A stretch of 64,000 bases of DNA, taken from assembly GCF_001424665.1 (NCBI RefSeq), contig NZ_LMQS01000001.1:621225-685224 (forward strand), read 5' to 3'. Of this stretch, positions 1 through 64,000 are shown piece by piece (positions within the stretch are counted from its first letter, which is position 1; every line of letters begins with the position of its first letter). The notes beneath the pieces were generated by a model. That model searched no databases. It saw only the letters and a program-made list of their open reading frames with translations, and was not told where the DNA came from. The stretch is from Methylophilus sp. Leaf416 (lineage in GTDB: Bacteria > Pseudomonadota > Gammaproteobacteria > Burkholderiales > Methylophilaceae). Made by a program: the position numbers and the translations under genes.

Positions 1-58
1 CGTTATAATAATCCCTTTAAATTCAAACCCTTTGCCTAGTCGCGAGTAAAAATAAAAC

Positions 59-841
59 ATGAGTAATAAAAAATATTCCACCGAAACGATCCTGAGCGTT
101 CACCACTGGAACGACACCCTGTTTAGTTTTAAGTCCACGCGCGACCCAGGTTTGCGTTTTGAAAACGGCCAGTTTGTGATGATAGGCATGGAAGTTGACG
201 GCCTGCCACTGACTCGCGCCTATAGTATTGCCAGCCCTAATTACGAAGAGCATCTGGAGTTTTTCAGTATTAAAGTGCCTAACGGCCCGCTGACTTCACG
301 CCTGCAGCATCTTAAAGTGGGCGACCCATTACTGGTGAGCCGCAAGCCGACCGGTACACTGGTGACGCATGATTTGAAACCAGGTAAAAACCTGTATTTC
401 TTCTCTACCGGAACCGGCCTGGCGCCTTTCATGAGCCTGATCCAGGATATCGAAGTATATGACCGCTTTGAAAAAGTCATCCTGATTCATGGCGTACGAT
501 ATGTAAATGAACTGGCCTATGAAGAATTCATCACCAAAGATTTGCCGAATAACGAATTCTTTGGTGAAGAAGTGAAGAACAAGCTGATCTACTACCCGAC
601 AGTGACACGCGAACCATTCAGAAACCAGGGCCGCCTGACTGACCTGGTGGAAAGCGGCAAGCTGTTTGAAGACATCGGCCTGCCACCGCTAAACCCGGAA
701 ACTGACCGCGCCATGATATGCGGTAGCCCGGCCATGCTGGTAGACACCGCTGCCATGCTGGACAAACGCGGGTTCAAGGTTTCACCGCGTATCGGCGAGT
801 TGGGTGACTATGTGATTGAGAAGGCTTTCGTAGAAAAATAA
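59..841 (+). CDS. fpr: Ferredoxin--NADP(+) reductase, Fpr type
   Basis: Soluble FAD enzyme that moves electrons between NADPH and ferredoxin or flavodoxin, often tied to oxidative-stress defence and Fe-S repair. The 260-residue length fits the bacterial Fpr subclass. An N-terminal FAD barrel carries the RAYSIASP flavin-binding motif (about residue 53). The NAD(P) half has GTGLAPFMSL (about residue 119) and CGSPAMLVDT (about residue 221). The C-terminus is the short FVEK tail of this subclass. The gene is monocistronic. No strong ribosome site precedes the ATG, and the promoter lies mostly left of the window. Family assignment is secure; the physiological partner is not visible. Confidence 0.95.
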   Translation: MSNKKYSTETILSVHHWNDTLFSFKSTRDPGLRFENGQFVMIGMEVDGLPLTRAYSIASPNYEEHLEFFSIKVPNGPLTSRLQHLKVGDPLLVSRKPTGTLVTHDLKPGKNLYFFSTGTGLAPFMSLIQDIEVYDRFEKVILIHGVRYVNELAYEEFITKDLPNNEFFGEEVKNKLIYYPTVTREPFRNQGRLTDLVESGKLFEDIGLPPLNPETDRAMICGSPAMLVDTAAMLDKRGFKVSPRIGELGDYVIEKAFVEK

Positions 842-872
842 GCCTACTCACAAAAACTAACACAGCAATATG

Positions 873-923
873 ATCGCAGTGTCCAGATATCAATAGTATG
901 AGCAAGATATCTGACACTGCGAT
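873..923 (+). promoter_or_regulatory. Inverted repeat enclosing a start codon
   Basis: Positions 873-890 and 907-923 form a near-perfect 17-bp inverted repeat with one bulged C near 884. The 16-nt loop (891-906) contains the ATG of the acetyltransferase gene at 898-900. In mRNA this would display the start codon in a hairpin loop and bury codons 4-9 in the stem. As DNA it could be an operator. The function is inferred. Confidence 0.6.
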
Positions 924-1365
924 TTCTTTTGAGCAAGCTGAGCTCTCTGACCTGCCGGCATTAAGCGCCCTGCTCACCCTGCTGTTTTTGCAGGAGCAAG
1001 AATTCACACCTGACCCTGCCGCCCAGCAATTAGGCCTGGCTGCTATTCTTGAGCAACAGGACAGCGGCCGTATCCTGGTGGCACGATATCAGGGTGAAGT
1101 AATTGCCATGGTAAGTTTACTGTTTACAATCTCCACCGCATTGGGTGGCCGTGTTGCTTTGCTGGAAGATATGGTCGTAAACCCGACACATCGTGGCAAA
1201 GGCATAGGCTCGCAATTGCTGGCCTATGCCCTGGCGTTTGCCCGGACGGAGCAGATACTCAGAATTACCTTACTCACAGATCACGACAATCTAGCCGCTC
1301 AGCACTTCTATCAACAGCATGGTTTTCAGCAGTCCGGCATGCAAGCGTGGCGCTTGATACTTTAA
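898..1365 (+). CDS. GNAT-family N-acetyltransferase
   Basis: Small-molecule or protein N-acetyltransferase using acetyl-CoA; the substrate is unknown. The 155-residue protein is a single GNAT domain. The acetyl-CoA loop is seen in VVNPTHRGKGIGSQLL (R/Q-x-x-G-x-G/A type, about residues 91-106), followed by LLTDHDNLAAQHFYQQHGF, the usual strand and helix before the C-terminal aromatic motif. The ATG at 898 has no clear ribosome site and lies in the loop of a long inverted repeat, so translation may be gated. It is 56 bp after fpr and may share its transcript. It converges with the MFS gene downstream. Confidence 0.85.
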   Translation: MSKISDTAISFEQAELSDLPALSALLTLLFLQEQEFTPDPAAQQLGLAAILEQQDSGRILVARYQGEVIAMVSLLFTISTALGGRVALLEDMVVNPTHRGKGIGSQLLAYALAFARTEQILRITLLTDHDNLAAQHFYQQHGFQQSGMQAWRLIL

Positions 1366-1389
1366 ACTTCTGAGTTGGAATCGGGCGAA

Positions 1390-2808
1390 TTAACGTCGGG
1401 CATCTTTCATGCCGATGGCAACCACAATCGCCAGCACAAACACGACGGAAAGTAACAAAAAACCTTGCGCATATGCCTGGAAGGTTCCGGCAGAGGTTGC
1501 GCCGCACATTTCCTGCCGCCATTCAAGAAACACTGCCATCATAGTCACACCGACCACGCCACCCAATTGTCTGGCATAACTGACCACCACCGAAGACTGC
1601 CCTAAATCTTGCGGCTCCATCTCGTGCAAGGTAGCAAGATTGAGTGCGGGCAGGATCATACCGAGGCCGATACGGCCAACCACAGTGGCGGCGACAATTT
1701 CCCAGTATTGCACCGTATCGGCCGCGACGACAAACACCAAAAACGAGGCGCCAAATATAGACAAGCCTGCCAGCGTGATGCGCCTGGGGGACAATTTATC
1801 CGCCATTTGCCCGGCAAACGGGATCGTCAGTACCAGCGCGATGCCGGAAGGGAGCAGCAACAATCCGGCGTCAGTGGCACTGAAAGACAAGGCTGTTTGT
1901 AAAAATACCGGTATCAAATAGGTAGAGGCAAATAAACCAAAGCCATAGGCAAACGCCACAAAAGTACCGCGGCTAAAAGTTGGCTTGGAGAACAGGTGCA
2001 ATTGAATAATAGCGTGCGGCAACCTACGCGCATGGCGTATGTAGCATGCCATGGAGACGACTAGCAAAGTGGCATAACCCAAAGTCCAGAATGCTATCAA
2101 GCCGCTATGATGCAAACTTGATACAAACTCGATTAATCCTATGGAGGCGGCAGATAGCCAGCCCAGGCCTGACCAGTCAAATGGTTGCACCTCCCTTTTG
2201 CGTGGCGCCGGCAACCAGATGCGGGCGGCGATCAGCGCCAGGAATGCAAACGGCACACCTAACAGGAAAATAGCTTGCCAGCCAAATTGGTCCAGCATCC
2301 AGCCGCTGATGGAAGGTGCAATCGCAGGCGTAAAAGCAATGCCGACAATCAGGATGCCTGATGCACGCCCCTGGATATTAGGTGGAAATAAGCGCATTAA
2401 TGCCATGATGCCCAGCGGTTGCAACACGCCCGCTGCCAGGCCTTGCACCAGGCGTGCGATAACAACGTGGACAAAGGTATGCGAATAAAACCCTGCCACA
2501 CTGGCGGCAATCAACAGCCATAAGGCCGCCATAAATACACGCCGCAGGCCAAAGCGCTCAAGCAGCCAGGCGGCAGGCAACATGGCAATGGTCATGGCAG
2601 CCAGGAAAGCCGTCATCGCCCACTGCACATGGTCTTGCCCCAAATGGAACGTTCTCGTTAACGCTGGCACCGCCACATTGAAACTGGAGGTGCATAATAC
2701 CCCGGCTATCGTGCCCAGGCCGATGATGCATAACACCATCCACTTATACTGCTCACCATAATGCTGCGTTAAGGCATCATAGGAATGCACTCGTCTAAAC
2801 AATCTCAC
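1390..2808 (-). CDS. MFS drug-type exporter, DHA2 (EmrB/QacA-like)
   Basis: Inner-membrane proton-driven exporter of the major facilitator superfamily. The 472 residues are almost wholly hydrophobic helices, consistent with the 14-helix DHA2 class. Visible signatures are a motif-A-like loop (LPAAWLLERFGLRRVF, about residues 56-71) and a GILIVGIAFTPAIAPSISG antiporter-type motif around 150-168. It begins with a short cytoplasmic stretch. No membrane-fusion partner (EmrA) or outer-membrane factor is adjacent, so it probably acts alone in the inner membrane. The substrate is unknown; DHA2 members export hydrophobic toxicants. The TTG-rich upstream region shows no recognisable operator. Confidence 0.88.
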   Translation of the reverse strand: MRLFRRVHSYDALTQHYGEQYKWMVLCIIGLGTIAGVLCTSSFNVAVPALTRTFHLGQDHVQWAMTAFLAAMTIAMLPAAWLLERFGLRRVFMAALWLLIAASVAGFYSHTFVHVVIARLVQGLAAGVLQPLGIMALMRLFPPNIQGRASGILIVGIAFTPAIAPSISGWMLDQFGWQAIFLLGVPFAFLALIAARIWLPAPRKREVQPFDWSGLGWLSAASIGLIEFVSSLHHSGLIAFWTLGYATLLVVSMACYIRHARRLPHAIIQLHLFSKPTFSRGTFVAFAYGFGLFASTYLIPVFLQTALSFSATDAGLLLLPSGIALVLTIPFAGQMADKLSPRRITLAGLSIFGASFLVFVVAADTVQYWEIVAATVVGRIGLGMILPALNLATLHEMEPQDLGQSSVVVSYARQLGGVVGVTMMAVFLEWRQEMCGATSAGTFQAYAQGFLLLSVVFVLAIVVAIGMKDARR

Positions 2809-2986
2809 AGATTTCGCCTGTTCTTTTTATTCAGCGTAAATAGCCATACAGCATTGTGACTTACAATTACCGAAGCCGGTTCACCATGAAATGAAATAGA
2901 CTAGCCCCGCACTATATGGTTATCGTTAAACCACCAGGACGCTTAAGTGATTAAGCCTTCGCGCCAAAGCTTGAAAACATACCCGG

Positions 2987-3778
2987 CTAAAACGCGCTCT
3001 TGATGACGCCGCCATCTACGCGTAAAGCAGCACCTGTCGTTGCGGAAGATAAGGGGCTGGCAATATAGGCCACCAGATTAGCGACTTCTTCAGTGGTAGC
3101 AAATCGCTTGATCAGCGAGGTTGGCCTGACATGTTCAAAAAACTCCTGCTCGAATGCTTCCTGTGATTTGTTTTCTGCCTGAGCAAGTGCTTCAACAAAG
3201 TCGCCTACCCCACGGGATCGTGTAGGCCCGGGCAATATGCTGTTGACGGTAATCTGCGTCCCCGCCAAAGATTCCGCCAGACCACGCGCGACCGCAATCT
3301 GGGCAGATTTTGTCATGCCGTAATGAATCATTTCCGGCGGAATCTGCACGCCGCTTTCACTGGAAATAAACACGATACGGCCCCAGTCTTTTTGCTTCAT
3401 GCCGGCCAGGTAAAGCCTGGCGAGACGAACACCACTTAATACATTCACATCAAAAAAACGCTGCCAGTCAGCGTCAGGAATATCTTCAAAATTCTTGGGC
3501 TCGAAGATCCCCAGATTATTCACCAGTACATCGATTTCCGGATAGTCCGCCACCAGCTTCTCGGCCACCTCTGCCTGCGTTAAATCTCCGGCAAAGCCCG
3601 AAACTTTTTTACCGGTCGCATGCTGAATATCCTCGATCGCCTGCTGCACCGAACGTTCAGAACGCCCGTTAATGACTACTTCTGCCCCTTCTTTTGCTAA
3701 TAAGGTAGCTATTGCCAAACCGATCCCCGCCGTGGAGCCGGAGACCAATACCTTTTTACCTGCCAGTTGCAAGTCCAT
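2987..3778 (-). CDS. Short-chain dehydrogenase/reductase (SDR)
   Basis: NAD(P)-dependent oxidoreductase of the classical SDR family, 263 residues. The Rossmann dinucleotide loop is GSTAGIGLAIA (about residues 14-24), followed by the NNLG motif (about 87-90; NNAG in most members). The catalytic serine is in FISSESG, and the Y-x-x-x-K pair is YGMTK (about 153-157). The C-terminus has the LRVDGG signature typical of 3-oxoacyl-ACP-reductase-like SDRs. It is isolated by 178 bp from the MFS gene ahead of it on the same strand. The substrate cannot be inferred. Confidence 0.88.
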   Translation of the reverse strand: MDLQLAGKKVLVSGSTAGIGLAIATLLAKEGAEVVINGRSERSVQQAIEDIQHATGKKVSGFAGDLTQAEVAEKLVADYPEIDVLVNNLGIFEPKNFEDIPDADWQRFFDVNVLSGVRLARLYLAGMKQKDWGRIVFISSESGVQIPPEMIHYGMTKSAQIAVARGLAESLAGTQITVNSILPGPTRSRGVGDFVEALAQAENKSQEAFEQEFFEHVRPTSLIKRFATTEEVANLVAYIASPLSSATTGAALRVDGGVIKSAF

Positions 3779-4213
3779 AACCGCGCCTTTCCATTTAGTT
3801 TAAAAATTGACAGTTATTCTATTGCGACTTGAGTATTTGCGCCATGCAAGAAAAGATGCTTCGGCGTTTCGGAATTTTCTTGAGAATAGCCTCTGCAATC
3901 GGCTCAAAATCTATAGAGATACCTCCCTTATCTATGTGCTGTCAAAGCACCAGCAGCTTTACCTTTGCTGTTTATACGGCAACATAAAAATTCAATCATT
4001 CTCACAATTCCTAATCCAATAAAAGAATAATCATTTAAATTAAATCAATCACTTAGCCGAAGTGAGCAAATGACGCAATCCGCTTTTCCAAGCTGGCATG
4101 CTAGATGCTAAAGAGATCAGCACCAGAAACGAATAAAGATTGACCTGCCATACGGGATCATCATTCAAAAGATATGACCCGACTATCATTTTTTCAAAAT
4201 CAAGGAGATACCT
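3779..4213. other. Intergenic region, divergent promoters
   Basis: This is 435 bases between the divergent SDR gene and the DUF6152 gene. I see no convincing gene. The 71-codon open frame at 3807-4022 has no ribosome site and an atypical composition. The stretch is AT-rich and should hold the promoters of both neighbours. A strong AAGGAG at about 4202-4207 serves the TTG start at 4214. Confidence 0.5.
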
Positions 4214-4630
4214 TTGAAAACCGCCCATCCATTAGGCATCGCAGCGCTTGCACTGACTACAGCCACTTCATTCATCGTACCTGCGAATGCACACCATGCC
4301 TTTTCAGCTGAGTTCGATGCCAATAACCCTGTTGAAGTTAAAGGGGTAGTTACCAAGCTGGAGCTTACCAATCCACACAGCTGGTTATACATAGACGTTA
4401 AAAACCCTGATGGAAGCGTGACGAACTGGGGTTTTGAATTCGGGGCGCCGTTCAGCCTGCGCGAAAAAGGAATTAATAAAACCGTTCTCAAAGCAGGGGT
4501 AGAAGTTTCAATCAAAGGCTACCGTTCTAAAAACGATAAAGAATATGGTTATGCAGTGACTACTACCCTTGCGGATGGCCGTAGCTTCAAAACAGGCGGC
4601 GCGCAGGATGCTCCTACAGTAAACCCATAA
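4214..4630 (+). CDS. DUF6152-family exported protein
   Basis: Exported 138-residue protein of unknown function that resembles the DUF6152 family. An N-terminal signal peptide (hydrophobic core TATSFIVPANA, cleavage before HHAFSAEF) leaves a mature protein starting with two histidines, a possible metal site. The HSWLYIDVKNPDGSVTNWGFEF segment is the conserved-looking core of a small beta-sandwich or OB-like fold. The start is TTG with AAGGAG 7-8 bases upstream; no ATG fits. It is the first gene of a plus-strand set with the next two exported proteins and probably the TonB receptor. The role is unknown; substrate binding in the periplasm is a guess. Confidence 0.7.
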   Translation: MKTAHPLGIAALALTTATSFIVPANAHHAFSAEFDANNPVEVKGVVTKLELTNPHSWLYIDVKNPDGSVTNWGFEFGAPFSLREKGINKTVLKAGVEVSIKGYRSKNDKEYGYAVTTTLADGRSFKTGGAQDAPTVNP

Positions 4631-4672
4631 ACATTTTAATAATCATCCATTTAAGGAAAACAAGGAGTCACT

Positions 4673-5476
4673 TTGAAAACGCTATCCTTACAGCTCGGCA
4701 AGCCATCCTGGCGCGTCGGCTTGCACGCTTTGATCCTGGTCGTGGCAAGCACCCTTACCAGCCAGGCTTATGCCGCTGAAAAACTGCCGCGCCTGGCTAA
4801 TGGCAAGCCTGACTTTTCCGGCATCTGGCAAACCACCAGCGCAGCCGATTATGATCTTGAGCCACACTCTAATCGCAAAGACGCCCCGCCAAGTGCCGGC
4901 AACGTTGAAGGCAACCTGATTCCCTACCTGCCCAAAGCATTGGAGCAACGTAAGAAGAACTTTGAAGCACGTGCCACCGACGACCCCGCGTTAAAAGGTT
5001 ATACCTTGGGTGCCGTACGCGGTGTGTACTATCCTGAGCCCTTCCAGATTTTCCAGCGCGCCAATGACTTGTTCGTTGTACACCAGTTCGGCCATTCGGT
5101 ACGCACTATCTACACCAACGGTACAGACCATCCGCTGGAACCTAATGACTGGTGGTTAGGCGACTCCCGCGCAAAGTGGGAAGGCGACACGCTGGTAGTG
5201 GACGTCAAGCACTTCAATGGCAAGACCTGGCTGGACCGTTCCGGCAACTTCCACAGTGATGCACTGCATGTGGTTGAAAAATGGAAATACCTGGACGCCA
5301 ATACCATCGAGTACAAAGCCACGCTGGAAGATGAAAACGTCTACAGCAAACCCTGGACACTGAGCGTAATCTTGTACCGCCACCGCGAAAAGAACTTCCA
5401 GTTGATCGAGGATTACCGTTTCACCCTTGATTACGATGAGTACTATCCACCTAAACGCCCGGCCAACGCCGAATAG
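4673..5476 (+). CDS. Exported protein of unknown function, paralogue 1
   Basis: I do not recognise a named function. It has 267 residues with a Sec signal peptide (hydrophobic core ending TSQAYA, mature start about residue 35). The mature part contains LANGKPDFSGIWQTTS, then GVYYPEPFQIFQ, and WWLGDSRAKWEGDTLVVDV followed by NGKTWLDRSGNF. These last motifs recur in the next gene, so the two are paralogues. The start is TTG with a perfect AAGGAG at 4662-4667. Spacing to DUF6152 is 42 bp and to the next gene 56 bp, which suggests one operon. Similar proteins occur beside DUF6152 genes in soil bacteria, as far as I recall. Confidence 0.7.
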   Translation: MKTLSLQLGKPSWRVGLHALILVVASTLTSQAYAAEKLPRLANGKPDFSGIWQTTSAADYDLEPHSNRKDAPPSAGNVEGNLIPYLPKALEQRKKNFEARATDDPALKGYTLGAVRGVYYPEPFQIFQRANDLFVVHQFGHSVRTIYTNGTDHPLEPNDWWLGDSRAKWEGDTLVVDVKHFNGKTWLDRSGNFHSDALHVVEKWKYLDANTIEYKATLEDENVYSKPWTLSVILYRHREKNFQLIEDYRFTLDYDEYYPPKRPANAE

Positions 5477-5532
5477 CTCCTTTACGACATCGCGATCACT
5501 AAAGATAAGTAATCTATCAAGAGAGAATAAGT

Positions 5533-6555
5533 ATGCAAACCAACTCATCTATCAAGCATCCGCTGGCCTCGTTGTCAAATGTGGTGGCGGGTTGCCTGTT
5601 ACTCACCCCGCTGCTTGGTATTTCTGCCGATCAGCCAGCAAAAACGCCACCGGCTAAACCAGTTGCAGCGACAGCTGGCAGCACGCAAGGTACGCCCAAC
5701 CCTGAAGTGGCCCGCTGGGAAAAAGAATTTCCGGCCATCGCTTCAGGCAAATGGACTGGCGCACGTACTGCGGACGGTCAACCGGATATTTCAGGCCACT
5801 GGTCCAACACCATTGCCAACCACAACAATTTCACTGACCCGCAAGGCGGTATTCCTCACGACCCCAATCCTAACCGCCTGGCCAAAGGCCCGCGTAATGA
5901 ACGTGCGCCTAGCCGCGTCAGCGATCCGGCAGACGGCCAATTGCCATTACGGCCATGGGCTTTGGAAAAAGTGAAGGAGTTCCAGATCGGTTTCCACGAC
6001 CCGAAAAAACCTGAATACATAGAGCCATTGGCACGTTGCGCGCCGGGTGGCGTTCCCAAGACCTTTACCTGGCATGGTTTTGAGATCAGCCAGTATCCAG
6101 GTTATGTGCTGTTCCAGTTCAATTCCGGCACCCGCATTATTCACCTGGATAACAAACCGCACCTGCCGGACTACATCAAGCTGTGGAACGGTGATTCGCG
6201 CGGCCACTGGGAAGGCAACACACTGGTAGTGGATGTAAGCAACCATAACGGTAAAGCCTTATTTGGCCGTTCTGGCGAGTTCGTTAGCGAAAATGCAAAA
6301 ATCCAGGAACGCTATATTTTTGATAAAGACAACAAACGCTTTAACTATGTTGCGACGTTCGATGACCCTGAGGTTTATACGCGACCATTTACAGTGACCA
6401 TACCCGCCAAACGCTGGACAGCTGCTGATAAGACCAATGGCTGGCAATTTGAAGCCACTATTGCCAATCACCCACAGGGCAAAGTTTTTCTAGATCGAGA
6501 AGAACGTATTTGTACCGAAAATAACGGTGGATTCGGTTTAGGCGCCCGTAGATAA
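5533..6555 (+). CDS. Exported protein of unknown function, paralogue 2
   Basis: Paralogue of the preceding gene, 340 residues, with a signal peptide (core VVAGCLLLTPLLGISA) and a Pro/Ala-rich stretch before the folded part. Shared landmarks are GQPDISGHWSNT near the mature N-terminus, the aromatic GYVLFQFNSGTRIIHLDN strand, NGDSRGHWEGNTLVVDV and NGKALFGRSGEF. An extra insert (DPKKPEYIEPLARCAPGG) and a C-terminal ERICTENN add cysteines absent from paralogue 1. The ATG has a GAGAG ribosome site. A strong terminator follows at 6573-6604. The function is unknown; the shared core suggests both proteins bind or modify the same kind of ligand in the periplasm. Confidence 0.7.
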   Translation: MQTNSSIKHPLASLSNVVAGCLLLTPLLGISADQPAKTPPAKPVAATAGSTQGTPNPEVARWEKEFPAIASGKWTGARTADGQPDISGHWSNTIANHNNFTDPQGGIPHDPNPNRLAKGPRNERAPSRVSDPADGQLPLRPWALEKVKEFQIGFHDPKKPEYIEPLARCAPGGVPKTFTWHGFEISQYPGYVLFQFNSGTRIIHLDNKPHLPDYIKLWNGDSRGHWEGNTLVVDVSNHNGKALFGRSGEFVSENAKIQERYIFDKDNKRFNYVATFDDPEVYTRPFTVTIPAKRWTAADKTNGWQFEATIANHPQGKVFLDREERICTENNGGFGLGARR

Positions 6556-6572
6556 GAAACTGTTAGAGACTC

Positions 6573-6604
6573 AAAAGCCGGAAGCGAATGCTTCCGGCTT
6601 TTTT
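6573..6604 (+). terminator. Rho-independent terminator
   Basis: AAAAGCCGGAAGC-gaat-GCTTCCGGCTTTTTT makes a long GC-rich stem and a T-run directly after paralogue 2. It closes the DUF6152 transcript and implies a separate promoter for the TonB receptor. Confidence 0.9.
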
Positions 6605-6613
6605 ATAAATTAT

Positions 6614-6635
6614 TTTGTATCTAAAATGATACAAA
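6614..6635. promoter_or_regulatory. Operator-like dyad upstream of TonB receptor
   Basis: TTTGTATC and GATACAAA are perfect 8-bp arms separated by 6 bases (TAAAAT). They lie in the AT-rich 310-bp gap between the terminator and the receptor gene, about 230 bp before the ATG. The symmetry and length fit a dimeric repressor or activator site. No regulator gene is adjacent, and no Fur-like consensus is apparent. Confidence 0.45.
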
Positions 6636-6865
6636 TTGAATCTATCATTCATTATTAATCATTAAAATGACGTCAAAAACAAACATCATGTTTCTGTATA
6701 AACAGTTTGCTTGAAATATGTTTTATCATCAACAAAATAACTCATCCCCCCACGTATTTACATAAAAAAACACAATACTCAATGTTTATTTTTCATTAAA
6801 AATCAGTTACTTATTAAATCACATATAGATCACACCGATTAAAACTCCCTTACTCTGGATATGGA

Positions 6866-9724
6866 ATGCAAGTTGCTAAAGCCATGGCACCTCAAACAAG
6901 TAAAGGGACTCTAAAAGTGAACTATATAAAAAAATATCCGGCCGATCAGATTGTCCGGCCGCTCTTTCGACGAACATTGATTAGCATTGCCGTTGCCGGA
7001 CTTTCGCTGACTGCAGTTAATCCAGTCTACGCGGCTGACGATCAGGAAGTGAACGAACTAAGGCAAGAGGTCGAACGATTGAAACAAGCGCTTAGTCGTT
7101 CTGAAAAAGCCTTGGCGGAGGAAAAGTCTGAGAAAACGGGTACTGAAAAGACTGAAACCGAGGCAACAACCACTCAGTCACCGCAACAGGCACAAACAAC
7201 GCGGCCGGAAGATGCGAATGAACTGGATTCGCTGGTCGTTACCGCTCGCAAGAAAAATTCATTAGAAAAAGTGAAGGACAAATCCGCTTCTATTTCCATA
7301 GTCAGTGGTGAAGAACTGGATCGCTTCCAGGCAACAAATATAACCGAAGTATTGCGTCGCGTAGGTAATGTTAACTTTAACTATGGCAACCCGCGAACAG
7401 GCTCTTTGACATTGCGCGGTATTACTACCGGATCAAGCGACCAGATTGACCCGACTGTCGGCGTCGTTATCGATGGCGTAAGCATTGCTTACACACCTTT
7501 GGCAAATGGATATATTTACACAGACATAGATACCGTTGATGTCACCCGCGGCCCGCAAGGAACCGCTGGGGGTAAAGCCAGTAATATTGGACGCATAACA
7601 TTTAAAACGAAAGAACCAACGTTTTACCCGGTCGCCAGTGTTTCACAAACATTTGGCGAGTGGCATACATCAAAAACCCAAGCCGTCGTTGGCGGGCCTA
7701 TTATTGATGACCTGTTAGCCTGGCGCGGTAGTTTTGTACGTGACCAGCAAGAAGGGCCATTTAAAGAACAGTTTCCAGATTCTGAAGGTCGAGGCAGCTA
7801 TCAGAATACAGACCGTACATTTGGTCGAATCCAATTTCTACTTACTCCATCTGAGAACTTTAACGCCAAGCTCAGCTACGAGCTTCAGCCTAAAGGTTCA
7901 GAATTTGTGAATGGCAATACTGTCAGGCATCCAGAACCAACGACTTATAGTGATGGGGTTGCCAGACCAGCCAACCTTGTAGATACCAATTATAAAAAAT
8001 ATGTTAATCGCTCCTGGTTTAACCAGTCACCATCCACGTGGAATCCATCAACAGACTTTTATAGATATATGACCAATACCGACAATAATGGTGCGATCAT
8101 CACCAGTTCGGAAGGCTTGACCGCTAATCTATATTTAAATGCCGTTGGACATGAGTTTAAGTCGATTACAGGCTGGCGCAATCACTGGTTCAGCGCCTCT
8201 AACGATGAAGGAACTCCGTATGACATCACCAAAAGTGGGGGTTATATTACTGACTTTAAGCAACTCAGTCAGGAGTTTAGATTCAACTCAATCAAAGATG
8301 AAAACAGCCTCGTTGATTACCAAGGTGGTTTGCTATATTTAAAAACAGATAATCACTCTTTAGGAAGTCGCACGCGTTATGGTAATGATGCTGGTGCATT
8401 TCAGGCCAGCGATGCTTTGTATAATAGTTTGAATGCATCTGCTGCTGGCCAGGCTTTGTTGAAAGATTCTCTAAACCTGGCATATCGCTCACAAAATACA
8501 ATAGTAGAAAACAAGAGTATAGGCCTGAATGCGCAAGCAGATTGGCATTTAAGCAAGCCACTTACCTTGACCACTGGATACGCTATTTCGGTAGAGGATA
8601 GAAGTACGACACAAGGATTATTTTTACTTGATCCAGGCGTGGGTGTCGACCTGACAACCGCTTTTGGCAACAGTGCGACCACCACAGGTATTGGTGGCTC
8701 GGCAGAAGCACAAGCGGCGGCTGATAGGCTTGCTGCACGGTATTTTGGCACTGGTTCAACCTTTGCCGGCCTTACCGCCCCTCAACAAACGCTGTTACGT
8801 GATGCAGCGCGTGTGCGTAACGGAACTTTGCAACCAGGCTCAGCCTATCCTTACGTCAAGGCAAAACCTTGGGAAGGAGCCGTACAATCCGGTGTTGTAA
8901 CCTTGACGGATAAGATCAACGACCAGCTCTCTGCTTACGGATCCGTACAATACGGTGAAAAAGCAGGTATCGCACAGATCAGTGCAGGCGGAGTGCCTAG
9001 CCTTATTGATAAAGAGCGTACAACCGGTCTGGAATTTGGTGTGCGTACATCCCTGCTGGATAACCAGTTGCTATTCAATGCCAACGTTTATCTCAACGAC
9101 ATCAAGAACTTCCAGACCACGGTCGCCAATGTAGACCCGGTGGCCACTGCCATCAATGTCGCTGGAGGTAATTGTAGCGGTGCCGATTGCCAGGCATATA
9201 TTAGCCAGGTCGGCAACGTGCCAAAGGTTCGTGCGAAAGGCCTGGAAATCGATGCTACCTATCTCGGCTTGGAACACTTCAACTTCCGCTTGGCTGCTGC
9301 ATATAACGATGCCCGCTATGCAGATGATGTGTATTTCGCTTTTCCTAGTGAGCAAAATCCAGGAACATTACCTGCCAACCAGCGCTTCTACAATGCCAAA
9401 GGTGACACACTAACCCAGGCGCCTAAATTTACCAGCAACCTGTATGCGGGCTATAACTTGCCAGTATTTGGCAATTATGTGTTTCATGCAGACGCCAACT
9501 ACAAATACTTCAGTAGTTACTTCACCAGCACCTCATCTTATGACAAAGTCGATGGTTATGGTCTGCTGGATTTAGGTGTGGGTATAGGCCGCAGGGATGG
9601 CTTATTTGATGCAAACGTACTGGTAAAAAATGCGTTTGATAAAGAATACAACCCATACGGTTTTGCCAGCTATACCCCCTCGCTACCGCGCTGGATCGGG
9701 ATTGTGTTCACTAGCAAACTGTAA
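6866..9724 (+). CDS. TonB-dependent outer-membrane receptor with coiled-coil N-terminus
   Basis: Outer-membrane gated beta-barrel that takes up a scarce ligand using TonB energy, 952 residues. Residues about 20-56 form a signal peptide ending NPVYA. Residues 60-90 are a heptad-rich coiled coil (NELRQEVERLKQALSR), followed by a Thr/Gln-rich linker. The plug begins at LDSLVVTARKK (about 120), with LRGITTG and a VTRGPQGTAGG plug motif. The barrel ends in the usual aromatic pattern (GIVFTSKL). A disulfide-like NCSGADC pair sits in an extracellular loop. GTG at 6917 with AAAGGG nearby is an alternative start that still gives a signal peptide. It is probably functionally linked to the exported proteins upstream. 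The ligand is unknown. Confidence 0.88.
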   Translation: MQVAKAMAPQTSKGTLKVNYIKKYPADQIVRPLFRRTLISIAVAGLSLTAVNPVYAADDQEVNELRQEVERLKQALSRSEKALAEEKSEKTGTEKTETEATTTQSPQQAQTTRPEDANELDSLVVTARKKNSLEKVKDKSASISIVSGEELDRFQATNITEVLRRVGNVNFNYGNPRTGSLTLRGITTGSSDQIDPTVGVVIDGVSIAYTPLANGYIYTDIDTVDVTRGPQGTAGGKASNIGRITFKTKEPTFYPVASVSQTFGEWHTSKTQAVVGGPIIDDLLAWRGSFVRDQQEGPFKEQFPDSEGRGSYQNTDRTFGRIQFLLTPSENFNAKLSYELQPKGSEFVNGNTVRHPEPTTYSDGVARPANLVDTNYKKYVNRSWFNQSPSTWNPSTDFYRYMTNTDNNGAIITSSEGLTANLYLNAVGHEFKSITGWRNHWFSASNDEGTPYDITKSGGYITDFKQLSQEFRFNSIKDENSLVDYQGGLLYLKTDNHSLGSRTRYGNDAGAFQASDALYNSLNASAAGQALLKDSLNLAYRSQNTIVENKSIGLNAQADWHLSKPLTLTTGYAISVEDRSTTQGLFLLDPGVGVDLTTAFGNSATTTGIGGSAEAQAAADRLAARYFGTGSTFAGLTAPQQTLLRDAARVRNGTLQPGSAYPYVKAKPWEGAVQSGVVTLTDKINDQLSAYGSVQYGEKAGIAQISAGGVPSLIDKERTTGLEFGVRTSLLDNQLLFNANVYLNDIKNFQTTVANVDPVATAINVAGGNCSGADCQAYISQVGNVPKVRAKGLEIDATYLGLEHFNFRLAAAYNDARYADDVYFAFPSEQNPGTLPANQRFYNAKGDTLTQAPKFTSNLYAGYNLPVFGNYVFHADANYKYFSSYFTSTSSYDKVDGYGLLDLGVGIGRRDGLFDANVLVKNAFDKEYNPYGFASYTPSLPRWIGIVFTSKL

Positions 9725-9741
9725 CGAAACTTTTAATAGTT

Positions 9742-9772
9742 AAAAAAACCAGCGTGAAAACGCTGGTTTTTT
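9742..9772. terminator. Bidirectional terminator
   Basis: ACCAGCG-tgaaaa-CGCTGGT is flanked by an A-run on the left and a T-run on the right. It therefore terminates both the TonB receptor transcript (plus) and the convergent cytochrome-like transcript (minus). Confidence 0.9.
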
Positions 9773-9794
9773 ATTGGGCATTACAACAAGTTTT

Positions 9795-10166
9795 TTATAA
9801 ATCGTGGCAGGACTTGCAGGTACGGGATAACACAGTCGCCTTTTGCCCGGCATGCTCGAAATCACCGGCATCCACCAGGAATTTAATCTCTTTGGTGAGC
9901 TCATGGCTTTTTTGTGCCAGCCCTAACTGCTCGTCAGAATCAGCCTTAAGCGTGTAATAAGACTCCACCTTGGAGAACATGCCTATCAATCTCTGCACGT
10001 CGTCATTGCTGGCTGTCTTGTTATTCAACGCCAAGTGATTAGTCAGGCTTTTGCTGGTATCTTCAACTTCATGCATGAAGTCTTCATCGACTTCAAAATC
10101 CCCTGCTTCTACACTCCAGCTGGCGGCAAGCATGACCGCCAGCATCATGACTACCCGCAAACGCAT
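9795..10166 (-). CDS. Small exported c-type cytochrome-like protein
   Basis: Exported 123-residue protein with a signal peptide (MRLRVVMMLAVMLAASWSVEAG) and a single haem c motif, CKSCH, at the extreme C-terminus. The rest is predicted helical. A helical protein with C-terminal CxxCH resembles cytochrome c-prime or cytochrome c556-type folds, so it is probably a periplasmic electron carrier or gas/ligand-binding haem protein. It shares one base with the stop of the DUF1501 gene, so the two are translated from one mRNA. Family level is uncertain. Only one haem motif is present, and no Met ligand can be assigned with confidence. Confidence 0.65.
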   Translation of the reverse strand: MRLRVVMMLAVMLAASWSVEAGDFEVDEDFMHEVEDTSKSLTNHLALNNKTASNDDVQRLIGMFSKVESYYTLKADSDEQLGLAQKSHELTKEIKFLVDAGDFEHAGQKATVLSRTCKSCHDL

Positions 10167-11620
10167 TATGCCAGCAGTTCATCAATCACCCGGCCATATA
10201 CCACAGTCGGTCTCTCAGAACGTCCATTATTCAGATAGGTTACTTTGAGGTGATCCAGGCCTAACAGATGCAGGACCGTTGCATGGAGGTCATACGTGTC
10301 AACAGCATCATCTTTATTTGTTACCTTCAGGCCAATGGCATCGGTTTCACCATAGGAGGAACCTGCTTTCACACCACCGCCAGCAATCCATTGGGTGTAG
10401 CCAAAGGCATTATGGTCACGACCTGTGCCGCTTTCACTCCAGGGTGAGCGGCCAAATTCTGAAGCCCATACCACCAGCGTACTATCCAGCAAACCACGTG
10501 ATTCGAGGTCAGCCAGCAAACCTGCGACCGGTTTATCCACCATACGTGACATCAGGCCATGGTTGCCGTCCAGGTCATGGTGCGCATCCCAGTCATCGGC
10601 AGAACCTTCCGGCCTGTTATCTGGCGCGGCGGATACCACTTGCACAAACCGTACGCCTCGTTCCACCAGACGACGTGCACGTAACAAGGTAGCGCCATAC
10701 CCTTCACTGGTGTTGTCATCCAGGCCATAAAGGGCTTTGGTAGCAGCGGATTCTCCTTTAAGGTCTACGGCTTCAGGCGCTGTCAGTTGCATACGTTCAG
10801 CCAGTTCATATGACCGTAACCGCGCTTGCAACTCGGTATCATGGGTGTGTCCCAAACCACGCAACCGGTCTAACTGGTTAAGTAAGTCCAGCGAATTTCG
10901 CTGTTGTGAAACTGAGCGCAGTTCGGGGCGATCCAGATAAACAATAGGGGAATCACCAGGACGGAAAGCAGTACCCTGGTACACAGCCGGCAGGAAGCCG
11001 GAACTCCAGTTGACCGAACCGGCATCCGGTTCACGCATGCCGTTGTACAGTACCACATAAGAAGGCAGGTCGCGGTTGGCTGAGCCAAGTGCATAATTCA
11101 CCCAGGCGCCCAGTGAAGGCCGGCCAGGGTTTAAATCCCCGGTATTCAGCTTGAGGATAGAAATATCATGCGTGGCACCCACGGTCACGCTGGAGCGAAT
11201 AAATGCCATCTTGTCGGCCTGACTGGCCATGTTAGGCAGCAGATTTGAAAACCAGGCACCACTGTCACCATGCTGCTTCCAGTCACGGTTGTTAGCCGCA
11301 TACAGTTTGCCTACGCCCCCTTGAGTAAAGGTTTTAAGCCCTCTGAGGAAAGAGGCTGGTACATCTTGCCCGGCCAGCCTAATCAGTTCCGGTTTATAGT
11401 CAAACAAATCGAGTGAGGAAGGCGCACCTTTCATATGCAGCCAGATCACCGACTTCACCTTGCCAGCAAAGTGCGTCGGTTTTGGTGCGAGCGGATCCAC
11501 CAGGTCGGACGCCATGGCCGTCCCAATAAAGCCAACGCCTGGAATAAATCCAGCCGCAGCGGCTGCGCCACCCAGGCCTAAACCGGCATTGATCAAAAAC
11601 TTCCTGCGACTGTCATTCAT
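10166..11620 (-). CDS. DUF1501 family protein, Tat-exported
   Basis: Member of DUF1501, a sulfatase/alkaline-phosphatase-like fold family of unknown activity, 484 residues. The N-terminus MNDSRRKFLINAG followed by a Gly/Ala-rich hydrophobic stretch is a twin-arginine signal, so the protein is folded before export. Core motifs seen are VIWLHMKGAPSSLDLFDYKP near the start, DWDAHHDLDGNHG and VVWASEFGRSPWSE, the metal-site-like regions of the family. A TTG 12 bases upstream is possible, but the ATG has GGGGA at good distance. The gene lies between the DUF1553 gene (60 bp upstream) and the cytochrome-like gene (1-base overlap). DUF1501-DUF1553 pairs are typical of Planctomycetes and some other phyla. 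Confidence 0.85.
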   Translation of the reverse strand: MNDSRRKFLINAGLGLGGAAAAAGFIPGVGFIGTAMASDLVDPLAPKPTHFAGKVKSVIWLHMKGAPSSLDLFDYKPELIRLAGQDVPASFLRGLKTFTQGGVGKLYAANNRDWKQHGDSGAWFSNLLPNMASQADKMAFIRSSVTVGATHDISILKLNTGDLNPGRPSLGAWVNYALGSANRDLPSYVVLYNGMREPDAGSVNWSSGFLPAVYQGTAFRPGDSPIVYLDRPELRSVSQQRNSLDLLNQLDRLRGLGHTHDTELQARLRSYELAERMQLTAPEAVDLKGESAATKALYGLDDNTSEGYGATLLRARRLVERGVRFVQVVSAAPDNRPEGSADDWDAHHDLDGNHGLMSRMVDKPVAGLLADLESRGLLDSTLVVWASEFGRSPWSESGTGRDHNAFGYTQWIAGGGVKAGSSYGETDAIGLKVTNKDDAVDTYDLHATVLHLLGLDHLKVTYLNNGRSERPTVVYGRVIDELLA

Positions 11621-11680
11621 TGTTTTCCCCAAAGCTTAAAAACGTTAATCCTAGAAACTCACATTTAAGGTAATACGGAC

Positions 11681-13996
11681 TTAGAACCTGTATACAAACT
11701 CATTGGTATTCACCAGGCTTTGCACCATATCGACGAAAGCTGCGGTACGTACCGGGTTAAGGTGGCTGGTATCTGCCACACCTATGGGAACGGCGACAGC
11801 AAATCGGCCATCCTTGGCCTGCGTTTTAATGATGTTTTCCTGCTTATTCAGGAAATCCTGCAATGAGGCGCGCTCCTGGTTGCTAGGCAAGCGGGAGAAA
11901 ATCACCTGATACAACCGGTCCAGCTGTGCTTTTTCATTGGTACCGGCTTCATTAATCACACGGCCAGCCAGCGACTGCGACCAGTTGACCACCAGCGGGC
12001 TGTTGAATAAGGTCAACGCCTGCAAGGGGGTAGTGGTGACATCACGTTTGTGATGGGCCTTGGAAGGATCCGCCGGATCAAAATTCTGCAACATCGGATA
12101 GGGCAAGCTGCGTTTACTGTAGATATAGATCGAACGGCGGTTCCAGTCAGATGTAGTTTTTGAAACCGGCCACAGGCGGTTGCCATTCTCATCCACAGGC
12201 CCCTGATCGCCCGCCGTCACAGGCGGCAATACCGATGGGCCGCCTACTTCCTCGTTTAGCACGCCGGCTACATAGAGCAAGGAATCACGGATCACTTCAG
12301 CTTCCAGTCGTTTGCGCGGATAAGTGGCCAGTAATTTGTTTTCCGGATCGACTTTGGCCGCTTCCGGACGCTCTGCTGAAGACTGGCGGTAGACGCTGGA
12401 CAGCAGAATCTGGCGATGCAGTTTCTTGATGCTCCAACCCTGCTCGGTGAAGTTAGTCGCCAGCCAGTCAAGCAGTTCGGGATGCGTAGGTTTGTCGCCG
12501 GCACGCCCAAAATTCTCAGCCGTGGAGATAATGCCGCGGTCAAAGTATTGCGCCCACACGCGGTTGACATATACACGGGCAGTGAGAGGATTTTCCGGGC
12601 TGGCCAGCCAGTTAGCGAGCGCAGTCCTGCGGCCTGAAGAAGCGGCGGTCGGCTTGATGTCGAGTGTGGCATTACCCCACAGCTTTGGCAGGCCTGGCTG
12701 CACAGCTTCGGTTGGCCGCTCATGAATACCACCGAACCGTACAAAGGTCGGTGGGATATCAGTCGCGCTCAGCTCTGTCGCTGCCGTGTAATTTGAGGAA
12801 CCACTGGCAGGTTTCAGGTCATCAAACTTGCGCAATTCTTTCTGCAGGCGCTGGTATTCATCCCACGCAGCCACCTTATCCGGCGTATGCTCCGGATGCT
12901 CCTTGGTTTCAGCCACCAGTTTCAGGTAGCCGGTGCCACCATTCACGCCAGACACAGACTGCCAGCGGAAATTAATCCATTTATCCAGCCCGTTCTGTTC
13001 CTTTTCCGGCTTTTGCAAGGCAGCCAGGGTGTCGGTGATATAGCGCGACTTCTGGTACTGAATGCTGGCATCCTTGTATGGATCCAGCACTTTGCGTTGA
13101 GCATCACGGATATGTTTGGTTGCGGCCTGGTATTTGACAAACTGCTCCACATATTGCTTGTCCCAGACACTTTCAGAACCTTTTGCTAGCTCTTTTTTGG
13201 TATCAAACACCGTGTTGGAGAACACCGATTGGAACTGGAAATACTCTTTCTGACTGATTTTGTCCTGCTTGTGGTTATGGCAACGCGCACATGCCATGGT
13301 GGTGGCCAGGAAAGTCTCGCTCACATTGTCAGCAATATCGGTTTCAATCTGGTATTTGCGCTGTATCATGTCGCGCGAATTGCTGTTATCAGGATAGCCA
13401 GCGAGATAACCCGTGGCGATTTTTGCTTCCTGGCTGTCCGGCCATAATTCATCCCCGGCAATTTGCTCCTTGATAAACAGGTCAAACGGCTTGTCCTGGT
13501 TAAAGGCCGCAATCACATAATCGCGATAGCGCCAGTTATTTGGACGCCCGGCATCATTCTCAAATCCTGCACTATCGGCATACCGCGCCAGATCCAGCCA
13601 GCGACGTGCCTGACGCTCCCCGAAGCGAGGAGATGCCAGCAGGCGATCTACCAGCTTTTCATAGGCGTCAGAAGACCTGTCAGCGGCAAAAGACTTCACC
13701 TCTTCGGGGGTAGGTGGCAAGCCCCAGGCATCCAGGGTAGCCCGGCGGATAAAAGTTACTCGATCAACTTCTACAGCAGGCTTTAACTGTTTACTTTCCA
13801 GCTGCGCCAGAACAAAACTATCGATAGGCGTGCGTACCCATGCTTTTTGCGACACCACCGGCACAGCAGGTTTTTGCGCTGTCTCATAAGGTGACCAGCG
13901 TTTTTCTGTCACTGAATTAGCCGGACTCCCCTCTTCAGCCATTAACGGACCAGCAAATAAGACTGACAGTAAAGCCAGGCACTGTATGTTCTTCAT
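11681..13996 (-). CDS. DUF1549/DUF1553 domain protein (PSD1-like)
   Basis: Exported protein of about 771 residues carrying DUF1549 (N-terminal, from about IDSFVLAQLESKQLKP) and DUF1553 (C-terminal, about residues 470-750, with LANWLASPENPLTARVYVNR). The DUF1549 part has the conserved CARCHNHK sequence, which could attach haem c or bind metal. Planctomycete relatives usually carry an additional N-terminal cytochrome domain (PSCyt1). That domain is absent here; the adjacent small CxxCH protein may supply it in trans. The Sec signal is MKNIQCLALLSVLFAGPLMA. ATG at 13996 has GGAA upstream, and ATG at 14014 is an in-frame alternative. Biochemical function is unknown. Confidence 0.85.
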   Translation of the reverse strand: MKNIQCLALLSVLFAGPLMAEEGSPANSVTEKRWSPYETAQKPAVPVVSQKAWVRTPIDSFVLAQLESKQLKPAVEVDRVTFIRRATLDAWGLPPTPEEVKSFAADRSSDAYEKLVDRLLASPRFGERQARRWLDLARYADSAGFENDAGRPNNWRYRDYVIAAFNQDKPFDLFIKEQIAGDELWPDSQEAKIATGYLAGYPDNSNSRDMIQRKYQIETDIADNVSETFLATTMACARCHNHKQDKISQKEYFQFQSVFSNTVFDTKKELAKGSESVWDKQYVEQFVKYQAATKHIRDAQRKVLDPYKDASIQYQKSRYITDTLAALQKPEKEQNGLDKWINFRWQSVSGVNGGTGYLKLVAETKEHPEHTPDKVAAWDEYQRLQKELRKFDDLKPASGSSNYTAATELSATDIPPTFVRFGGIHERPTEAVQPGLPKLWGNATLDIKPTAASSGRRTALANWLASPENPLTARVYVNRVWAQYFDRGIISTAENFGRAGDKPTHPELLDWLATNFTEQGWSIKKLHRQILLSSVYRQSSAERPEAAKVDPENKLLATYPRKRLEAEVIRDSLLYVAGVLNEEVGGPSVLPPVTAGDQGPVDENGNRLWPVSKTTSDWNRRSIYIYSKRSLPYPMLQNFDPADPSKAHHKRDVTTTPLQALTLFNSPLVVNWSQSLAGRVINEAGTNEKAQLDRLYQVIFSRLPSNQERASLQDFLNKQENIIKTQAKDGRFAVAVPIGVADTSHLNPVRTAAFVDMVQSLVNTNEFVYRF

Positions 13997-14273
13997 TGTT
14001 TTTATTTCCATCATCAGGTAAATGTTAGAAAACGCACCGTATCGGTTACGACACCATTACATCGGCTACAGGGGATATAGCAAACGCTATACCAGATGAT
14101 AAAAATGCTTACATCACATAACTTATTGCAATAGAAACAATGAGATAAGGATTACTAAAGGCAGGCCGGGAGATAAGAAAAATAATTTAACAAAAGAAAA
14201 TTTGTTTTAAATAAAACAGTAGGCTGTTGCAGCAACAACAGCTTAAAAATCCAGATCAGCAAAAAATACCAAC
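13997..14273. other. Intergenic region upstream of DUF1553 gene
   Basis: AT-rich gap that should hold the minus-strand promoter of the DUF1553-DUF1501-cytochrome operon. A short hairpin (GCTGTTG / CAACAGC, about 14224-14242) sits beside the terminator of the response-regulator operon. I see no gene. Confidence 0.4.
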
Positions 14274-14307
14274 AAAAAAACCATCACCAGGCCTGGTGAT
14301 GGTTTTT
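14274..14307. terminator. Terminator of the kinase/regulator operon
   Basis: CCATCACCAGG and CCTGGTGATGG (14281-14302) form a perfect palindrome flanked by an A-run on the left and a T-run on the right, so it works in either direction. It lies about 90 bp beyond the stop of the response regulator on the minus strand and closes that operon. Confidence 0.85.
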
Positions 14308-14394
14308 CTGATGACATCAGCTTTGAACTGCTAACCGAGTTAGCGATTACCGGATAAAAATTAAAATACTTATTCAACCCCCTGTGGGTTAAAA

Positions 14395-15327
14395 CTAGAA
14401 TTTAATTTTTGAAGCGACCAGCGAAGCGGCAGCTGTCCTGGTTTCCACCCCGAGTTTCTGGAACACGTGTTCAAGATGTTTATTGATAGTGCGCGGGCTG
14501 GTACCCAGGATCTCACCAACGTCCTTATTGGTTTTGCCCTTGACTGTCCAGTAAAGCACTTCTGATTCACGTTTGGTGAGCTGGAATACCTTACCCAGTG
14601 ATTCAATCTGCAGTTCGTCCGAGTGCTCGCGCAGCACGATTACCCATTGCTCTTCACTGGTATTGGCTACCGTGAGGCTGAGCCGCGCACTGCCTTGATT
14701 AACATTCAAGGTTTGCATGGTTTGCTTGGCGGAAAATTGCTGTACACAGTTTTCCAGCCATTGATAAATCATGGGTGGCAAAGTCTGCACTGCGCTGTAA
14801 GCCTCTTTGGCTACCCATTCGGCGAAATACTGTTCCAGGTATTGCTTGGCTAAAGGCGTTTGCCAGACCAGCCGTTTATCCGCAGGTAGAATGGCTATCG
14901 TGGCCTGGCCAAAGGCATCCAGGGCAGAAGTGGCCTGATGCATTTTTGTGGCATTCTGCACATGCGCTTTCACACGGGCCAACACTTCCGCCGGACGCAC
15001 GGGCTTGGTCACATAATCCACGCCACCGGCGTCAAACGCCATGGTGACGTGTTCAATTTCAGTCAGGCCGGTCATGAAAATCACCGGGATATGCTGGGTT
15101 TCGGCGGTGGCCTTGATGCGCCTGCAGGTGGCAAATCCATCCAGGCCAGGCATCATCGCATCCATCAGGATCACATGCGGCTGCATCAGGTGGGCGACCT
15201 GCAAGGCCATTTCACCTGAATTGGCGACACAGACCTGATAGCCAGACTCATCCAGGGCATCATGCAGATAAGCCAGGTTTTCCGGCACATCATCTACAAT
15301 CAACACGGTATAGTTTGGGTTGGTCAT
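14395..15327 (-). CDS. LuxR-type response regulator of the NCS1-kinase system
   Basis: Transcription factor of 310 residues. The N-terminal receiver domain (about 5-125) has the acidic pair D12-D13, phospho-acceptor D56, T86 and K108. A middle segment (about 130-235) resembles no domain I can name. The C-terminal NarL/FixJ helix-turn-helix runs from LTKRESEVLYWTVKGKTNKD (about 248) to the recognition helix SPRTINKHLEHVF. Its ATG overlaps the kinase stop codon (ATGA), so the pair is translationally coupled and almost certainly cognate. Position at the end of the urea/formamide gene run suggests it controls those genes. The shared TACG-N8-CGTA dyads are candidate sites. Confidence 0.9.
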   Translation of the reverse strand: MTNPNYTVLIVDDVPENLAYLHDALDESGYQVCVANSGEMALQVAHLMQPHVILMDAMMPGLDGFATCRRIKATAETQHIPVIFMTGLTEIEHVTMAFDAGGVDYVTKPVRPAEVLARVKAHVQNATKMHQATSALDAFGQATIAILPADKRLVWQTPLAKQYLEQYFAEWVAKEAYSAVQTLPPMIYQWLENCVQQFSAKQTMQTLNVNQGSARLSLTVANTSEEQWVIVLREHSDELQIESLGKVFQLTKRESEVLYWTVKGKTNKDVGEILGTSPRTINKHLEHVFQKLGVETRTAAASLVASKIKF

Positions 15328-18300
15328 TTTGCATCCTCAATCAAGCGTTGCAGTGTAGCAAAATCAAAGCGGTCTATGGCTTGTTGCAGAGCGTTAATCA
15401 ATGTTTGATGATGTGAATATTTTTGCGCCAATGTCGCAAGTACTTCTCGCGCACCTTTTACATAGCCGACCTTGGCATACTGCATCAGGTTTTCCATTAA
15501 TTCTGCCGGAATAGCGGGGGCGTCTTTTGGAACTGGTATCGCCTGAGCGTCTGACAGCAGTAACTGGGTCTCTTTGTTGCTATCTACATACCGCCAGACC
15601 AGGCCCAGGCGGTGCCCTACCCAATCCAGCACTTCGTCCAGATTCACCGGTTTAACAAAGAAATCCTGTGCCGGTATTTTGGCCTGGTTATCCAGGCTGC
15701 GGTCGTAGGCATTGGCAGACACAATCGCGATAGGAATCTGCGAGTGATGCACCTCGCGGATAATATAAGCGGCTTCCCAGCCATCCATCACCGGCATCGC
15801 CAGATCCATCAAGATCAAATCAGCTTTCACTGTCCGATACTGATTTACACAAGCCTGGCCATTGGCCGCCTCATGGATAATAAACCCCAGTGGCTGCAAG
15901 GTATCCCGCAACAACTCTCTATCGACTTCTTCATTATCCACCACCAGAATAGTGCGGGGCGAGCCTTCGTAGCCGGTACGTTGCCTGACCGCCTGTTTGG
16001 ATAAATGCGCAGTCTCGCGGATTTGCGGTAAAAACAACCGGATGTCAAAACGTGTGCCATACCCAACCACGCTGTCGAAATGAATTTCACCACCCATCAG
16101 TTGCGTTAACAGCTTGCTGATCGTCAAACCCAAGCCAGTGCCCCCAATGCCGACCACATTCGCTGCACTGCCCCGCTCAAATGGCTCAAAGATTTTCTCA
16201 ACCTCATTCGGAGCAATACCGGGGCCGGTATCCTGAATTTCAATCTGTGCAATTTCACGTGCGTAGCTGATGCGGAAAATCACACTACCCTTGGTGGTAA
16301 ATTTCACCGCATTACCGAGGATATTTACCAATATCTGCATCAGGCGCTTGTGGTCTGCACGCACATATTCGGGCAAGGTGCCGCTCTGTTCAAACTTGAA
16401 AGTCAGGCCTTTATTTTGTGCCTGGATTTCAAACATACTCACCATATGGCTGATGAATTCGGGAAAATGCAGTGGCTTCACATCAAACGCCATTTTGCCA
16501 CTTTCAATACGCGCGATATCCAGCGTACTCTCAATCAGTGACAGCAAATGCTCACCGCCACGGCTGATGGTTTTGATTGCCTGTTTACGATGCGCAGGGA
16601 TACTGTCATCGTTAGTCAATAATTGGGCATAGCCAAGAATGCTATTGAGTGGCGTGCGCAATTCATGGCTGATGCCGGTAATGTAACGGCTCTTGGCCTG
16701 GTTAGCCTCTTCAGCCAAGCGGCGGGCTTTTTGCAATTGGGTATCGGTTTTTTTATGAGATTCAATCTCTTCCAGCAACAGGCCTGTCTGCCGGTTGGAT
16801 TCTTCCTGTGCGACGCGGCGGCTGGCAGAAGTCAGCACCAGCCACCAGGCCACAATGCCGCCCAAAAACAGCAATGCAACAAACACCTTGAGATAGCCAG
16901 AGCGGAAGCGTGCCATCAGTTCAGGATACTGCTGCCCTATGGTCAATGAATCATGCAGGTAAATCAAGCTGATGGTCGCGCCAAATAACAGCATGGCTAT
17001 CACCATCAGCAACAAGAAGTGCGCCACACCACCGTTAAGATGTGGCCAAAAGCGCTTTGGCAGGATTTTTCTATTGACTGCTTCCCACTGCGCACTTAAC
17101 CGTGCCTGCGGTTTACAGGCATCATGACATCTTGCGTCCAGGCAGCAGCATAAGGAGCAGATCGCGCCGCCATATGCCGGGCAATGCGCCATATCGCTGA
17201 CTTCATATTCACGTTCACAAATCACACATTGCTTGGTCGCTGAAGGTTGCAGATAGATCGGGCGCTGCCTGGCCAGGTAATACTTGCCTTTGGTATACCA
17301 GGCAATCAGCGGCGATAGAAGCATCGCGGTAAATAATGAAATAAAAGTAGAAAAGGATTGCGCTACTACACCCATGACACCGGTGTAAGCCGCAATCGAA
17401 ATCGCCGATGCAATAAACATGGCCCCCACGCCAACCGGGTTGATGTCATATAGATAAGCACGGCGGAATTCAATGCCTTTCGGGCTTAACCCGAGCGGTT
17501 TATTAATGACCAGATCAGCAACCACTGCAGCAATCCAGGCAATGGCAATATTGGCATACAGCCCGAGGATTTCTTCCAGTGCCTGGAACACATTCAGCTC
17601 CATCAGCACAATGGCAATCATCACGTTGAAGGCTACCCAGACGATACGCCCTGGATGGCTATGGGTGAGCCGCGCAAAAAAATTAGACCATGCCAGTGAG
17701 CCGGCATAGGCATTGGTCATATTGACCTTGATTTGCGACACACAGACAAATAAGGCCGTGATTGCCAGCGCAATGTCGTGATTGCTGAACACATGCTCAA
17801 AACCAACCAGATACATGTGCGTCGGGTTGACCGCAGAGCTGATTGGCATATTCCGAGTAAATACCAGGTAGGCTAACAAAGCCCCTGCCAGCATTTTGAG
17901 CATGCCGAGAATGACCCAACCGGGGCCAGCCATTAATACACCAATATTCCAGCGCCAGTAATTTTCTTTAGTTCTCGCCGGCATAAAGCGCAAAAAGTCG
18001 ACTTGCTCACCAACCTGCGGAATCAGCGCCACACCAACAGCGGTCGCCGCACCAAACATCAACCAGTTGAAATGCCCACCATTGGTGGATGTCCCGGCAA
18101 AATTACTTAGCCTGTGCAACACATCGGGATCCGCATGCAGAATCGCAAAAAATGGCAGGAACATCAGCGCGATCCAGATCGGCTGAGTGATCATCTGGAT
18201 GCGGCTGATCAGGGTCACGCCATGTGTGACTAACGGAATGACAATCAGTGCGCTGACCAGGTAACCCAGGTATAGCGGCAAATGGAAATAGAGCTCAAGC

Positions 18301-18758
18301 GCATAGCCCATAATCGCCGCTTCCAGCGAAAACAGGATAAAGGTGAACGAGGCATAAATAAAAGACGATATCGTCGAGCCGATATAACCAAATCCGGCGC
18401 CGCGGGTCAGCAGATCCATATCCAGCCCATATTTGGCCGCGTAATAGCTGATAGGCAGACCGGTCAGGAAGATAATCGCGCCGACAGCCAAAATCGCCCA
18501 TAAGGCATTGGGGAAACCGTAATTAATGGTGATTGTGCCGCCAATCGCTTCCAGCACCAGGAAAGAAATGGCGCCCAACGCAGTATTGGATACCCGTAAA
18601 ATGGACCATTTGCGAAAGGCACGCGGCGTGTAGCGCAGCGCATAATCCTCAATCGTCTCGTTCGCTACCCAATTGTTATAGTCGCGACGAATCTTGACGA
18701 TACGCTGTATCGGTTCGGCAGTAATTTCGCTAGCTAATCCGGGAGACGGCGTAGACAA
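15324..18758 (-). CDS. Chimeric NCS1-type permease / hybrid sensor histidine kinase
   Basis: Inner-membrane sensor of 1144 residues. Residues about 45-490 are a complete purine-cytosine-permease-like (NCS1) transporter with about 12 helices. Residues 511-548 are a cysteine-rich module (C511-x2-C514, C526, C534-x2-C537-C538-C539, C544, C548), likely metal-binding. Two further membrane segments lie near 576-600 and 623-645, then a short coiled coil, HisKA with phospho-acceptor H698 (GISHELRTPLN), HATPase (N-box about 813, DTGPGIAP, GGTGLGLTI), a receiver with D985, and a helical C-terminal tail. The start is TTG with AAAGGG 7 bases upstream. The transporter part probably senses a nucleobase, allantoin or urea-like ligand. 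This is analogous in concept to CbrA, whose transporter domain is of SSS type. Confidence 0.9.
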   Translation of the reverse strand: MSTPSPGLASEITAEPIQRIVKIRRDYNNWVANETIEDYALRYTPRAFRKWSILRVSNTALGAISFLVLEAIGGTITINYGFPNALWAILAVGAIIFLTGLPISYYAAKYGLDMDLLTRGAGFGYIGSTISSFIYASFTFILFSLEAAIMGYALELYFHLPLYLGYLVSALIVIPLVTHGVTLISRIQMITQPIWIALMFLPFFAILHADPDVLHRLSNFAGTSTNGGHFNWLMFGAATAVGVALIPQVGEQVDFLRFMPARTKENYWRWNIGVLMAGPGWVILGMLKMLAGALLAYLVFTRNMPISSAVNPTHMYLVGFEHVFSNHDIALAITALFVCVSQIKVNMTNAYAGSLAWSNFFARLTHSHPGRIVWVAFNVMIAIVLMELNVFQALEEILGLYANIAIAWIAAVVADLVINKPLGLSPKGIEFRRAYLYDINPVGVGAMFIASAISIAAYTGVMGVVAQSFSTFISLFTAMLLSPLIAWYTKGKYYLARQRPIYLQPSATKQCVICEREYEVSDMAHCPAYGGAICSLCCCLDARCHDACKPQARLSAQWEAVNRKILPKRFWPHLNGGVAHFLLLMVIAMLLFGATISLIYLHDSLTIGQQYPELMARFRSGYLKVFVALLFLGGIVAWWLVLTSASRRVAQEESNRQTGLLLEEIESHKKTDTQLQKARRLAEEANQAKSRYITGISHELRTPLNSILGYAQLLTNDDSIPAHRKQAIKTISRGGEHLLSLIESTLDIARIESGKMAFDVKPLHFPEFISHMVSMFEIQAQNKGLTFKFEQSGTLPEYVRADHKRLMQILVNILGNAVKFTTKGSVIFRISYAREIAQIEIQDTGPGIAPNEVEKIFEPFERGSAANVVGIGGTGLGLTISKLLTQLMGGEIHFDSVVGYGTRFDIRLFLPQIRETAHLSKQAVRQRTGYEGSPRTILVVDNEEVDRELLRDTLQPLGFIIHEAANGQACVNQYRTVKADLILMDLAMPVMDGWEAAYIIREVHHSQIPIAIVSANAYDRSLDNQAKIPAQDFFVKPVNLDEVLDWVGHRLGLVWRYVDSNKETQLLLSDAQAIPVPKDAPAIPAELMENLMQYAKVGYVKGAREVLATLAQKYSHHQTLINALQQAIDRFDFATLQRLIEDAK

Positions 18759-18866
18759 TCAATAACCCTTTAATGATGACAGGCTTTAATAACATGCCTG
18801 TGGCAATGCACCACAGACCAAAAACTTTCCCCACGCTATATTAAGGTCTGCAGGTAAATCAATCAT

Positions 18867-18882
18867 TACGTTAATTGACGTA
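18867..18882. promoter_or_regulatory. TACG-N8-CGTA dyad upstream of the kinase gene
   Basis: On the minus (coding) strand it reads TACGTCAATTAACGTA, 109 bp before the kinase start codon. It differs at two of 16 positions from the dyad upstream of fmdC (33337-33352). In both promoters the motif is followed after exactly 22 bases by TTAAT, a plausible -10 core. NarL/FixJ-type regulators often bind such symmetric sites, so autoregulation by the downstream response regulator is a reasonable inference. Confidence 0.6.
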
Positions 18883-18917
18883 GCGATGAAAGGCAAGCAA
18901 CATCACAGGCCTTTACA

Positions 18918-18946
18918 TTAAAAAAGCGGATCTCAATGATCCGCTT
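18918..18946 (-). terminator. Terminator after ureJ
   Basis: AGCGGATC-tcaat-GATCCGCT at 18925-18945 has a run of A on its left, which is a T-run in the minus-strand transcript. It ends the urease/ureJ transcript and so separates it from the kinase gene, which then needs its own promoter. Confidence 0.85.
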
Positions 18947-18975
18947 CAAGGTGATTCGTATTTATAAATTCGTGA

Positions 18976-19539
18976 TCAGGCAATCAGCCAGTAAGCGCCC
19001 AAGCCCATCATCATGCCGCCCAGCAATTGCGTAGTGGCTTTTAGCCACGGCTGTTGCTGGCGACCCAATATCCAACCCAGGCCATGCAGCGTGGCTGTTG
19101 CCAGCACCATGCCAGTTAATGAACTCCAGCTTTGGCCAAGCTCAACACCATGCACATAACCATGCGCAGCCGCTACCAATCCCACCAGGCTAAACTGCGC
19201 CCATTTAGATAATTCCACTTTTGCAATCAGTAAACCACCCATCACCAGCACACTTGCCGCCACCATGACTTCCGCCAGTGACATCGGCAACCACACCATC
19301 GCCAGTGCCGCGAACACTGCCATCACACTGACAAACAACACTGGTAATTGCCAGCCCTGTTGCGTCTGGCGACGTGCTGCCCAGATACCTAAGGACAACA
19401 TTACCAGCAGATGATCCCATCCGGTCAGTGGATGTAAAAAGCCAGTTGCGAACCCCGCCTGTAAGTCATGTCCAGGATGCGCGTATGCCACACCCGATAA
19501 CACACTAGCCCCGATACCTAAAAGAATACTTTTTTTCAT
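18976..19539 (-). CDS. ureJ: HupE/UreJ family membrane protein, probable nickel permease
   Basis: Small inner-membrane protein (187 residues, six or seven hydrophobic helices) of the HupE/UreJ family, thought to supply nickel for urease or hydrogenase. A signal-like first helix ends in YAHPGHD, a His-rich probable metal site. FLHPLTGWDHLLVML (HP-x(4)-DH) is the family signature. A second histidine cluster is AAHGYVHGVELG. The GTG at 19554 gives five extra residues, but the ATG at 19539 has GGAGAAG at ideal distance and is preferred. It is the last gene of the urease run, separated from ureG by a Correia-like repeat. No hydrogenase genes are nearby, so a urease role is favoured. Confidence 0.88.
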   Translation of the reverse strand: MKKSILLGIGASVLSGVAYAHPGHDLQAGFATGFLHPLTGWDHLLVMLSLGIWAARRQTQQGWQLPVLFVSVMAVFAALAMVWLPMSLAEVMVAASVLVMGGLLIAKVELSKWAQFSLVGLVAAAHGYVHGVELGQSWSSLTGMVLATATLHGLGWILGRQQQPWLKATTQLLGGMMMGLGAYWLIA

Positions 19540-19597
19540 AGAATCTTCTCCCACAGAATTGTAACTATTTATTTAGCTCGCCCATGATCATCTACTT

Positions 19598-19701
19598 AAA
19601 GCTGAACGCTGCTTGTTTGTGGCAAGGCGCATGAGCGCAGACAGTACAAATAGTACGGCAAGCCCATGCAACACCGCCACAGACAGGCAGCGTTCAGCTT
19701 T
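19598..19701. repeat. Correia-like palindromic repeat, copy 1
   Basis: A 104-bp element is bounded by perfect 15-bp inverted arms (19598-19612, AAAGCTGAACGCTGC; 19687-19701). Its right end overlaps the ureG stop codon. A 59-bp core (19621-19679) matches copy 2 at 49 of 59 positions. The core contains GCAGACAGTACAAATAGTAC, which strongly resembles, from memory, the interior of the neisserial Correia element. It lies between ureG and ureJ in the mRNA. Confidence 0.75.
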
Positions 19702-20353
19702 ATTGCATGAGGCCTTGTTTTTCGATGAAGGAGACAATCTCCTCCAGCCCCTGCCCACTCTTCAGGTTACTGAAAATAAACGGTTTTTCACCTCGCATGC
19801 GTTTTGCATCCTGATCCATCACTTCCAGCGAAGCGCCAACCATAGGCGCCAGGTCAATCTTGTTGATCACCAGCAAATCAGACTTGGTAATGCCCGGGCC
19901 GCCCTTGCGCGGGATTTTCTCACCGGCGGCTACGTCGATCACATAAATCGTCAGGTCAGATAGCTCAGGGCTGAATGTTGCCGCCAGGTTATCGCCACCG
20001 CTTTCGACAAACACAATATCCAGCGTCTGGAAGCGTTTACTTAACTGATCCACCGCTTCCAGGTTCATGGAGGCATCTTCACGAATCGCCGTATGCGGAC
20101 AACCGCCGGTTTCCACGCCGATGATACGCTCAGGCGATAACGCCTCGTTGCGCGTCAGGAATTCGGCATCTTCCTTGGTATAGATATCGTTAGTCACCAC
20201 GGCAATGTTGTACAGCTCACGCAAACGCTGGCAAAGCGCAAGTGTTAAAGCCGTTTTACCGGAACCGACCGGGCCACCAATGCCGATACGCAAAGGCTCT
20301 TTGTACTCGGTAACCGCGGGGGTGGGTGTTTCAAATTGGGTATGTATTTTCAT
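19700..20353 (-). CDS. ureG: Urease accessory GTPase UreG
   Basis: SIMIBI-class GTPase that couples GTP hydrolysis to nickel delivery into urease with UreD, UreF and UreE. It has 217 residues, the usual length. The P-loop is [13 protein letters not shown] (about residues 26-38). The CPH nickel motif is in [17 protein letters not shown], the switch region is [17 protein letters not shown], and NKIDLAP is the guanine-specificity motif. The ATG overlaps the ureF stop (ATGA), so translation is coupled. All catalytic landmarks are intact. Confidence 0.97.
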
Positions 20354-21033
20354 GATCTGAATAATCTACTGTATTGCGTTTCGTGTTGGCAGCCGGCAAT
20401 GCTGAGTAACGGGTTAAAGTTGCTCATGGCATCATCCGGCAATTGCATAGCGGCCTCTATCACTTGTGGCAAGCGCTCTCCCAAGCTAAGCAGGATGGTC
20501 TGCCCGGCCACCTGACCAAGCGGCACCGCTTTCATGGCAGCGCTGGCCTGATTTTCCAGCCAGCCCCAGATATAACCATGCAGCAGCTGTTCAGCCGGAA
20601 TTTGCCAATGCTGGGCAATGGCTGCATACAAAGTCGGGAAAGATGGTGATTCCAGTGCGTTAATCTGTGCCACCAATGCGGGCGACATGGGCTTGAGGTC
20701 ATTCAGCAGTCGCCGCAGGGAGTAGCCCATTTGCCGTGTCTCTGCCCATCCTTCAGCGGTGTCCCGCCCTGCCTGGTAAAACATGTCCCACTCTTGCACT
20801 GCGACTAAATCCTGTGCCTGCCAGGCCTGGTATAAACGGTACAGCACCGGCAATTCAAAACGGGCCTGATAAATCTGCAAACTGTCGCCTATCCAGGCTT
20901 GTGCGGTTGCAACACTGGTAACTTCACCCGATTCAATCGCCCATTCCAGTCCTTGCGAATAGCCATAAGCACCGACTGGCAACAACGGGCTAGCCAATTG
21001 CAGCAAGCGACTGAGTGCCAGGGCATTAACCAT
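20350..21033 (-). CDS. ureF: Urease accessory protein UreF
   Basis: Nickel-metallocentre assembly protein that bridges UreD-urease and UreG. All-helical, 227 residues from the ATG at 21033 ([27 protein letters not shown]). That beginning matches the normal family N-terminus, whereas the longer open frame back to 21123 would only add residues read from inside ureE. ureE and ureF overlap by 8 bp, and ureF and ureG by 4 bp. Family motifs [35 protein letters not shown] and the C-terminal [11 protein letters not shown] are clear. Confidence 0.95.
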
Positions 21034-21514
21034 GCGCACGTCCACTATTTTTTGGTCGTAACGAATGCAAGGCATCTTCCCCATGGCGATGACCGCCACC
21101 GTAAGCGCCGGCTTCCGGCTCAAAAGGCGCGTTAACCTCGCTCACCTGCATGCCTAACCCCAACAGCATATCTCTCAGCACATAATCCTGCTCCAGGCGT
21201 AACCAGCCATCGCCAATTTGCAATGGCACGTGACGGTTACCTAAATGATAGGCTGCACACATCAGGTCGCGAGGTGTAGGTGCAATGACGTTATAGACCG
21301 GCTCTTGCGCTGCCACAATCTGGACGACCAGGCCATTCTCAGACTTGAGTAGATCGCCACCACGCAGGATGATGCCCCGGGTTAAAAACAATGCCGCTTC
21401 GTTGCCCGAAGCCAATTTCACGCGCAGGCGACTTTTCTGCCGCAGGTCAAAAGGCAGTTCCAGTGTGTCGTCTATATGACCACTGACAGTAATACGTTCG
21501 GTGAGATGAATCAT
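21026..21514 (-). CDS. ureE: Urease accessory nickel chaperone UreE
   Basis: Dimeric nickel metallochaperone that hands Ni(II) to UreG, 162 residues. The N-terminal half has the peptide-binding domain (TLELPFDLRQKSRLRVKLASG). The metal-binding half has YHLGNRHVPLQI, whose central histidine is the conserved Ni ligand at the dimer interface. The C-terminal tail (GGGHRHGEDALHSL) is only modestly His-rich, unlike the long poly-His tail of Klebsiella UreE, so Ni storage capacity is probably low. The end overlaps ureF. Confidence 0.95.
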   Translation of the reverse strand: MIHLTERITVSGHIDDTLELPFDLRQKSRLRVKLASGNEAALFLTRGIILRGGDLLKSENGLVVQIVAAQEPVYNVIAPTPRDLMCAAYHLGNRHVPLQIGDGWLRLEQDYVLRDMLLGLGMQVSEVNAPFEPEAGAYGGGHRHGEDALHSLRPKNSGRAHG

Positions 21515-21600
21515 TTTTATCTTTTATAAACTCAGTTCCATCAATGAGCGAGCGGGATAAAGTACAAAGTGCCCGGAACGATGCAATTTGCCCACATTGA

Positions 21601-23304
21601 TCAGAATAAAAAGTAGCGTTGTGCCATAGGCAACACTTCCGCCGGTTCACAGACCAAGGGCATGCCATCAGCAAGCACTTCATAAGTTTCGGGATCGACG
21701 TCGATCTTGGGTAACCAGGTGTTATGCACCATGTCGGATTTTTTAACGTCACGTGTACCTTTGACAGCGACTAGTGTTTTTTGCAACCCCAGTGCCTTCA
21801 GTTCAGGATTTTCCAGCCCGGCTTGCGAAACAAAGGTCACTGCCGTTTTCAAGCCACCGCCATACGCGCCAAACATGGGACGGTAATGCACGGGTTGCGG
21901 GGTTGGAATGGAAGCATTGGGGTCACCCATTGCAGCCGCCGCAATCATGCCGCCCTTAATAATGGTAAAAGGCTTCACCCCAAAGAATGCCGGTTTCCAG
22001 ACCACCAGGTCAGCCAGTTTGCCCACTTCAACAGAACCGACCACATGCGAGACACCGTGCGTAATGGCAGGATTGATGGTGTATTTGGCTATATAGCGCT
22101 TGATACGGAAATTATCATTACCAGCTGTGTCTTCCGCCAGTGGTCCACGCTGAATTTTCATCTTATGCGCGGTTTGCCAGGTGCGGATAATTACTTCACC
22201 AACTCGCCCCATGGCCTGTGAATCAGACGACATCATCGAGAAGGCGCCAAGGTCATGGAATATATCTTCCGCAGCAATTGTTTCGCGGCGGATACGGCTT
22301 TCGGCAAACGCGATATCTTCTGCAATTGCAGGATCCAGGTGATGACAGACCATCAGCATATCCAGATGTTCGTCGATGGTATTAACGGTAAATGGTTTTG
22401 TTGGATTAGTAGAGGAAGGCAATACATTCGGATAGCCAGCCGCCTTGATAATATCCGGCGCATGGCCGCCACCCGCCCCTTCGGTATGGAACGTATGGAT
22501 GGTGCGGCCCTTGAACGCACCAATAGTAGTCTCAACAAAGCCTGATTCATTCAGGGTATCCGAATGAATGGCAACCTGCACATCCATTTCGTCAGCGACG
22601 CTCAGGCAATTATCAATGGCTGCCGGTGTGGTTCCCCAGTCTTCGTGCAATTTAAGCCCGATCACACCCGCCCGTACTTGCTCACGCAGTGGTTCAGGCA
22701 AACTCACGTTCCCCTTACCCAGAAAACCCAGGTTCATGGGGAAAGCATCTGCGGCCTGCAACATACGATGGATATGCCATGGTCCTGGTGTACAGGTAGT
22801 GGCGAAAGTGCCAGTCGCCGGGCCGGTACCGCCACCAATCATGGTGGTGACGCCGGACATCAATGCTTCTTCGATCTGTTGCGGGCAAATAAAATGGATA
22901 TGCGTATCAATACCGCCTGCAGTAATGATCATGCCTTCACCGGCAATGACTTCAGTACCTGCGCCCACTGCAATTGTGACGCCGGGCTGGATATCAGGAT
23001 TGCCTGCCTTGCCGATGGCAGAAATATAACCACCTTTGATACCAATATCGGCTTTAACAATACCCCAGTGATCAATAATCAATGCATTTGTAATCACGGT
23101 ATCAGCAACTTCAGCTGCCAGGCCTTGCCCCTGGCCCATGCCATCGCGGATCACTTTGCCGCCGCCAAACTTCACTTCCTCGCCATAGATGGTGAAGTCT
23201 TTTTCGACCTCCACCCACAACTCGGTATCCGCCAACCTTACCTTGTCACCGACAGTCGGGCCGAACATTTCAGCATAGGCGCGTTTATCCATTTTCACTG
23301 TCAT
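21601..23304 (-). CDS. ureC: Urease alpha subunit, catalytic
   Basis: Catalytic subunit of nickel urease (urea + H2O to 2 NH3 + CO2), 567 residues, full length. Active-site residues all appear present: H135 and H137 (DTHIHF), carbamylated K218 (GLKLHEDWG), H247, H273 ([14 protein letters not shown]), flap C320-H321 (MVCHHLDP) and D361 ([12 protein letters not shown]). It assembles with UreA and UreB encoded just upstream. The order D-A-B-C-E-F-G is the common one. It is 37 bp after ureB and 86 bp before ureE. Confidence 0.98.
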
Positions 23305-23341
23305 TGTTTTTCCTTATTGCTCTGACTTTATTGCTCGCCTG

Positions 23342-23650
23342 CTATTTCAGGGCGCCCATGACTTTACCGGCAAAGCCGTAGACTTCACGCTTGCCCACCA
23401 GTTTGACCAATTGCACTGTACGCGTCTGGCCTGGTTCAAACCGCACCGCCGTCCCCGCCGCAATATTCAAGCGGGCACCGTAAGCTAAAGCCCGGTCAAA
23501 AGACAACGCTTCATTCGTCTCATAAAAATGATAATGTGAGCCGACCTGGATCGGCCGGTCACCCGTGTTCGCCACATCCAGCGTCACCGTTTCACGCCCT
23601 GTGTTTAATTCGATGTCGCCTGCTGCGACCTGCATTTCGCCAGGAATCAT
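23342..23650 (-). CDS. ureB: Urease beta subunit
   Basis: Small structural subunit of the three-subunit bacterial urease, 102 residues. The family start [16 protein letters not shown] and the [10 protein letters not shown] strand are clear. It is separated from ureA by an unusually long 161-bp gap filled by the second Correia-like repeat, whereas ureA and ureB are often only a few bases apart. That may alter the A:B expression ratio. Confidence 0.96.
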
Positions 23651-23714
23651 TAATTACTCCAGTCGTTTCTTACTTTATTTTCAAACATTATTTCTCTGCA
23701 TATTCAGGCGTGGA

Positions 23715-23802
23715 GTTGCAAGCGTGGAGGGCAAGGTGCACAACCGCAGACAGTACAATAAGTACGGCAAGGATAAGCAACACCGCCATCTGCGCTTGCA
23801 AC
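23715..23802. repeat. Correia-like palindromic repeat, copy 2
   Basis: Inverted arms GTTGCAAGCG (23715-23724) and CGCTTGCAAC (23793-23802) enclose a core (23730-23788) that matches copy 1 at 49 of 59 positions. The arm sequences differ from copy 1 yet pair with each other, so the hairpin rather than the arm sequence is conserved. It lies between ureA and ureB within the urease transcript. Confidence 0.75.
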
Positions 23803-23811
23803 ATCGAGCCC

Positions 23812-24114
23812 TTATGGAATCGGGTGGTGGACGGTGACTAGCTTCGTCCCATCCGGGAATGTTGCCTCTATCTGGATATCCGGAATCATCTCCGGCACCC
23901 CTTCCATCACTTCATCACGTGCCAGCAAAGTCGTGCCATAACTCATCAGTTCCGCCACCGTTTTGCCGTCCCGCGCCCCTTCCATGATCGCCGCGGAAAT
24001 AAAAGCGACGGACTCAGGATAATTCAGCTTCAAACCACGTGCCTTGCGCCGCTCGGCCAACAGAGCGGCGGTGAAAATCAATAATTTATCTTTTTCTCTT
24101 GGGGTTAATTCCAT
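23812..24114 (-). CDS. ureA: Urease gamma subunit
   Basis: Smallest urease structural subunit, 100 residues, all of standard length. [14 protein letters not shown] at the N-terminus, [21 protein letters not shown] and the C-terminal [13 protein letters not shown] are diagnostic. It follows ureD by 64 bp. Confidence 0.97.
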
Positions 24115-24178
24115 AAGCGGCTAATTCCATAAATGGTGAGCTACGTAGACAAATGCTCTTTGACTATTTCTTTGGCGA

Positions 24179-25048
24179 TCAGGTATTCCAGATACGTGGC
24201 CTGATGGCGTCTTTTTGATAATACCACGGCCTTAAAATCTGCCAGCAATGCTCAAAGTATTGCCTGGCCTGCTGCGATGCATTACCAATATAACGGATAC
24301 ACAGCACATCAGGTAAGGCTGTGATACCTACGTTGGCATTTGATAACACTATCTCACGGCAGGCTTGTAACAATTCGGCAGGTACAGCGCCTGCACATAC
24401 CAGAAAGGTGCCGAATACCGCTGCACCCCCCAAACCAACTCGACTGGTCTTGACCAGGTCATCCGCCTGCATGCGCGCACGCTCGTTCCAGATCAATCTA
24501 CCATTTCGAGTGATACGCTGATTTAATTGGTAAAAACCAGTTTGCCAGATTTCCTGTTGCGCCTGGCGGCCAAGGCAAACGATATCCCACGCCGCCAAAG
24601 TGGCATCTGCTGCCAGCGCTATCTCTGCAGAAAAACCTACTTCTGCAGCATCAAATAAAATATTTTCCTGTGGCAACCATTCTAGGCCACTGCCTGCCGC
24701 CAATTGAAAGGTGAGCGTTTGTGTCGCTTTGGTACCATTGGCCTTGTACCACTTGCCTGCACCAGGCGTCGTCAACAAGGCTCTTGCACCTTCTCCGACT
24801 TGTACCTGTAAATGCAGTGCGTCGCCACCTGCCACCCCACCGGGAGGATGCACCACTACCGCATGACAGATATCTTCGCCTTCAGGATGCAGGCTTTTCT
24901 GAACAACCAATGGTCCATGATGCAGACGATGTGCCAGGTAAGAGCGTGCATCACGCCTGGCGAAGCCAAGCTCAAGCCTTGCTTGCCAGTGTTTTGTGGC
25001 AGTGAGCTTTAAGGGTGGCGATACGATCGCAGGCTTTAAATCATCCAT
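24179..25048 (-). CDS. ureD: Urease accessory protein UreD
   Basis: Scaffold that binds apo-urease and forms a nickel tunnel with UreF, 289 residues. Family landmarks are LLTTPGAGKWYK, LEWLPQENILFDAAE and WDIVCLGR. It is the first gene of the urease block. A long imperfect palindrome separates it from urtE upstream (125-bp gap), so transcription may either read through or restart here. I see no sharp promoter. Confidence 0.95.
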   Translation of the reverse strand: MDDLKPAIVSPPLKLTATKHWQARLELGFARRDARSYLAHRLHHGPLVVQKSLHPEGEDICHAVVVHPPGGVAGGDALHLQVQVGEGARALLTTPGAGKWYKANGTKATQTLTFQLAAGSGLEWLPQENILFDAAEVGFSAEIALAADATLAAWDIVCLGRQAQQEIWQTGFYQLNQRITRNGRLIWNERARMQADDLVKTSRVGLGGAAVFGTFLVCAGAVPAELLQACREIVLSNANVGITALPDVLCIRYIGNASQQARQYFEHCWQILRPWYYQKDAIRPRIWNT

Positions 25049-25092
25049 AACGGCATCATGCCACAGCTTAGAAAATTATTTTAATACTTGGC

Positions 25093-25154
25093 ACAGAGAA
25101 CACTGAGTTCACTGAGAAAAACTTAACTCAGCATTTGAAATCTGTGTTCTCTGT
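25093..25154. repeat. Two-tier inverted repeat between urtE and ureD
   Basis: Outer arms ACAGAGAACAC (25093-25103) and GTGTTCTCTGT (25144-25154) are perfect 11-bp complements. Inner arms CTGAGTT (25103-25109) and AACTCAG (25125-25131) also pair. The whole folds as a long imperfect hairpin with no T-run. It resembles the CTCTGTG-type extragenic palindromes scattered in many bacterial genomes. Confidence 0.65.
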
Positions 25155-25173
25155 AGCTAAAACAATCCTAAAG

Positions 25174-25863
25174 CTAAACAGACAAATAGCTTTTCACCTT
25201 GGCAGCATCGACATTATCGCGGGTATCTTCATGAATAAAGCGGCCTTTATCAATCACGATAATACGGTCAGCCACTTCCATCGTGAAACTCAACACCTGC
25301 TCTGAAACAATGATGGTGATTTCACGCATTTTGCGGATTTCGTTCAATACCCTGGCAATATCCTTGATGATAGAAGGCTGAATCCCTTCGGTTGGCTCAT
25401 CCAGCAATAACACTTTAGGATTAGTCACCAGCGCACGGGCAATCGCCAGTTGCTGTTGCTGACCACCAGACAGGTTACCGCCCTTGCGCTTGCGCATTTC
25501 ATGCAGCACGGGGAACAAGGCAAAAATATCATCGGGGATCTCGCGGCTGGAAGATTTCTCCAACCCGGTTTCGATATTTTCCTGCACCGTCATGTTAGGG
25601 AAAATCCAGCGGCCTTGTGGTACATAAGCCAGGCCCTTCATCACTCGATCATGCGTAGCGGCACCTTGCAGATCCACGCCGTCCACAGTGGCCTTGCTGG
25701 ATTTGCTAGGCAAAATACCCATCAATGACTTGAACAAGGTCGTTTTACCCATACCATTGCGGCCCATAATCGCCAGGGTTTCGTTTTTATTGGCTTTGAA
25801 GTTCAGGCCATGAATCACCTGGCTTTGGCCATAACTCACCTGCAAATTCTCAATTTCAAACAT
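25174..25863 (-). CDS. urtE: Urea ABC transporter ATPase UrtE
   Basis: LivF-like ATP-binding subunit of the urea importer, 229 residues. Walker A GRNGMGKTTLF (about 34-44), signature NLSGGQQQQLAIARAL, Walker B VLLLDEPTEGIQPSII and the switch region (VSEQVLSF) are present. LSGGQQQ and EPTEGIQPSI are typical of UrtE rather than of amino-acid LivF. It works with UrtD on the UrtB-UrtC membrane pair. Confidence 0.95.
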   Translation of the reverse strand: MFEIENLQVSYGQSQVIHGLNFKANKNETLAIMGRNGMGKTTLFKSLMGILPSKSSKATVDGVDLQGAATHDRVMKGLAYVPQGRWIFPNMTVQENIETGLEKSSSREIPDDIFALFPVLHEMRKRKGGNLSGGQQQQLAIARALVTNPKVLLLDEPTEGIQPSIIKDIARVLNEIRKMREITIIVSEQVLSFTMEVADRIIVIDKGRFIHEDTRDNVDAAKVKSYLSV

Positions 25864-25874
25864 GCTGTGCTCCT

Positions 25875-26618
25875 CTAATGGCCTAGATATACTTCAATGA
25901 CTTTTTCGTCAGCTTGCACTTTTTCCATCGGCCCTTCGGCCAGGATTTTGCCTTGGTGCAGTACAGTGACCTTGTGTGCGATTTTCTTGACGAATTCCAT
26001 GTCGTGCTCGATCACAATCACTGACCTGTTCTGGCAAATGCGGTTAAGCAACTCAGCCGTCTGGTCGCGTTCTTTTGCACTCATGCCAGCGACTGGTTCA
26101 TCCAGCATCAGCAACTCCGGCTCCTGCATCAGCAGCATGCCAATCTCCAGCCATTGTTTCTGGCCGTGGCTGAGCAAAGCTGATTCCATATCCAGGAACT
26201 CGGTCAGCATAATGTCTTCTGCTACCTTGCGTACCCGGTCTTCCACTTCCTGTGTACGTTTGAAAGTCAGGCTGCCAAACACGCCACGGCCTTTCGGGTA
26301 AGAAACTTCCAGATTCTGGTACACAGACAGATTTTCATAAATCGATGGATTCTGGAATTTACGGCCTACCCCTGAGCGTACGATTTCGTGCTCAGAGAGC
26401 TTGGTCAATTCGGTATTGTTAAACTTGATCGACCCGGCGGTAGATTTGGTTTTACCGCAAATCAGGTCAAGCACCGTGGTTTTTCCGGCACCGTTAGGGC
26501 CCACCAGTACACGCAGTTCATTTTTGTCGATATACATGGTCAAGCTATCCACTGCTTTAAAGCCATCGAAGGAGACGGTCAAATCTTCTACTGCCAAGAC
26601 GAAGTCGGTGTTACTCAT
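25875..26618 (-). CDS. urtD: Urea ABC transporter ATPase UrtD
   Basis: LivG-like ATPase subunit of the urea importer, 247 residues. Walker A is GPNGAGKTTVLDLICGKT. The signature region reads LLSHGQKQWLEIGMLL, with HGQ replacing SGGQ, a known UrtD trait. Walker B is ELLMLDEPVAGMSAKE. The ATG overlaps the urtC stop (ATGA), and urtE follows 11 bp later. Confidence 0.95.
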   Translation of the reverse strand: MSNTDFVLAVEDLTVSFDGFKAVDSLTMYIDKNELRVLVGPNGAGKTTVLDLICGKTKSTAGSIKFNNTELTKLSEHEIVRSGVGRKFQNPSIYENLSVYQNLEVSYPKGRGVFGSLTFKRTQEVEDRVRKVAEDIMLTEFLDMESALLSHGQKQWLEIGMLLMQEPELLMLDEPVAGMSAKERDQTAELLNRICQNRSVIVIEHDMEFVKKIAHKVTVLHQGKILAEGPMEKVQADEKVIEVYLGH

Positions 26619-27901
26619 GCTTCTGCTCCTCTTAATTTATTACCCTCGATTGCAGATGTTGCATCTGCTTTCTTGCGCGGTGATCTCTTGGTGGCTACAC
26701 CGGTAGAGTCTGTAGCCAGGGATGTTTCAATGCTTGTTTCGGTAAGTACTGCTTGTGCTTCTACCTTAGAAGTACTTACCTCAAGCTTTTTTGCAGGTGC
26801 CTTGTCTTTGAACCAGCCATATTTAGTCGCGTATTTATCCCAGATACCAGCCAAACCGCTTGGGAAGAACATCACCACTGCGATAAACAGCCCGCCCATC
26901 AGGAACAGCCACATTTCAGGATAAGTTTCCGAAAACACGGTTTTTCCATAATTCACCAGCAAGGTGCCATAGACAGCGCCAACCAGTGAAGCACGGCCAC
27001 CCACTGCACAGAAGATCACCATTTCAATTGATGGCACGATACCGACGAAGGATGGTGACATAAAGCCCACCTGCAGGGTAAACATGGCACCACCCACCGC
27101 GGACATCATCGCAGCCAGGCAGAAGATAAAGATTTTGAAATTGGAGACGTCGTAACCGGAGAAACGTACGCGCTCTTCTTTGTCACGCATCGCCAGCAAC
27201 AACATACCGAACTTGCTGCTCATGATGTACTTGGACAGGAAGATCGCACCGAACAGCAACAGGCCATTTACAAAGTACAGGATGTATTTGGCAGAATCAC
27301 TACGGATATCCCAGCCCAGCATGGTACGCAAATCAGTCATCCCATTCACACCGCCGGTATAACCTTGCTGTCCAACAATCAGGATACTCAGGATCAGCGC
27401 CACGGCTTGCGTAATGATGGAGAAATACACACCGCCCACCCGACGTTTAAACATGGCGTAACCGATGATGTAGGCGAACAATGCCGGAATGGTCAGCACG
27501 GCAAAGATAGTGAAAGGCAAACTCTTGAACGGCTCCCAGAACCATGGCAAGGCAGTCAGCTGGTTCCAGTCCATGAAGTCAGGAATACCAGGGGTAGACT
27601 GGATCTTGGTACTCAGCGGATCAGAAGCCTCCAGTTTAAGGAACATGGCCATGGCATAACCGCCGAGGCCGAAAAAGATACCCTGGCCTAAACTCAGGAT
27701 ACCGCCGTGCCCCCACAGCATGACCAGGCCGACAGCAACAAACGCGTAAGTCAGGTATTTACCGATTAAATTGAGGCGGAAGATATCTAAGCCCAGTGGC
27801 AGTACAACGAAGATGATGGCAGCCAGCACAGCCAGGCTGATCACTCCCTCTTTACCACCCAGTACAGGGCTGGCTTTCATTTTTTCCCATAATGTCATCA
27901 A
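26615..27901 (-). CDS. urtC: Urea ABC transporter permease UrtC
   Basis: LivM-type membrane permease subunit for urea, 428 residues. About ten hydrophobic helices occupy residues 20-360, with the family stretches LWGHGGILSLGQGIFFGLGGYAM and GRASLVGAVYGTLLVNY. The last ~60 residues, after KYGWFKD, form a hydrophilic Lys/Ala/Thr/Ser-rich extension (KKLEVSTSKVEAQ through EGNKLRGAEA) that normal UrtC proteins of about 360-380 residues lack. It should be cytoplasmic and disordered. The gene is coupled to urtD. Confidence 0.93.
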   Translation of the reverse strand: MMTLWEKMKASPVLGGKEGVISLAVLAAIIFVVLPLGLDIFRLNLIGKYLTYAFVAVGLVMLWGHGGILSLGQGIFFGLGGYAMAMFLKLEASDPLSTKIQSTPGIPDFMDWNQLTALPWFWEPFKSLPFTIFAVLTIPALFAYIIGYAMFKRRVGGVYFSIITQAVALILSILIVGQQGYTGGVNGMTDLRTMLGWDIRSDSAKYILYFVNGLLLFGAIFLSKYIMSSKFGMLLLAMRDKEERVRFSGYDVSNFKIFIFCLAAMMSAVGGAMFTLQVGFMSPSFVGIVPSIEMVIFCAVGGRASLVGAVYGTLLVNYGKTVFSETYPEMWLFLMGGLFIAVVMFFPSGLAGIWDKYATKYGWFKDKAPAKKLEVSTSKVEAQAVLTETSIETSLATDSTGVATKRSPRKKADATSAIEGNKLRGAEA

Positions 27902-27969
27902 GATTTCTCCTCTGTTGATGCGTTGATTCTATTGCGGCAGGGCAAAACACTTAATACGTTCATTTACTT

Positions 27970-28006
27970 ATGGCAACGCGTGGGAAACCTGTTCACACGT
28001 TGCCAT
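27970..28006 (-). promoter_or_regulatory. Intergenic hairpin between urtB and urtC
   Basis: Arms 27970-27982 and 27994-28006 pair over 13 bp (ATGGCAACG / CGTTGCCAT plus GTG / CAC, with one wobble in the minus-strand RNA) around an 11-nt loop. There is no T-run, so it is more likely an mRNA-stability or processing element than a terminator. Confidence 0.6.
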
Positions 28007-28013
28007 CACCCTT

Positions 28014-28931
28014 TTATTTACGCAGTTTGGAGGCAAACAAGCCCTCTGGTTTCATCATCAGGATAGTGACGATGACGAGCAAGGTAGACACCTTACCCAT
28101 AGAGCTGGTCATAAAGAATTGCAGGATAGATTGTGCCTGGGCGATACCGAAGGCAGAGGCAATCGTACCGACGATACTTGCTGCGCCGCCAAACACCACC
28201 ACCATAAAGCTGTCGACGATGTACAAGGTACCTGTGGTCGGGCCAGTGGAAGCAATGGTAGTAAACGCAGCACCAGCGATTCCGGCAATGCCGCAGCCCA
28301 GTGCAAATGTGACGCGGTCAACTTTGGAAGTGTTGATACCTACTGCACCAGCCATGGTGCGGTTTTGTACGGTAGCGCGCACACGCAGGCCCCAGCGGGA
28401 CTTGTACATAAACATATACACACCGAAAGTCACCAGCGCTGCCAGCACCATCACGAATACGCCATTAATAGGAATATCAATATCTGGTGTCGGTTTAAAT
28501 GACCCAAGCATCCATTCAGGCAACTCGGCGCTGACTTCTTTGGCGCCAAAGGTCGAGCGGAAAATTTGCTGCATGACCAGGCTCAAACCCCAGGTGGCCA
28601 GCAAGGTGTCCAGTGGTCGCTTGTAGAGGTGCCGGATCATAATGAATTCGATAAAATAACCGACGGCGAATGCCAGTAAAAAGGCAATCGCTATGGCAAA
28701 TATAAAGTAATAATTAGTGAATCCGTAGGTCGCGGCCACTTTGGAAAGCAGGACCGTGGTATACGCACCGATGGTCATGAACTCACCATGTGCCATGTTA
28801 ATTACACCCATTTGCCCGAAAATAATTGCGAGACCAAGTGCCATCAGCAGCAACACTGTAAACATGCTCAGGCCGGAAAAACCCTGCATCACCACAATAT
28901 TGCCTATATCTGCCATCGAATAACCAAACAT
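28014..28931 (-). CDS. urtB: Urea ABC transporter permease UrtB
   Basis: LivH-type permease subunit of the urea importer, 305 residues from the ATG at 28931 (MFGYSMADIGNIV). That ATG has AAGGAG at good distance, whereas the longer frame to 28961 lacks a ribosome site. Eight or so hydrophobic helices are visible. Family motifs are LGLAIIFGQMGVINMAHGEFMTIGAY and DRVTFALGCGIAGIAGAAF. It pairs with UrtC to form the channel. Confidence 0.95.
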   Translation of the reverse strand: MFGYSMADIGNIVVMQGFSGLSMFTVLLLMALGLAIIFGQMGVINMAHGEFMTIGAYTTVLLSKVAATYGFTNYYFIFAIAIAFLLAFAVGYFIEFIMIRHLYKRPLDTLLATWGLSLVMQQIFRSTFGAKEVSAELPEWMLGSFKPTPDIDIPINGVFVMVLAALVTFGVYMFMYKSRWGLRVRATVQNRTMAGAVGINTSKVDRVTFALGCGIAGIAGAAFTTIASTGPTTGTLYIVDSFMVVVFGGAASIVGTIASAFGIAQAQSILQFFMTSSMGKVSTLLVIVTILMMKPEGLFASKLRK

Positions 28932-28989
28932 ACAGGTCTCCTTGAAACTTAAAAAACACACACTAATGGGATTGAATACTTGCGCTAAA

Positions 28990-29014
28990 CGGTAGCCGGC
29001 AAAACCGGCTACCG
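28990..29014 (-). promoter_or_regulatory. Strong hairpin after urtA
   Basis: CGGTAGCCGG and CCGGCTACCG (perfect 10-bp arms, loop CAAAA) lie between urtA and urtB. No T-run follows on the minus strand. Such a stem after a binding-protein gene typically protects the upstream message from 3' exonucleases, giving much more UrtA than permease. That role is inferred. Confidence 0.7.
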
Positions 29015-29039
29015 CTCAGGCATTTAAGACCAGACTAGT

Positions 29040-30278
29040 TTATTGGTAGCCTTTTGGAAATGGATCAGGTTTGATGTAACCAGAGGTGTAAACCACTTTC
29101 GCCTGGCCATCTTTACCCCACTGACCAATACGCAGTTTGGTAGTCAGGTGATGGTTAGCTTCTACAGTCACAGGGCCTTCTGGTGCATCTTTAAACTCGT
29201 AGCCAGGCAATGCTGCTTGAACCTTGTCTACATCGAAGCTGCCAGCACGTTCAACCGCTGCTTTGTACAACCATGGGCCCAGGTAAGCCGCTTGCGTCAC
29301 GTCGCCGATCACAGCATCTTTACCCCAGCGTTTTTTGAAGGCTTCAACAAATTTTTTGTTTGCATCGTTGTCTTGCGACTGGAAGTATTTCATGGCTGAG
29401 TAGAAGCCAGCCAGGTTCTCACCACCGATACCTAATACTTCATCCTCGGTCACTGAGATGGTCAACATGGTTTGCTTGCTTGAGTTCAGGCCAGCTGCGT
29501 TCAACTGTTTGAACCAGGCAACGTTACTACCACCCACAACCGCTGCATAAATCACGTCAGGTCTTTTCAGTTTGATTTTGTTGATCACAGAACCAAATTG
29601 CGTATCACCCAAAGCGATGTACTCTTCACCTACCACTTTGCCGCCCAGATGTTGCTCGATGTGTTTACGGGCAATTTTCATGGAAGTACGTGGCCAGATG
29701 TAATCAGAACCGATCAGGTAGAAAGTTTTAGCTTTCTTCTCTTTAGCGATCCAGTCCAGACCTGCCAGGATTTGTTGTGTCGCTTCCTGACCTGTGTAGA
29801 ACACGTTTTTAGATTGCTCTAAACCTTCGTAGAATGTTGGATAGAACAGCAAGCCGTTGTCTTTTTCAAACACTGGCAATGCAGCCTTACGTGAAGCGGA
29901 TGTCCAGCAGCCCATCACAGAAGCCACTTTATCTTTTTCCAGCAGTTTCTTCGCTTTTTCAGCAAAAGTCGGCCAGTCAGATGCGCCGTCTTCCTGCACG
30001 ACTTCGATCTTGCGACCCAGGATACCGCCCATGGCGTTGATCTGCTCAATCGCCAGCTTTTCAGCCTGGATAGAACCTGTTTCACTGATCGCCATCGTGC
30101 CGGTTGCGGAGTGCAGGATACCGACTTTGACGGTTGTGTCAGTCACGGCCAAGCCGGTGGTGTTCACTTTTGCTGTTGGATAGTCTGCAGCAAATGCGTG
30201 TCCGGTAACGAGACCCGCTGCCATCATGGCACCTAACATCGCGCCTTTGATAAAACCCCTTCTGTTCAAGGTACTCAT
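29040..30278 (-). CDS. urtA: Urea ABC transporter substrate-binding protein UrtA
   Basis: Periplasmic urea-binding protein of the LivJ/AmiC type-I fold, 412 residues. The N-terminus LNRRGFIKGAMLGAMMAAGLV carries a twin-arginine motif, and the cleavage region is HAFAADYP, so Tat export is likely. Mature landmarks are VKVGILHSATGTMAISE, QEDGASDWPTFAEKAKKLL, CWTSASRKAALPVFE and YEGLEQSKNVFYTGQEATQQ, all typical of UrtA rather than amino-acid binding proteins. An AAAGGAGAG ribosome site precedes the ATG. The FmdD name has been used for this protein in Methylophilus, as I recall. Confidence 0.96.
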   Translation of the reverse strand: MSTLNRRGFIKGAMLGAMMAAGLVTGHAFAADYPTAKVNTTGLAVTDTTVKVGILHSATGTMAISETGSIQAEKLAIEQINAMGGILGRKIEVVQEDGASDWPTFAEKAKKLLEKDKVASVMGCWTSASRKAALPVFEKDNGLLFYPTFYEGLEQSKNVFYTGQEATQQILAGLDWIAKEKKAKTFYLIGSDYIWPRTSMKIARKHIEQHLGGKVVGEEYIALGDTQFGSVINKIKLKRPDVIYAAVVGGSNVAWFKQLNAAGLNSSKQTMLTISVTEDEVLGIGGENLAGFYSAMKYFQSQDNDANKKFVEAFKKRWGKDAVIGDVTQAAYLGPWLYKAAVERAGSFDVDKVQAALPGYEFKDAPEGPVTVEANHHLTTKLRIGQWGKDGQAKVVYTSGYIKPDPFPKGYQ

Positions 30279-30377
30279 TACAACTCTCCTTTAAAAATCA
30301 GTTAACTTCAAAATTAAACATTGCTCACTACATACTGTATTCAGGAACTGCTTTATTACGATGAGGGCTTTAGTCGG

Positions 30378-30434
30378 CTGATCAGACGAGTGTCCGATCA
30401 GCTTTACTTGGTCGATCAGACTAGTGTCCGATCA
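30378..30434. repeat. Tandem palindromic sites at the fmdB-urtA junction
   Basis: Two copies of GATCAGAC-(G/T)AGTG-TCCGATCA start at 30380 and 30414, 34 bp apart. Each copy is itself a near-palindrome (for example CTGATCAGAC / GTCCGATCAG, 30378-30401). The second copy runs into the last codons and stop of fmdB. They lie 100-156 bp upstream of urtA. They could be paired operators about three helical turns apart or tandem mRNA hairpins. Confidence 0.6.
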
Positions 30435-30759
30435 TCCAGGGCCTGGCCGTTTTCTTGGTTTGCATCTGCATCGCCGGTTTGCCGTTATCAGGGTTCACCT
30501 TGGTGGTGGTTTTACAGGTATGTGAGCCTGTACAACCACAACTTGAGCGGCGACCACTGCGTGGCTCGTGGGCAGATTTCTCGTTACGTTCATGCGCAGA
30601 CCGTTGTTGCTTGCCCATGATGGCCAGTTTAGGCACCGACAGGATGCGCGGACTTTCAGACCCACAGCAATCACAATCAGCTGGCAAACTGGATTCACTC
30701 ATCTTGCGTAGCGCGGTAAACACACCACAGCTGTCACACTCATATTCGTAAAGAGGCAT
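30421..30759 (-). CDS. fmdB: FmdB-type zinc-ribbon protein
   Basis: Small zinc-ribbon protein, 112 residues, proposed as a regulator of formamidase expression in Methylophilus. The N-terminal ribbon MPLYEYECDSCGVF...CDCCGS supplies four cysteines. A second Cys-rich stretch (SSCGCTGSHTCK) lies near residue 73-84, and the C-terminal third is basic. The gene is directly downstream of fmdA and upstream of urtA. The stop codon falls inside the second of two tandem palindromes. The DNA-binding role is reported or proposed for the family, not shown here. Confidence 0.88.
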   Translation of the reverse strand: MPLYEYECDSCGVFTALRKMSESSLPADCDCCGSESPRILSVPKLAIMGKQQRSAHERNEKSAHEPRSGRRSSCGCTGSHTCKTTTKVNPDNGKPAMQMQTKKTARPWMIGH

Positions 30760-30812
30760 CTCGCTTTTCCTTATGCAAACTTTTAAAACGTAAACCTAAG
30801 TTTCCTTAAATC

Positions 30813-32045
30813 TTACGTACTTGGCGCCACATTGATTCCAGGTGGGACTTCGATCTTCGGTCCATCAGCATTTGGACGGATATCAAATTCGAAGATCTCG
30901 GTCGGGACCCACAACGTTGCACATGCATTCGGGATATCTACAATGCCGCTGATATGACCTTCTACCGGGGCCGTGCCGAGGATAGCCACCGCCTGTTCGC
31001 CGCTGTAGCCGAATTTCTTCAGGTACTCGATCGCATTCAGGCAAGCCTGGCGGTAAGCCACATGTACATCCAGGTAGTGTTGTTTACCAGCTTCATCTAC
31101 CGAGATACCTTCAAAAATCACATAATCACGATAAGTCGGAGTGATCGGGCTAGGCTGGAAAATCGGGTTCTTGATACCGTATTTCTTGACGCCATCCTTG
31201 ATCAGGCTGACTTTGATGTCCAGGTAGCCGGCCATTTCAATCGCACCGCAGAAAGTAATTTCACCATCGCCTTGTGAGAAGTGCAGATCACCCATGGAGA
31301 GACCACCGTCTTTCACATACACCGGGAAATATACTTTTGAGCCTTTGGTCAGGTTCTTGATGTCGCAGTTACCGCCGTGGTCACGTGGCGGAACGGTACG
31401 CGCACCTTCCGCTGCCGCTTTTTTGGCAGCATCACCTGACAAGCGGCCCATTACCGCAGATTGTGGCTCCGGTGGCAGTGCCAGCGCCGGTACGCGGTCA
31501 GGGTCGGTGGCAATCAGCGCAGCTTCACGCTCATTCCAGGTTTCCAGTAACTCACGTGATGGCAGGCAACCAATCAAGCCAGGATGCATGATGCCGGCAT
31601 AACGCACCTTAGGTACATGGCGGGAAGTAGTGTAAACGCCGTGGAAATCCCAGATTGACTTGCTTGCCTTAGGGAAATGGTCAGTCAGGAAACCGCCGCC
31701 ATTTTCCTTGGCAAACAGGCCGTTAAAGCCCCATTGCTGGTCTTCAAACGTACCCACGTCGAGGATATCCACCACCATCAGGTCGCCCGGTTCAGCACCT
31801 TCAACCCCGATAGGGCCACTCAGGTAGTGCACCTGGGTCAGGTCCACATCACGGATATCGTTGGCGCTGTCGTTGTTACCGATCTGGCCGCCGGTCCAGT
31901 CCATGCACTCGACACGGAACTCGTCACCAGGCTTGACCATGGCAATCATCGGCAGGTCCGGGTGCCAACGGTTATGGATCTGACCGTCCTGCTCCCAGGG
32001 TTTTTTATCCAAATCCAGTTTCACTATTGTTTTCATTACACTCAT
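30813..32045 (-). CDS. fmdA: Formamidase
   Basis: Cytoplasmic amidohydrolase that converts formamide (and less well other short amides) to ammonia and formate. It has 410 residues, the expected length for the FmdA/AmdA acetamidase-formamidase family. Recognisable stretches are IHNRWHPDLPMIAMVKPGDEF, GPIGVEGAEPGDLMVVDILD, FHGVYTTSRHVPKVRYAGIMHPGLIG, HGGNCDIKNLTKGSKVYFPVYV and GDLHFSQGDGEITFCGAIE. The last two contain the conserved His/Asp/Cys set. It sits between the porin and fmdB, 31 bp after fmdC. In a methylotroph the formate can also be oxidised for energy. Confidence 0.97.
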   Translation of the reverse strand: MSVMKTIVKLDLDKKPWEQDGQIHNRWHPDLPMIAMVKPGDEFRVECMDWTGGQIGNNDSANDIRDVDLTQVHYLSGPIGVEGAEPGDLMVVDILDVGTFEDQQWGFNGLFAKENGGGFLTDHFPKASKSIWDFHGVYTTSRHVPKVRYAGIMHPGLIGCLPSRELLETWNEREAALIATDPDRVPALALPPEPQSAVMGRLSGDAAKKAAAEGARTVPPRDHGGNCDIKNLTKGSKVYFPVYVKDGGLSMGDLHFSQGDGEITFCGAIEMAGYLDIKVSLIKDGVKKYGIKNPIFQPSPITPTYRDYVIFEGISVDEAGKQHYLDVHVAYRQACLNAIEYLKKFGYSGEQAVAILGTAPVEGHISGIVDIPNACATLWVPTEIFEFDIRPNADGPKIEVPPGINVAPST

Positions 32046-32076
32046 CTCCTTTGTGAGAAAGGGTTATAAGGTTTGT

Positions 32077-33249
32077 TTAAAATTGCATCTGTAACGCAAG
32101 TTTGAAGAAATTGTCGCTAGAGGTAGTAGGCGTATCTGTCTTGCCATAAGTTGCGGTGATCACTGAGTTGTATGGAGCAATCACATAGTTGGCACCGACT
32201 TCGAAACGTTTGGTATCTGCACCAGTACGGGTATTGACGCTGCCAGCGGTTGTCAGGCCATCTGCATCAAACTTCTGATAGCGAACGATAGGCATGATTT
32301 TTCCCCAGCCGACTGGATCATTGAACAGGTAGCCAAGTCCAGCGGAGTAAGCTTTACCTTGTTCAGCCAAAAAGACATTGTCTGTATCGTAGTAGTAGTA
32401 GGCTGCTTCGGCAGAGAATGTGCCAGGACCCACATCTTTTTTCTCAAGTAAAAAGTCAACGCTATAGGATGTGTAATCACCTATTGCGCCAGTCGTAGCC
32501 ACGGCACCGTCTTTTTTCACGCGCCCTGCAACACCAATAGAAAGAATATCTTTAGCACCAAAATAATTACCTGTACCGTAATAGCCAGGCTCAGCATCCC
32601 AGAAGTTATATTGCACACGACCTGCATACATCAACTTATCTTTCACTGCTGGTGATTCACCTTGCGCACCTACACCACTGAAACGGAAAGTTTTATCGCC
32701 TTCAAATGCACCGAAAGAAACAGCCAAGTGATCTTCCAGAAAACTGGTTACAACCGCTACACCTTCATCACGGCCAATGACACCACCGTTCCAGCCATAA
32801 CGTGAAGCGATATTTGCCCAATAGCCTCCACCCATGGAGTAGTAAGGACCGGCCATGTTTGCGCGGTCACTTGGAGACAGGAAACGACCTGCCCAAATTG
32901 CAACTTCAGGAGTCAATTGGAATTGCACGTTAGCGTCAATCACTTCAATATTGCTACCTACATCGCTACCGCCACCGGATTTCTCAGTGTTCAACATCCC
33001 CTTGATGTATTTATTGAATGAACCTGACAAATACAAACGTGCACTATCCAGCGCAAAATCGTTTGAGCGGTCACGGCCGTTGTTAGACGCGTCTTCAACA
33101 GAGTTGTAACTGGTGATAAAACCGAAGCCGGCACTGATATACTTGTCTTCACCAAAACTGATAGTGGCGCCCGCATTTGCCAATTGCGCACCCAAGCCAC
33201 AAGCCATTGCTACAGCGGTATGCAAGGCACATTTTTTAATATTCATCAT
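32077..33249 (-). CDS. fmdC: Outer-membrane porin of the amide/urea operon
   Basis: Outer-membrane beta-barrel porin, 390 residues, first gene of the nitrogen operon. The signal peptide is MMNIKKCALHTAVAMACGLGAQLANAG, with mature start ATISFGEDKYISAGFGFITSY. The rest alternates hydrophobic and polar residues and ends with the C-terminal aromatic signature FKLALQMQF (terminal Phe). Its placement ahead of fmdA matches the FmdC porin described in Methylophilus methylotrophus, so passive entry of short amides and urea is the likely role. A TACG-N8-CGTA dyad lies 88 bp upstream. Confidence 0.9.
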   Translation of the reverse strand: MMNIKKCALHTAVAMACGLGAQLANAGATISFGEDKYISAGFGFITSYNSVEDASNNGRDRSNDFALDSARLYLSGSFNKYIKGMLNTEKSGGGSDVGSNIEVIDANVQFQLTPEVAIWAGRFLSPSDRANMAGPYYSMGGGYWANIASRYGWNGGVIGRDEGVAVVTSFLEDHLAVSFGAFEGDKTFRFSGVGAQGESPAVKDKLMYAGRVQYNFWDAEPGYYGTGNYFGAKDILSIGVAGRVKKDGAVATTGAIGDYTSYSVDFLLEKKDVGPGTFSAEAAYYYYDTDNVFLAEQGKAYSAGLGYLFNDPVGWGKIMPIVRYQKFDADGLTTAGSVNTRTGADTKRFEVGANYVIAPYNSVITATYGKTDTPTTSSDNFFKLALQMQF

Positions 33250-33336
33250 CTAAAACTCCCTTTCTCGTTAACTTCAAAACAATCACAGTCGATCAAAACT
33301 TGTGCCCAGATTAACGACAGGGAGGTGTAGGACAAA

Positions 33337-33352
33337 TACGTCAATTTGCGTA
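33337..33352. promoter_or_regulatory. TACG-N8-CGTA dyad upstream of fmdC
   Basis: The plus strand reads TACGTCAATTTGCGTA; the coding strand is its complement TACGCAAATTGACGTA. It lies 88 bp before the fmdC ATG. After 22 bases on the coding strand comes TTAATC, a candidate -10. The same motif-to-TTAAT distance occurs at the kinase promoter (18867-18882). Confidence 0.6.
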
Positions 33353-33411
33353 GGATGCTAAATAGCAAACCCCGCTAGACTTCGCATAACAAATTGAGAA
33401 CAGGACTCGCA

Positions 33412-34047
33412 ATGCGTCTTTTAACTTACTTAATATTGATAGCTTTATTGACCGGTTGTGGCGAGGTTTCATATAAGCGCGGAGGTTCGCAACAGGATAT
33501 AGACAGGGCGCACCAAGCCTGCCGCGGCAGCGGCGATCAACTGAGCGCCTGCCTGGCAGAACAAGGCTGGCAAAAACCAAAAGTTGACGCGATGGATCCG
33601 CTGTTTGCGACCATAGAAACCCATGACAACCACCAGGAAGTCATCAGCAAGCCGAGTCCGTTTATTGAGATCACTCCGGATAAAAAGGAAAAACCAGTCG
33701 TACCTGCTGTTGCGAAAACACCACAGAATAGTGCTACGACGTTAACCAAGCCTACAGAGATAGCTGCACCTACCGCCGCTGCAACGACAACCAGCACGAC
33801 CGCTGAAGAGAAAACAGACAAGGCCGCCAGCCACTCAACAGTAAATGACGGCCCCGATGTGGAATACGCGATTAACTCCTGGTGGAAAATGGGGGCATTT
33901 CCAGACAAGCTGAAACAGGATCAAGTCTCCTGCGAGAAGAAACTGGGGCCAGATTATTTACCCAACTACAAAACCCAGACGTTCAAACGCGCCTTTGTAG
34001 TATGTATGCATGATTTGGGATGGATGGCGATCAGGAATATTAAGTAA
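33412..34047 (+). CDS. Putative lipoprotein of unknown function
   Basis: I recognise no family. It has 211 residues from the ATG at 33412. The signal sequence MRLLTYLILIALLTGCG has a good lipobox (LLTGC), so it should be lipid-anchored at Cys16. It has an N-terminal helical part with two cysteines (HQACRGSGDQLSACLAEQGW), a long Thr/Ala/Lys/Pro linker (about 90-140) and a folded C-terminal part (INSWWKMGAF...CEKKLGPDYLPNYKTQTFKRAFVVCMHDLGWMAI) with a second Cys pair. Both cysteine pairs end in a similar x-C-x-x-x-x-GW pattern, suggesting two copies of a small disulfide motif. It is divergent from fmdC. Confidence 0.6.
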   Translation: MRLLTYLILIALLTGCGEVSYKRGGSQQDIDRAHQACRGSGDQLSACLAEQGWQKPKVDAMDPLFATIETHDNHQEVISKPSPFIEITPDKKEKPVVPAVAKTPQNSATTLTKPTEIAAPTAAATTTSTTAEEKTDKAASHSTVNDGPDVEYAINSWWKMGAFPDKLKQDQVSCEKKLGPDYLPNYKTQTFKRAFVVCMHDLGWMAIRNIK

Positions 34048-34069
34048 GGTATCGCTTATTAAATTACAC

Positions 34070-34097
34070 GCAGGAAAATTGCACTTCATTTTCCTGC
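34070..34097 (+). terminator. Terminator-like hairpin
   Basis: GCAGGAAAAT and ATTTTCCTGC pair as perfect 10-bp arms 22 bp after the lipoprotein stop. The T-run is weak (ATCCTTTAA), so efficiency is uncertain. Confidence 0.6.
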
Positions 34098-34260
34098 ATC
34101 CTTTAAGCTATCACTTTAATAAACATCTTTTCTGCTTATCTGCCACTCTCACTAGGATAAATTCCTATCCAGCTGTCAGCGCATTCTGACGAAGCTATCA
34201 GATTTATGAGACTACTTTCCTTTTGTACAGATTTTTAAAATGCCCACCATACATTTATTT

Positions 34261-34282
34261 CATGCTTAATCTAATAAGCATG
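34261..34282 (+). promoter_or_regulatory. Leader dyad before the His-rich protein gene
   Basis: CATGCTTA-atctaa-TAAGCATG has perfect 8-bp arms. It ends 20 bases before the ATG, just ahead of the GAGAGGAAA ribosome site, so it could be an operator or an mRNA hairpin that modulates initiation. Confidence 0.45.
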
Positions 34283-34302
34283 TTTATCTGAGAGGAAATA
34301 CC

Positions 34303-34776
34303 ATGATTAAAAATGTAGCGATGGGTATAGTATTTTTAACAACTTCAGCGCTAGCCTATGCAGATGGCGTCGCTGTCAGTATTGGTCAACCGGGATTTTA
34401 TGGTCAGATCGTTTTAGGTGACCCCTACCCGGCCCCACAAGTCGTCTATGCGCAACCGGTGATTATCCAACCACCACCTGTAGCTGTTGTCCAACCCCCT
34501 ATGTATTTGCGTGTCCCGCCTGGCCAGATGAAAAAATGGTCACGCTATTGTGGTCACTACGGCGCATGTGGCAGACAAGTATATTTTGTCCAGGACTCCT
34601 GGTACCAAAACGTATATGCGCCACGCTATGTGTCTTATGCACATGATCATGGTGATTACAGGGGTAGAGACGACCACGGACATGACCATTATGACCACAA
34701 AGGTCACGGCCCCAAGCATGGTGATCGTGGCCCTGGTCCTGGTAAAGGACGCGGTCATGGCAAAGGCAAAGACTAG
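34303..34776 (+). CDS. Exported His/Gly-rich protein
   Basis: No named function. It is a 157-residue exported protein with signal peptide MIKNVAMGIVFLTTSALAYADG. Residues 40-70 are rich in Pro, Val and Gln (PQVVYAQPVIIQPPPVAVVQPP). Next is a conserved-looking YCGHYGACGRQVYFVQDSWY with two cysteines. The tail from about residue 110 is a run of Asp, His, Gly and Lys (DHGHDHYDHKGHG), a likely metal-binding region. Similar proteins in proteobacteria are annotated only as hypothetical. A good GAGAGGAAA ribosome site precedes the ATG. Confidence 0.65.
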   Translation: MIKNVAMGIVFLTTSALAYADGVAVSIGQPGFYGQIVLGDPYPAPQVVYAQPVIIQPPPVAVVQPPMYLRVPPGQMKKWSRYCGHYGACGRQVYFVQDSWYQNVYAPRYVSYAHDHGDYRGRDDHGHDHYDHKGHGPKHGDRGPGPGKGRGHGKGKD

Positions 34777-34899
34777 GCTTTTTTCCGTAATTCTTACAAA
34801 GTCATCAGCCATCTCCTGATAAACCTTATTGGCACTCACATTTATGATTTTGATTCGATGAAGAAAAAATAAATGATGAATGTTAAGGAGATTGGAAGT

Positions 34900-35229
34900 A
34901 TGAATAATTCCCCAAAAAATCTGGTAGAAGAAATTATTGATAACGTTGTTACCCCAGACGCAAGTAATGAAAGTTTACTGTCGCAGGAAAGAAACTTGAA
35001 TATAAACCAGATTCTTCCGGAAATGCCGGTCGTCTGTTCGCAAGGTGGTCAGTTTGCAACAGTGGATCACCTTGAAGGCACTGACTGCATCAAGTTGAAT
35101 AAAGATAGTAACGGTCAGCATCACTATATTCCGACCAGTTGGGTAATCAGTACTGAAAATGGCGAAGTTGTCGTTGATCGCCCTGGCGATGAAGCAATGA
35201 AAAATTGGTCGCTAACACCAATTCATTGA
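34900..35229 (+). CDS. DUF2171-family small protein
   Basis: Cytoplasmic 109-residue protein. The C-terminal 70 residues match the DUF2171 pattern: MPVVCSQGGQFATVDHLEGTDCIKL, then GQHHYIPTSWVI, and a GDEAMKNW ending. The N-terminal 40 residues are acidic and probably disordered. The start at 34900 has AGGAG nine bases upstream; the earlier ATG at 34873 does not. DUF2171 proteins are small beta proteins often induced by stress. The function is unknown. Confidence 0.7.
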   Translation: MNNSPKNLVEEIIDNVVTPDASNESLLSQERNLNINQILPEMPVVCSQGGQFATVDHLEGTDCIKLNKDSNGQHHYIPTSWVISTENGEVVVDRPGDEAMKNWSLTPIH

Positions 35230-35261
35230 TGCATTCTCTGCTATTCAATGAGTATTATTTT

Positions 35262-35295
35262 AAACAGACTCAAGGTTAACTCTTTGAGTCTGTTT
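35262..35295. terminator. Bidirectional terminator-like hairpin
   Basis: AAACAGACTCAA (35262-35273) and TTGAGTCTGTTT (35284-35295) are perfect 12-bp arms between convergent genes (DUF2171 on plus, TPR protein on minus). The AT-rich outer ends would give short U-runs in either direction. Confidence 0.75.
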
Positions 35296-35367
35296 GATAA
35301 TTAAGCGTCGATATCTCGCTGAAATTTTATTATCCATTCGACAAACAATTAGGCTGGTCACTTTAAG

Positions 35368-36015
35368 TCAGACTTTACTCTTGGCTAACTTCAACCCTGC
35401 TTCAACTTCAGCTCTGCGGCCGGCATCAGCGTCTTCGCGTCCAATCCTTGGTGCGGCAACCAATGCTTTTTCATAATACGGAATGGCTTGCTTATATTCA
35501 CCTTGTTCACTCAGAAAATCCGCATAAAAAAAGTTGGGATCTATGCCAGCTGGATTTATCTGTAATGCCTTTTCAAGATAAGCTTTAGCTTTTTTCTTGT
35601 CGCCGAATCCGATTGGCCAGCCTGGTACCTTGTAATATAGTGAACCTAAACTGGTATACGCTGATCCTTGGAGCGCATTTGGATTAGACTTTTCGGCTGC
35701 AAGCAGCAAGTCACGTGCCTTTTCGGCAAGTTTAAGTGCCCCAAGCCCACCTTTCGCTTTAGCATAACCAGCATTGGCAATGCCCTCCCAGATCAGGGCT
35801 TCCGGGGCATTAGCATTTCTCTCAGTGATCAGGTGCGCTTCTTCGGACAGACTTTTGAACGCAGACTCCTGTGCATCTTTAGGGGTACTGTAATTGGCCT
35901 TCGCCCATTCGTGCTGCAAACTGGCAATACTTCCATCAAGTTTTTCATCGGCCATGACTAAGCCGGAAAATAAACTGAGTAAGAGAACGGAAATACCTAG
36001 CCGATAATGTTTCAT
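35368..36015 (-). CDS. Exported TPR-repeat protein
   Basis: Exported helical-repeat protein, 215 residues. The signal peptide is MKHYRLGISVLLLSLFSGLVMADE. Degenerate TPR units follow, clearest at EALIWEGIANAGYAK, AYTSLGSLYYKVPGWPIGFGDKKKAKAYLEKALQINP and FFYADFLSEQGEYKQAIPYYEKALVAAP. It probably acts as a protein-protein scaffold in the periplasm. It is the last gene of the minus-strand SDR/oxidase cluster, 18 bp after the SDR, so it may be cotranscribed. A role in that pathway is unproven. Confidence 0.75.
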   Translation of the reverse strand: MKHYRLGISVLLLSLFSGLVMADEKLDGSIASLQHEWAKANYSTPKDAQESAFKSLSEEAHLITERNANAPEALIWEGIANAGYAKAKGGLGALKLAEKARDLLLAAEKSNPNALQGSAYTSLGSLYYKVPGWPIGFGDKKKAKAYLEKALQINPAGIDPNFFYADFLSEQGEYKQAIPYYEKALVAAPRIGREDADAGRRAEVEAGLKLAKSKV

Positions 36016-36033
36016 GAGAATGCTCCTTAAAAG

Positions 36034-36825
36034 TTATAAAAAATGACTTGCAATGGCTGTATCTTTTTTAATACCACTGCTGACTAATTTTGGACACACG
36101 CCATTTAGCCAGGCAAAGAATGACTGTGGCTGCCCTATAAACACTTCTTGTTGATTTTTTTCAAGGCCGCGAACAATACGGTTGGCAACCACTACCGGCT
36201 CATCCATTTCACTGTTAGTCTTCTCCCACATGGCAACAGTATTGGCATCGTTCATCGCTGTGTTAATCCCTCTGGGTGCAATATAAGTGACGCCAATATT
36301 GGTACCTAATAGCTCACGGCGTAAGGATTGAGAAAATCCATGAATAGCGAACTTGCTGGCGCAGTAGGTTGCAAAATGAGGAAAACCCAAAGAGCCAAAT
36401 ATTGAGCCGACAAATACTAAATGGCCTGTACCCCTCAGCAGGAATTCTGCAAGCATTGCGTTAGTAAGCTGAATCGGTATGGTTACATTTGTTTCTATCA
36501 TTTGCTCGATGCGCTCTGGAGTCTGCTGTTCAAATTTAATGAAATCCATGACACCTGCGTTATTGATTAAAATATCGACCCCGCCCATATATCGCCTGGC
36601 AGCTTTTGAAACGTGAGAAATTGCTCCCGTTTCACTGAGATCAATCCCAATAGTGTGCGCACTTTTGCCAATCTGAAATAACGAATTTTTCAGTTGTAGC
36701 AATTTGGCCTCATCACGGCCAACCAAGGTGAGTTCAGCGTCTCTTCTGGCAAGTGCGATTGCAAGCTCTTGGCCTAACCCGCCTGTTGCACCAGTCAGGA
36801 GAATTCGTTTTTCTTTGAGGTCCAT
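36034..36825 (-). CDS. SDR oxidoreductase in the acyl-ligase/oxidase cluster
   Basis: Classical SDR of 263 residues from the ATG at 36825 (MDLKEKRILLTGATGGLGQEL). The long upstream extension is just the preceding gene in another frame. Dinucleotide loop GATGGLG, NNAG motif, catalytic serine (VFVGSIFGSLG) and YCASK are intact. The C-terminus (LNGVCPKLVSSGIKKDTAIASHF) extends past the core and may be amphipathic, as in membrane-associated lipid SDRs. The start abuts the stop of the oxidase-like gene with one base between them, indicating tight coupling. It probably reduces or oxidises a fatty aldehyde, ketone or alcohol intermediate. Confidence 0.85.
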   Translation of the reverse strand: MDLKEKRILLTGATGGLGQELAIALARRDAELTLVGRDEAKLLQLKNSLFQIGKSAHTIGIDLSETGAISHVSKAARRYMGGVDILINNAGVMDFIKFEQQTPERIEQMIETNVTIPIQLTNAMLAEFLLRGTGHLVFVGSIFGSLGFPHFATYCASKFAIHGFSQSLRRELLGTNIGVTYIAPRGINTAMNDANTVAMWEKTNSEMDEPVVVANRIVRGLEKNQQEVFIGQPQSFFAWLNGVCPKLVSSGIKKDTAIASHFL

Positions 36826-36826
36826 A

Positions 36827-37492
36827 TCAAGCCTTCCCAATGAACTGCTCACCCAAATCCCGAAAGATATCGGCATACAATTTGTAAAATACCTTGGCAG
36901 CATGCACCAATAACTGCTGATCTTTCTCATCAGAGATTTTGTTAACAATCTCCTCATAGAATTGCGTGTGCTCGACATCAAGAGCGCCATGAGAAGCCAG
37001 ATAACTAAAGCAGTTGGCTGGCAGATTCAGGCTTTGAGAAATTGCTTTTGCTGCATGGCTCGCCACTGCTGTACTCGTCCCTTCAAGTACTAATACCATG
37101 CCAAAAAAGCCGATTGGATTGACACGGTTAACCATATCATATGCGTATGAAACCATCAGTTCAGTGGCCAGGCCTGGCTTGCCATGGCGTACTTTTTCTT
37201 TATCAAATCCGCAGGCTTCAATATCGTTCAGCACCCACTCCTGATGACCCATTTCTTCTTCGATATATTCACCAGTCGCCACCCGTAACCACTCGTATCG
37301 CTCCTCTAAACGTCCGCCTGTGGACATCAGTAATGGAATGGTATGTTTAACATGATGGTAAGCCTGGGTGAGGAATGCCACATAGGCTTCCAGACTCAAC
37401 TCACCTGCAGCACCGAGTGTAATTAGCGGCAGACTTAACAGTGCTTTTCTGTCCGGTTCTGTTGCTTGCAAAAGCTGTTCGTAAAAGGTCAT
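36827..37492 (-). CDS. Haem-oxygenase-like (TenA/PqqC fold) putative metal oxidase
   Basis: Protein of 221 residues with the all-helical TenA/PqqC/UndA fold; such proteins are often annotated as iron-containing redox enzymes. Candidate metal ligands are placed as in haem-oxygenase-like diiron oxidases: H47/H50 (HHVKH), E79/E80 with H83 (EEEMGHQEW), E137 (VLEGTS), D172 and H175 (LDVEH). No TenA thiaminase cysteine pattern is apparent, and no thiamine or PQQ genes are nearby. It overlaps the AMP-ligase gene by 4 bp (ATGA). An oxidative step on an activated acid or its product is the best inference. Confidence 0.78.
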   Translation of the reverse strand: MTFYEQLLQATEPDRKALLSLPLITLGAAGELSLEAYVAFLTQAYHHVKHTIPLLMSTGGRLEERYEWLRVATGEYIEEEMGHQEWVLNDIEACGFDKEKVRHGKPGLATELMVSYAYDMVNRVNPIGFFGMVLVLEGTSTAVASHAAKAISQSLNLPANCFSYLASHGALDVEHTQFYEEIVNKISDEKDQQLLVHAAKVFYKLYADIFRDLGEQFIGKA

Positions 37493-38982
37493 GCCAATTC
37501 CTTGTATAAGTGATCAATCGCTGCCTGGTGTACTTGATAAATTGCCTGTCGTTTCAGTCTGCCATTCAGGGTTAACTGTTGATTGGCACTACTAAATGGG
37601 CTGACCGGCACCCACTGTTTGATACGGGCGTAATCTGGCAACTGTTGATTAATTTCCGCGATTGATTCGGAAATCAATTTCTCGGATATGCCTGGTTTAC
37701 ATACGATGAGTGCAATATTCCATGGCTGCGCTTCTCCATAAACACACGCTTGGGCAATGTACGGAGAATTCAATAAGGCGCATTCAAGCCATTCGGGTGA
37801 AACGTTTCGACCAAACGATGTGATGAACATGTTCTTTTTGCGACCTTTGATATATACATATCCCTGCGCATCCACGGTACCTATGTCACCAGTGGCTAAC
37901 CACTCATGGCGAGCAACTTCCGCTTGTCCGGTATACCCTAGGAAATGCGTACCTTTCACCAATATCTCACCATCATCGGCCAGCTTGATTTCCAGATGTT
38001 GCAAAGGTTTACCAACACTGCCGACTTGATTTTCGGACATGGTATTTAAAGCAACCACTGAGGCACATTCAGATAGCCCATAACCCTGAAAGACTGGCAC
38101 TCCAAGCTTATTGGCTCTGGACAGCAATTGGCTCGCCACAGCTGCACCACCCACTGCAAGAAAGCGCAAATTGGGCAGAGGCAAGGCCCCGGACTCAATC
38201 ACACTGACCAGTGCATTGAGTAGCTCTGGAATGAAAATAGCGGTGTTGGCTTGCGTGTCCGATAGTGCATAATGCAATTGCTGAGCATCTAATTGACTGC
38301 CATTTAATCCCACTTCCTGGCTGGAGAGTAAATGCACCTTTGCGCCTGCAAGCAGGGCTGCATAAACACCCGCTACATTTTCCAAAAGTGTAGCTAGTGG
38401 CAATACGCATAAATGATTCGCTTCACCAGTGATCCCGGTTGCGTGAATCACAGACTCAGCTACATTCAACATGCTTTCTACACTTAAGCACACGCCCTTC
38501 GGGGTTCCGGTGGTGCCAGAGGTATAGGTAATTTTTACAGTTCCTTTTGGTAAACGCTTTGGAGGAACACTTAACTCGATTTGCATGACGCGTTTACCTG
38601 CAATCAGTAACGTCATTTTTCTCTTGATTAAGCTTGCAAAAATTCCACTGAATCGTTCAGGCTGGTCTGTAATCAATGTCCCGACACCGGCATCCAAAAC
38701 CGCATGGAAGATTTGCGTGTCAGTGAAGAAAAATGGAAGAGGCACTAACGGAATTTCACAACCTAATACAGCGATGTCCAATACAACCCATGCCGGATGA
38801 TTGGAAATTGCAAAAGCAATCGGCTGACAACTACTATCCAGAGCTAACTCGCGTCTCAGTTGATCAACTCCGAGCTGCAAATGCGCATAGGTAAGTGCTG
38901 TGCTGCTACCCTGCAATGCAACGGAATGAGGGCTTAGTAAGGCATGTTTCGCTAAAGCTTGTTCAAAAGTAGCGTATTGCAT
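37489..38982 (-). CDS. AMP-binding acyl-CoA ligase family enzyme
   Basis: Adenylate-forming enzyme, 497 residues, that activates a carboxylic acid with ATP. P-loop ITYTSGTTGTPKGVCLS (about residue 150), A5 motif GYGLSECASV, A7 region WLATGDIG, A8 hinge KGRKKNMFITSFGRNVSPEWLE and a C-terminal NGRLKR catalytic lysine are present, so it should be active. It resembles long-chain fatty-acid ligases, but the substrate is unknown. It sits 4 bp after the hemolysin-family gene and overlaps the oxidase gene. Confidence 0.88.
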   Translation of the reverse strand: MQYATFEQALAKHALLSPHSVALQGSSTALTYAHLQLGVDQLRRELALDSSCQPIAFAISNHPAWVVLDIAVLGCEIPLVPLPFFFTDTQIFHAVLDAGVGTLITDQPERFSGIFASLIKRKMTLLIAGKRVMQIELSVPPKRLPKGTVKITYTSGTTGTPKGVCLSVESMLNVAESVIHATGITGEANHLCVLPLATLLENVAGVYAALLAGAKVHLLSSQEVGLNGSQLDAQQLHYALSDTQANTAIFIPELLNALVSVIESGALPLPNLRFLAVGGAAVASQLLSRANKLGVPVFQGYGLSECASVVALNTMSENQVGSVGKPLQHLEIKLADDGEILVKGTHFLGYTGQAEVARHEWLATGDIGTVDAQGYVYIKGRKKNMFITSFGRNVSPEWLECALLNSPYIAQACVYGEAQPWNIALIVCKPGISEKLISESIAEINQQLPDYARIKQWVPVSPFSSANQQLTLNGRLKRQAIYQVHQAAIDHLYKELA

Positions 38983-38986
38983 TTTC

Positions 38987-39628
38987 TTACCTCACAGGCT
39001 GACGAACAACCACGACTTGTGGCTGGTTATCGTAGTAACGCCCCCAGTTGGCTAGTTCACCAGGGGGTAAGCGCATGGGGTCCACTGGTGATAAAGGCAG
39101 TACATCGACGCCACCTTTAATCAATCCATTTTGTAATGTGTGATGAGCAGTCGCCACACAATACTGCACCCCTGCATTGATGCTATGTTGAATTACATGT
39201 GAGATAAGGATGCCGGCGTTTCTGGGATTGGCAACAGCAAGATTGCCGATCTCAGTGATATCTGAACGTTGGATTTTGCAATTCAGGTTTTGCGATATAA
39301 CGTTTTCAATAGGTTCATCCAGATACTGTTCCAGGAATAAAGATGAATCGCTTGCATCGCGCATTCCAAACGCCGCCATCAATTGATGATTCTGATCTCG
39401 TAAAGCGATCAGTTTAGGCATGAAATTTTTTACATGCGCGCCGTATGCAAAATCGAAAACTGCTGCAATGAAGTTTTCGACCTCGATTCGATCCGAATGA
39501 GTTGCATTTATTTCAAACGCGTTAATCTCTTGCAGGGTATATCTTTTGGGTTTTGCAAAGACGCGTAAATCATAGGCTCTTTCAGCATAAAAGGCCTGAG
39601 GAAACACTGGGATCGATGCGCTGAACAT
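38987..39628 (-). CDS. Thermostable-hemolysin family protein
   Basis: Protein of 213 residues that matches the Thermostable hemolysin family (named after a Vibrio protein). Diagnostic stretches are VENFIAAVFDFAYGAHVKNFMPKLIALRD, LFLEQYLDEPIENVI, ITEIGNLAVANPRNAGILI and WGRYYDNQPQVVVV. The arrangement recalls the GNAT or autoinducer-synthase fold, so acyl transfer is a more plausible chemistry than pore formation. No signal peptide is seen. It is the first gene of a tightly packed four- or five-gene operon (ligase 4 bp away), which argues for a biosynthetic role. A 15-bp palindrome lies 134 bp upstream. Confidence 0.82.
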   Translation of the reverse strand: MFSASIPVFPQAFYAERAYDLRVFAKPKRYTLQEINAFEINATHSDRIEVENFIAAVFDFAYGAHVKNFMPKLIALRDQNHQLMAAFGMRDASDSSLFLEQYLDEPIENVISQNLNCKIQRSDITEIGNLAVANPRNAGILISHVIQHSINAGVQYCVATAHHTLQNGLIKGGVDVLPLSPVDPMRLPPGELANWGRYYDNQPQVVVVRQPVR

Positions 39629-40094
39629 ATAGGCTTTCCGTAAGAATACGATCCTAACTGAGCAATCGACATGCCAGTAAAAAAATTACTTTAAAATCAT
39701 TAAGTTAAAGAAATTAAATTGATAATTCATGCAATAAATGCATAGCTGCGAAAGAAAAGCCCTGCAAACTTTGCAGACAATTTATCGCCTAAACTCGCGA
39801 ATTAATTCTTACTTAGATTGAGGGCCGATAACTTCTCTAATAGCATGTATATCCACTCTAGATAAATAAATTGGAACACCATGTTTTTGCATCTATAGAA
39901 AATTTAGATATTTTTACCGGGCTCATATTTTTAAATTTAACTTTTCTTTCCAACTACTCTCTAAATGACGCTATGCCCCGCATTATCAATTGCTCAGTAT
40001 CAATGAAAATGGGGACATTACCTGTTTTAGATTAAATGCTATGGCAACCGCCAACTTGCAAATCATCACAATTTGCCTGAACTTTTCTATCAGG
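39629..40094. other. Intergenic region between divergent operons
   Basis: About 470 bases of very AT-rich DNA, which should contain the promoters of the hemolysin-family operon (minus) and rpoH (plus). I see no gene. The only clear structure is the perfect palindrome CTGCAAACTTTGCAG at 39762-39776. Confidence 0.4.
39762..39776. promoter_or_regulatory. 15-bp palindrome upstream of the hemolysin-family operon
   Basis: CTGCAAA-C-TTTGCAG, perfect arms, 134 bp before the start of the first cluster gene. It resembles a lux-box in having CTG and CAG ends, but the inner spacing is 9 rather than 10, so a LuxR site is not claimed. Confidence 0.35.
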
Positions 40095-40121
40095 CTAGCA
40101 CTCTCACTCTTTGAGTGCTAA
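40095..40121 (+). promoter_or_regulatory. CIRCE operator (HrcA site) upstream of rpoH
   Basis: CTAGCACTC-N9-GAGTGCTAA matches the CIRCE consensus TTAGCACTC-N9-GAGTGCTAA with a single change in the first position. It lies 40-66 bp before the proposed rpoH start, where HrcA binding would repress transcription until heat shock. The hrcA gene is not in this window. Confidence 0.92.
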
Positions 40122-40147
40122 AATTAGTTTAAACCTCTTTATCAAAC

Positions 40148-40153
40148 AAGGAG
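40148..40153 (+). promoter_or_regulatory. Ribosome binding site that selects an ATT start
   Basis: AAGGAG ends seven bases before ATT at 40161-40163. No other start codon lies at a workable distance, and the only conventional in-frame choice is TTG at 40203, 49 bases further on with no ribosome site of its own. Confidence 0.75.
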
Positions 40154-40160
40154 CTTTACC

Positions 40161-41015
40161 ATTAACGCTTTAACTATACCTGTCGTTTCCTCAGCGGACA
40201 GCTTGGATAAATACCTGCAAACCATCAAGCAGTTTCCAATACTCACGCCTGAAGAAGAATACAGCTATGCCAAACGCTTGAAAGAAACCGGCGACCTTGA
40301 GTCCGCACGTGGGCTGATTGTTTCGCATCTTCGCCTGGTTGCCAGTATTGCGCGTGGTTACAGCGGCTATGGCTTACCGCAAGCTGACCTTATTCAGGAA
40401 GGTAACATTGGCTTGATGAAAGCAGTCAAACGCTTTGACCCTGAGCGCGGCGTGCGCCTGGTGTCTTTTGCCATGCACTGGATTAAAGCTGAAATTCATG
40501 AATACATTGTGCGCAACTGGCGCTTGGTGAAAACCGCGACTACTAAAGCACAACGTAAGCTATTCTTTAATCTGCGTAGCATGAAGCAAGGCTTTGAAAC
40601 ATTAAGCCCGGATGATGTAAATCGTATCGCTACCGAACTGAATGTAAAACCTGAAGAAGTCGTTGAAATGGAATATCGCCTGAATGGTCAGGAGATTCCA
40701 CTGGATGCTCAGGTAGATGATGATGGTGAGGAAGCGTACAGCCCGATTGCTTACTTGCAGGATGAAGGTCCTGAGCCGTCAGCTTTACTTGAGACATTGC
40801 AAACAGAGCATATGCAGACTGAAGGCTTAAGTAATGCCATGCAACAGCTGGATGAGCGTAGCCGCCGTGTGTTGCAGGCGCGCTGGTTGACTGAGGGCGA
40901 TGTATCTACTCTGCACGAACTTGCAGCTGAGTTCAATGTGTCTGCGGAACGTATCCGCCAGATTGAGCAAAAGGCGATGCAGAAAATCAAGACTTACATG
41001 CTGGAAAGCAAATAA
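40161..41015 (+). CDS. rpoH: RNA polymerase sigma factor RpoH (sigma-32)
   Basis: Heat-shock sigma factor directing transcription of chaperones and proteases. From ATT at 40161 the protein is 284 residues, identical in length to E. coli RpoH. It begins (I/M)NALTIPVVSSADSLDKYLQTIKQFPIL, as betaproteobacterial RpoH does. Region 2 (LIQEGNIGLMKAVKRFDPERGVRLVSFAMHWIKAEI) and the RpoH-box QRKLFFNLRS are diagnostic. Region 4 ends in SAERIRQIEQKAMQKIK. No ATG or GTG exists in frame between the upstream stop (40125-40127) and the conserved region. A TTG at 40203 would cut 14 conserved residues. Expression is apparently under HrcA through CIRCE. Confidence 0.95.
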   Translation: MNALTIPVVSSADSLDKYLQTIKQFPILTPEEEYSYAKRLKETGDLESARGLIVSHLRLVASIARGYSGYGLPQADLIQEGNIGLMKAVKRFDPERGVRLVSFAMHWIKAEIHEYIVRNWRLVKTATTKAQRKLFFNLRSMKQGFETLSPDDVNRIATELNVKPEEVVEMEYRLNGQEIPLDAQVDDDGEEAYSPIAYLQDEGPEPSALLETLQTEHMQTEGLSNAMQQLDERSRRVLQARWLTEGDVSTLHELAAEFNVSAERIRQIEQKAMQKIKTYMLESK

Positions 41016-41018
41016 TAA

Positions 41019-41046
41019 AAACGGGTGCTTAGGCACCCGTTTTTAT
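41019..41046 (+). terminator. Terminator after rpoH
   Basis: ACGGGTGC-ttag-GCACCCGT followed by TTTTATTT, immediately after the rpoH stop. The A-run on the left also allows it to stop the convergent dynamin-like transcript. Confidence 0.9.
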
Positions 41047-41084
41047 TTGTGTTATTCAACTATTATCTATCTCTAACTAATAAT

Positions 41085-43040
41085 CTAAGCCGCCTGCACA
41101 ATCACATCTTCGTGTTGCAGGGTATGTAAGGCTTTGCCATTTAGTTGCTCCAATTCGGCAAGTTGTTGCCTGATGGTCAGTTCGACCTGCTCCAGGTCTG
41201 CAATACGCTCTTCCAATGTATCAGTCGCCTGGTAAATACGTTTAATACTTTCCACGCGGCGTTTCAATTGCACATGATGCTCACGCATCTGGCTTTCCAT
41301 AGGCGCAATCACGGCTTTCAGCCAGCTTTCAGCGTCACGGTTGGCTGCTTCATACTCAAGAATCACATGACTGGCCAATGTTTCAAAAAACTTGCTGGTT
41401 AAGGTGAATTTTTCATGCGCAATCATATTGAATGTCGTATTGAACTGATCGCGATATATGGTTTCAAGCTTATTAAGCGCTTTGAGGTAGCGCGAAGTTG
41501 AAAATGGGGGTGGGCTTTTCTGCAACAGGCCGTGTTCTTTCGAGAATTTTTCGTACATGGCTTCCATCATTTTTTTGATTTCGAGCACATGAATGTCCGC
41601 TTCCATCATGCGGCGCTTCAAGTCACTGAAAAAATCATCCATGGCCTGGCGCATGGTTTTCGTGAATGACGCTTTCATCATATTGTCGCGTGTTTCGCGC
41701 ACTTTGTTTTTGAGTGCCGGCATGCCCAGGTGATGAAACAACTGGTTGGATTGCACCGAAAATACGCTACGTAGCGCTTGATAACGCTGCAAACCAATTT
41801 CAAAATTGACTTTATCCTGCTTCACCTTGCGCATCATTTGCGCAATCACATCTTCGTTTTTGCCTTGCAGGCATCTTAGCTCATCGGTTTGATCGATAAC
41901 ACTTTGCAAGCGCGTTTCCAAAATGCTGCGCGTTTGCAGCATCATATCTTCGAGTTCGCTATGTATGCTTTCACGCACAATTTCCTGCTTGGCAGGAATC
42001 AATTCATCAGAGAGATTTTTTTCCAGCTGTAACAAACGGCTTTTTGCCAGTAACTGATGATCTCCAGTCACTTTTGCCAGCAGGCCTTTCTGAGCAGAGG
42101 TGGGTAAAATCTGCTCACGTGAAAGGCCCAGGAGTTCGGCAGTTGTTTGCAACTGGCGAGACAGTTCGGCTTGAATTTCATCGTCAGTTTTTAGCGGATC
42201 CCATAGGCCATCTATCTTGTTGAGCACCGCCATGCGCCCTTTTTGCTTCCAGCGTGCACCACTGATGTAACGGCGCCAGACTTCCATTTCGGACTTGGTG
42301 ACACCGGTATCGGCACCCAGTATAAACAGTACTGCATGCGCATTTGGCAGCATGCTCATGGTTAATTCCGGCTCGGCACCAATCGCGTTTAACCCTGGCG
42401 TATCCAGAATGACTAAACCTTGTTTGAGCAAAGCGTGCGGAAAATTAATCACCGCATAGCGCCAGCACGGGATTTCCATCAAGCCATCCTGGCCGATAAG
42501 CATTAAGTCATCGGGATGGTCAGGATGGTATAAACCTAATGCTTGCGCTTCTTCACGCGTGACGCGACGGGTGCGGCTGACCTCTTTAAAGGCTTCAACC
42601 ATGCTCTCGCGGGAATGGGCGTCGAATTCAATCACCGACCATGCCTGCGGCATGCGTCTGTATTCACTGATGGATATTTGATTGGCGCCGCTCTCGATCG
42701 GCAATAATGACAGGCTGACTGGCTTGCCCAGGTCATAACGAAGTTCGGTAGGACACATCGTGGTGCGGCCGGCACCGGAAGGTAATAAGCGATGACCATA
42801 ATCTGAAAAGAAAATAGCGTTGATCAGTTCGGACTTGCCACGGGAAAACTCTGCCACAAATGCGACCGTCAGTTTATCTTCCCGCAAACGGTTAAGCTGC
42901 TGCTGAATACGTTCTTCAAGTTGCACATCGCTGAGTTGCTTATCAGCCAACCAGCGCCGATACTCCCCCAATACATCAGCAATCGTCTCACGCCAGCGCG
43001 TATACAAATCAAATTGTTGTGCCAGTCTGTTATTTTCCAT
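41085..43040 (-). CDS. Bacterial dynamin-like GTPase
   Basis: Large GTPase of the dynamin superfamily, 651 residues. G1 is FSRGKSELINAI (GKS at 68-70), the G2 region has RTTMCPTEL, G3 is DTPGLNA and G4 is NKIDGLW. The C-terminal two-thirds is helical with long coiled-coil stretches (for example HVQLKRRVESIKRI and LEERIADLEQVELTIRQQLAELEQL), as in dynamin stalks. No clear transmembrane segment or paddle helix is visible. Bacterial dynamins remodel membranes or protect against envelope damage, but the role in this group is undefined. It is a single gene, convergent with rpoH. Confidence 0.85.
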   Translation of the reverse strand: MENNRLAQQFDLYTRWRETIADVLGEYRRWLADKQLSDVQLEERIQQQLNRLREDKLTVAFVAEFSRGKSELINAIFFSDYGHRLLPSGAGRTTMCPTELRYDLGKPVSLSLLPIESGANQISISEYRRMPQAWSVIEFDAHSRESMVEAFKEVSRTRRVTREEAQALGLYHPDHPDDLMLIGQDGLMEIPCWRYAVINFPHALLKQGLVILDTPGLNAIGAEPELTMSMLPNAHAVLFILGADTGVTKSEMEVWRRYISGARWKQKGRMAVLNKIDGLWDPLKTDDEIQAELSRQLQTTAELLGLSREQILPTSAQKGLLAKVTGDHQLLAKSRLLQLEKNLSDELIPAKQEIVRESIHSELEDMMLQTRSILETRLQSVIDQTDELRCLQGKNEDVIAQMMRKVKQDKVNFEIGLQRYQALRSVFSVQSNQLFHHLGMPALKNKVRETRDNMMKASFTKTMRQAMDDFFSDLKRRMMEADIHVLEIKKMMEAMYEKFSKEHGLLQKSPPPFSTSRYLKALNKLETIYRDQFNTTFNMIAHEKFTLTSKFFETLASHVILEYEAANRDAESWLKAVIAPMESQMREHHVQLKRRVESIKRIYQATDTLEERIADLEQVELTIRQQLAELEQLNGKALHTLQHEDVIVQAA

Positions 43041-43275
43041 AGGACCTGCTTATATAGTTATCCGGTAACCTACTTAGGATTGCCTGTTTTTTCATTAATC
43101 TATCATGATTTCGTAAAAGTTCAAATAAATCATGAAGGTATAGCCATTAATTCATAAATAAAATGAATTATCAACCATAAGATTAGACATATACGCACTT
43201 ATGCGTAGGTGGTTGTCATCTGCTATCATTCACATAAGCTATATAACGGTCCAAAGTACGACATTCTTCAATGCC

Positions 43276-43653
43276 ATGAGCGGTCTTCAAGCAGAAACTC
43301 CAACCCCTACCCTGATCCAGTTACATCAGGGATCGCGCTTGCTGGAAATTCATTTCGATAACCATACCGAATGTATGCTCTCATGCGAGTTTTTGCGGGT
43401 GTATTCGCCTTCGGCAGAAGTGCGCGGTCATGGTGCCGGGCAGGAAGTCCTGCAAACAGGTAAAGAACTTGTGAACATCAGCGGAATCGAACCGGTGGGC
43501 CGATATGCTATTAAACTGATTTTTGATGATGGTCATGATACCGGCCTGTATTCATGGGATTATCTGTACTACCTGGCCCAACACTATGAAAGCCTGTGGC
43601 AGGACTACATAACCAAGCTAACCATCGCCGGCCACACCCGTAAGGAAACCTAA
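43276..43653 (+). CDS. DUF971 protein beside ubiquinone genes
   Basis: Cytoplasmic 125-residue protein of the DUF971 family (related to the N-terminal domain of gamma-butyrobetaine hydroxylase). [47 protein letters not shown] and [18 protein letters not shown] are the conserved blocks. The start at 43276 (MSGLQAE) matches family practice; the longer frame has no ribosome site, nor does this ATG have a strong one. ubiE starts one base after its stop. The position next to ubiE is conserved in Betaproteobacteria, as I recall. The exact role is unknown, possibly Fe-S or quinone related. Confidence 0.85.
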
Positions 43654-43654
43654 T

Positions 43655-44422
43655 ATGCAAGACAACACTGAGCAGGATAAAACGACCCACTTTGGCTTTG
43701 AAACGGTCGCCGAGCACGACAAGCAAAAGAAAGTCGGCGAGGTTTTCCATTCTGTGGCGCAAAAATACAACATCATGAATGATGTGATGTCGGCCGGATT
43801 GCACCGCTTATGGAAGCGCTTTGCAGTGGATGTCAGCGGCGTTGGCCAGGGTGACAAGGTGCTGGATATTGCTGGTGGCAGTGGTGACTTATCCAGCCTG
43901 TTTGCCAAAAAAGTAGGTACCCAAGCAGCACATAACCCCGGTCAGGTAATTTTGACCGATATTAATGCCTCCATGCTGAGTGTGGGCCGTGACCGCATGA
44001 TAGATGCAGGGTTGAATATTCCGGCTGCCCAATGCAATGCCGAAATACTGCCATTTGCAGATGAAACATTTAACTGTGTGATCGTGGCATTCGGCTTGCG
44101 CAATATGACACATAAAGATAATGCGCTGAGTGAAATGCATCGTGTACTGAAACCGGGTGGCCGCCTGCTGGTACTTGAGTTCTCCAAAGTATGGCAACCA
44201 CTTGAAAAATTATACGATACCTATTCTTTCAAACTGCTGCCCAAACTTGGTAAATGGATTGCCAATGATGAACCCAGTTACCGTTACCTGGCTGAAAGCA
44301 TCCGCATGCATCCGGACCAGGAGACACTGAAACAGATGATGCATGACGCCGGTTTTGCCAAAGTGGATTATTACAACCTGACAGCGGGCGTTGTTGCCTT
44401 GCACAAAGGCATTAAACTTTAA
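43655..44422 (+). CDS. ubiE: Ubiquinone/menaquinone methyltransferase UbiE
   Basis: SAM-dependent C-methyltransferase of ubiquinone biosynthesis (demethylating position C-2 intermediates), 255 residues. SAM-binding motif [39 protein letters not shown] and LEFSK are the UbiE signatures. [21 protein letters not shown] and [15 protein letters not shown] complete the C-terminus. The start is one base after the DUF971 stop, and ubiJ follows four bases later. Confidence 0.96.
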
Positions 44423-44426
44423 TTCT

Positions 44427-45020
44427 ATGTTTAAACCATTGATTCAATTTGTGCTGCAACACCTGATGCAGCAAAACAGCTGGACTGCACCCCTGCTTCA
44501 GCCATATGCCAACCAGACCATCTGCATGGATTTCAAGGTGGCCCGGGTCGCCCTTACCATCCTGCAAAATGGTGAACTGGCCGTCGCTGCCGACTCCGCG
44601 ACGGCGGACGCCACGATTCATTTACCCCCTAGCCTGGCCATGCGTTTGTTACGCAAAGACCCGCTCGCCTCCAGCCTGATTAAAATTGATGGTGATGTCG
44701 CTTTGGGTATTGAAATCGGCAAAATATTCTCTGCTATCCGTTGGGATGTAGAAGAGGACTTGAGCAAAATTGTCGGTGACGTCGCCGCCTACCAGGTAGT
44801 GCAACTGGGCCAGGAAAAATTCAAACAACTGCAAGCCAATGCCAAAAATCTCGGGGAAATGCTGGTGGAATACTGGCAGGAAGAGCAACCCTTGATTGCC
44901 AAGAAATCCAGTATTGAACGCTTCAACCAGTCAGTAGACCAGCTGCGCGAAGATACTGACCGTCTGCAATCGCGCGTCGACAGATTGCTGGCGGCCGCGC
45001 CCTCGACAGAAAGCCGATAA
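44427..45020 (+). CDS. ubiJ: Ubiquinone biosynthesis accessory factor UbiJ (SCP2 domain)
   Basis: Lipid-binding accessory protein of the ubiquinone complex, 197 residues from ATG at 44427 (MFKPLIQFVLQHLM). An SCP2 sterol-carrier-like domain occupies about residues 15-110 (ADATIHLPPSLAMRLL, SLIKIDGDVALGIEIGKIF). A C-terminal coiled coil (SIERFNQSVDQLREDTDRLQSRVDRLL) is the arrangement known for UbiJ. Spacing to ubiE and ubiB is four and two bases. The open frame extends 36 bases earlier, but that overlaps ubiE and lacks a ribosome site. Confidence 0.9.
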   Translation: MFKPLIQFVLQHLMQQNSWTAPLLQPYANQTICMDFKVARVALTILQNGELAVAADSATADATIHLPPSLAMRLLRKDPLASSLIKIDGDVALGIEIGKIFSAIRWDVEEDLSKIVGDVAAYQVVQLGQEKFKQLQANAKNLGEMLVEYWQEEQPLIAKKSSIERFNQSVDQLREDTDRLQSRVDRLLAAAPSTESR

Positions 45021-45022
45021 AC

Positions 45023-46570
45023 ATGCACTGGTTTCGCCTCTTCCATATTATCGGCATTTTTATCTGGTATCGACTGGACATCTTTTTTGTACGCGAAGAG
45101 AAATCCAATACATTACCGCGCCTGCTAAACCTGCTGTTCTTCTGGCGCCAGGCACCCCATCAGCGCGCGATCAGGTTACGGCTGGCACTGGAAAGACTAG
45201 GGCCGATTTTTGTTAAGTTCGGCCAGATGCTGTCTACCCGCCGCGACCTGTTACCGCCTGATGTGGCCGATGAACTGACAAAACTGCAAGACCGGGTACC
45301 ACCATTTGCATTCAGCATGGTAGAAACCATCCTGATGGATGCTTTTAATGCACCACTTCAGAGTACTTATGCCGATTTCGACCCGGTGCCGGTCGCCAGC
45401 GCCTCTGTCGCGCAAGTGCATTTCGCCACCCTGCACAGTGGTGAACAGGTAGCAGTTAAAGTATTGCGCCCAGGTATTGCTGCGATTATCCATCGTGATA
45501 TTGCGCTATTACGCACGCTGGCATGGTGGGTCAAAAAACTGTCAAATGAAGGCCGCCGCCTGAAGCCGGATGAAATGGTGGATGAATTTGCCCGCCATAC
45601 AGAGCATGAACTAGACCTGACGCTTGAAGCTGCGCAATGCTCACAGCTGGGCCGCAACTTCAGTGACAAGCGCCTGCTAGTACCCGTTGTTTACTGGGAC
45701 TATTCGCGCAAACAAGTCATGACCATGCAGCGCATGTTTGGCACACCTGTGCGTGATACCTACACATTAAAAGAAGCAGGAATCAACCTTACCCAACTCG
45801 CACACGAAGGTGTTGAAATATTCTTCACCCAGGTGTTTCGTGATGGCTTCTTCCACGCGGATATGCACCCCGGTAATATCCAGGTTGTGACCGAAGGCCC
45901 GGATAAGGGAAAATTTATTGCCCTGGATTTCGGGATTATGGGCAGCTTGTCCCCGACAGACCAATATTACCTGGCGCGGAATTTTCTGGCATTTTTCAAC
46001 CGTGATTACCGCGATGTCGCGGTAGCGCATATTGAATCTGGCTGGGTGCCAGCGGATACCAACGTTGAAGCGCTGGAAACGGCGATCCGTGCCATCTGTG
46101 AACCGATTTTTGAGAAACCGCTTAAGGATATTTCGTTTGGCCGTACCCTGCTCAGCCTGTTTCAGATGTCACGCCGTTTTGGCGTCAACATTCAACCGCA
46201 GCTGATCATGCTGCAAAAAACCCTGCTCAATATTGAAGGCATGGGGCGTGAACTCGATCCCAACATCGACTTATGGCATAGCGCCAAACCATTCCTCAAA
46301 CGCTGGATGAGCGAGCAGATAGGCTGGCGCAGGTTAATCAAATCCGCCAAGCATGAATTACCTTATATGCTGGCACACGCGGCTGAAATCCCAAGGTTAT
46401 TCGAGCAATATTTACGTAACCAGAGTGAGTTTGCCAAACAGCAAAGCCATATTGATGCCATGCTGGCAACGCAACACAAACAAGCGATCTGGCAGAAATG
46501 GTTTATCAGCGCCATTGGCGTACTGGTATTGTTACAACTCGCCAGTTTGTTCTTGTTATTCACAAATTAA
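45023..46570 (+). CDS. ubiB: Atypical kinase UbiB
   Basis: Membrane-anchored ADCK-family atypical kinase/ATPase needed for ubiquinone biosynthesis, 515 residues. The KxGQ motif is FVKFGQMLSTRRDLLPPDVADEL, the Ala-rich loop is VASASVAQVHFA, the invariant lysine is VAVKVLRPG, the catalytic loop is HADMHPGNIQV and the metal-binding DFG is ALDFGIMG. Two hydrophobic segments lie at the C-terminus (WFISAIGVLVLLQLASLFLLF), although one may be short. It is last in the ubiE-ubiJ-ubiB operon, with a terminator after it. Confidence 0.96.
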   Translation: MHWFRLFHIIGIFIWYRLDIFFVREEKSNTLPRLLNLLFFWRQAPHQRAIRLRLALERLGPIFVKFGQMLSTRRDLLPPDVADELTKLQDRVPPFAFSMVETILMDAFNAPLQSTYADFDPVPVASASVAQVHFATLHSGEQVAVKVLRPGIAAIIHRDIALLRTLAWWVKKLSNEGRRLKPDEMVDEFARHTEHELDLTLEAAQCSQLGRNFSDKRLLVPVVYWDYSRKQVMTMQRMFGTPVRDTYTLKEAGINLTQLAHEGVEIFFTQVFRDGFFHADMHPGNIQVVTEGPDKGKFIALDFGIMGSLSPTDQYYLARNFLAFFNRDYRDVAVAHIESGWVPADTNVEALETAIRAICEPIFEKPLKDISFGRTLLSLFQMSRRFGVNIQPQLIMLQKTLLNIEGMGRELDPNIDLWHSAKPFLKRWMSEQIGWRRLIKSAKHELPYMLAHAAEIPRLFEQYLRNQSEFAKQQSHIDAMLATQHKQAIWQKWFISAIGVLVLLQLASLFLLFTN

Positions 46571-46592
46571 GTTGCAACACGCACGCACAAGT

Positions 46593-46620
46593 AAAAAAGC
46601 CTGGGTTTCAGGCTTTTTTA
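46593..46620 (+). terminator. Terminator of the ubi operon
   Basis: AAAAAAGCCTG-ggttt-CAGGCTTTTTT, an A/T-flanked strong stem 23 bp after the ubiB stop. Confidence 0.9.
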
Positions 46621-46705
46621 CTTTTCCAGACAAAACAAACCCTATCCTTAAACAGGTTTTGTTTTAAAATCTGCCTTTTGCAACGGCCTTAAAAGGATAG
46701 AGATA

Positions 46706-48175
46706 GTGCTGCTCTGGTTTGTAATAGCGTATTTGCTGGTCTCCATTGCAATTGGCCTGTTTGCAGCCAGAAATGTTCACAGCACCAAGGACTATGCGGT
46801 CGCTGGCCGCCATTTACCGCTACCCGTCGTCATGGCGACGGTATTTGCCACCTGGTTTGGCGCCGAAGCTGTGTTTGGCGTTTCCGCGACTTTCGTACGC
46901 GAGGGCCTGACCGGCGTTGCGGCTGACCCGTTTGGCTCCAGTATGTGCCTGATCATTGCCGGTATCTTCTTTTCCAGCCGCCTGTATAAACTCAATATCC
47001 TGACCCTTGGCGACTTTTATCGCATGCGTTATAACCGCACGGTAGAAATCCTCACCACTATTGCCATCGTCGTCTCCTACATGGGCTGGGTCGCGGCACA
47101 AATCAAAGCACTGGGACTGATTTTCAACCTGATCAGCGATGGCCATATTCCGGAACAGACCGGCATGATTCTAGGCACCGCGATTGTCCTCACTTACACG
47201 ACATTAGGCGGCATGCTATCTGTCGCTATCCTCGATTTTGTGCAGATGATTGTAGTGATAGGCGGGCTGCTTTATATCGCCAGCATTGTTTCCGGCCAGA
47301 CGGGTGGCGTGGGTCCGGTGATAGAGCATGCACGCAATGCCGGAAAACTGCATTTTTTCCCGCAATCCACCAACTGGAGCGTCTGGCTGACTTTCCTGGG
47401 CGGCTGGCTCACCATGATGCTGGGCTCGATTCCACAGCAAGATGTTTTCCAGCGTATCACCTCGGCAAAAACGGCCAATATTGCGCTATGGGGTTCTTTA
47501 CTGGGTGCCAGCATTTATTTCTGCTTCACTTTCGTGCCCATGTTCATTGCTTACGCGGCAACGTTGATAGACCCTGCCACCTTTGGTGCGCTAGTTGAAT
47601 CGGACTCTCAGCGTGTGTTGCCTACCTTGGTGCTAACGCATACGCCGTTACTGGCCCAGGCAATTTTCTTTGGCGCAGTGCTGTCGGCCATCATGAGTTG
47701 CTCTTCTGCGACCTTGCTGGCGCCTTCTGTCACTTTTGCCGAAAATGTCATTAAAGGATTTGTCCCCACCATGACCGACCATGCATTCCTGCGCGTCATG
47801 CGCCTGTGCCTGGTCGGCTTTGCCGGTATGGTGCTGTTTTATGCGCTGAATTCCGAGCTCTCTATTTTCGGCATGGTAGAAAGTGCTTATAAAATCACCT
47901 TGGCTGGCGCATTTGTGCCACTCTTTTTTGGGGCATTCTGGAAACGTGCCAGCAGCCAGGGTGCGCTCGCTGCGATTATTTTTGGTATCGGCAGCTGGAT
48001 ACTGGTAGAAGTCATGATTGGTGACGAAAGCGTGATTCCGGCACAATTACTGGGATTGGTCATCAGCGCGATAGCGATGGTGGCAGGCTCACTGCTACCA
48101 CAAAAATTTGGCGGCTCACCGCAACCGCCGCATGGTTATCTGCACGAACATGCTTCGCGCAGGCATACAGAATAA
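46706..48175 (+). CDS. Sodium:solute symporter (SSS family)
   Basis: Inner-membrane secondary transporter of the SSS family, 489 residues with about 13 hydrophobic helices. The N-terminal helix pattern (AARNVHSTKDYAVAGRHLPLPVVMATVFATWFGAEAVFG) is typical. GWLTMMLGSIPQQDVFQRITSAKT is the family signature around helix 6, and AVLSAIMSCSSATLLAPS forms the sodium-site helix 8. The C-terminus is a short His-containing cytoplasmic tail. The start is GTG with AAGGATAG upstream. The substrate could be a carboxylate, amino acid or polyol; nothing nearby decides it. Confidence 0.88.
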   Translation: MLLWFVIAYLLVSIAIGLFAARNVHSTKDYAVAGRHLPLPVVMATVFATWFGAEAVFGVSATFVREGLTGVAADPFGSSMCLIIAGIFFSSRLYKLNILTLGDFYRMRYNRTVEILTTIAIVVSYMGWVAAQIKALGLIFNLISDGHIPEQTGMILGTAIVLTYTTLGGMLSVAILDFVQMIVVIGGLLYIASIVSGQTGGVGPVIEHARNAGKLHFFPQSTNWSVWLTFLGGWLTMMLGSIPQQDVFQRITSAKTANIALWGSLLGASIYFCFTFVPMFIAYAATLIDPATFGALVESDSQRVLPTLVLTHTPLLAQAIFFGAVLSAIMSCSSATLLAPSVTFAENVIKGFVPTMTDHAFLRVMRLCLVGFAGMVLFYALNSELSIFGMVESAYKITLAGAFVPLFFGAFWKRASSQGALAAIIFGIGSWILVEVMIGDESVIPAQLLGLVISAIAMVAGSLLPQKFGGSPQPPHGYLHEHASRRHTE

Positions 48176-48326
48176 ACCTTCGCAGGTAACGCTTGATATA
48201 AAATGATCGGATCCGGAACGGTATTTATGGAACTGCAGTTTATAGCCACGACTGTTCCCGCAAACAAAACAGGCGGGCATTCAGGATAATGCCGGGGCGT
48301 TTCAGCAATTTGTAAGCAAGCATTTT

Positions 48327-49790
48327 ATGGTAGTCAACAAACGGTTTTACATCATCATCCTCAGCGTCATTGTGTTGACAGGTTTTCTGGCGACCAGCCT
48401 GATTGGTTACTTTGTGGCCAAAGACTCGTTGACCGAGCGCCTGCAGCAGGAAATGCTGCCTCTTACCAGCGACAATATCTACTCGGAAATCCAGCGTGAC
48501 TTGTTACAGCCACTGCTGATTTCTTCGCTGATGGCTAATGATGTATTTGTGTTTGACTGGGTAAATGGTGGCGAAAAAGATGCCAGCAAGATGACCAGTT
48601 ACCTGGCCCAGATCCAGAAAAAATATAACACCATCACCGCATTTTTCATCTCCGAAAAATCCAGGCTTTACTATCATCCATCGGGTGTATTAAAGAAAAT
48701 TTCGGAAAAGCATGAAGATGAAAGCTGGTATTTTGAGGCAAAAAATTCACGAAATCCTTATGTCATCAATATTGATCGCGACACCGCAGACGTACGTCGC
48801 TTAAGCATTTTTGTGAATTACCGGATTGAGGACAAATCAGGCAATTTTATCGGCATCATCGGTGTTGGCCTGGCCTTACAATCGGTGGTTGAACTGATAG
48901 AAAACTATCAAAAACGCTATGGCCGCGAGATTTACTTCGTTAACCGCCAGGGCGAAATCATGTTGCGAAGCAGCCAGTATCATGCCGAGCTGCATAACGA
49001 AAATAAAGCGGCATTGAGCAAGGCATTTGTCAAAATCCTGACTTCTCCAAGCGCGTCATCTTCATTTAAAACCAATAATGGCAGTACGCTTTACCTCAAC
49101 AGCAGGCTGGTGCCCGAGTTTGACTGGCATTTGATTGTCGAGCAGGTCAACGATCCGAGCTCTGACCGCATTGAAACTGCCTTTATTATTAATATGGCAG
49201 TAGCGCTGGTTATTAGCGTGATTGTATTGTTACTCGCACATGTGGCGGTGCGTGGTTACCATGAAAGACTGGAGTCAATGGCGACACAAGATAAGCTAAC
49301 CGGTGCCACCAGCCGCCAGGTATTTGAGTTTTACTTTGGTCAGGCTGTTGCGCGCTGCAAACGGCGTGACGAATCACTGTCATTAGTTTTGCTGGATATC
49401 GACCTGTTCAAGCTGATTAACGATAACTATGGCCACCAGGCTGGCGATTTGGTACTGACCCGAATTGCCCAGCTGATTAAATCCCACGTGCGTGAAGAAG
49501 ATATTGTTTGCCGCTGGGGCGGTGAAGAATTCCTGCTCTTACTGACGAGCTGCGATCTTGAGCGCGCGCGGGGAATTACCGAAATCATCCGGTCAGCAGT
49601 CGCTGGTTTGGAATTTCACTTCAACAACCAGATTGTCAGGGTGACGATTAGTGCCGGGCTGGCAGAAATGCAGCAAAGTGAAGCGTTCGCCCAAGTGGTT
49701 GAACGTGCTGACCATCACCTTTATGAAGCCAAACATGCCGGACGCAACTGCATTAAACCTGATAGCGATACGGATAACGAGACGGCTTGA
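48327..49790 (+). CDS. Membrane diguanylate cyclase with periplasmic dCACHE sensor
   Basis: Makes cyclic di-GMP from two GTP, 487 residues. The first membrane helix is about 7-29 (FYIIILSVIVLTGFLATSLIG). The periplasmic sensor (about 35-280) has the dCACHE pattern, with YYHPSGVLKKISEKHEDESWYFEAK. The second helix is at about 285-308. The GGDEF domain starts at MATQDKLTGATSRQVFEFY. The active-site motif is GGEEF, fully active in the family. REED five residues before it (REEDIVCRWGGEEF) is an intact inhibitory I-site, so product feedback is expected. It is followed 41 bp later by convergent mutM. Confidence 0.93.
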   Translation: MVVNKRFYIIILSVIVLTGFLATSLIGYFVAKDSLTERLQQEMLPLTSDNIYSEIQRDLLQPLLISSLMANDVFVFDWVNGGEKDASKMTSYLAQIQKKYNTITAFFISEKSRLYYHPSGVLKKISEKHEDESWYFEAKNSRNPYVINIDRDTADVRRLSIFVNYRIEDKSGNFIGIIGVGLALQSVVELIENYQKRYGREIYFVNRQGEIMLRSSQYHAELHNENKAALSKAFVKILTSPSASSSFKTNNGSTLYLNSRLVPEFDWHLIVEQVNDPSSDRIETAFIINMAVALVISVIVLLLAHVAVRGYHERLESMATQDKLTGATSRQVFEFYFGQAVARCKRRDESLSLVLLDIDLFKLINDNYGHQAGDLVLTRIAQLIKSHVREEDIVCRWGGEEFLLLLTSCDLERARGITEIIRSAVAGLEFHFNNQIVRVTISAGLAEMQQSEAFAQVVERADHHLYEAKHAGRNCIKPDSDTDNETA

Positions 49791-49831
49791 TAAGGCTGGC
49801 TTGATGAAGCGTTATTTGAAAATCTGGCAGT

Positions 49832-50686
49832 TTACACAAGTGCACGCGGCTGGCATGTCGCGCAATAAAAAGTAGAGCGCTGGCCCAGGCGTATATTAGC
49901 AATCAATTGACCACACACACGGCAAGGCTGTCCTGTACGGCCGTAGACATAGTAGGTCTGCTGAAAATAACCAGGGTTGCCATCTGCGCCAAAAAAGTCC
50001 CTCAAACTACTCCCACCAGCTTCCAGCGCCGCAAGCAATGTTGCCTTGATCTCTGCTACCAGCAACTGGCATTGTGCTAGCGTCAGACTTCTGGATGGTG
50101 TCTCCGGATGAATACGCGCCCGGAACAAAGACTCACTGGCATAGATATTCCCGACGCCGACAACAATATGCGCATCCATAATCGTTGGTTTGATTGCCGC
50201 ATTACGTGAGCGTAATTGCTGGAACAAATACTCGCCATCAAACGCGGCATCCAGAGGTTCCGGCCCAAGGCTACTTAGTAATGGATGCTCAGATGGTTCT
50301 TTATCTAGCCACAAGACGGCACCAAAACGTCTTGGGTCACGCAAGCGGATTACTCGCCCATCTTCAAAGGCAATATCGACGTGGTCATGTTTCTCATGCG
50401 GAAAGTAGCGCTCCAGCAAACATAGCCTGCCCGACATACCCAAATGCAGTAACAATACGCCTTGGGAGACCGGCTCCCCAGCATCGCTAATTTCGCCGAC
50501 TTCCATCAGGATATATTTGGCTCTACGGGTGAGCTGCAATACCCGTTTGCCGTGCAAATACTGTGGTAAATCAGCCGGAATCGGCCATCTCAGGCCATGA
50601 TGGCGGACAGTGACTTCGCTGATGCGCGCACCCTGTACCGGCAACAAACCGAGGCGGGTGACCTCTACCTCAGGTAATTCTGGCAT
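49832..50686 (-). CDS. mutM: Formamidopyrimidine-DNA glycosylase
   Basis: Base-excision repair enzyme removing 8-oxoguanine and FaPy lesions, 284 residues. Catalytic P2-E3 (MPELPEVEVTR), the conserved lysine in RRAKYILME and the H2TH region (VGVGNIYASESLFRARIHP) are present. A C-terminal zinc finger CRVCGQLI...YCATCQ (four Cys) completes the family. The gene starts four bases after the DUF4340 stop, so it is cotranscribed with the Gld-like ABC genes. Confidence 0.96.
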   Translation of the reverse strand: MPELPEVEVTRLGLLPVQGARISEVTVRHHGLRWPIPADLPQYLHGKRVLQLTRRAKYILMEVGEISDAGEPVSQGVLLLHLGMSGRLCLLERYFPHEKHDHVDIAFEDGRVIRLRDPRRFGAVLWLDKEPSEHPLLSSLGPEPLDAAFDGEYLFQQLRSRNAAIKPTIMDAHIVVGVGNIYASESLFRARIHPETPSRSLTLAQCQLLVAEIKATLLAALEAGGSSLRDFFGADGNPGYFQQTYYVYGRTGQPCRVCGQLIANIRLGQRSTFYCATCQPRALV

Positions 50687-50689
50687 GCG

Positions 50690-51607
50690 TTATTTGCTTT
50701 TCGGGGCCTGGATATTCACCGGTGGATTGACCATAGTGAAACCAACATCGTTTGGGAAGTGATAAATAATGCCTTCATCGGGGCGTGCCAGCAGGTATTC
50801 CGGGGATTCCTGTATTTTATCAAAGTGCACTTTTTTGCCATCGCGCAGCAGCACTTCGAAAGACGCGTAAGGTTGTCTGCGATCCGGCGTATACACTTCA
50901 ACTGAAGTCGCCTGCGCCTGTTTCCAGCTAAAGTCCAGCCACTCATTCATTTCATTCTGGGTAGGCTTGGCCTTGGGGTCGTTTGCTGACCATTTCCCAT
51001 CAGTTGCCAGCGCAATCTTGAGGGCGTTTTCTTCCCACTGTTCAAGATGCGCCAGGTCTAGGCCAGCCAGCTGTTTGCGCTCGGCAGGTGACAGCGGTGT
51101 TTTATCTATCATCTCAATAGGCTGCGTTGACGCCGCCTCACTATATTGGCCGGATAGCATATACACATTGCCTGCGTAGCCTACATACTGCTCTTCGGTG
51201 ACAGGATTATGCGTGCCGAAAATAAACACATGCTCGCCCTGCGCGCCTGACAGAGTCACTTTCAACTCCGGCTGGTCCAGTCCGTATTTCGCGGCATCCT
51301 GCAATGGCAACTTGGTACCGCTGGTGGCAGCAATCACAGACAAGGCACGCTGGACAGACATCTGGTCAGCACGTGCGGCATATGGCTTGCGCATCATCCA
51401 GTAACCATCCTGGCGTTCAAAAATGGTCGGCGCCTTGGCTGGGAATTCGATTTTCAATGCCTCTGCATCCGCCATTTTGAGGCTAGACACATCATACTTG
51501 GCAGCCAGCGCTTTTTCTTCAGGTTTCAGGTGCAGGAAAACGGCAATGCCAACCACGACTGCCAGCAGCAACAGGTTCAAAATCCATCTTTTTTTCATTG
51601 CGACCAA
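50690..51607 (-). CDS. DUF4340 protein of the Gld-like ABC operon
   Basis: Exported or membrane-anchored protein of 305 residues with one N-terminal helix (WILNLLLLAVVVGIAVFLHL) and a DUF4340 beta-rich body (KYGLDQPELKVTLSGAQGEHVFIFGTHNPVTEEQYVGYAGNVYML). DUF4340 partners recur after GldG-like genes in Proteobacteria, forming the last element of this transport-like unit. The function is unknown; a periplasmic accessory to the ABC complex is likely. Confidence 0.8.
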   Translation of the reverse strand: MVAMKKRWILNLLLLAVVVGIAVFLHLKPEEKALAAKYDVSSLKMADAEALKIEFPAKAPTIFERQDGYWMMRKPYAARADQMSVQRALSVIAATSGTKLPLQDAAKYGLDQPELKVTLSGAQGEHVFIFGTHNPVTEEQYVGYAGNVYMLSGQYSEAASTQPIEMIDKTPLSPAERKQLAGLDLAHLEQWEENALKIALATDGKWSANDPKAKPTQNEMNEWLDFSWKQAQATSVEVYTPDRRQPYASFEVLLRDGKKVHFDKIQESPEYLLARPDEGIIYHFPNDVGFTMVNPPVNIQAPKSK

Positions 51608-51651
51608 CTCCGTGCGCGATACGACTTCAATAATTCACAAACTCTACTCAA

Positions 51652-53037
51652 TTATGCTTTACGGCGTTTCCACCACAGGAAAAAGCCTGCGATCAGGATA
51701 ATGACCGGCAACACATACTGGGTGCCATAGCCGACGACTAATGCCGCAATAGAGCCTGATGGGATATTAATATTGATATCTTTCAAGGGCATGGGTTGGA
51801 TAGTAATCAAACGGTCATCACCTGCCAGCCAGTTGATGATATTAATACCCAGGTCAAGATTACCGCCATTGGTGATAAACGTATTAGCCAGGAAATTAGC
51901 ATTGCCAACCACCACCACGCGTTGACCTTTTTTACCAAATTGACGCTCTAAAGCCACACCGATATTAATCGGGCCGGCTTTGTCCTTGCCCTGGTCAAAA
52001 CGGACTTTAAGGTTTTGCGCACCGGCTGGTATTTTGTCCGATTCCAGCCAGCCGTTCTGGGCCACATCAATCAGGCGCCCTACTTTCCAGCCCAGGTCAT
52101 CAGATGCGTGACCATCGATCTCGTGTGCCTCAGGGAATACGGTGCGCAACATGAAATTACGGGTAATCGGATGATCACCATAGAGGCTGGCAAATGACAT
52201 TTTAGGGTCCGCGCCATACTGTTCAGCCGTGCGGTCAACCACCATGCCTGCTGAAACCTTGATACCAAGATAATCGGCAACCTCTTGCAAACCATGCAGG
52301 TTATCATCATCCAACAACCAGAGCACATTGCCACCGGCTTCAATATAAGCCTTGATTTTCTTGGCCTCTACCGCACTGACATCTACTTGCGGTGCTGCGA
52401 TTACCAGCATGGAACCGTTAGCCGGTACATCTTGAGCAATGGTTAAATCAGGATTGGCGAACTTGAAGCCTTTGCTTTCCAGTTGCTTGCCAAACTCGCC
52501 CAGGTCATGGTTTTTCTCGCCTTGCAGCAAGCGCTCACCGTGTCCATCCAGGTACATTACCGGCTGGTTATTGGTACGTGACAGGCGTACCAGCAAATTG
52601 GTCATCTCCTGCTCGGCGAACGGCGGGTTAATGTGCTCGCTGCGTTTGTTGTATTCAACGATGGTTTCTCCATCCACCTTGACACCGGCTTCTTGCGCCA
52701 GTTTTGGCTCTTCGGATGGATTGACGAAATTGATGAACACATTTTTCTTTTCGCGCTGGTAACGGGCCACGAAATCCAGCATACCCTTGCGGAAAGTGTC
52801 TCCGTTACTGGCGTCATCCTTGGTCGCATAGACGGTAATATTGATATCACCATCCATCTGCTTGAGCACATTGATACTGCCCTGAGTGAGGATATTACGG
52901 TTGGCCTGTGTGATATCTTTTGCCCAACGGTACTGGTTAGATAGATAGCCCAGCATGACTATCATGGTTAAAAACACCAGCACGAACATCCAGTTTTGTG
53001 CCAATAACTGCAATCTAAATTTACGGTTAATTTTCAT
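51652..53037 (-). CDS. GldG-like ABC auxiliary protein
   Basis: Membrane protein of 461 residues, homologous to GldG-type ABC-associated proteins (ABC-type uncharacterised transport system domain). An N-terminal helix (FVLVFLTMIVMLGYLSN) and a C-terminal helix followed by WWKRRK anchor a large periplasmic domain containing DGHGERLLQGEKNHDLGEFGKQLESKGF and an Ala/Gly LLDDD glutamine-amidotransferase-like region. It is encoded with a permease, ATPase and DUF4340 protein. In Bacteroidetes GldG serves gliding, but no gliding genes occur here. Confidence 0.82.
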   Translation of the reverse strand: MKINRKFRLQLLAQNWMFVLVFLTMIVMLGYLSNQYRWAKDITQANRNILTQGSINVLKQMDGDINITVYATKDDASNGDTFRKGMLDFVARYQREKKNVFINFVNPSEEPKLAQEAGVKVDGETIVEYNKRSEHINPPFAEQEMTNLLVRLSRTNNQPVMYLDGHGERLLQGEKNHDLGEFGKQLESKGFKFANPDLTIAQDVPANGSMLVIAAPQVDVSAVEAKKIKAYIEAGGNVLWLLDDDNLHGLQEVADYLGIKVSAGMVVDRTAEQYGADPKMSFASLYGDHPITRNFMLRTVFPEAHEIDGHASDDLGWKVGRLIDVAQNGWLESDKIPAGAQNLKVRFDQGKDKAGPINIGVALERQFGKKGQRVVVVGNANFLANTFITNGGNLDLGINIINWLAGDDRLITIQPMPLKDININIPSGSIAALVVGYGTQYVLPVIILIAGFFLWWKRRKA

Positions 53038-53067
53038 AATGCTTTCAAACTTAAAAAACAGTTCCTG

Positions 53068-53811
53068 TTAACCACGCAGACGATCAGCATCCAGGCGACG
53101 GATGGTCAAAGTTAAAAATGTGATGATGAATAAAATAAAGAAGGCCAGGTCAGCGGTATCGAGCAGCCCATTGGCAAATGACTGGAAATGGGTGGAGAAA
53201 GAAAACTGCCCTGCTACATTGGTAGGGTCGTTTGCGAAAAAACGCCCCAGGATCATCAGGATAAACGACACAATAAAACTCAAGATACCGGCAATAATAG
53301 GTTGGGAAGTCAGGCTGGAAAAGTAAATCCCCAGCGCACAGAAGCTCCCGGTCAATAATAGCAGTCCCAGGGTGTTCGCAATGATGTATCCAAAGTCTAT
53401 GTCGGACCACAGATTGAGCGTAGATAGCATCAGGCCTATATAGAGGATCAGGCTAGACAGGAATATCATCAGTCCTAGAAATTTACCCACGACGATATCG
53501 GTAATGGACAGTGGTGAGCTAAACAGAAACGGTAAAGTTTGGCTACGGCGTTCCTCGGCAATCAGGCGCATTGAAAGTAAAGGCACGGCGAACAGCATGA
53601 TAAAAGAGGCCGAACCATAGACACTCTGCGATACAGATTGCGTAATACCAAACCGCTCGGCCGGGCGAATGGCACCAGAGGCGACATCCAGGTAATCAGT
53701 CACGCCATTGGCGAAGTAGTTACCAAACATCGCGGCGATCACAGCCAGGATAATCCACCCCATAGGCGAGGCGAACATGCTTTGTAGTTCTTTTCTTGCT
53801 ATATTCAACAT
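53068..53811 (-). CDS. ABC transporter permease, GldF-like
   Basis: ABC-2-type inner-membrane permease, 247 residues with six hydrophobic helices. It starts MLNIARKELQSMFASPMGWII, as in the GldF/NosY-like family. LRLIAEERRSQTLPFLFSSPLSITDIVVGKFLG is the typical coupling region. It probably works with the ATPase encoded 38 bp upstream and the GldG-like protein downstream. The substrate is unknown. Confidence 0.86.
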   Translation of the reverse strand: MLNIARKELQSMFASPMGWIILAVIAAMFGNYFANGVTDYLDVASGAIRPAERFGITQSVSQSVYGSASFIMLFAVPLLSMRLIAEERRSQTLPFLFSSPLSITDIVVGKFLGLMIFLSSLILYIGLMLSTLNLWSDIDFGYIIANTLGLLLLTGSFCALGIYFSSLTSQPIIAGILSFIVSFILMILGRFFANDPTNVAGQFSFSTHFQSFANGLLDTADLAFFILFIITFLTLTIRRLDADRLRG

Positions 53812-53849
53812 ACGTGGTCTTTCAATGTAGACAGTCTTGCAGAATCAGC

Positions 53850-54803
53850 TTAAGCCGCTTTTGGCAGGTCTGACGAAGTGGCAGAATCATGATAGGTCAG
53901 CTGAACGAATACGTCTTCCAGGCTGGTCTGGTCAGGAGCGATATGATACAGCCCCCAGCCATTTTTAACTGCAGCCTGCACAATCGCTTCGTGCGGCTGG
54001 CTACCTTCATGAAAGCGGATGCGCCATAAACCGTCTGCGGCTTCAACCTCTGCGACACCTTCGATGGCAGCCAGCTGCGCAACATCTGGTGACTGACGAA
54101 GACCTACCAGCAATTTGTTACCGATACGCTGCTGTTTCAGCACATCAATGCCACCATTAAACACCAGCTTGCCTTTATCGATAATCTGCACGTGGTCACA
54201 CACCATTTCCACTTCCGGCAGGATATGCGTAGACACAATCACGCTATGCGCCTGGCCAATTTCTTTAATCAAAGCACGGATATCGCGAATCTGGATAGGG
54301 TCCAGACCGACAGTCGGTTCGTCCAGAATCACCACCATAGGGTTATGAATAATCGCTTGAGCGATGCCAACGCGTTGTTGATAGCCGTTAGACAGGTTCT
54401 CAATCAGGCGCTTGCTCATGTGCGTTAACCCGCAACGCTCCTTGGCATGTTCAACCGCCTTTTTAATGTGTTTGCTGGAAACGTTATGCAGTCGTGCTGC
54501 AATAGTCAGGTATTCGTCTACCGTAAACTCTTTGTACAGCGGGCGCATCTCCGGCAAATAACCGATCAATGCCTTGGCTTCCTTGGGACTTTCTATCATA
54601 TCGATACCACAGATTTTCACGCTGCCGGCACTAGGTGCAAGGTTGCCGGTCAACATTTTCATCGTGGTGGATTTACCTGCGCCATTCGGGCCGAGAAATC
54701 CGAGTACTTGTCCTTGCTGCAAGGTAAAAGTCACGTCACTTACTGCGGCACGACCTCCATAAAGACGGGTCAATTCAATTGCTTCAACTGTCAAATTTGC
54801 CAT
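53850..54803 (-). CDS. ABC transporter ATPase, GldA-like
   Basis: ATP-binding subunit of the Gld-like ABC system, 317 residues from ATG at 54803 (MANLTVEAIELTRLYGG), which has GGAAG nearby. The 9-residue longer frame is less likely. Walker A is GFLGPNGAGKSTTMKML, the signature is NLSNGYQQRVGIAQAI, Walker B is MVVILDEPTVGLDP, and the H-loop is VSTHILPEVE. A C-terminal regulatory extension after about residue 215 is typical of exporters of this class. It is the first gene of a five-gene minus-strand run ending in mutM. Confidence 0.9.
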   Translation of the reverse strand: MANLTVEAIELTRLYGGRAAVSDVTFTLQQGQVLGFLGPNGAGKSTTMKMLTGNLAPSAGSVKICGIDMIESPKEAKALIGYLPEMRPLYKEFTVDEYLTIAARLHNVSSKHIKKAVEHAKERCGLTHMSKRLIENLSNGYQQRVGIAQAIIHNPMVVILDEPTVGLDPIQIRDIRALIKEIGQAHSVIVSTHILPEVEMVCDHVQIIDKGKLVFNGGIDVLKQQRIGNKLLVGLRQSPDVAQLAAIEGVAEVEAADGLWRIRFHEGSQPHEAIVQAAVKNGWGLYHIAPDQTSLEDVFVQLTYHDSATSSDLPKAA

Positions 54804-55097
54804 AATTCTTCCACACACCTGCTTACTCAAGACTTTGCCTTACTCCGGCACAATGATGCACCGGCAAGCAAATTCCTAGACAAAGTTTTCACCAAAAAGT
54901 TATAGTGTCTACATCACGTTTTATCAGTGGCTGAAGACCGATGATAAACGCCAATTACAATTCAGTTACAAATCGCACATTATGGATGAACTTGCAGCAA
55001 CTGTCACGGACTAAACTAAAACTCAGCGATCACTATTGCCCGCTTCATGACCCTCACTGCAGCCTCCATTACAAGACTTATTAAACAGGAATCAAGT

Positions 55098-56804
55098 ATG
55101 CCTCAAACCCGCCGCCCAAAGCTTAAACCAACCTTACTGCGCCGCCCGGCGTTGGCGCTGTGGCTTGCATTATTGGCACCCCCTGTCTGGTCTGCCAGCA
55201 GCTCTCCCACGATGACCACACCCACTGCCGAATTTGTGTACAAATACCTGTTGGGAGAAGTGGCGGCTCAGCGCGGTGAGTTTGTACTAGCCAGCCAGTT
55301 GTTCCTCGATTTAGCGAAACAAACCCGCGACCCATTACTGGCAGAACGTGCCACCCAGGCGGCCACCATCGCACGCGCGCCGCAACTCGCTCTGCCTTCC
55401 GCAGAGCTTTGGTCTGAACTGGTGCCAGACTCCATCCCTGCCGCACAAGCCGCCAGCCAGTTATTAATCGCCAACGGTGAACTGAAAAAAGCGGTGCCTA
55501 ATATCCAGAAAGTACTGGCGGATGAGCGCATACGCCCAAGTGCCTTTATGGAACTGAACAGTCTAATGATGCGCGTGACAGATAAGAACAGTGTGCTGGA
55601 AACCATCCAGTTGCTGGCTAAACCTTATCCTAAATTGCCTGAAGCGCATTTTGCTATCTCGCAGGCGGCTTACTTTGCGCGCAATGAAGCTTTGATGGAA
55701 AAAGAGCTGAAAGAAGCCTCGAAACTGCGCCCTGGCTGGGAAGCACCGGCACAGATCCGCGGCCAGATGCTGACTGAGAAAGACCCGCAAAAAGGCATCG
55801 CCTATTACAGGGAATTCCTGCAATCGCACCCGGAAGCTGACCAGATCAGGCTGGCGCTGGCACGCACGCTGCTTTTACAGAAAAACCCTACCGAAGCAAA
55901 AGTAGAATTCACCAAACTGGTGGAAAGACACCAGAACAATCCGGAAATGAACGTGATTGTTGGCCTGCTGGCGCTGGACGCCAAAGAATATGAATTTGCT
56001 GACCGCTATCTGCAGCATGCACTGGAGGTAGGATTCAAGGAACCGAACAAGGTCTACTTCAATCTGGGCCGCTCGGCTGCTGAACAGCATGATGATACCC
56101 GCGCGCTACAGTGGTTTGACAAAATTACCGATGGTGAACAGTTCCTGGCCGGGAGATTAGCGGCAGCGGCGATTATTGCCCGTCGCGACGGCATCGATGC
56201 CGCGATTGCCATGCTGGATAATGTCAGCGGCCTCACCCCTGAACAACAAACCCTGGTTGTGCAAAACCAGGCTCTGCTACTCAACCAGACCAAACGCACA
56301 GATGAAGCTTATGCCCTGCTGAAAAAGGCAGTGCAAAAATATCCGGATAGTCCTGAGCTTTTGTATGACTATGCGTTGAATGCCGAGCGTGTGGGTAATT
56401 TCAAGGTGATGGAAGACACCTTGAGTAAAGTGATCCAAATGAAACCGGATTTCGCGGCTGCTTACAATGCACTTGGATACTCATTTGCTGATCGCAACAT
56501 CAAGCTGATCGAAGCCAAAGCGCTGATTGAAGCCGCCACCAAGTTGTCACCAGAAGATCATTACATCATGGATAGCCTGGGCTGGGTTTATTACAGATTA
56601 GGCGACATGGGTCATGCTGTTGAGCAATTACGCCGTGCTTATGCGATTCAGCAAGATCCTGAAATCGCTGCCCACCTGGCCGAGGTGTTATGGAAGCAAG
56701 GCCAGCGTGAAGAAGCCAAGCAAATCCTGGATAAGGCGCTTTCTGCCAATCCGGAAAACGAAGTGCTTGCCTCTACGGCGCAAAAACTTAAATCACCACT
56801 GTAA
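55098..56804 (+). CDS. Exported TPR-repeat protein upstream of lolB
   Basis: Exported helical-repeat protein, 568 residues. From ATG at 55098 the N-terminus is MPQTRRPKLKPTLLRRPALALWLALLAPPVWSASSS, a long basic n-region plus hydrophobic core; AGGA lies upstream. Many TPR units follow, such as AHFAISQAAYFARNEALMEKELKEASKLRPGWE, LYDYALNAERVGNFKVMEDTLSKVIQMKPDFAAAYNALGYSFADR and MDSLGWVYYRLGDMGHAVEQLRRAYAIQ. This large TPR protein precedes lolB in many Betaproteobacteria. The function is unclear; it is probably involved in envelope assembly. Its stop overlaps the lolB start (TAATG). Confidence 0.87.
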   Translation: MPQTRRPKLKPTLLRRPALALWLALLAPPVWSASSSPTMTTPTAEFVYKYLLGEVAAQRGEFVLASQLFLDLAKQTRDPLLAERATQAATIARAPQLALPSAELWSELVPDSIPAAQAASQLLIANGELKKAVPNIQKVLADERIRPSAFMELNSLMMRVTDKNSVLETIQLLAKPYPKLPEAHFAISQAAYFARNEALMEKELKEASKLRPGWEAPAQIRGQMLTEKDPQKGIAYYREFLQSHPEADQIRLALARTLLLQKNPTEAKVEFTKLVERHQNNPEMNVIVGLLALDAKEYEFADRYLQHALEVGFKEPNKVYFNLGRSAAEQHDDTRALQWFDKITDGEQFLAGRLAAAAIIARRDGIDAAIAMLDNVSGLTPEQQTLVVQNQALLLNQTKRTDEAYALLKKAVQKYPDSPELLYDYALNAERVGNFKVMEDTLSKVIQMKPDFAAAYNALGYSFADRNIKLIEAKALIEAATKLSPEDHYIMDSLGWVYYRLGDMGHAVEQLRRAYAIQQDPEIAAHLAEVLWKQGQREEAKQILDKALSANPENEVLASTAQKLKSPL

Positions 56805-57439
56805 TGCCGCTGCTTTTGAAACTGTCTACGCCCCTGGCCTGGGGCAGAATTGTTGCAAGCTGCTGTTTGGCGTTAGCCGTGGCAGCTTGCAGCATCCTGC
56901 CAAAACAGCCAGTGAGCCAGACTGCAAGCGCTGCTTCACAGCAACGCATACAAACGCTCGCAGCAGTAAAACAGTTTTCTTTAGAAGCCAAGCTGGCTGT
57001 GCAATACAACGGCAAAGGCTATACCGCAAGGCTGGACTGGCAACATGATGGTCAGGAAGATCACATGCGCATTTTCAGCCCCTTAGGCCAGCAAGTCGCG
57101 CTGATTCATCGCACTGCAAATTCCGTCACCCTCACCGACCAGGCGGGCAAACAGCATCAGGCTGGTGATGTTGCCAGCCTGACTGAGCGCTTGCTAGGCT
57201 GGAGATTGCCACTGGCAGGCCTAAGCCAGTGGATATTAGGTATTCCGCATAATGCCAGCCCATACCAGGCCAGCTATCTTCCTGGTGGCGAACCTGCTAC
57301 CTTAACCCAGGATGACTGGCGCATAGAATATGATGACTACCAGACAGCTTCAATAAATGGCATCACAGCGTCGTTGCCATACACCACCCGCTTGCAACAG
57401 CAGGATGTGCGGCTAAAACTGGTGATTCAGCATTGGTAA
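56804..57439 (+). CDS. lolB: Outer-membrane lipoprotein receptor LolB
   Basis: Outer-membrane lipoprotein that accepts lipoproteins from LolA and inserts them, 211 residues. The lipobox is LAVAAC, with lipidated Cys29, preceded by a 28-residue signal. LolB body motifs are WQHDGQEDHMRIFSPLGQQVALIHR and LPLAGLSQWILGIP. It overlaps the upstream TPR gene by one base. In most Betaproteobacteria ispE follows directly; here a carbonic-anhydrase-like gene intervenes. Confidence 0.92.
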   Translation: MPLLLKLSTPLAWGRIVASCCLALAVAACSILPKQPVSQTASAASQQRIQTLAAVKQFSLEAKLAVQYNGKGYTARLDWQHDGQEDHMRIFSPLGQQVALIHRTANSVTLTDQAGKQHQAGDVASLTERLLGWRLPLAGLSQWILGIPHNASPYQASYLPGGEPATLTQDDWRIEYDDYQTASINGITASLPYTTRLQQQDVRLKLVIQHW

Positions 57440-57532
57440 TAAATCTGTATTAAAAACAGCCGATCATCACAACCTGCGGTAAAAGCCTGCGTTCTAACTA
57501 AAGATTCATCCCCAGATGTCGATAATGGCACT

Positions 57533-58972
57533 ATGAGCCGTTATCAGTTTTCAATCATTTACTATCGCTTTTGGCTAGCCTCCGGCCTGCTAATCCTCGC
57601 CTGCTTGCCGTCTATGGATTGCCAGGCTGCGCAATGGCTGTCGATCAAGAAAACAGATCTCAACCAACTGATGGTTGACAAGCAATCACTGGTAGAAGAA
57701 AAAAATTACATCAAAGCCTGGGTAAAAGTGGATTACCGCCAGCCGCAAAAAAATGTGGAGTCGGTAGACCGTGTTTACAATCACGCCAAAGCACTATGGT
57801 ATTTTGATTGCGCCAAGCGTAAAGCAGCGACTATCCAGGTATTTCAATATGACCAGGGTGAGCTGGTCTATTCAGCTGGTACTACACTCAAACAAGCCGA
57901 TTTTATCGAGCCACTGCCTGACTCCGAAGTGGAAATTACGCAGCAATATGCCTGCAAATGGCAAGCCAAGGAAAAGCAGCGCGCCGAAGCCATCGCCAAT
58001 CGGGCGGCCAACCCTATCAAGCCAGCTGTTGCTAACGATAAAGATAAACCCGCTTCTCCAAATAGTGTAGCCGAACCTGCGACACCGGCTGCAGAGGCCG
58101 CACCTGCGGAGAAAACCAGCGCCGCCGCTAAACCCGCTGCAGAAAAACCTGCGCCCGCCAAAGATGAGCCAGCCAAAAAAGCTGAGCAAGCGCCTGCAAC
58201 AGAGCAAACCAAAGCATCGGAAAAAGACAAGAACAAAGCCGCCAAGCAAGACAAACCTGCCCAACAAGGCAAAGAGGAGAAGCAGGATAAAGATAAAGAA
58301 GATAAGTCCTGGGCCTATAGTGGTCCGCATGGTCCTGATAAATGGGGCAGCTTAAACCCTGATTTTGCGGTATGTAATGCTGGTAGCCAGCAATCTCCGA
58401 TTAACGTGGACAACACCATCACCGCAGCGCTGAAGCCGATCAAACGCTTGCAAAAGTTTCCGCTGAAGAATATTGCCCTAAAAGACCACAGCCTGATTCT
58501 AGATGCGGGTAGCGGTAATATGATGGTGCTGGATCAAAAGCCTTACCAGTTGAAATATATCAGCGTGCATGCGCCTTCCGAGCACCAGATTAAAGAAAAG
58601 TCTTATGCGGCAGAATTGCAAATGGTGCATGAAGACAAGGCCGGGCATCGCGTGATTATTGCCGTCATGCTGGAAGAAGGCACTGCGAATAGCACATTGG
58701 AAACGTTGATCAGCAGCATTCCTAAAGAAAAAGGACAAAGCAAATCTCTGGCGATCCGGGTCACACCGGCAGAGTTGATGCCAACGAAACCGGCGTACTA
58801 CCGCTACACCGGCTCATTGACCTCCCCGCCTTGTACCGAAGGTGTGCAATGGATCATCATGAAGGAAGCTTTAAAAATATCCAAAGCACAGCTGACCAGA
58901 TTGCAACAGGCGATTGGCGAACCAAACTTGCGTCCTATCCAGGACAGCCAGGGCCGCATGATTCTGGAATAA
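57533..58972 (+). CDS. Surface-adhesin-E-like / alpha-carbonic-anhydrase-related fusion, zinc site degenerate
   Basis: Exported 479-residue two-domain protein. The signal peptide covers about 1-33. Residues 35-145 match the surface-adhesin protein E type domain (VDYRQPQKN..., Cys93/Cys141). Residues 150-258 are an Ala/Pro/Lys-rich linker. Residues 259-479 form an alpha-carbonic anhydrase domain (WAYSGPHGPDKWGSL, QQSPINV, SLTSPPCTEGVQW). Of the three zinc histidines, the H94 equivalent is S344 (ISVHAPSE) and the H119 equivalent is Q363 (AELQMVHED); only H346 remains. T430, E350 and the C281-C434 pair are kept. It is probably a catalytically inactive carbonic-anhydrase-related protein. It lies between lolB and ispE. 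Confidence 0.85.
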   Translation: MSRYQFSIIYYRFWLASGLLILACLPSMDCQAAQWLSIKKTDLNQLMVDKQSLVEEKNYIKAWVKVDYRQPQKNVESVDRVYNHAKALWYFDCAKRKAATIQVFQYDQGELVYSAGTTLKQADFIEPLPDSEVEITQQYACKWQAKEKQRAEAIANRAANPIKPAVANDKDKPASPNSVAEPATPAAEAAPAEKTSAAAKPAAEKPAPAKDEPAKKAEQAPATEQTKASEKDKNKAAKQDKPAQQGKEEKQDKDKEDKSWAYSGPHGPDKWGSLNPDFAVCNAGSQQSPINVDNTITAALKPIKRLQKFPLKNIALKDHSLILDAGSGNMMVLDQKPYQLKYISVHAPSEHQIKEKSYAAELQMVHEDKAGHRVIIAVMLEEGTANSTLETLISSIPKEKGQSKSLAIRVTPAELMPTKPAYYRYTGSLTSPPCTEGVQWIIMKEALKISKAQLTRLQQAIGEPNLRPIQDSQGRMILE

Positions 58973-59052
58973 GGCCAGGATTTAAAGTTAGCCTCGTTCC
59001 AGAATCAATATGCATGTGCCTTTAAGTGAGGCACATGCTTTACAATACGCGC

Positions 59053-59928
59053 ATGGATTCTTCGTTATATTTCGCGCCGTGCAAGCTCAACCTGTTTCTA
59101 CATATCACTGGTCGCCGTGCCGATGGCTACCATGCCCTGCAAAGCATTTTCCTGCTGCTAGACCATGGCGATGACTTGCGCATTGGTGTACGGACTGACG
59201 GCCAAATCGTGCACCAAAACCCGCTCGCCGGCGTGCCGCCGGAAAAAGACCTCGCCGTTCGTGCTGCCCGTGCCTTAAAAACTGCCAGCGGTTGCCAGTT
59301 TGGCGCGGATATTCATTGCACTAAACGCATTCCTATGGGAGGTGGCCTTGGCGGCGGCAGTTCAGATGCCGCTACCACCCTGCTGGCCCTTAACCAATTA
59401 TGGCAACTGAATTACTCGCGTGAGCAGCTGATGCAGATTGGCTTAAACCTGGGTGCCGATGTACCGGTATTTATTTTTGGCCAAACTGCCTGGGCAGAAG
59501 GTGTTGGCGAACAACTTTCGGCAGTCACTTTAACCGCTGAAATGCAGGAAAAATACTATGTGGTGATTACCCCGCAAATTCAGGTTCCAACGGCTGAAAT
59601 ATTTGCGCATCAAGCATTGACAAGAGATTCAAAACCATTGAGAATAGCGGACTTTTCAAACGGCGCTAATTCCAGCGCGTTCTGGCAGCAAGCCAAAAAC
59701 GATATGGAACCAGTTGTTTGTGCACTCTATCCTGAAGTTAACAATACGTTGGCCTGGTTAAAACAATACGGCGATGCTCGTATGAGTGGCTCCGGTGCTT
59801 CAGTATTTGTGGCGGTAGACAGTGCAAAAAAAGCAGATGAATTGATTGCAAACAGACCAGAAAACACTTCTGGTTTTTGGGCAAAAGGGTTAAAATACCA
59901 TCCGCTTTTCAGCTCGGCAAAAGATTAA
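59053..59928 (+). CDS. ispE: 4-diphosphocytidyl-2-C-methyl-D-erythritol kinase
   Basis: GHMP kinase of the MEP isoprenoid pathway, phosphorylating CDP-ME at the 2-position. It has 291 residues from ATG at 59053 (MDSSLYFAPCKLNLFLHITGRR); GTG at 59026 or ATG at 59035 are possible but lack family support. The GHMP ATP loop is PMGGGLGGGSSDAATTLLA, LGADVPVFIFG is motif 2 and RMSGSGASVFV is the C-terminal Gly-rich motif. It precedes tRNA-Gln and prs, the standard betaproteobacterial arrangement. Confidence 0.95.
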   Translation: MDSSLYFAPCKLNLFLHITGRRADGYHALQSIFLLLDHGDDLRIGVRTDGQIVHQNPLAGVPPEKDLAVRAARALKTASGCQFGADIHCTKRIPMGGGLGGGSSDAATTLLALNQLWQLNYSREQLMQIGLNLGADVPVFIFGQTAWAEGVGEQLSAVTLTAEMQEKYYVVITPQIQVPTAEIFAHQALTRDSKPLRIADFSNGANSSAFWQQAKNDMEPVVCALYPEVNNTLAWLKQYGDARMSGSGASVFVAVDSAKKADELIANRPENTSGFWAKGLKYHPLFSSAKD

Positions 59929-59964
59929 ATTGCCGGCAGTAAAAGTGATAGTAGAAAAGTTTTT

Positions 59965-60041
59965 TGGGGAGTCGCCAAGCTGGTTAAGGCACCGGATTTT
60001 GATTCCGGCATGCGAAGGTTCGAATCCTTCCTCCTCAGCCA
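59965..60041 (+). tRNA. tRNA-Gln (anticodon TTG)
   Basis: A 77-nt cloverleaf including encoded CCA. The acceptor stem pairs TGGGGAG with CTCCTCA (one G-T pair), then discriminator G and CCA. The anticodon arm is CCGGA-TTTTGAT-TCCGG with anticodon TTG (reads CAA/CAG). The T arm AAGG-TTCGAAT-CCTT is regular. It lies between ispE and prs, as in other Betaproteobacteria. Confidence 0.97.
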
Positions 60042-60151
60042 AATATAAAGCGTGTAGATTTAACAATTTACACGCTTATTTTTTTGCAGGTTTCTGCCTC
60101 CGGCAGGAATTCGGGTTTTAAGACATCGTTTTCGCTGAAAAGGGTACAACG

Positions 60152-61102
60152 TTGAGTAACGCCAACATGATGGTTTTTACCGGCAATGCCAATCCGGTAC
60201 TGGCACAAGAAGTTGCCACGCATTTGGGCATTGAATTAGGGCGCGCTGATGTTGGCCGGTTTTCGGATGGCGAAATCATGCTGGAGCTGCTGGAAAACGT
60301 GCGCGGCCGTGATGTATTCGTGCTGCAATCCACCAGTTATCCAACCAATGACAGCCTGATGGAAGTCATGGTCATGGTAGATGCATTGCGTCGCTCATCC
60401 GCTGGCCGTATTACCGCAGCGATTCCCTACCTTGGCTATTCTCGCCAGGACAGACGCCCGCGCTCTGCCCGTGTTGCGATTACGGCCAAAGTGGTGGCAA
60501 ACATGCTTACCAGCGTCGGTGTAAACCGTTTGCTGACCATGGATTTGCATTCCGACCAGATTCAGGGTTTCTTTGATATTCCGGTCGACAATATTTATGC
60601 AACGCCGATTTTGCTGGATGACCTGGCCCTGCAAGGTTATGAAAACCTGGTGGTCGTTTCGCCGGATGTTGGTGGTGTAGTGCGTGCACGCGCCGCTGCT
60701 AAACAATTGAATGCTGACCTGGCAATTATTGACAAGCGTCGCCCAAAAGCGAACGTTGCCAAGGTCATGAATATTATTGGTGAGGTTGAAGGCCGCACCT
60801 GCGTCATCATGGATGATATGGTGGATACCGCAAATACCCTGTGCGAAGCCGCAGCAGCGCTGAAAAATCAGGGTGCGTTGAAAGTGGTGGCTTATGCTAC
60901 TCACCCTGTACTGTCAGGCGGCGCCGGCGAGCGCATACTGAATTCGGAGCTGGATGAGTTGGTAGTTACCAATACCATTGCGCTAAACGACAATGCTCGG
61001 GCCTGTAGAAAGATCCGCCAACTGAGTGCGGCAACCTTGCTGGCTGAAACCATCAAGCGCATCAGCCAGGAAGAGTCAGTTTCTTCGCTGTTTATGGACT
61101 GA
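60152..61102 (+). CDS. prs: Ribose-phosphate pyrophosphokinase
   Basis: Makes PRPP from ribose-5-phosphate and ATP for nucleotide, histidine and tryptophan synthesis, 316 residues. [46 protein letters not shown] (catalytic flexible loop), [20 protein letters not shown] and the PRPP-binding [14 protein letters not shown] are present. The start is TTG; the frame is closed by a stop at 60119 with no ATG between, so TTG is forced. It lies 110 bp after tRNA-Gln, and rplY follows after 118 bp. Confidence 0.97.
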
Positions 61103-61185
61103 ATGTCATAAACAGTTAAGGCTAGGATTAAAGAATAAGTTTTACACCACCAGCTGGTCGCGGCGGGTGGATTTTAGTGTAGTAC

Positions 61186-61207
61186 CACCATTTTTCATGG
61201 TGTTTTT
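61186..61207 (+). promoter_or_regulatory. Short hairpin and T-run just before rplY
   Basis: CACCAT-tttc-ATGGTG followed by TTTTT, ending one or two bases before the AGGAG ribosome site of rplY. It looks like a weak terminator between prs and rplY, or a leader element for autoregulation. The stem is only six pairs. Confidence 0.35.
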
Positions 61208-61220
61208 AGGAGTTTTCCAC

Positions 61221-61841
61221 ATGAGTATCGAAATTAAAGCCGTCAAACGTGACGTTAAAGGTACGGGTGCGAGCCGCCGTCTACGTCGCGCTGGCAATGT
61301 GCCAGGTGTAGTGTATGGTGGTGAAAAGCCAGCCATCTCTATCGAGTTTGATCATAAAGAACTGTTTATGCAGTTCCGCCACGAAGCTTTCCACGCTTCT
61401 ATCCTGAGCCTGGTTCTGGATGGCAAAACAGAAAGCGTGTTACTGCGTGACTACCAACTGCACCCAGTGCGCAATACGATTCAGCATATCGACTTTCAAC
61501 GTGTGTCTGCTTCAGAAAAAATCCACGTTAAAGTGCCTTTCCACTTCATCAATGAAGATGTAGCACCAGGCGTTAAACTGGGTGGCGGTAATATCTCGCA
61601 CATCCAGACTGAAGCTGATATCAGTTGCCTGGCAAAAGACCTGCCAGAGTTTATTGAAATCGACCTGGGCAACCTGGAAACAGGCCATTCAGTACACTTG
61701 TCTGAAGTCAAACTGCCTAAAGGCGTTGAGTTCGTACAACTGGCACATGGTGATGACGCAGCGATTGCAACACTCCTGAAACCACGCGGTGGTGAAGAAG
61801 AAGTGGCTGCTGAAGAGGAGGCACCACCAGCAGCTGAATAA
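61221..61841 (+). CDS. rplY: 50S ribosomal protein L25, long (CTC/TL5) form
   Basis: 5S-rRNA-binding ribosomal protein, 206 residues from ATG at 61221 (MSIEIKAVKRD) with AGGAG upstream. The N-terminal L25 domain has VKGTGASRRLRRAGNVPGVVYGG, the RNA-binding loop. The C-terminal TL5 domain has VPFHFINEDVAPGVKLGG, and the Glu/Ala-rich tail (EEEVAAEEEAPPAA) is typical of long L25 proteins. The longer open frame runs into prs and is spurious. Gene order prs-rplY-pth is conserved in many Proteobacteria. Confidence 0.95.
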   Translation: MSIEIKAVKRDVKGTGASRRLRRAGNVPGVVYGGEKPAISIEFDHKELFMQFRHEAFHASILSLVLDGKTESVLLRDYQLHPVRNTIQHIDFQRVSASEKIHVKVPFHFINEDVAPGVKLGGGNISHIQTEADISCLAKDLPEFIEIDLGNLETGHSVHLSEVKLPKGVEFVQLAHGDDAAIATLLKPRGGEEEVAAEEEAPPAAE

Positions 61842-61875
61842 TCATCGGCCAGGCCGGCGATTTAACGCTAAAATA

Positions 61876-61904
61876 AACGCGCACAGTTTTGTGCGCGTTT
61901 TTTT
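61876..61904 (+). terminator. Terminator after rplY
   Basis: AACGCGCACA-gttt-TGTGCGCGTT followed by TTTTT, 35 bp beyond the rplY stop. It separates rplY from pth, which then needs its own promoter in the remaining ~100 bp. Confidence 0.9.
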
Positions 61905-62006
61905 ATGGCGACAGGTTATTAGATTGAATTTCCACGTGAAATATATAGGCTAATTTTATTGCAGCCACTCTTAAAGCTGTGCGCTTTTAATCATTAAAGA
62001 CAACTC

Positions 62007-62579
62007 ATGAGCGGGATCAAATTAATTGTAGGCCTGGGTAACCCGGGTGAAAAGTACACCATGACCCGGCACAACGCCGGCTTCTGGCTGGTAGATATTC
62101 TAGCGCAGCAATCTGGCAGCCGTTTATCTCCTGAAGCCAAACTGTTTGGCATCGCCGGAAAATGGTCGCCGCATGCTGACAAATGGCTTCTAAAACCCAC
62201 AACGTTTATGAATGCCAGCGGAAAATCCGTCGCTGCACTCGCCAATTACTACAAAATATTACCTGCCGAAATTCTGGTGGTGCATGATGAGCTGGATTTA
62301 CTACCCGGTCAGGCAAAACTGAAGTTCGGCGGCGGCCATGGTGGTCACAATGGCCTGCGGGATATTCATGCAGCATTAAACACGCCTGAGTATTGGCGCT
62401 TGCGCATAGGCATAGGTCACCCCGGCAACAAAGCAGAAGTGGTTAATTTTGTATTGAAAGCGGCCAGTAAATACGAACAGCAGGCCATCGATGACAGCAT
62501 TATTAAAGCCACTACCGTGACTGATCTATTGGCACAAGGCCAGTTTGAAAAGGCCATGCTGCAACTGCATAGCAAATAA
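62007..62579 (+). CDS. pth: Peptidyl-tRNA hydrolase
   Basis: Releases tRNA from peptidyl-tRNA dropped by ribosomes, 190 residues. GLGNPGEKYTMTRHNAGFWLVD contains the catalytic His and the N10 equivalent. KPTTFMNASGKSV and HDELDLLPGQAKLKFGGGHGGHNGLRDI give the remaining active-site Asp and Asn residues. Standard length and intact. It converges with the GGDEF-EAL gene downstream. Confidence 0.96.
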   Translation: MSGIKLIVGLGNPGEKYTMTRHNAGFWLVDILAQQSGSRLSPEAKLFGIAGKWSPHADKWLLKPTTFMNASGKSVAALANYYKILPAEILVVHDELDLLPGQAKLKFGGGHGGHNGLRDIHAALNTPEYWRLRIGIGHPGNKAEVVNFVLKAASKYEQQAIDDSIIKATTVTDLLAQGQFEKAMLQLHSK

Positions 62580-62621
62580 CAACGCCACTATCAGCGGTGC
62601 GCTGAATGACTTCAAAACAAC

Positions 62622-64000
62622 CTACTGCGACACGGTATGCTGCTGCCACTGGTGGACCCAATTGACAAAATCATCTGGCCGCAGTGGTTGCGAGAAATAA
62701 AAGCCTTGGCCGTGATCACAACCCATATCGCGTAATATTTCCAGCTGGCGCAGACTTTCAATACCTTCTGCAATCACCTGCATGCCCAGGCTGTGAGCCA
62801 TCATGATAATGGCACGGCACAAAGCTTCATCTTCACTGGAAGTCTCCAGTTCGCGTACAAACGAACGGTCTATTTTGACGTAATTAATCGGGAATTTTTT
62901 CAGGTAAGACAATGACGAATAGCCTGTACCAAAATCATCCAGCGCCACCTGCACGCCCGCCTGCTGGTATAACGCCAGGCGTTCACTCACCTGCGAATTG
63001 GCATCCATTAACAAGCGCTCAGTGATTTCCACTACTACCATGTTGCGTTCGGTATTGCCGCTTAAAATCTCTTTTAGCCAGTCATGCTGTTTTTTATACT
63101 CGGATGCAAACTGCACAGGCGATTTATTAATCGCCACCTGAAAATCAGCATGTAAACTCTGCCGCCATGTGCAGCATTGCTGGATTGCGGTTTTAAATAC
63201 CCAGTCGCCAATCGGCACAATCAGCAAGGTATCTTCTGCAATACTGATAAACTCCATCGGCGGGATAATGCCTTTAACCGGATGCTGCCAGCGTATCAGT
63301 GCTTCTGCTTTTAACACGGCGTTGGTTTGCAGATTGACCACCGGCTGGTATTCGAGGAAAAACTGCTGGCCCTTTATCGCCATATGCAGGTCATGCGACA
63401 ACAGCATGCGGTTTTCAGCATGCTCCTGCATGCGGGGCGTAAAGTAGGTGAAGCAGTTACCACCCTTCTGCTTGGATGCATACATGGCCTGATCCACCCG
63501 TTTCATCAGGTCATCTTTATTGCTGGCATCATCCGGGAAAATCGCAATCCCCAGGCTGGCGGCAACATACGCATGGCTGTTTTCCAGCTTGAATGGTGTA
63601 GACAGGCTATCAATCACCTTCTGTGCAATATTCTCCACATAAGCTGCATGCGCATCGGTGAGCATCAATACAAATTCGTCACCGCCCAACCGCGCCACCA
63701 GGCCGTTTTCATCAATACATTGTGTCAGGCGTTGCCCAGCATGTTTCAGTAACAGGTCGCCCTGATCGTGGCCTTGCGAATCATTCACCTCTTTAAAGCG
63801 GTCTAGGTCTAGAAAGATAATCGCCACTTTATGGTTATTGTTCTTAACCAGTCGCAATTGCTGATCCAGGCGTTCAAAGAACATGCGCCGGTTAGGCAAG
63901 CCGGTCAACGTGTCCACATTCGCGTATTGCCAGATCGCCTCTTCAGACTGCTTGATTTTGCTGATATCTGCCAACGTGCCAAGTACCCGCAATGACTTGC
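62622..64000 (-). CDS. PAS-GGDEF-EAL cyclic di-GMP protein (partial, start outside window)
   Basis: Partial gene; the 5' end lies beyond position 64000. The visible C-terminal 456 or more residues begin at the end of a PAS/PAC module (RVLGTLADISKIKQSEEAIWQ). A GGDEF domain follows with canonical ARLGGDEFVLML and no RxxD I-site upstream (a glycine replaces the Asp). The EAL domain has EALIRWQHP, the DDFGTGYSSL loop, KIDRSFV and IAEGIES, so phosphodiesterase activity looks intact. One open frame continues to the window edge without a stop, so the TTG-like start at 63992 is not the real one. It probably both senses and turns over c-di-GMP; which activity dominates is unknown. Confidence 0.93.
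   Translation of the reverse strand, partial: KSLRVLGTLADISKIKQSEEAIWQYANVDTLTGLPNRRMFFERLDQQLRLVKNNNHKVAIIFLDLDRFKEVNDSQGHDQGDLLLKHAGQRLTQCIDENGLVARLGGDEFVLMLTDAHAAYVENIAQKVIDSLSTPFKLENSHAYVAASLGIAIFPDDASNKDDLMKRVDQAMYASKQKGGNCFTYFTPRMQEHAENRMLLSHDLHMAIKGQQFFLEYQPVVNLQTNAVLKAEALIRWQHPVKGIIPPMEFISIAEDTLLIVPIGDWVFKTAIQQCCTWRQSLHADFQVAINKSPVQFASEYKKQHDWLKEILSGNTERNMVVVEITERLLMDANSQVSERLALYQQAGVQVALDDFGTGYSSLSYLKKFPINYVKIDRSFVRELETSSEDEALCRAIIMMAHSLGMQVIAEGIESLRQLEILRDMGCDHGQGFYFSQPLRPDDFVNWVHQWQQHTVSQ

Follow-up and report, generated by a model that had tools for sequence, protein, structure and literature searches.

In the genome of Methylophilus sp. Leaf416, a transporter-like protein is joined to a histidine kinase next to genes for the use of urea and formamide, and this locus raises the question of what such a kinase senses and which genes it controls. 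We considered it in a window of 64,000 nucleotides (the whole stretch of DNA that was analysed, to which all coordinates refer) and in related loci of other genomes. In many bacteria, the kinase lies next to genes for urea and formamide use, which it probably switches on when such compounds are present.

Architecture and distribution of the fusion

The kinase gene is a single intact frame of 1144 codons on the minus strand (15327-18758, stop codon at 15324-15326), with a TTG start codon, just 5' of which lies AAAGGG; five of the compared relatives have a TTG at the equivalent position. Its product comprises, in order and all from the minus strand, a permease domain (residues 37-494; 17277-18650) assigned by Foldseek and by a profile-profile match to PF02133 proteins, a cysteine module (residues 511-548; 17115-17228) with eight conserved cysteines and C539, a pair of additional membrane helices (residues 577-645 approximately; 16824-17030) and a kinase part (residues 688-1045; 15624-16697). 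Pfam recognises HisKA (688-754), HATPase_c (802-910) and Response_reg (937-1045) in the kinase part, where H698 and D985 are the phospho-acceptors assigned by motif; with a HisKA domain carrying its histidine, an HATPase_c domain and a receiver carrying its aspartate, the protein belongs to the hybrid histidine kinases. Residues 1-687 have no Pfam match, SSF included, and no HPt motif was recognised in the C-terminal 99 residues past the receiver. An AlphaFold2 model of 676 residues (pLDDT 81.6, pTM 0.80) places the permease helices at about 53-488 and the extra helices at 577-606 and 612-675, the second extending into the kinase linker. Pfam thus bears out the HisKA, HATPase and receiver domains proposed in the original prediction, and hydropathy and the model agree with its two further membrane helices. 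The kinase stop codon overlaps, as ATGA, the start of a gene encoding a receiver and a LuxR-type helix-turn-helix (14395-15327, minus strand; Pfam), which by its domains and its place is the likely cognate regulator.

The joining of a permease to a kinase, which could have been a frameshift, a chimera or an assembly joint, is real: the frame is open throughout and colinear homologues recur in genomes of the family, the order and the phylum, so that these artefacts are ruled out. Among 61 close genomes (the own genome and 60 relatives; 37 from the family and 24 others from the order), the fusion is present in 25 of the 37 family members, the copies of G006 and G018 being truncated, and in 2 of the 24 genomes from elsewhere in the order. 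A phylum-wide sample of 398 genomes gave 57 fusion sites (E < 1e-200) in 52 genomes; 54 of these frames exceed 1100 codons, the remaining three having 894, 899 and 1026 codons, and two of the 57 contain one stop each. The closest named relative among the matches listed is a Methylophilus protein (L030, 92%), and the kinase is also found in 530 plasmid records, of which 342 are from Klebsiella. The view that such a fusion is much less described than other transporter kinases therefore holds for its function, of which no study was found in the full-text literature searched, but not for its architecture, which is common in databases.

Shorter members of about 870-900 codons also exist (L027 9920-12541, G151:C3 and G255:C2), whose receiver may be missing or encoded separately; the short Paracoccus member (L027) is followed by two regulator genes. 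On a Klebsiella plasmid (L022 8897-18369), the genes of the sensor kinase and formamidase lie together with urtEDCBA on one island, which adjoins an IS1 transposase, clpK and arsenic genes.

The permease domain and the cysteine module

The five best PDB matches of the model, using Foldseek, are CodB and Mhp1, and profile-profile comparison with two PF02133 proteins gave a probability of 96.3 (E 1.9e-9), rising to 100 once intermediates were included. From these fold and profile matches, the permease domain as modelled is of the NCS1 fold. CodB and Mhp1, which share this fold and profile kinship, differ in being plain cytosine and hydantoin transporters without a kinase or a cysteine module. 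The kinship is distant: PF02133 did not exceed its gathering score in the window protein, in 14 relatives or in the own genome (HMMER), a sequence search of the PDB with the window protein gave no significant match, and one stand-alone relative matched the NCBIfam cytosine permease model at E 2.9e-4, far below its cut-off. The "nucleobase-type" transporter originally proposed thus stands as to its NCS1 fold but not as to its ligand, in view of the missing PF02133 match and of the neighbourhoods read, none of which contained nucleobase genes.

CodB residues taken from PMC9379551 were mapped onto 72 relatives (row L021b, kept for the tree, was left out here) through an alignment of less than 20% identity, at which level the TM6 aromatic of CodB corresponds to Leu in 70 of 72 and the TM3 aromatic to Phe (57 relatives) or, as in the window protein, to Leu (15). 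The Na2 hydroxyl pair is replaced by Lys-Ile/Val in all 72, on a manual ungapped reading of TM8 and not on that of the aligner, and Q248, E251 and Q252 are invariant. In a comparison set of seven further NCS1-like proteins, an aromatic stands at the TM6 position in one and Arg or Lys at the K344 column in six, which weakens the residue argument against nucleobases; the changes appear to mark an outlying branch and would neither exclude a ring ligand nor name the ligand. Taking the gene neighbourhoods described below into account, the ligand is probably urea together with short-chain amides such as formamide and acetamide.

The nine cysteines that had been noticed in a 38-residue segment are all present (residues 511-548), and eight of them are invariant in the 72 aligned relatives; the ninth, C539, is not a conserved part of the module, as this position holds Thr in 41, Ser in 18 and Cys in only 13. 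When the module was searched alone in the 398 phylum genomes, all 57 sites at E < 1e-19 fell inside the 57 fusion frames, next to 11 weak matches (E >= 5e-4) in frames of 28-100 codons, which suggests that the module is confined, in these genomes, to this permease clade. It has no Pfam match; modelled alone, it reached a pLDDT of 70.2, and its fold search returned a list mostly of RING, PHD, FYVE and LIM domains with a non-significant best E of 0.47.

Permeases of the same clade also occur without a kinase, in urease operons, beside FmdA or beside an aliphatic amidase, and those with such neighbours are candidate urea and amide transporters. A Streptomyces copy has no urease, formamidase or amidase neighbour. 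Six stand-alone copies that do have such neighbours (L023 9950-11557, L177 8956-10563, L179 9013-10689, L180 8953-10641, L181 8926-10569 and L021 10150-11793) are annotated as allantoin permease, cytosine permease or hypothetical protein. The pore-lining motifs SQIKxNxTNAY (TM8) and GEQxD are kept equally in the fused and the stand-alone forms. In the tree, a single change is needed between the two forms and the stand-alone rows lie on one side (support 91/98), the position of the root being unsure because of long branches. In Acinetobacter baumannii, a stand-alone permease adjoins the kinase gene in divergent orientation, an arrangement that we take to resemble UhpC and UhpT, where a sensor derived from a transporter likewise stands next to a paralogous transporter. 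In that system the sensor, UhpC, is an MFS protein of its own, whereas here the sensor and the kinase form one chain.

The tails of the stand-alone forms vary. The Methylovirgula permease ends in a tail with all eight cysteines; those of Acinetobacter, Moraxella and a Klebsiella-labelled record keep only Cys 511, 514, 534 and 537, that of Streptomyces has these four and 526, and those of Arthrobacter and Tsukamurella have one or two unpaired cysteines. The retention of 511/514/534/537 where the other four are lost suggests that the eight cysteines form two Cys4 sites, one of 511, 514, 534 and 537 and the other of 526, 538, 544 and 548, consistent with the paired conserved cysteines, in one or two sets of four, of zinc fingers, and these sites probably hold zinc.

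Linkage to urea and amide genes and a shared palindrome

On the same strand and 5' of the kinase gene, the order of transcription is an FmdC-like porin (32077-33249; without Pfam match, and presumably FmdC in view of its position), the formamidase FmdA (30813-32045; PF03069), an FmdB-like zinc-ribbon protein (30421-30759), the urea/amide ABC transporter urtABCDE (25174-30278; UrtA over the TIGR03407 cut-off) and ureDABCEFG with ureJ (HupE/UreJ; 18976-25048; UreC over its cut-off). The fmdCABDEF cluster of Methylophilus methylotrophus has the same order of porin, formamidase, FmdB and transporter, and formamide and urea are described as its inducers (PMC10781810). The proximity of urt-like transporters to amidase genes had already been noted in PMC3098086, and a genome paper mentions a hybrid kinase and a LuxR regulator beside a second urtABCDE, in a passage that takes them no further (PMC13296017). 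An Rfam match to 5_ureB_sRNA (22866-23151, plus strand, 118.9 bits), antisense inside ureC, is probably mere shared urease coding sequence. On the other side of the regulator gene, three genes (9795-14014, minus strand) encode what we take to be planctomycete-type cytochrome/DUF1501/DUF1553 proteins, here in a methylotroph.

The urea/formamide setting, and the fusion beside urt and ure genes elsewhere, were both confirmed. Among the best 80 of at least 597 matches in genome contigs, a set biased toward relatives, the fetched flanks of 67 loci contain ure, urt or fmd/ami genes (ure alone in 32, ure with urt in 17, urt alone in 12 and urt with fmd/ami in 6), many of the urt matches being merely 35-47% identical, so that these may be other ABC transporters; the regulator gene lies directly downstream of the kinase in 69 of the 80. 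Linkage to urea or amide genes holds for 48 of the 56 loci with full flanks. Thirteen of the 80 loci have no such genes nearby, eight of them with full flanks (Azonexus, Denitromonas, three of Zoogloea, two Rhodocyclaceae and a Curvibacter), and amide genes were absent among ten neighbours from three of these eight. As a control, only 1 of 76 other hybrid kinases among the matches listed, from genomes that have ure, fmd or urt genes, has UreC, FmdA or UrtA within 10 kb, whereas 21 of 27 members of the fusion family do.

On annotated plasmids, the kinase is divergent from urtABCDE-formamidase in Klebsiella, from ureA in Mitsuaria, from an ABC transporter-FmdA-FmdB-amidase cluster in Burkholderia vietnamiensis and from FmdA-FmdB in Methylovirgula; it is close to urt in Sinorhizobium and Methylosinus and close to FmdA in Paracoccus. 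Within the family, whose genomes are related and not independent, urease alpha accompanies the kinase in 25 of 25 genomes (partial in G018 and G019) and exceeds its cut-off in 0 of 12 without it, FmdA is present in 21 of 25 against 1 of 12, and UrtA in 25 of 25 (under its cut-off in G018 and G019) against 1 of 12 over the cut-off. Urease does not need the kinase, since 8 of the 24 order genomes (G038, G041, G046, G051, G052, G053, G058 and G059) have urease over the cut-off and no such kinase.

The fmdC and kinase promoters share a palindrome, TACG-N8-CGTA, which we propose as a predicted operator (33337-33352 before fmdC and 18867-18882 before the kinase gene). With at most one mismatch, TACGNNAATTNNCGTA is found only at these two places in the 64-kb window, and none of 100 shuffles had two; the exact form is found nowhere else in the genome. 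These counts are post hoc, the pattern having been derived from the same two sites and tested elsewhere later, and a reversed control occurs three times in the genome, so that the bare genome count carries no meaning. In the genome-wide counts generally, the pattern does not outnumber its reversed control, and a looser pattern was rarer than its reversed control in genomes (five further genomes and four plasmids were examined); it is therefore the place of the sites, not their number, that is evidence.

Among Methylophilaceae loci, 24 of 26 have the dyad before the kinase gene; among the other loci, 10 of 76 do (mean of the shuffles 0.02, maximum 1), a count that leaves out L069 as well as L060, L074, L089, L096 and L105, which have no usable upstream sequence. 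The ten are Acinetobacter, Klebsiella, Burkholderia, Methylosinus, Methylovirgula, Methylophaga, Stutzerimonas, two Pseudomonas and an uncultured Burkholderiales; the dyad is missing from the other 66, including most urease-linked Burkholderiales. It is absent from the kinase bodies and, before the kinase, at spacings of 6, 7, 9 and 10. Before fmdC, all 19 relatives whose sequence extends far enough have it. Outside the family, the complete cluster occurs in Methylophaga, with the dyad at both promoters. In G043, two dyads lie between urtA and the kinase, and G039 has none. Two other palindromes, AAGA-N11-TCTT and AGGT-N7-ACCT, were rejected, as in the one locus read they recur in the divergent ureA coding region, and CTGCG-N8-CGCAG of Burkholderiales was set aside as it lies in the kinase coding sequence.

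A scan of 32 genomes gave 33 sites in 15 genomes, of which 26 lie at fmdC or the kinase by coordinates (that of G018:C354 being assumed) and four of the other seven precede amiE by about 218 bases, in as many sister genomes (L203 941-956, L204 8915-8930, L205 955-970 and L207 863-878). In one case checked by Pfam, the operon encodes AmiE, a periplasmic protein and an AmiR-ANTAR protein, and a terminator-like hairpin, seen by eye in two genomes, lies in the amiE leader downstream of the dyad, as expected for AmiR antitermination. Of eight genomes with an amiC-like gene, five have the exact dyad there, two (including the own genome) a copy with one mismatch and one has none.

Proposed signalling path, alternatives and known systems

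We propose, with a probability of roughly 55%, that the protein is a transceptor-type hybrid kinase that senses urea or short amides and drives its own regulon through the predicted operator. The divergent NCS1-fold permease domain would change conformation on binding or moving urea or a short amide, and the shift would be transmitted through the cytosolic, probably zinc-holding, two-Cys4 module and the two extra helices to the kinase. Phosphate would then pass from H698 to the LuxR-type regulator encoded next door, a direct transfer being expected where no HPt motif is recognised after the receiver, with D985 of the internal receiver as a sink or checkpoint, that is, a brake. The regulator would bind TACG-N8-CGTA and activate both the kinase gene and the fmdC-fmdA-fmdB-urt-ure cluster, as well as amiE in sister genomes; levels of the porin, the ABC transporter, formamidase and urease would rise, and so would those of amidase in genomes that have it. 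We infer the ligand, the metal, the order of phosphotransfer, the DNA binding and the activation from what was computed, namely the architecture, conservation, fold match, gene linkage and palindrome distribution. A broader proposal, on which we are evenly divided, is that an NCS1-derived clade shifted from nucleobases to urea and short amides and comprises stand-alone permeases and kinase-fused sensors, with a Cys8 linker not seen elsewhere and a TACG-N8-CGTA regulon on chromosomes and Klebsiella plasmids.

An unlikely alternative keeps the same regulon and makes the permease domain a scaffold or flux reporter, the cue being internal (ammonium or nitrogen status) or set by another transporter, for instance Urt or a permease without a kinase. 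High ammonia is indeed described as also repressing the M. methylotrophus cluster (PMC10781810), but the pore-lining motifs, kept alike in both forms, would be needless in a mere scaffold. It is somewhat less probable that another regulator, such as FmdB or a nitrogen regulator, binds the palindrome while the kinase and its partner regulator act on something else: for M. methylotrophus, FmdB has been described as a putative positive regulator (PMC10781810), and G005 has the dyad before fmdC although the kinase was not found in its 88%-complete assembly, yet the dyad precedes the kinase gene in Acinetobacter, Klebsiella, Burkholderia, Pseudomonas, Methylosinus, Methylovirgula and Methylophaga, and fmdB is not among the genes listed for the Klebsiella locus.

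We consider it improbable that the protein senses a nucleobase, allantoin or hydantoin and is linked to urea because urea is their end product. The NCS1 fold, the allantoin or cytosine permease annotation of relatives and the Phe that most relatives have for the TM3 aromatic of CodB would suit such a ligand, as opposed to the formamidase and amidase neighbours, which do not fit a purine pathway, and to the Leu that replaces the TM6 aromatic, a residue which is itself rare in the NCS1-like comparison proteins. Very improbable is the suggestion in the original prediction that the cysteine module itself senses nickel, another metal or redox and gates the kinase: urease is a nickel enzyme, UreJ adjoins the kinase gene and the eight cysteines are invariant in the 72 relatives compared, but urease-linked stand-alone relatives lack four of them, two stand-alone relatives linked to amidase or formamidase lack nearly all, and 18 of the 80 kinase loci have urt or fmd/ami genes and no urease gene in the fetched flanks.

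Returning to the proposed sensor of urea and short amides, its kind is already known, and the likeness to CbrA-type kinases held up. CbrA, CrbS and RpuS also combine a LeuT-fold transporter and a kinase in one chain (PMC13022988, PMC5715377, PMC9100948), CrbS likewise being a hybrid kinase, but these SLC5-STAC kinases have an SLC5 domain and a STAC linker in place of the NCS1 domain, cysteine module and two helices, and their cues relate to histidine, acetate and pyruvate use. The window protein falls outside this group, with no SSF match and NCS1 as its best fold, STAC being judged only by the absence of a match. Ks-Amt5 joins a transporter domain to a histidine kinase with a nitrogen cue, though its Amt domain has another fold and another ligand (PMC5764959). 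The ammonia sensor GrtK/GrtR was set apart by its description, its regulator having a Fis-type, NtrC-like helix-turn-helix (PMC12918730). No functional study of an NCS1-kinase fusion and no described sensor of external urea or formamide were found in the literature searched. What is new here is the palindrome before fmdC, the kinase gene and amiE.

For urea and formamide use, the analysis puts forward a candidate sensor with its ligand class, together with a predicted operator and a regulon. If the proposal is right, NCS1 would join the few transporter families known in kinase fusions, a new specificity would be suggested inside a structurally known transporter family, and the paired paralogs would allow the passage from transporter to receptor to be tested. 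The window also encodes, at 46706-48175 on the plus strand, an unfused sodium:solute symporter (PF00474) of the same family as the transporter domain of the CbrA-type kinases.
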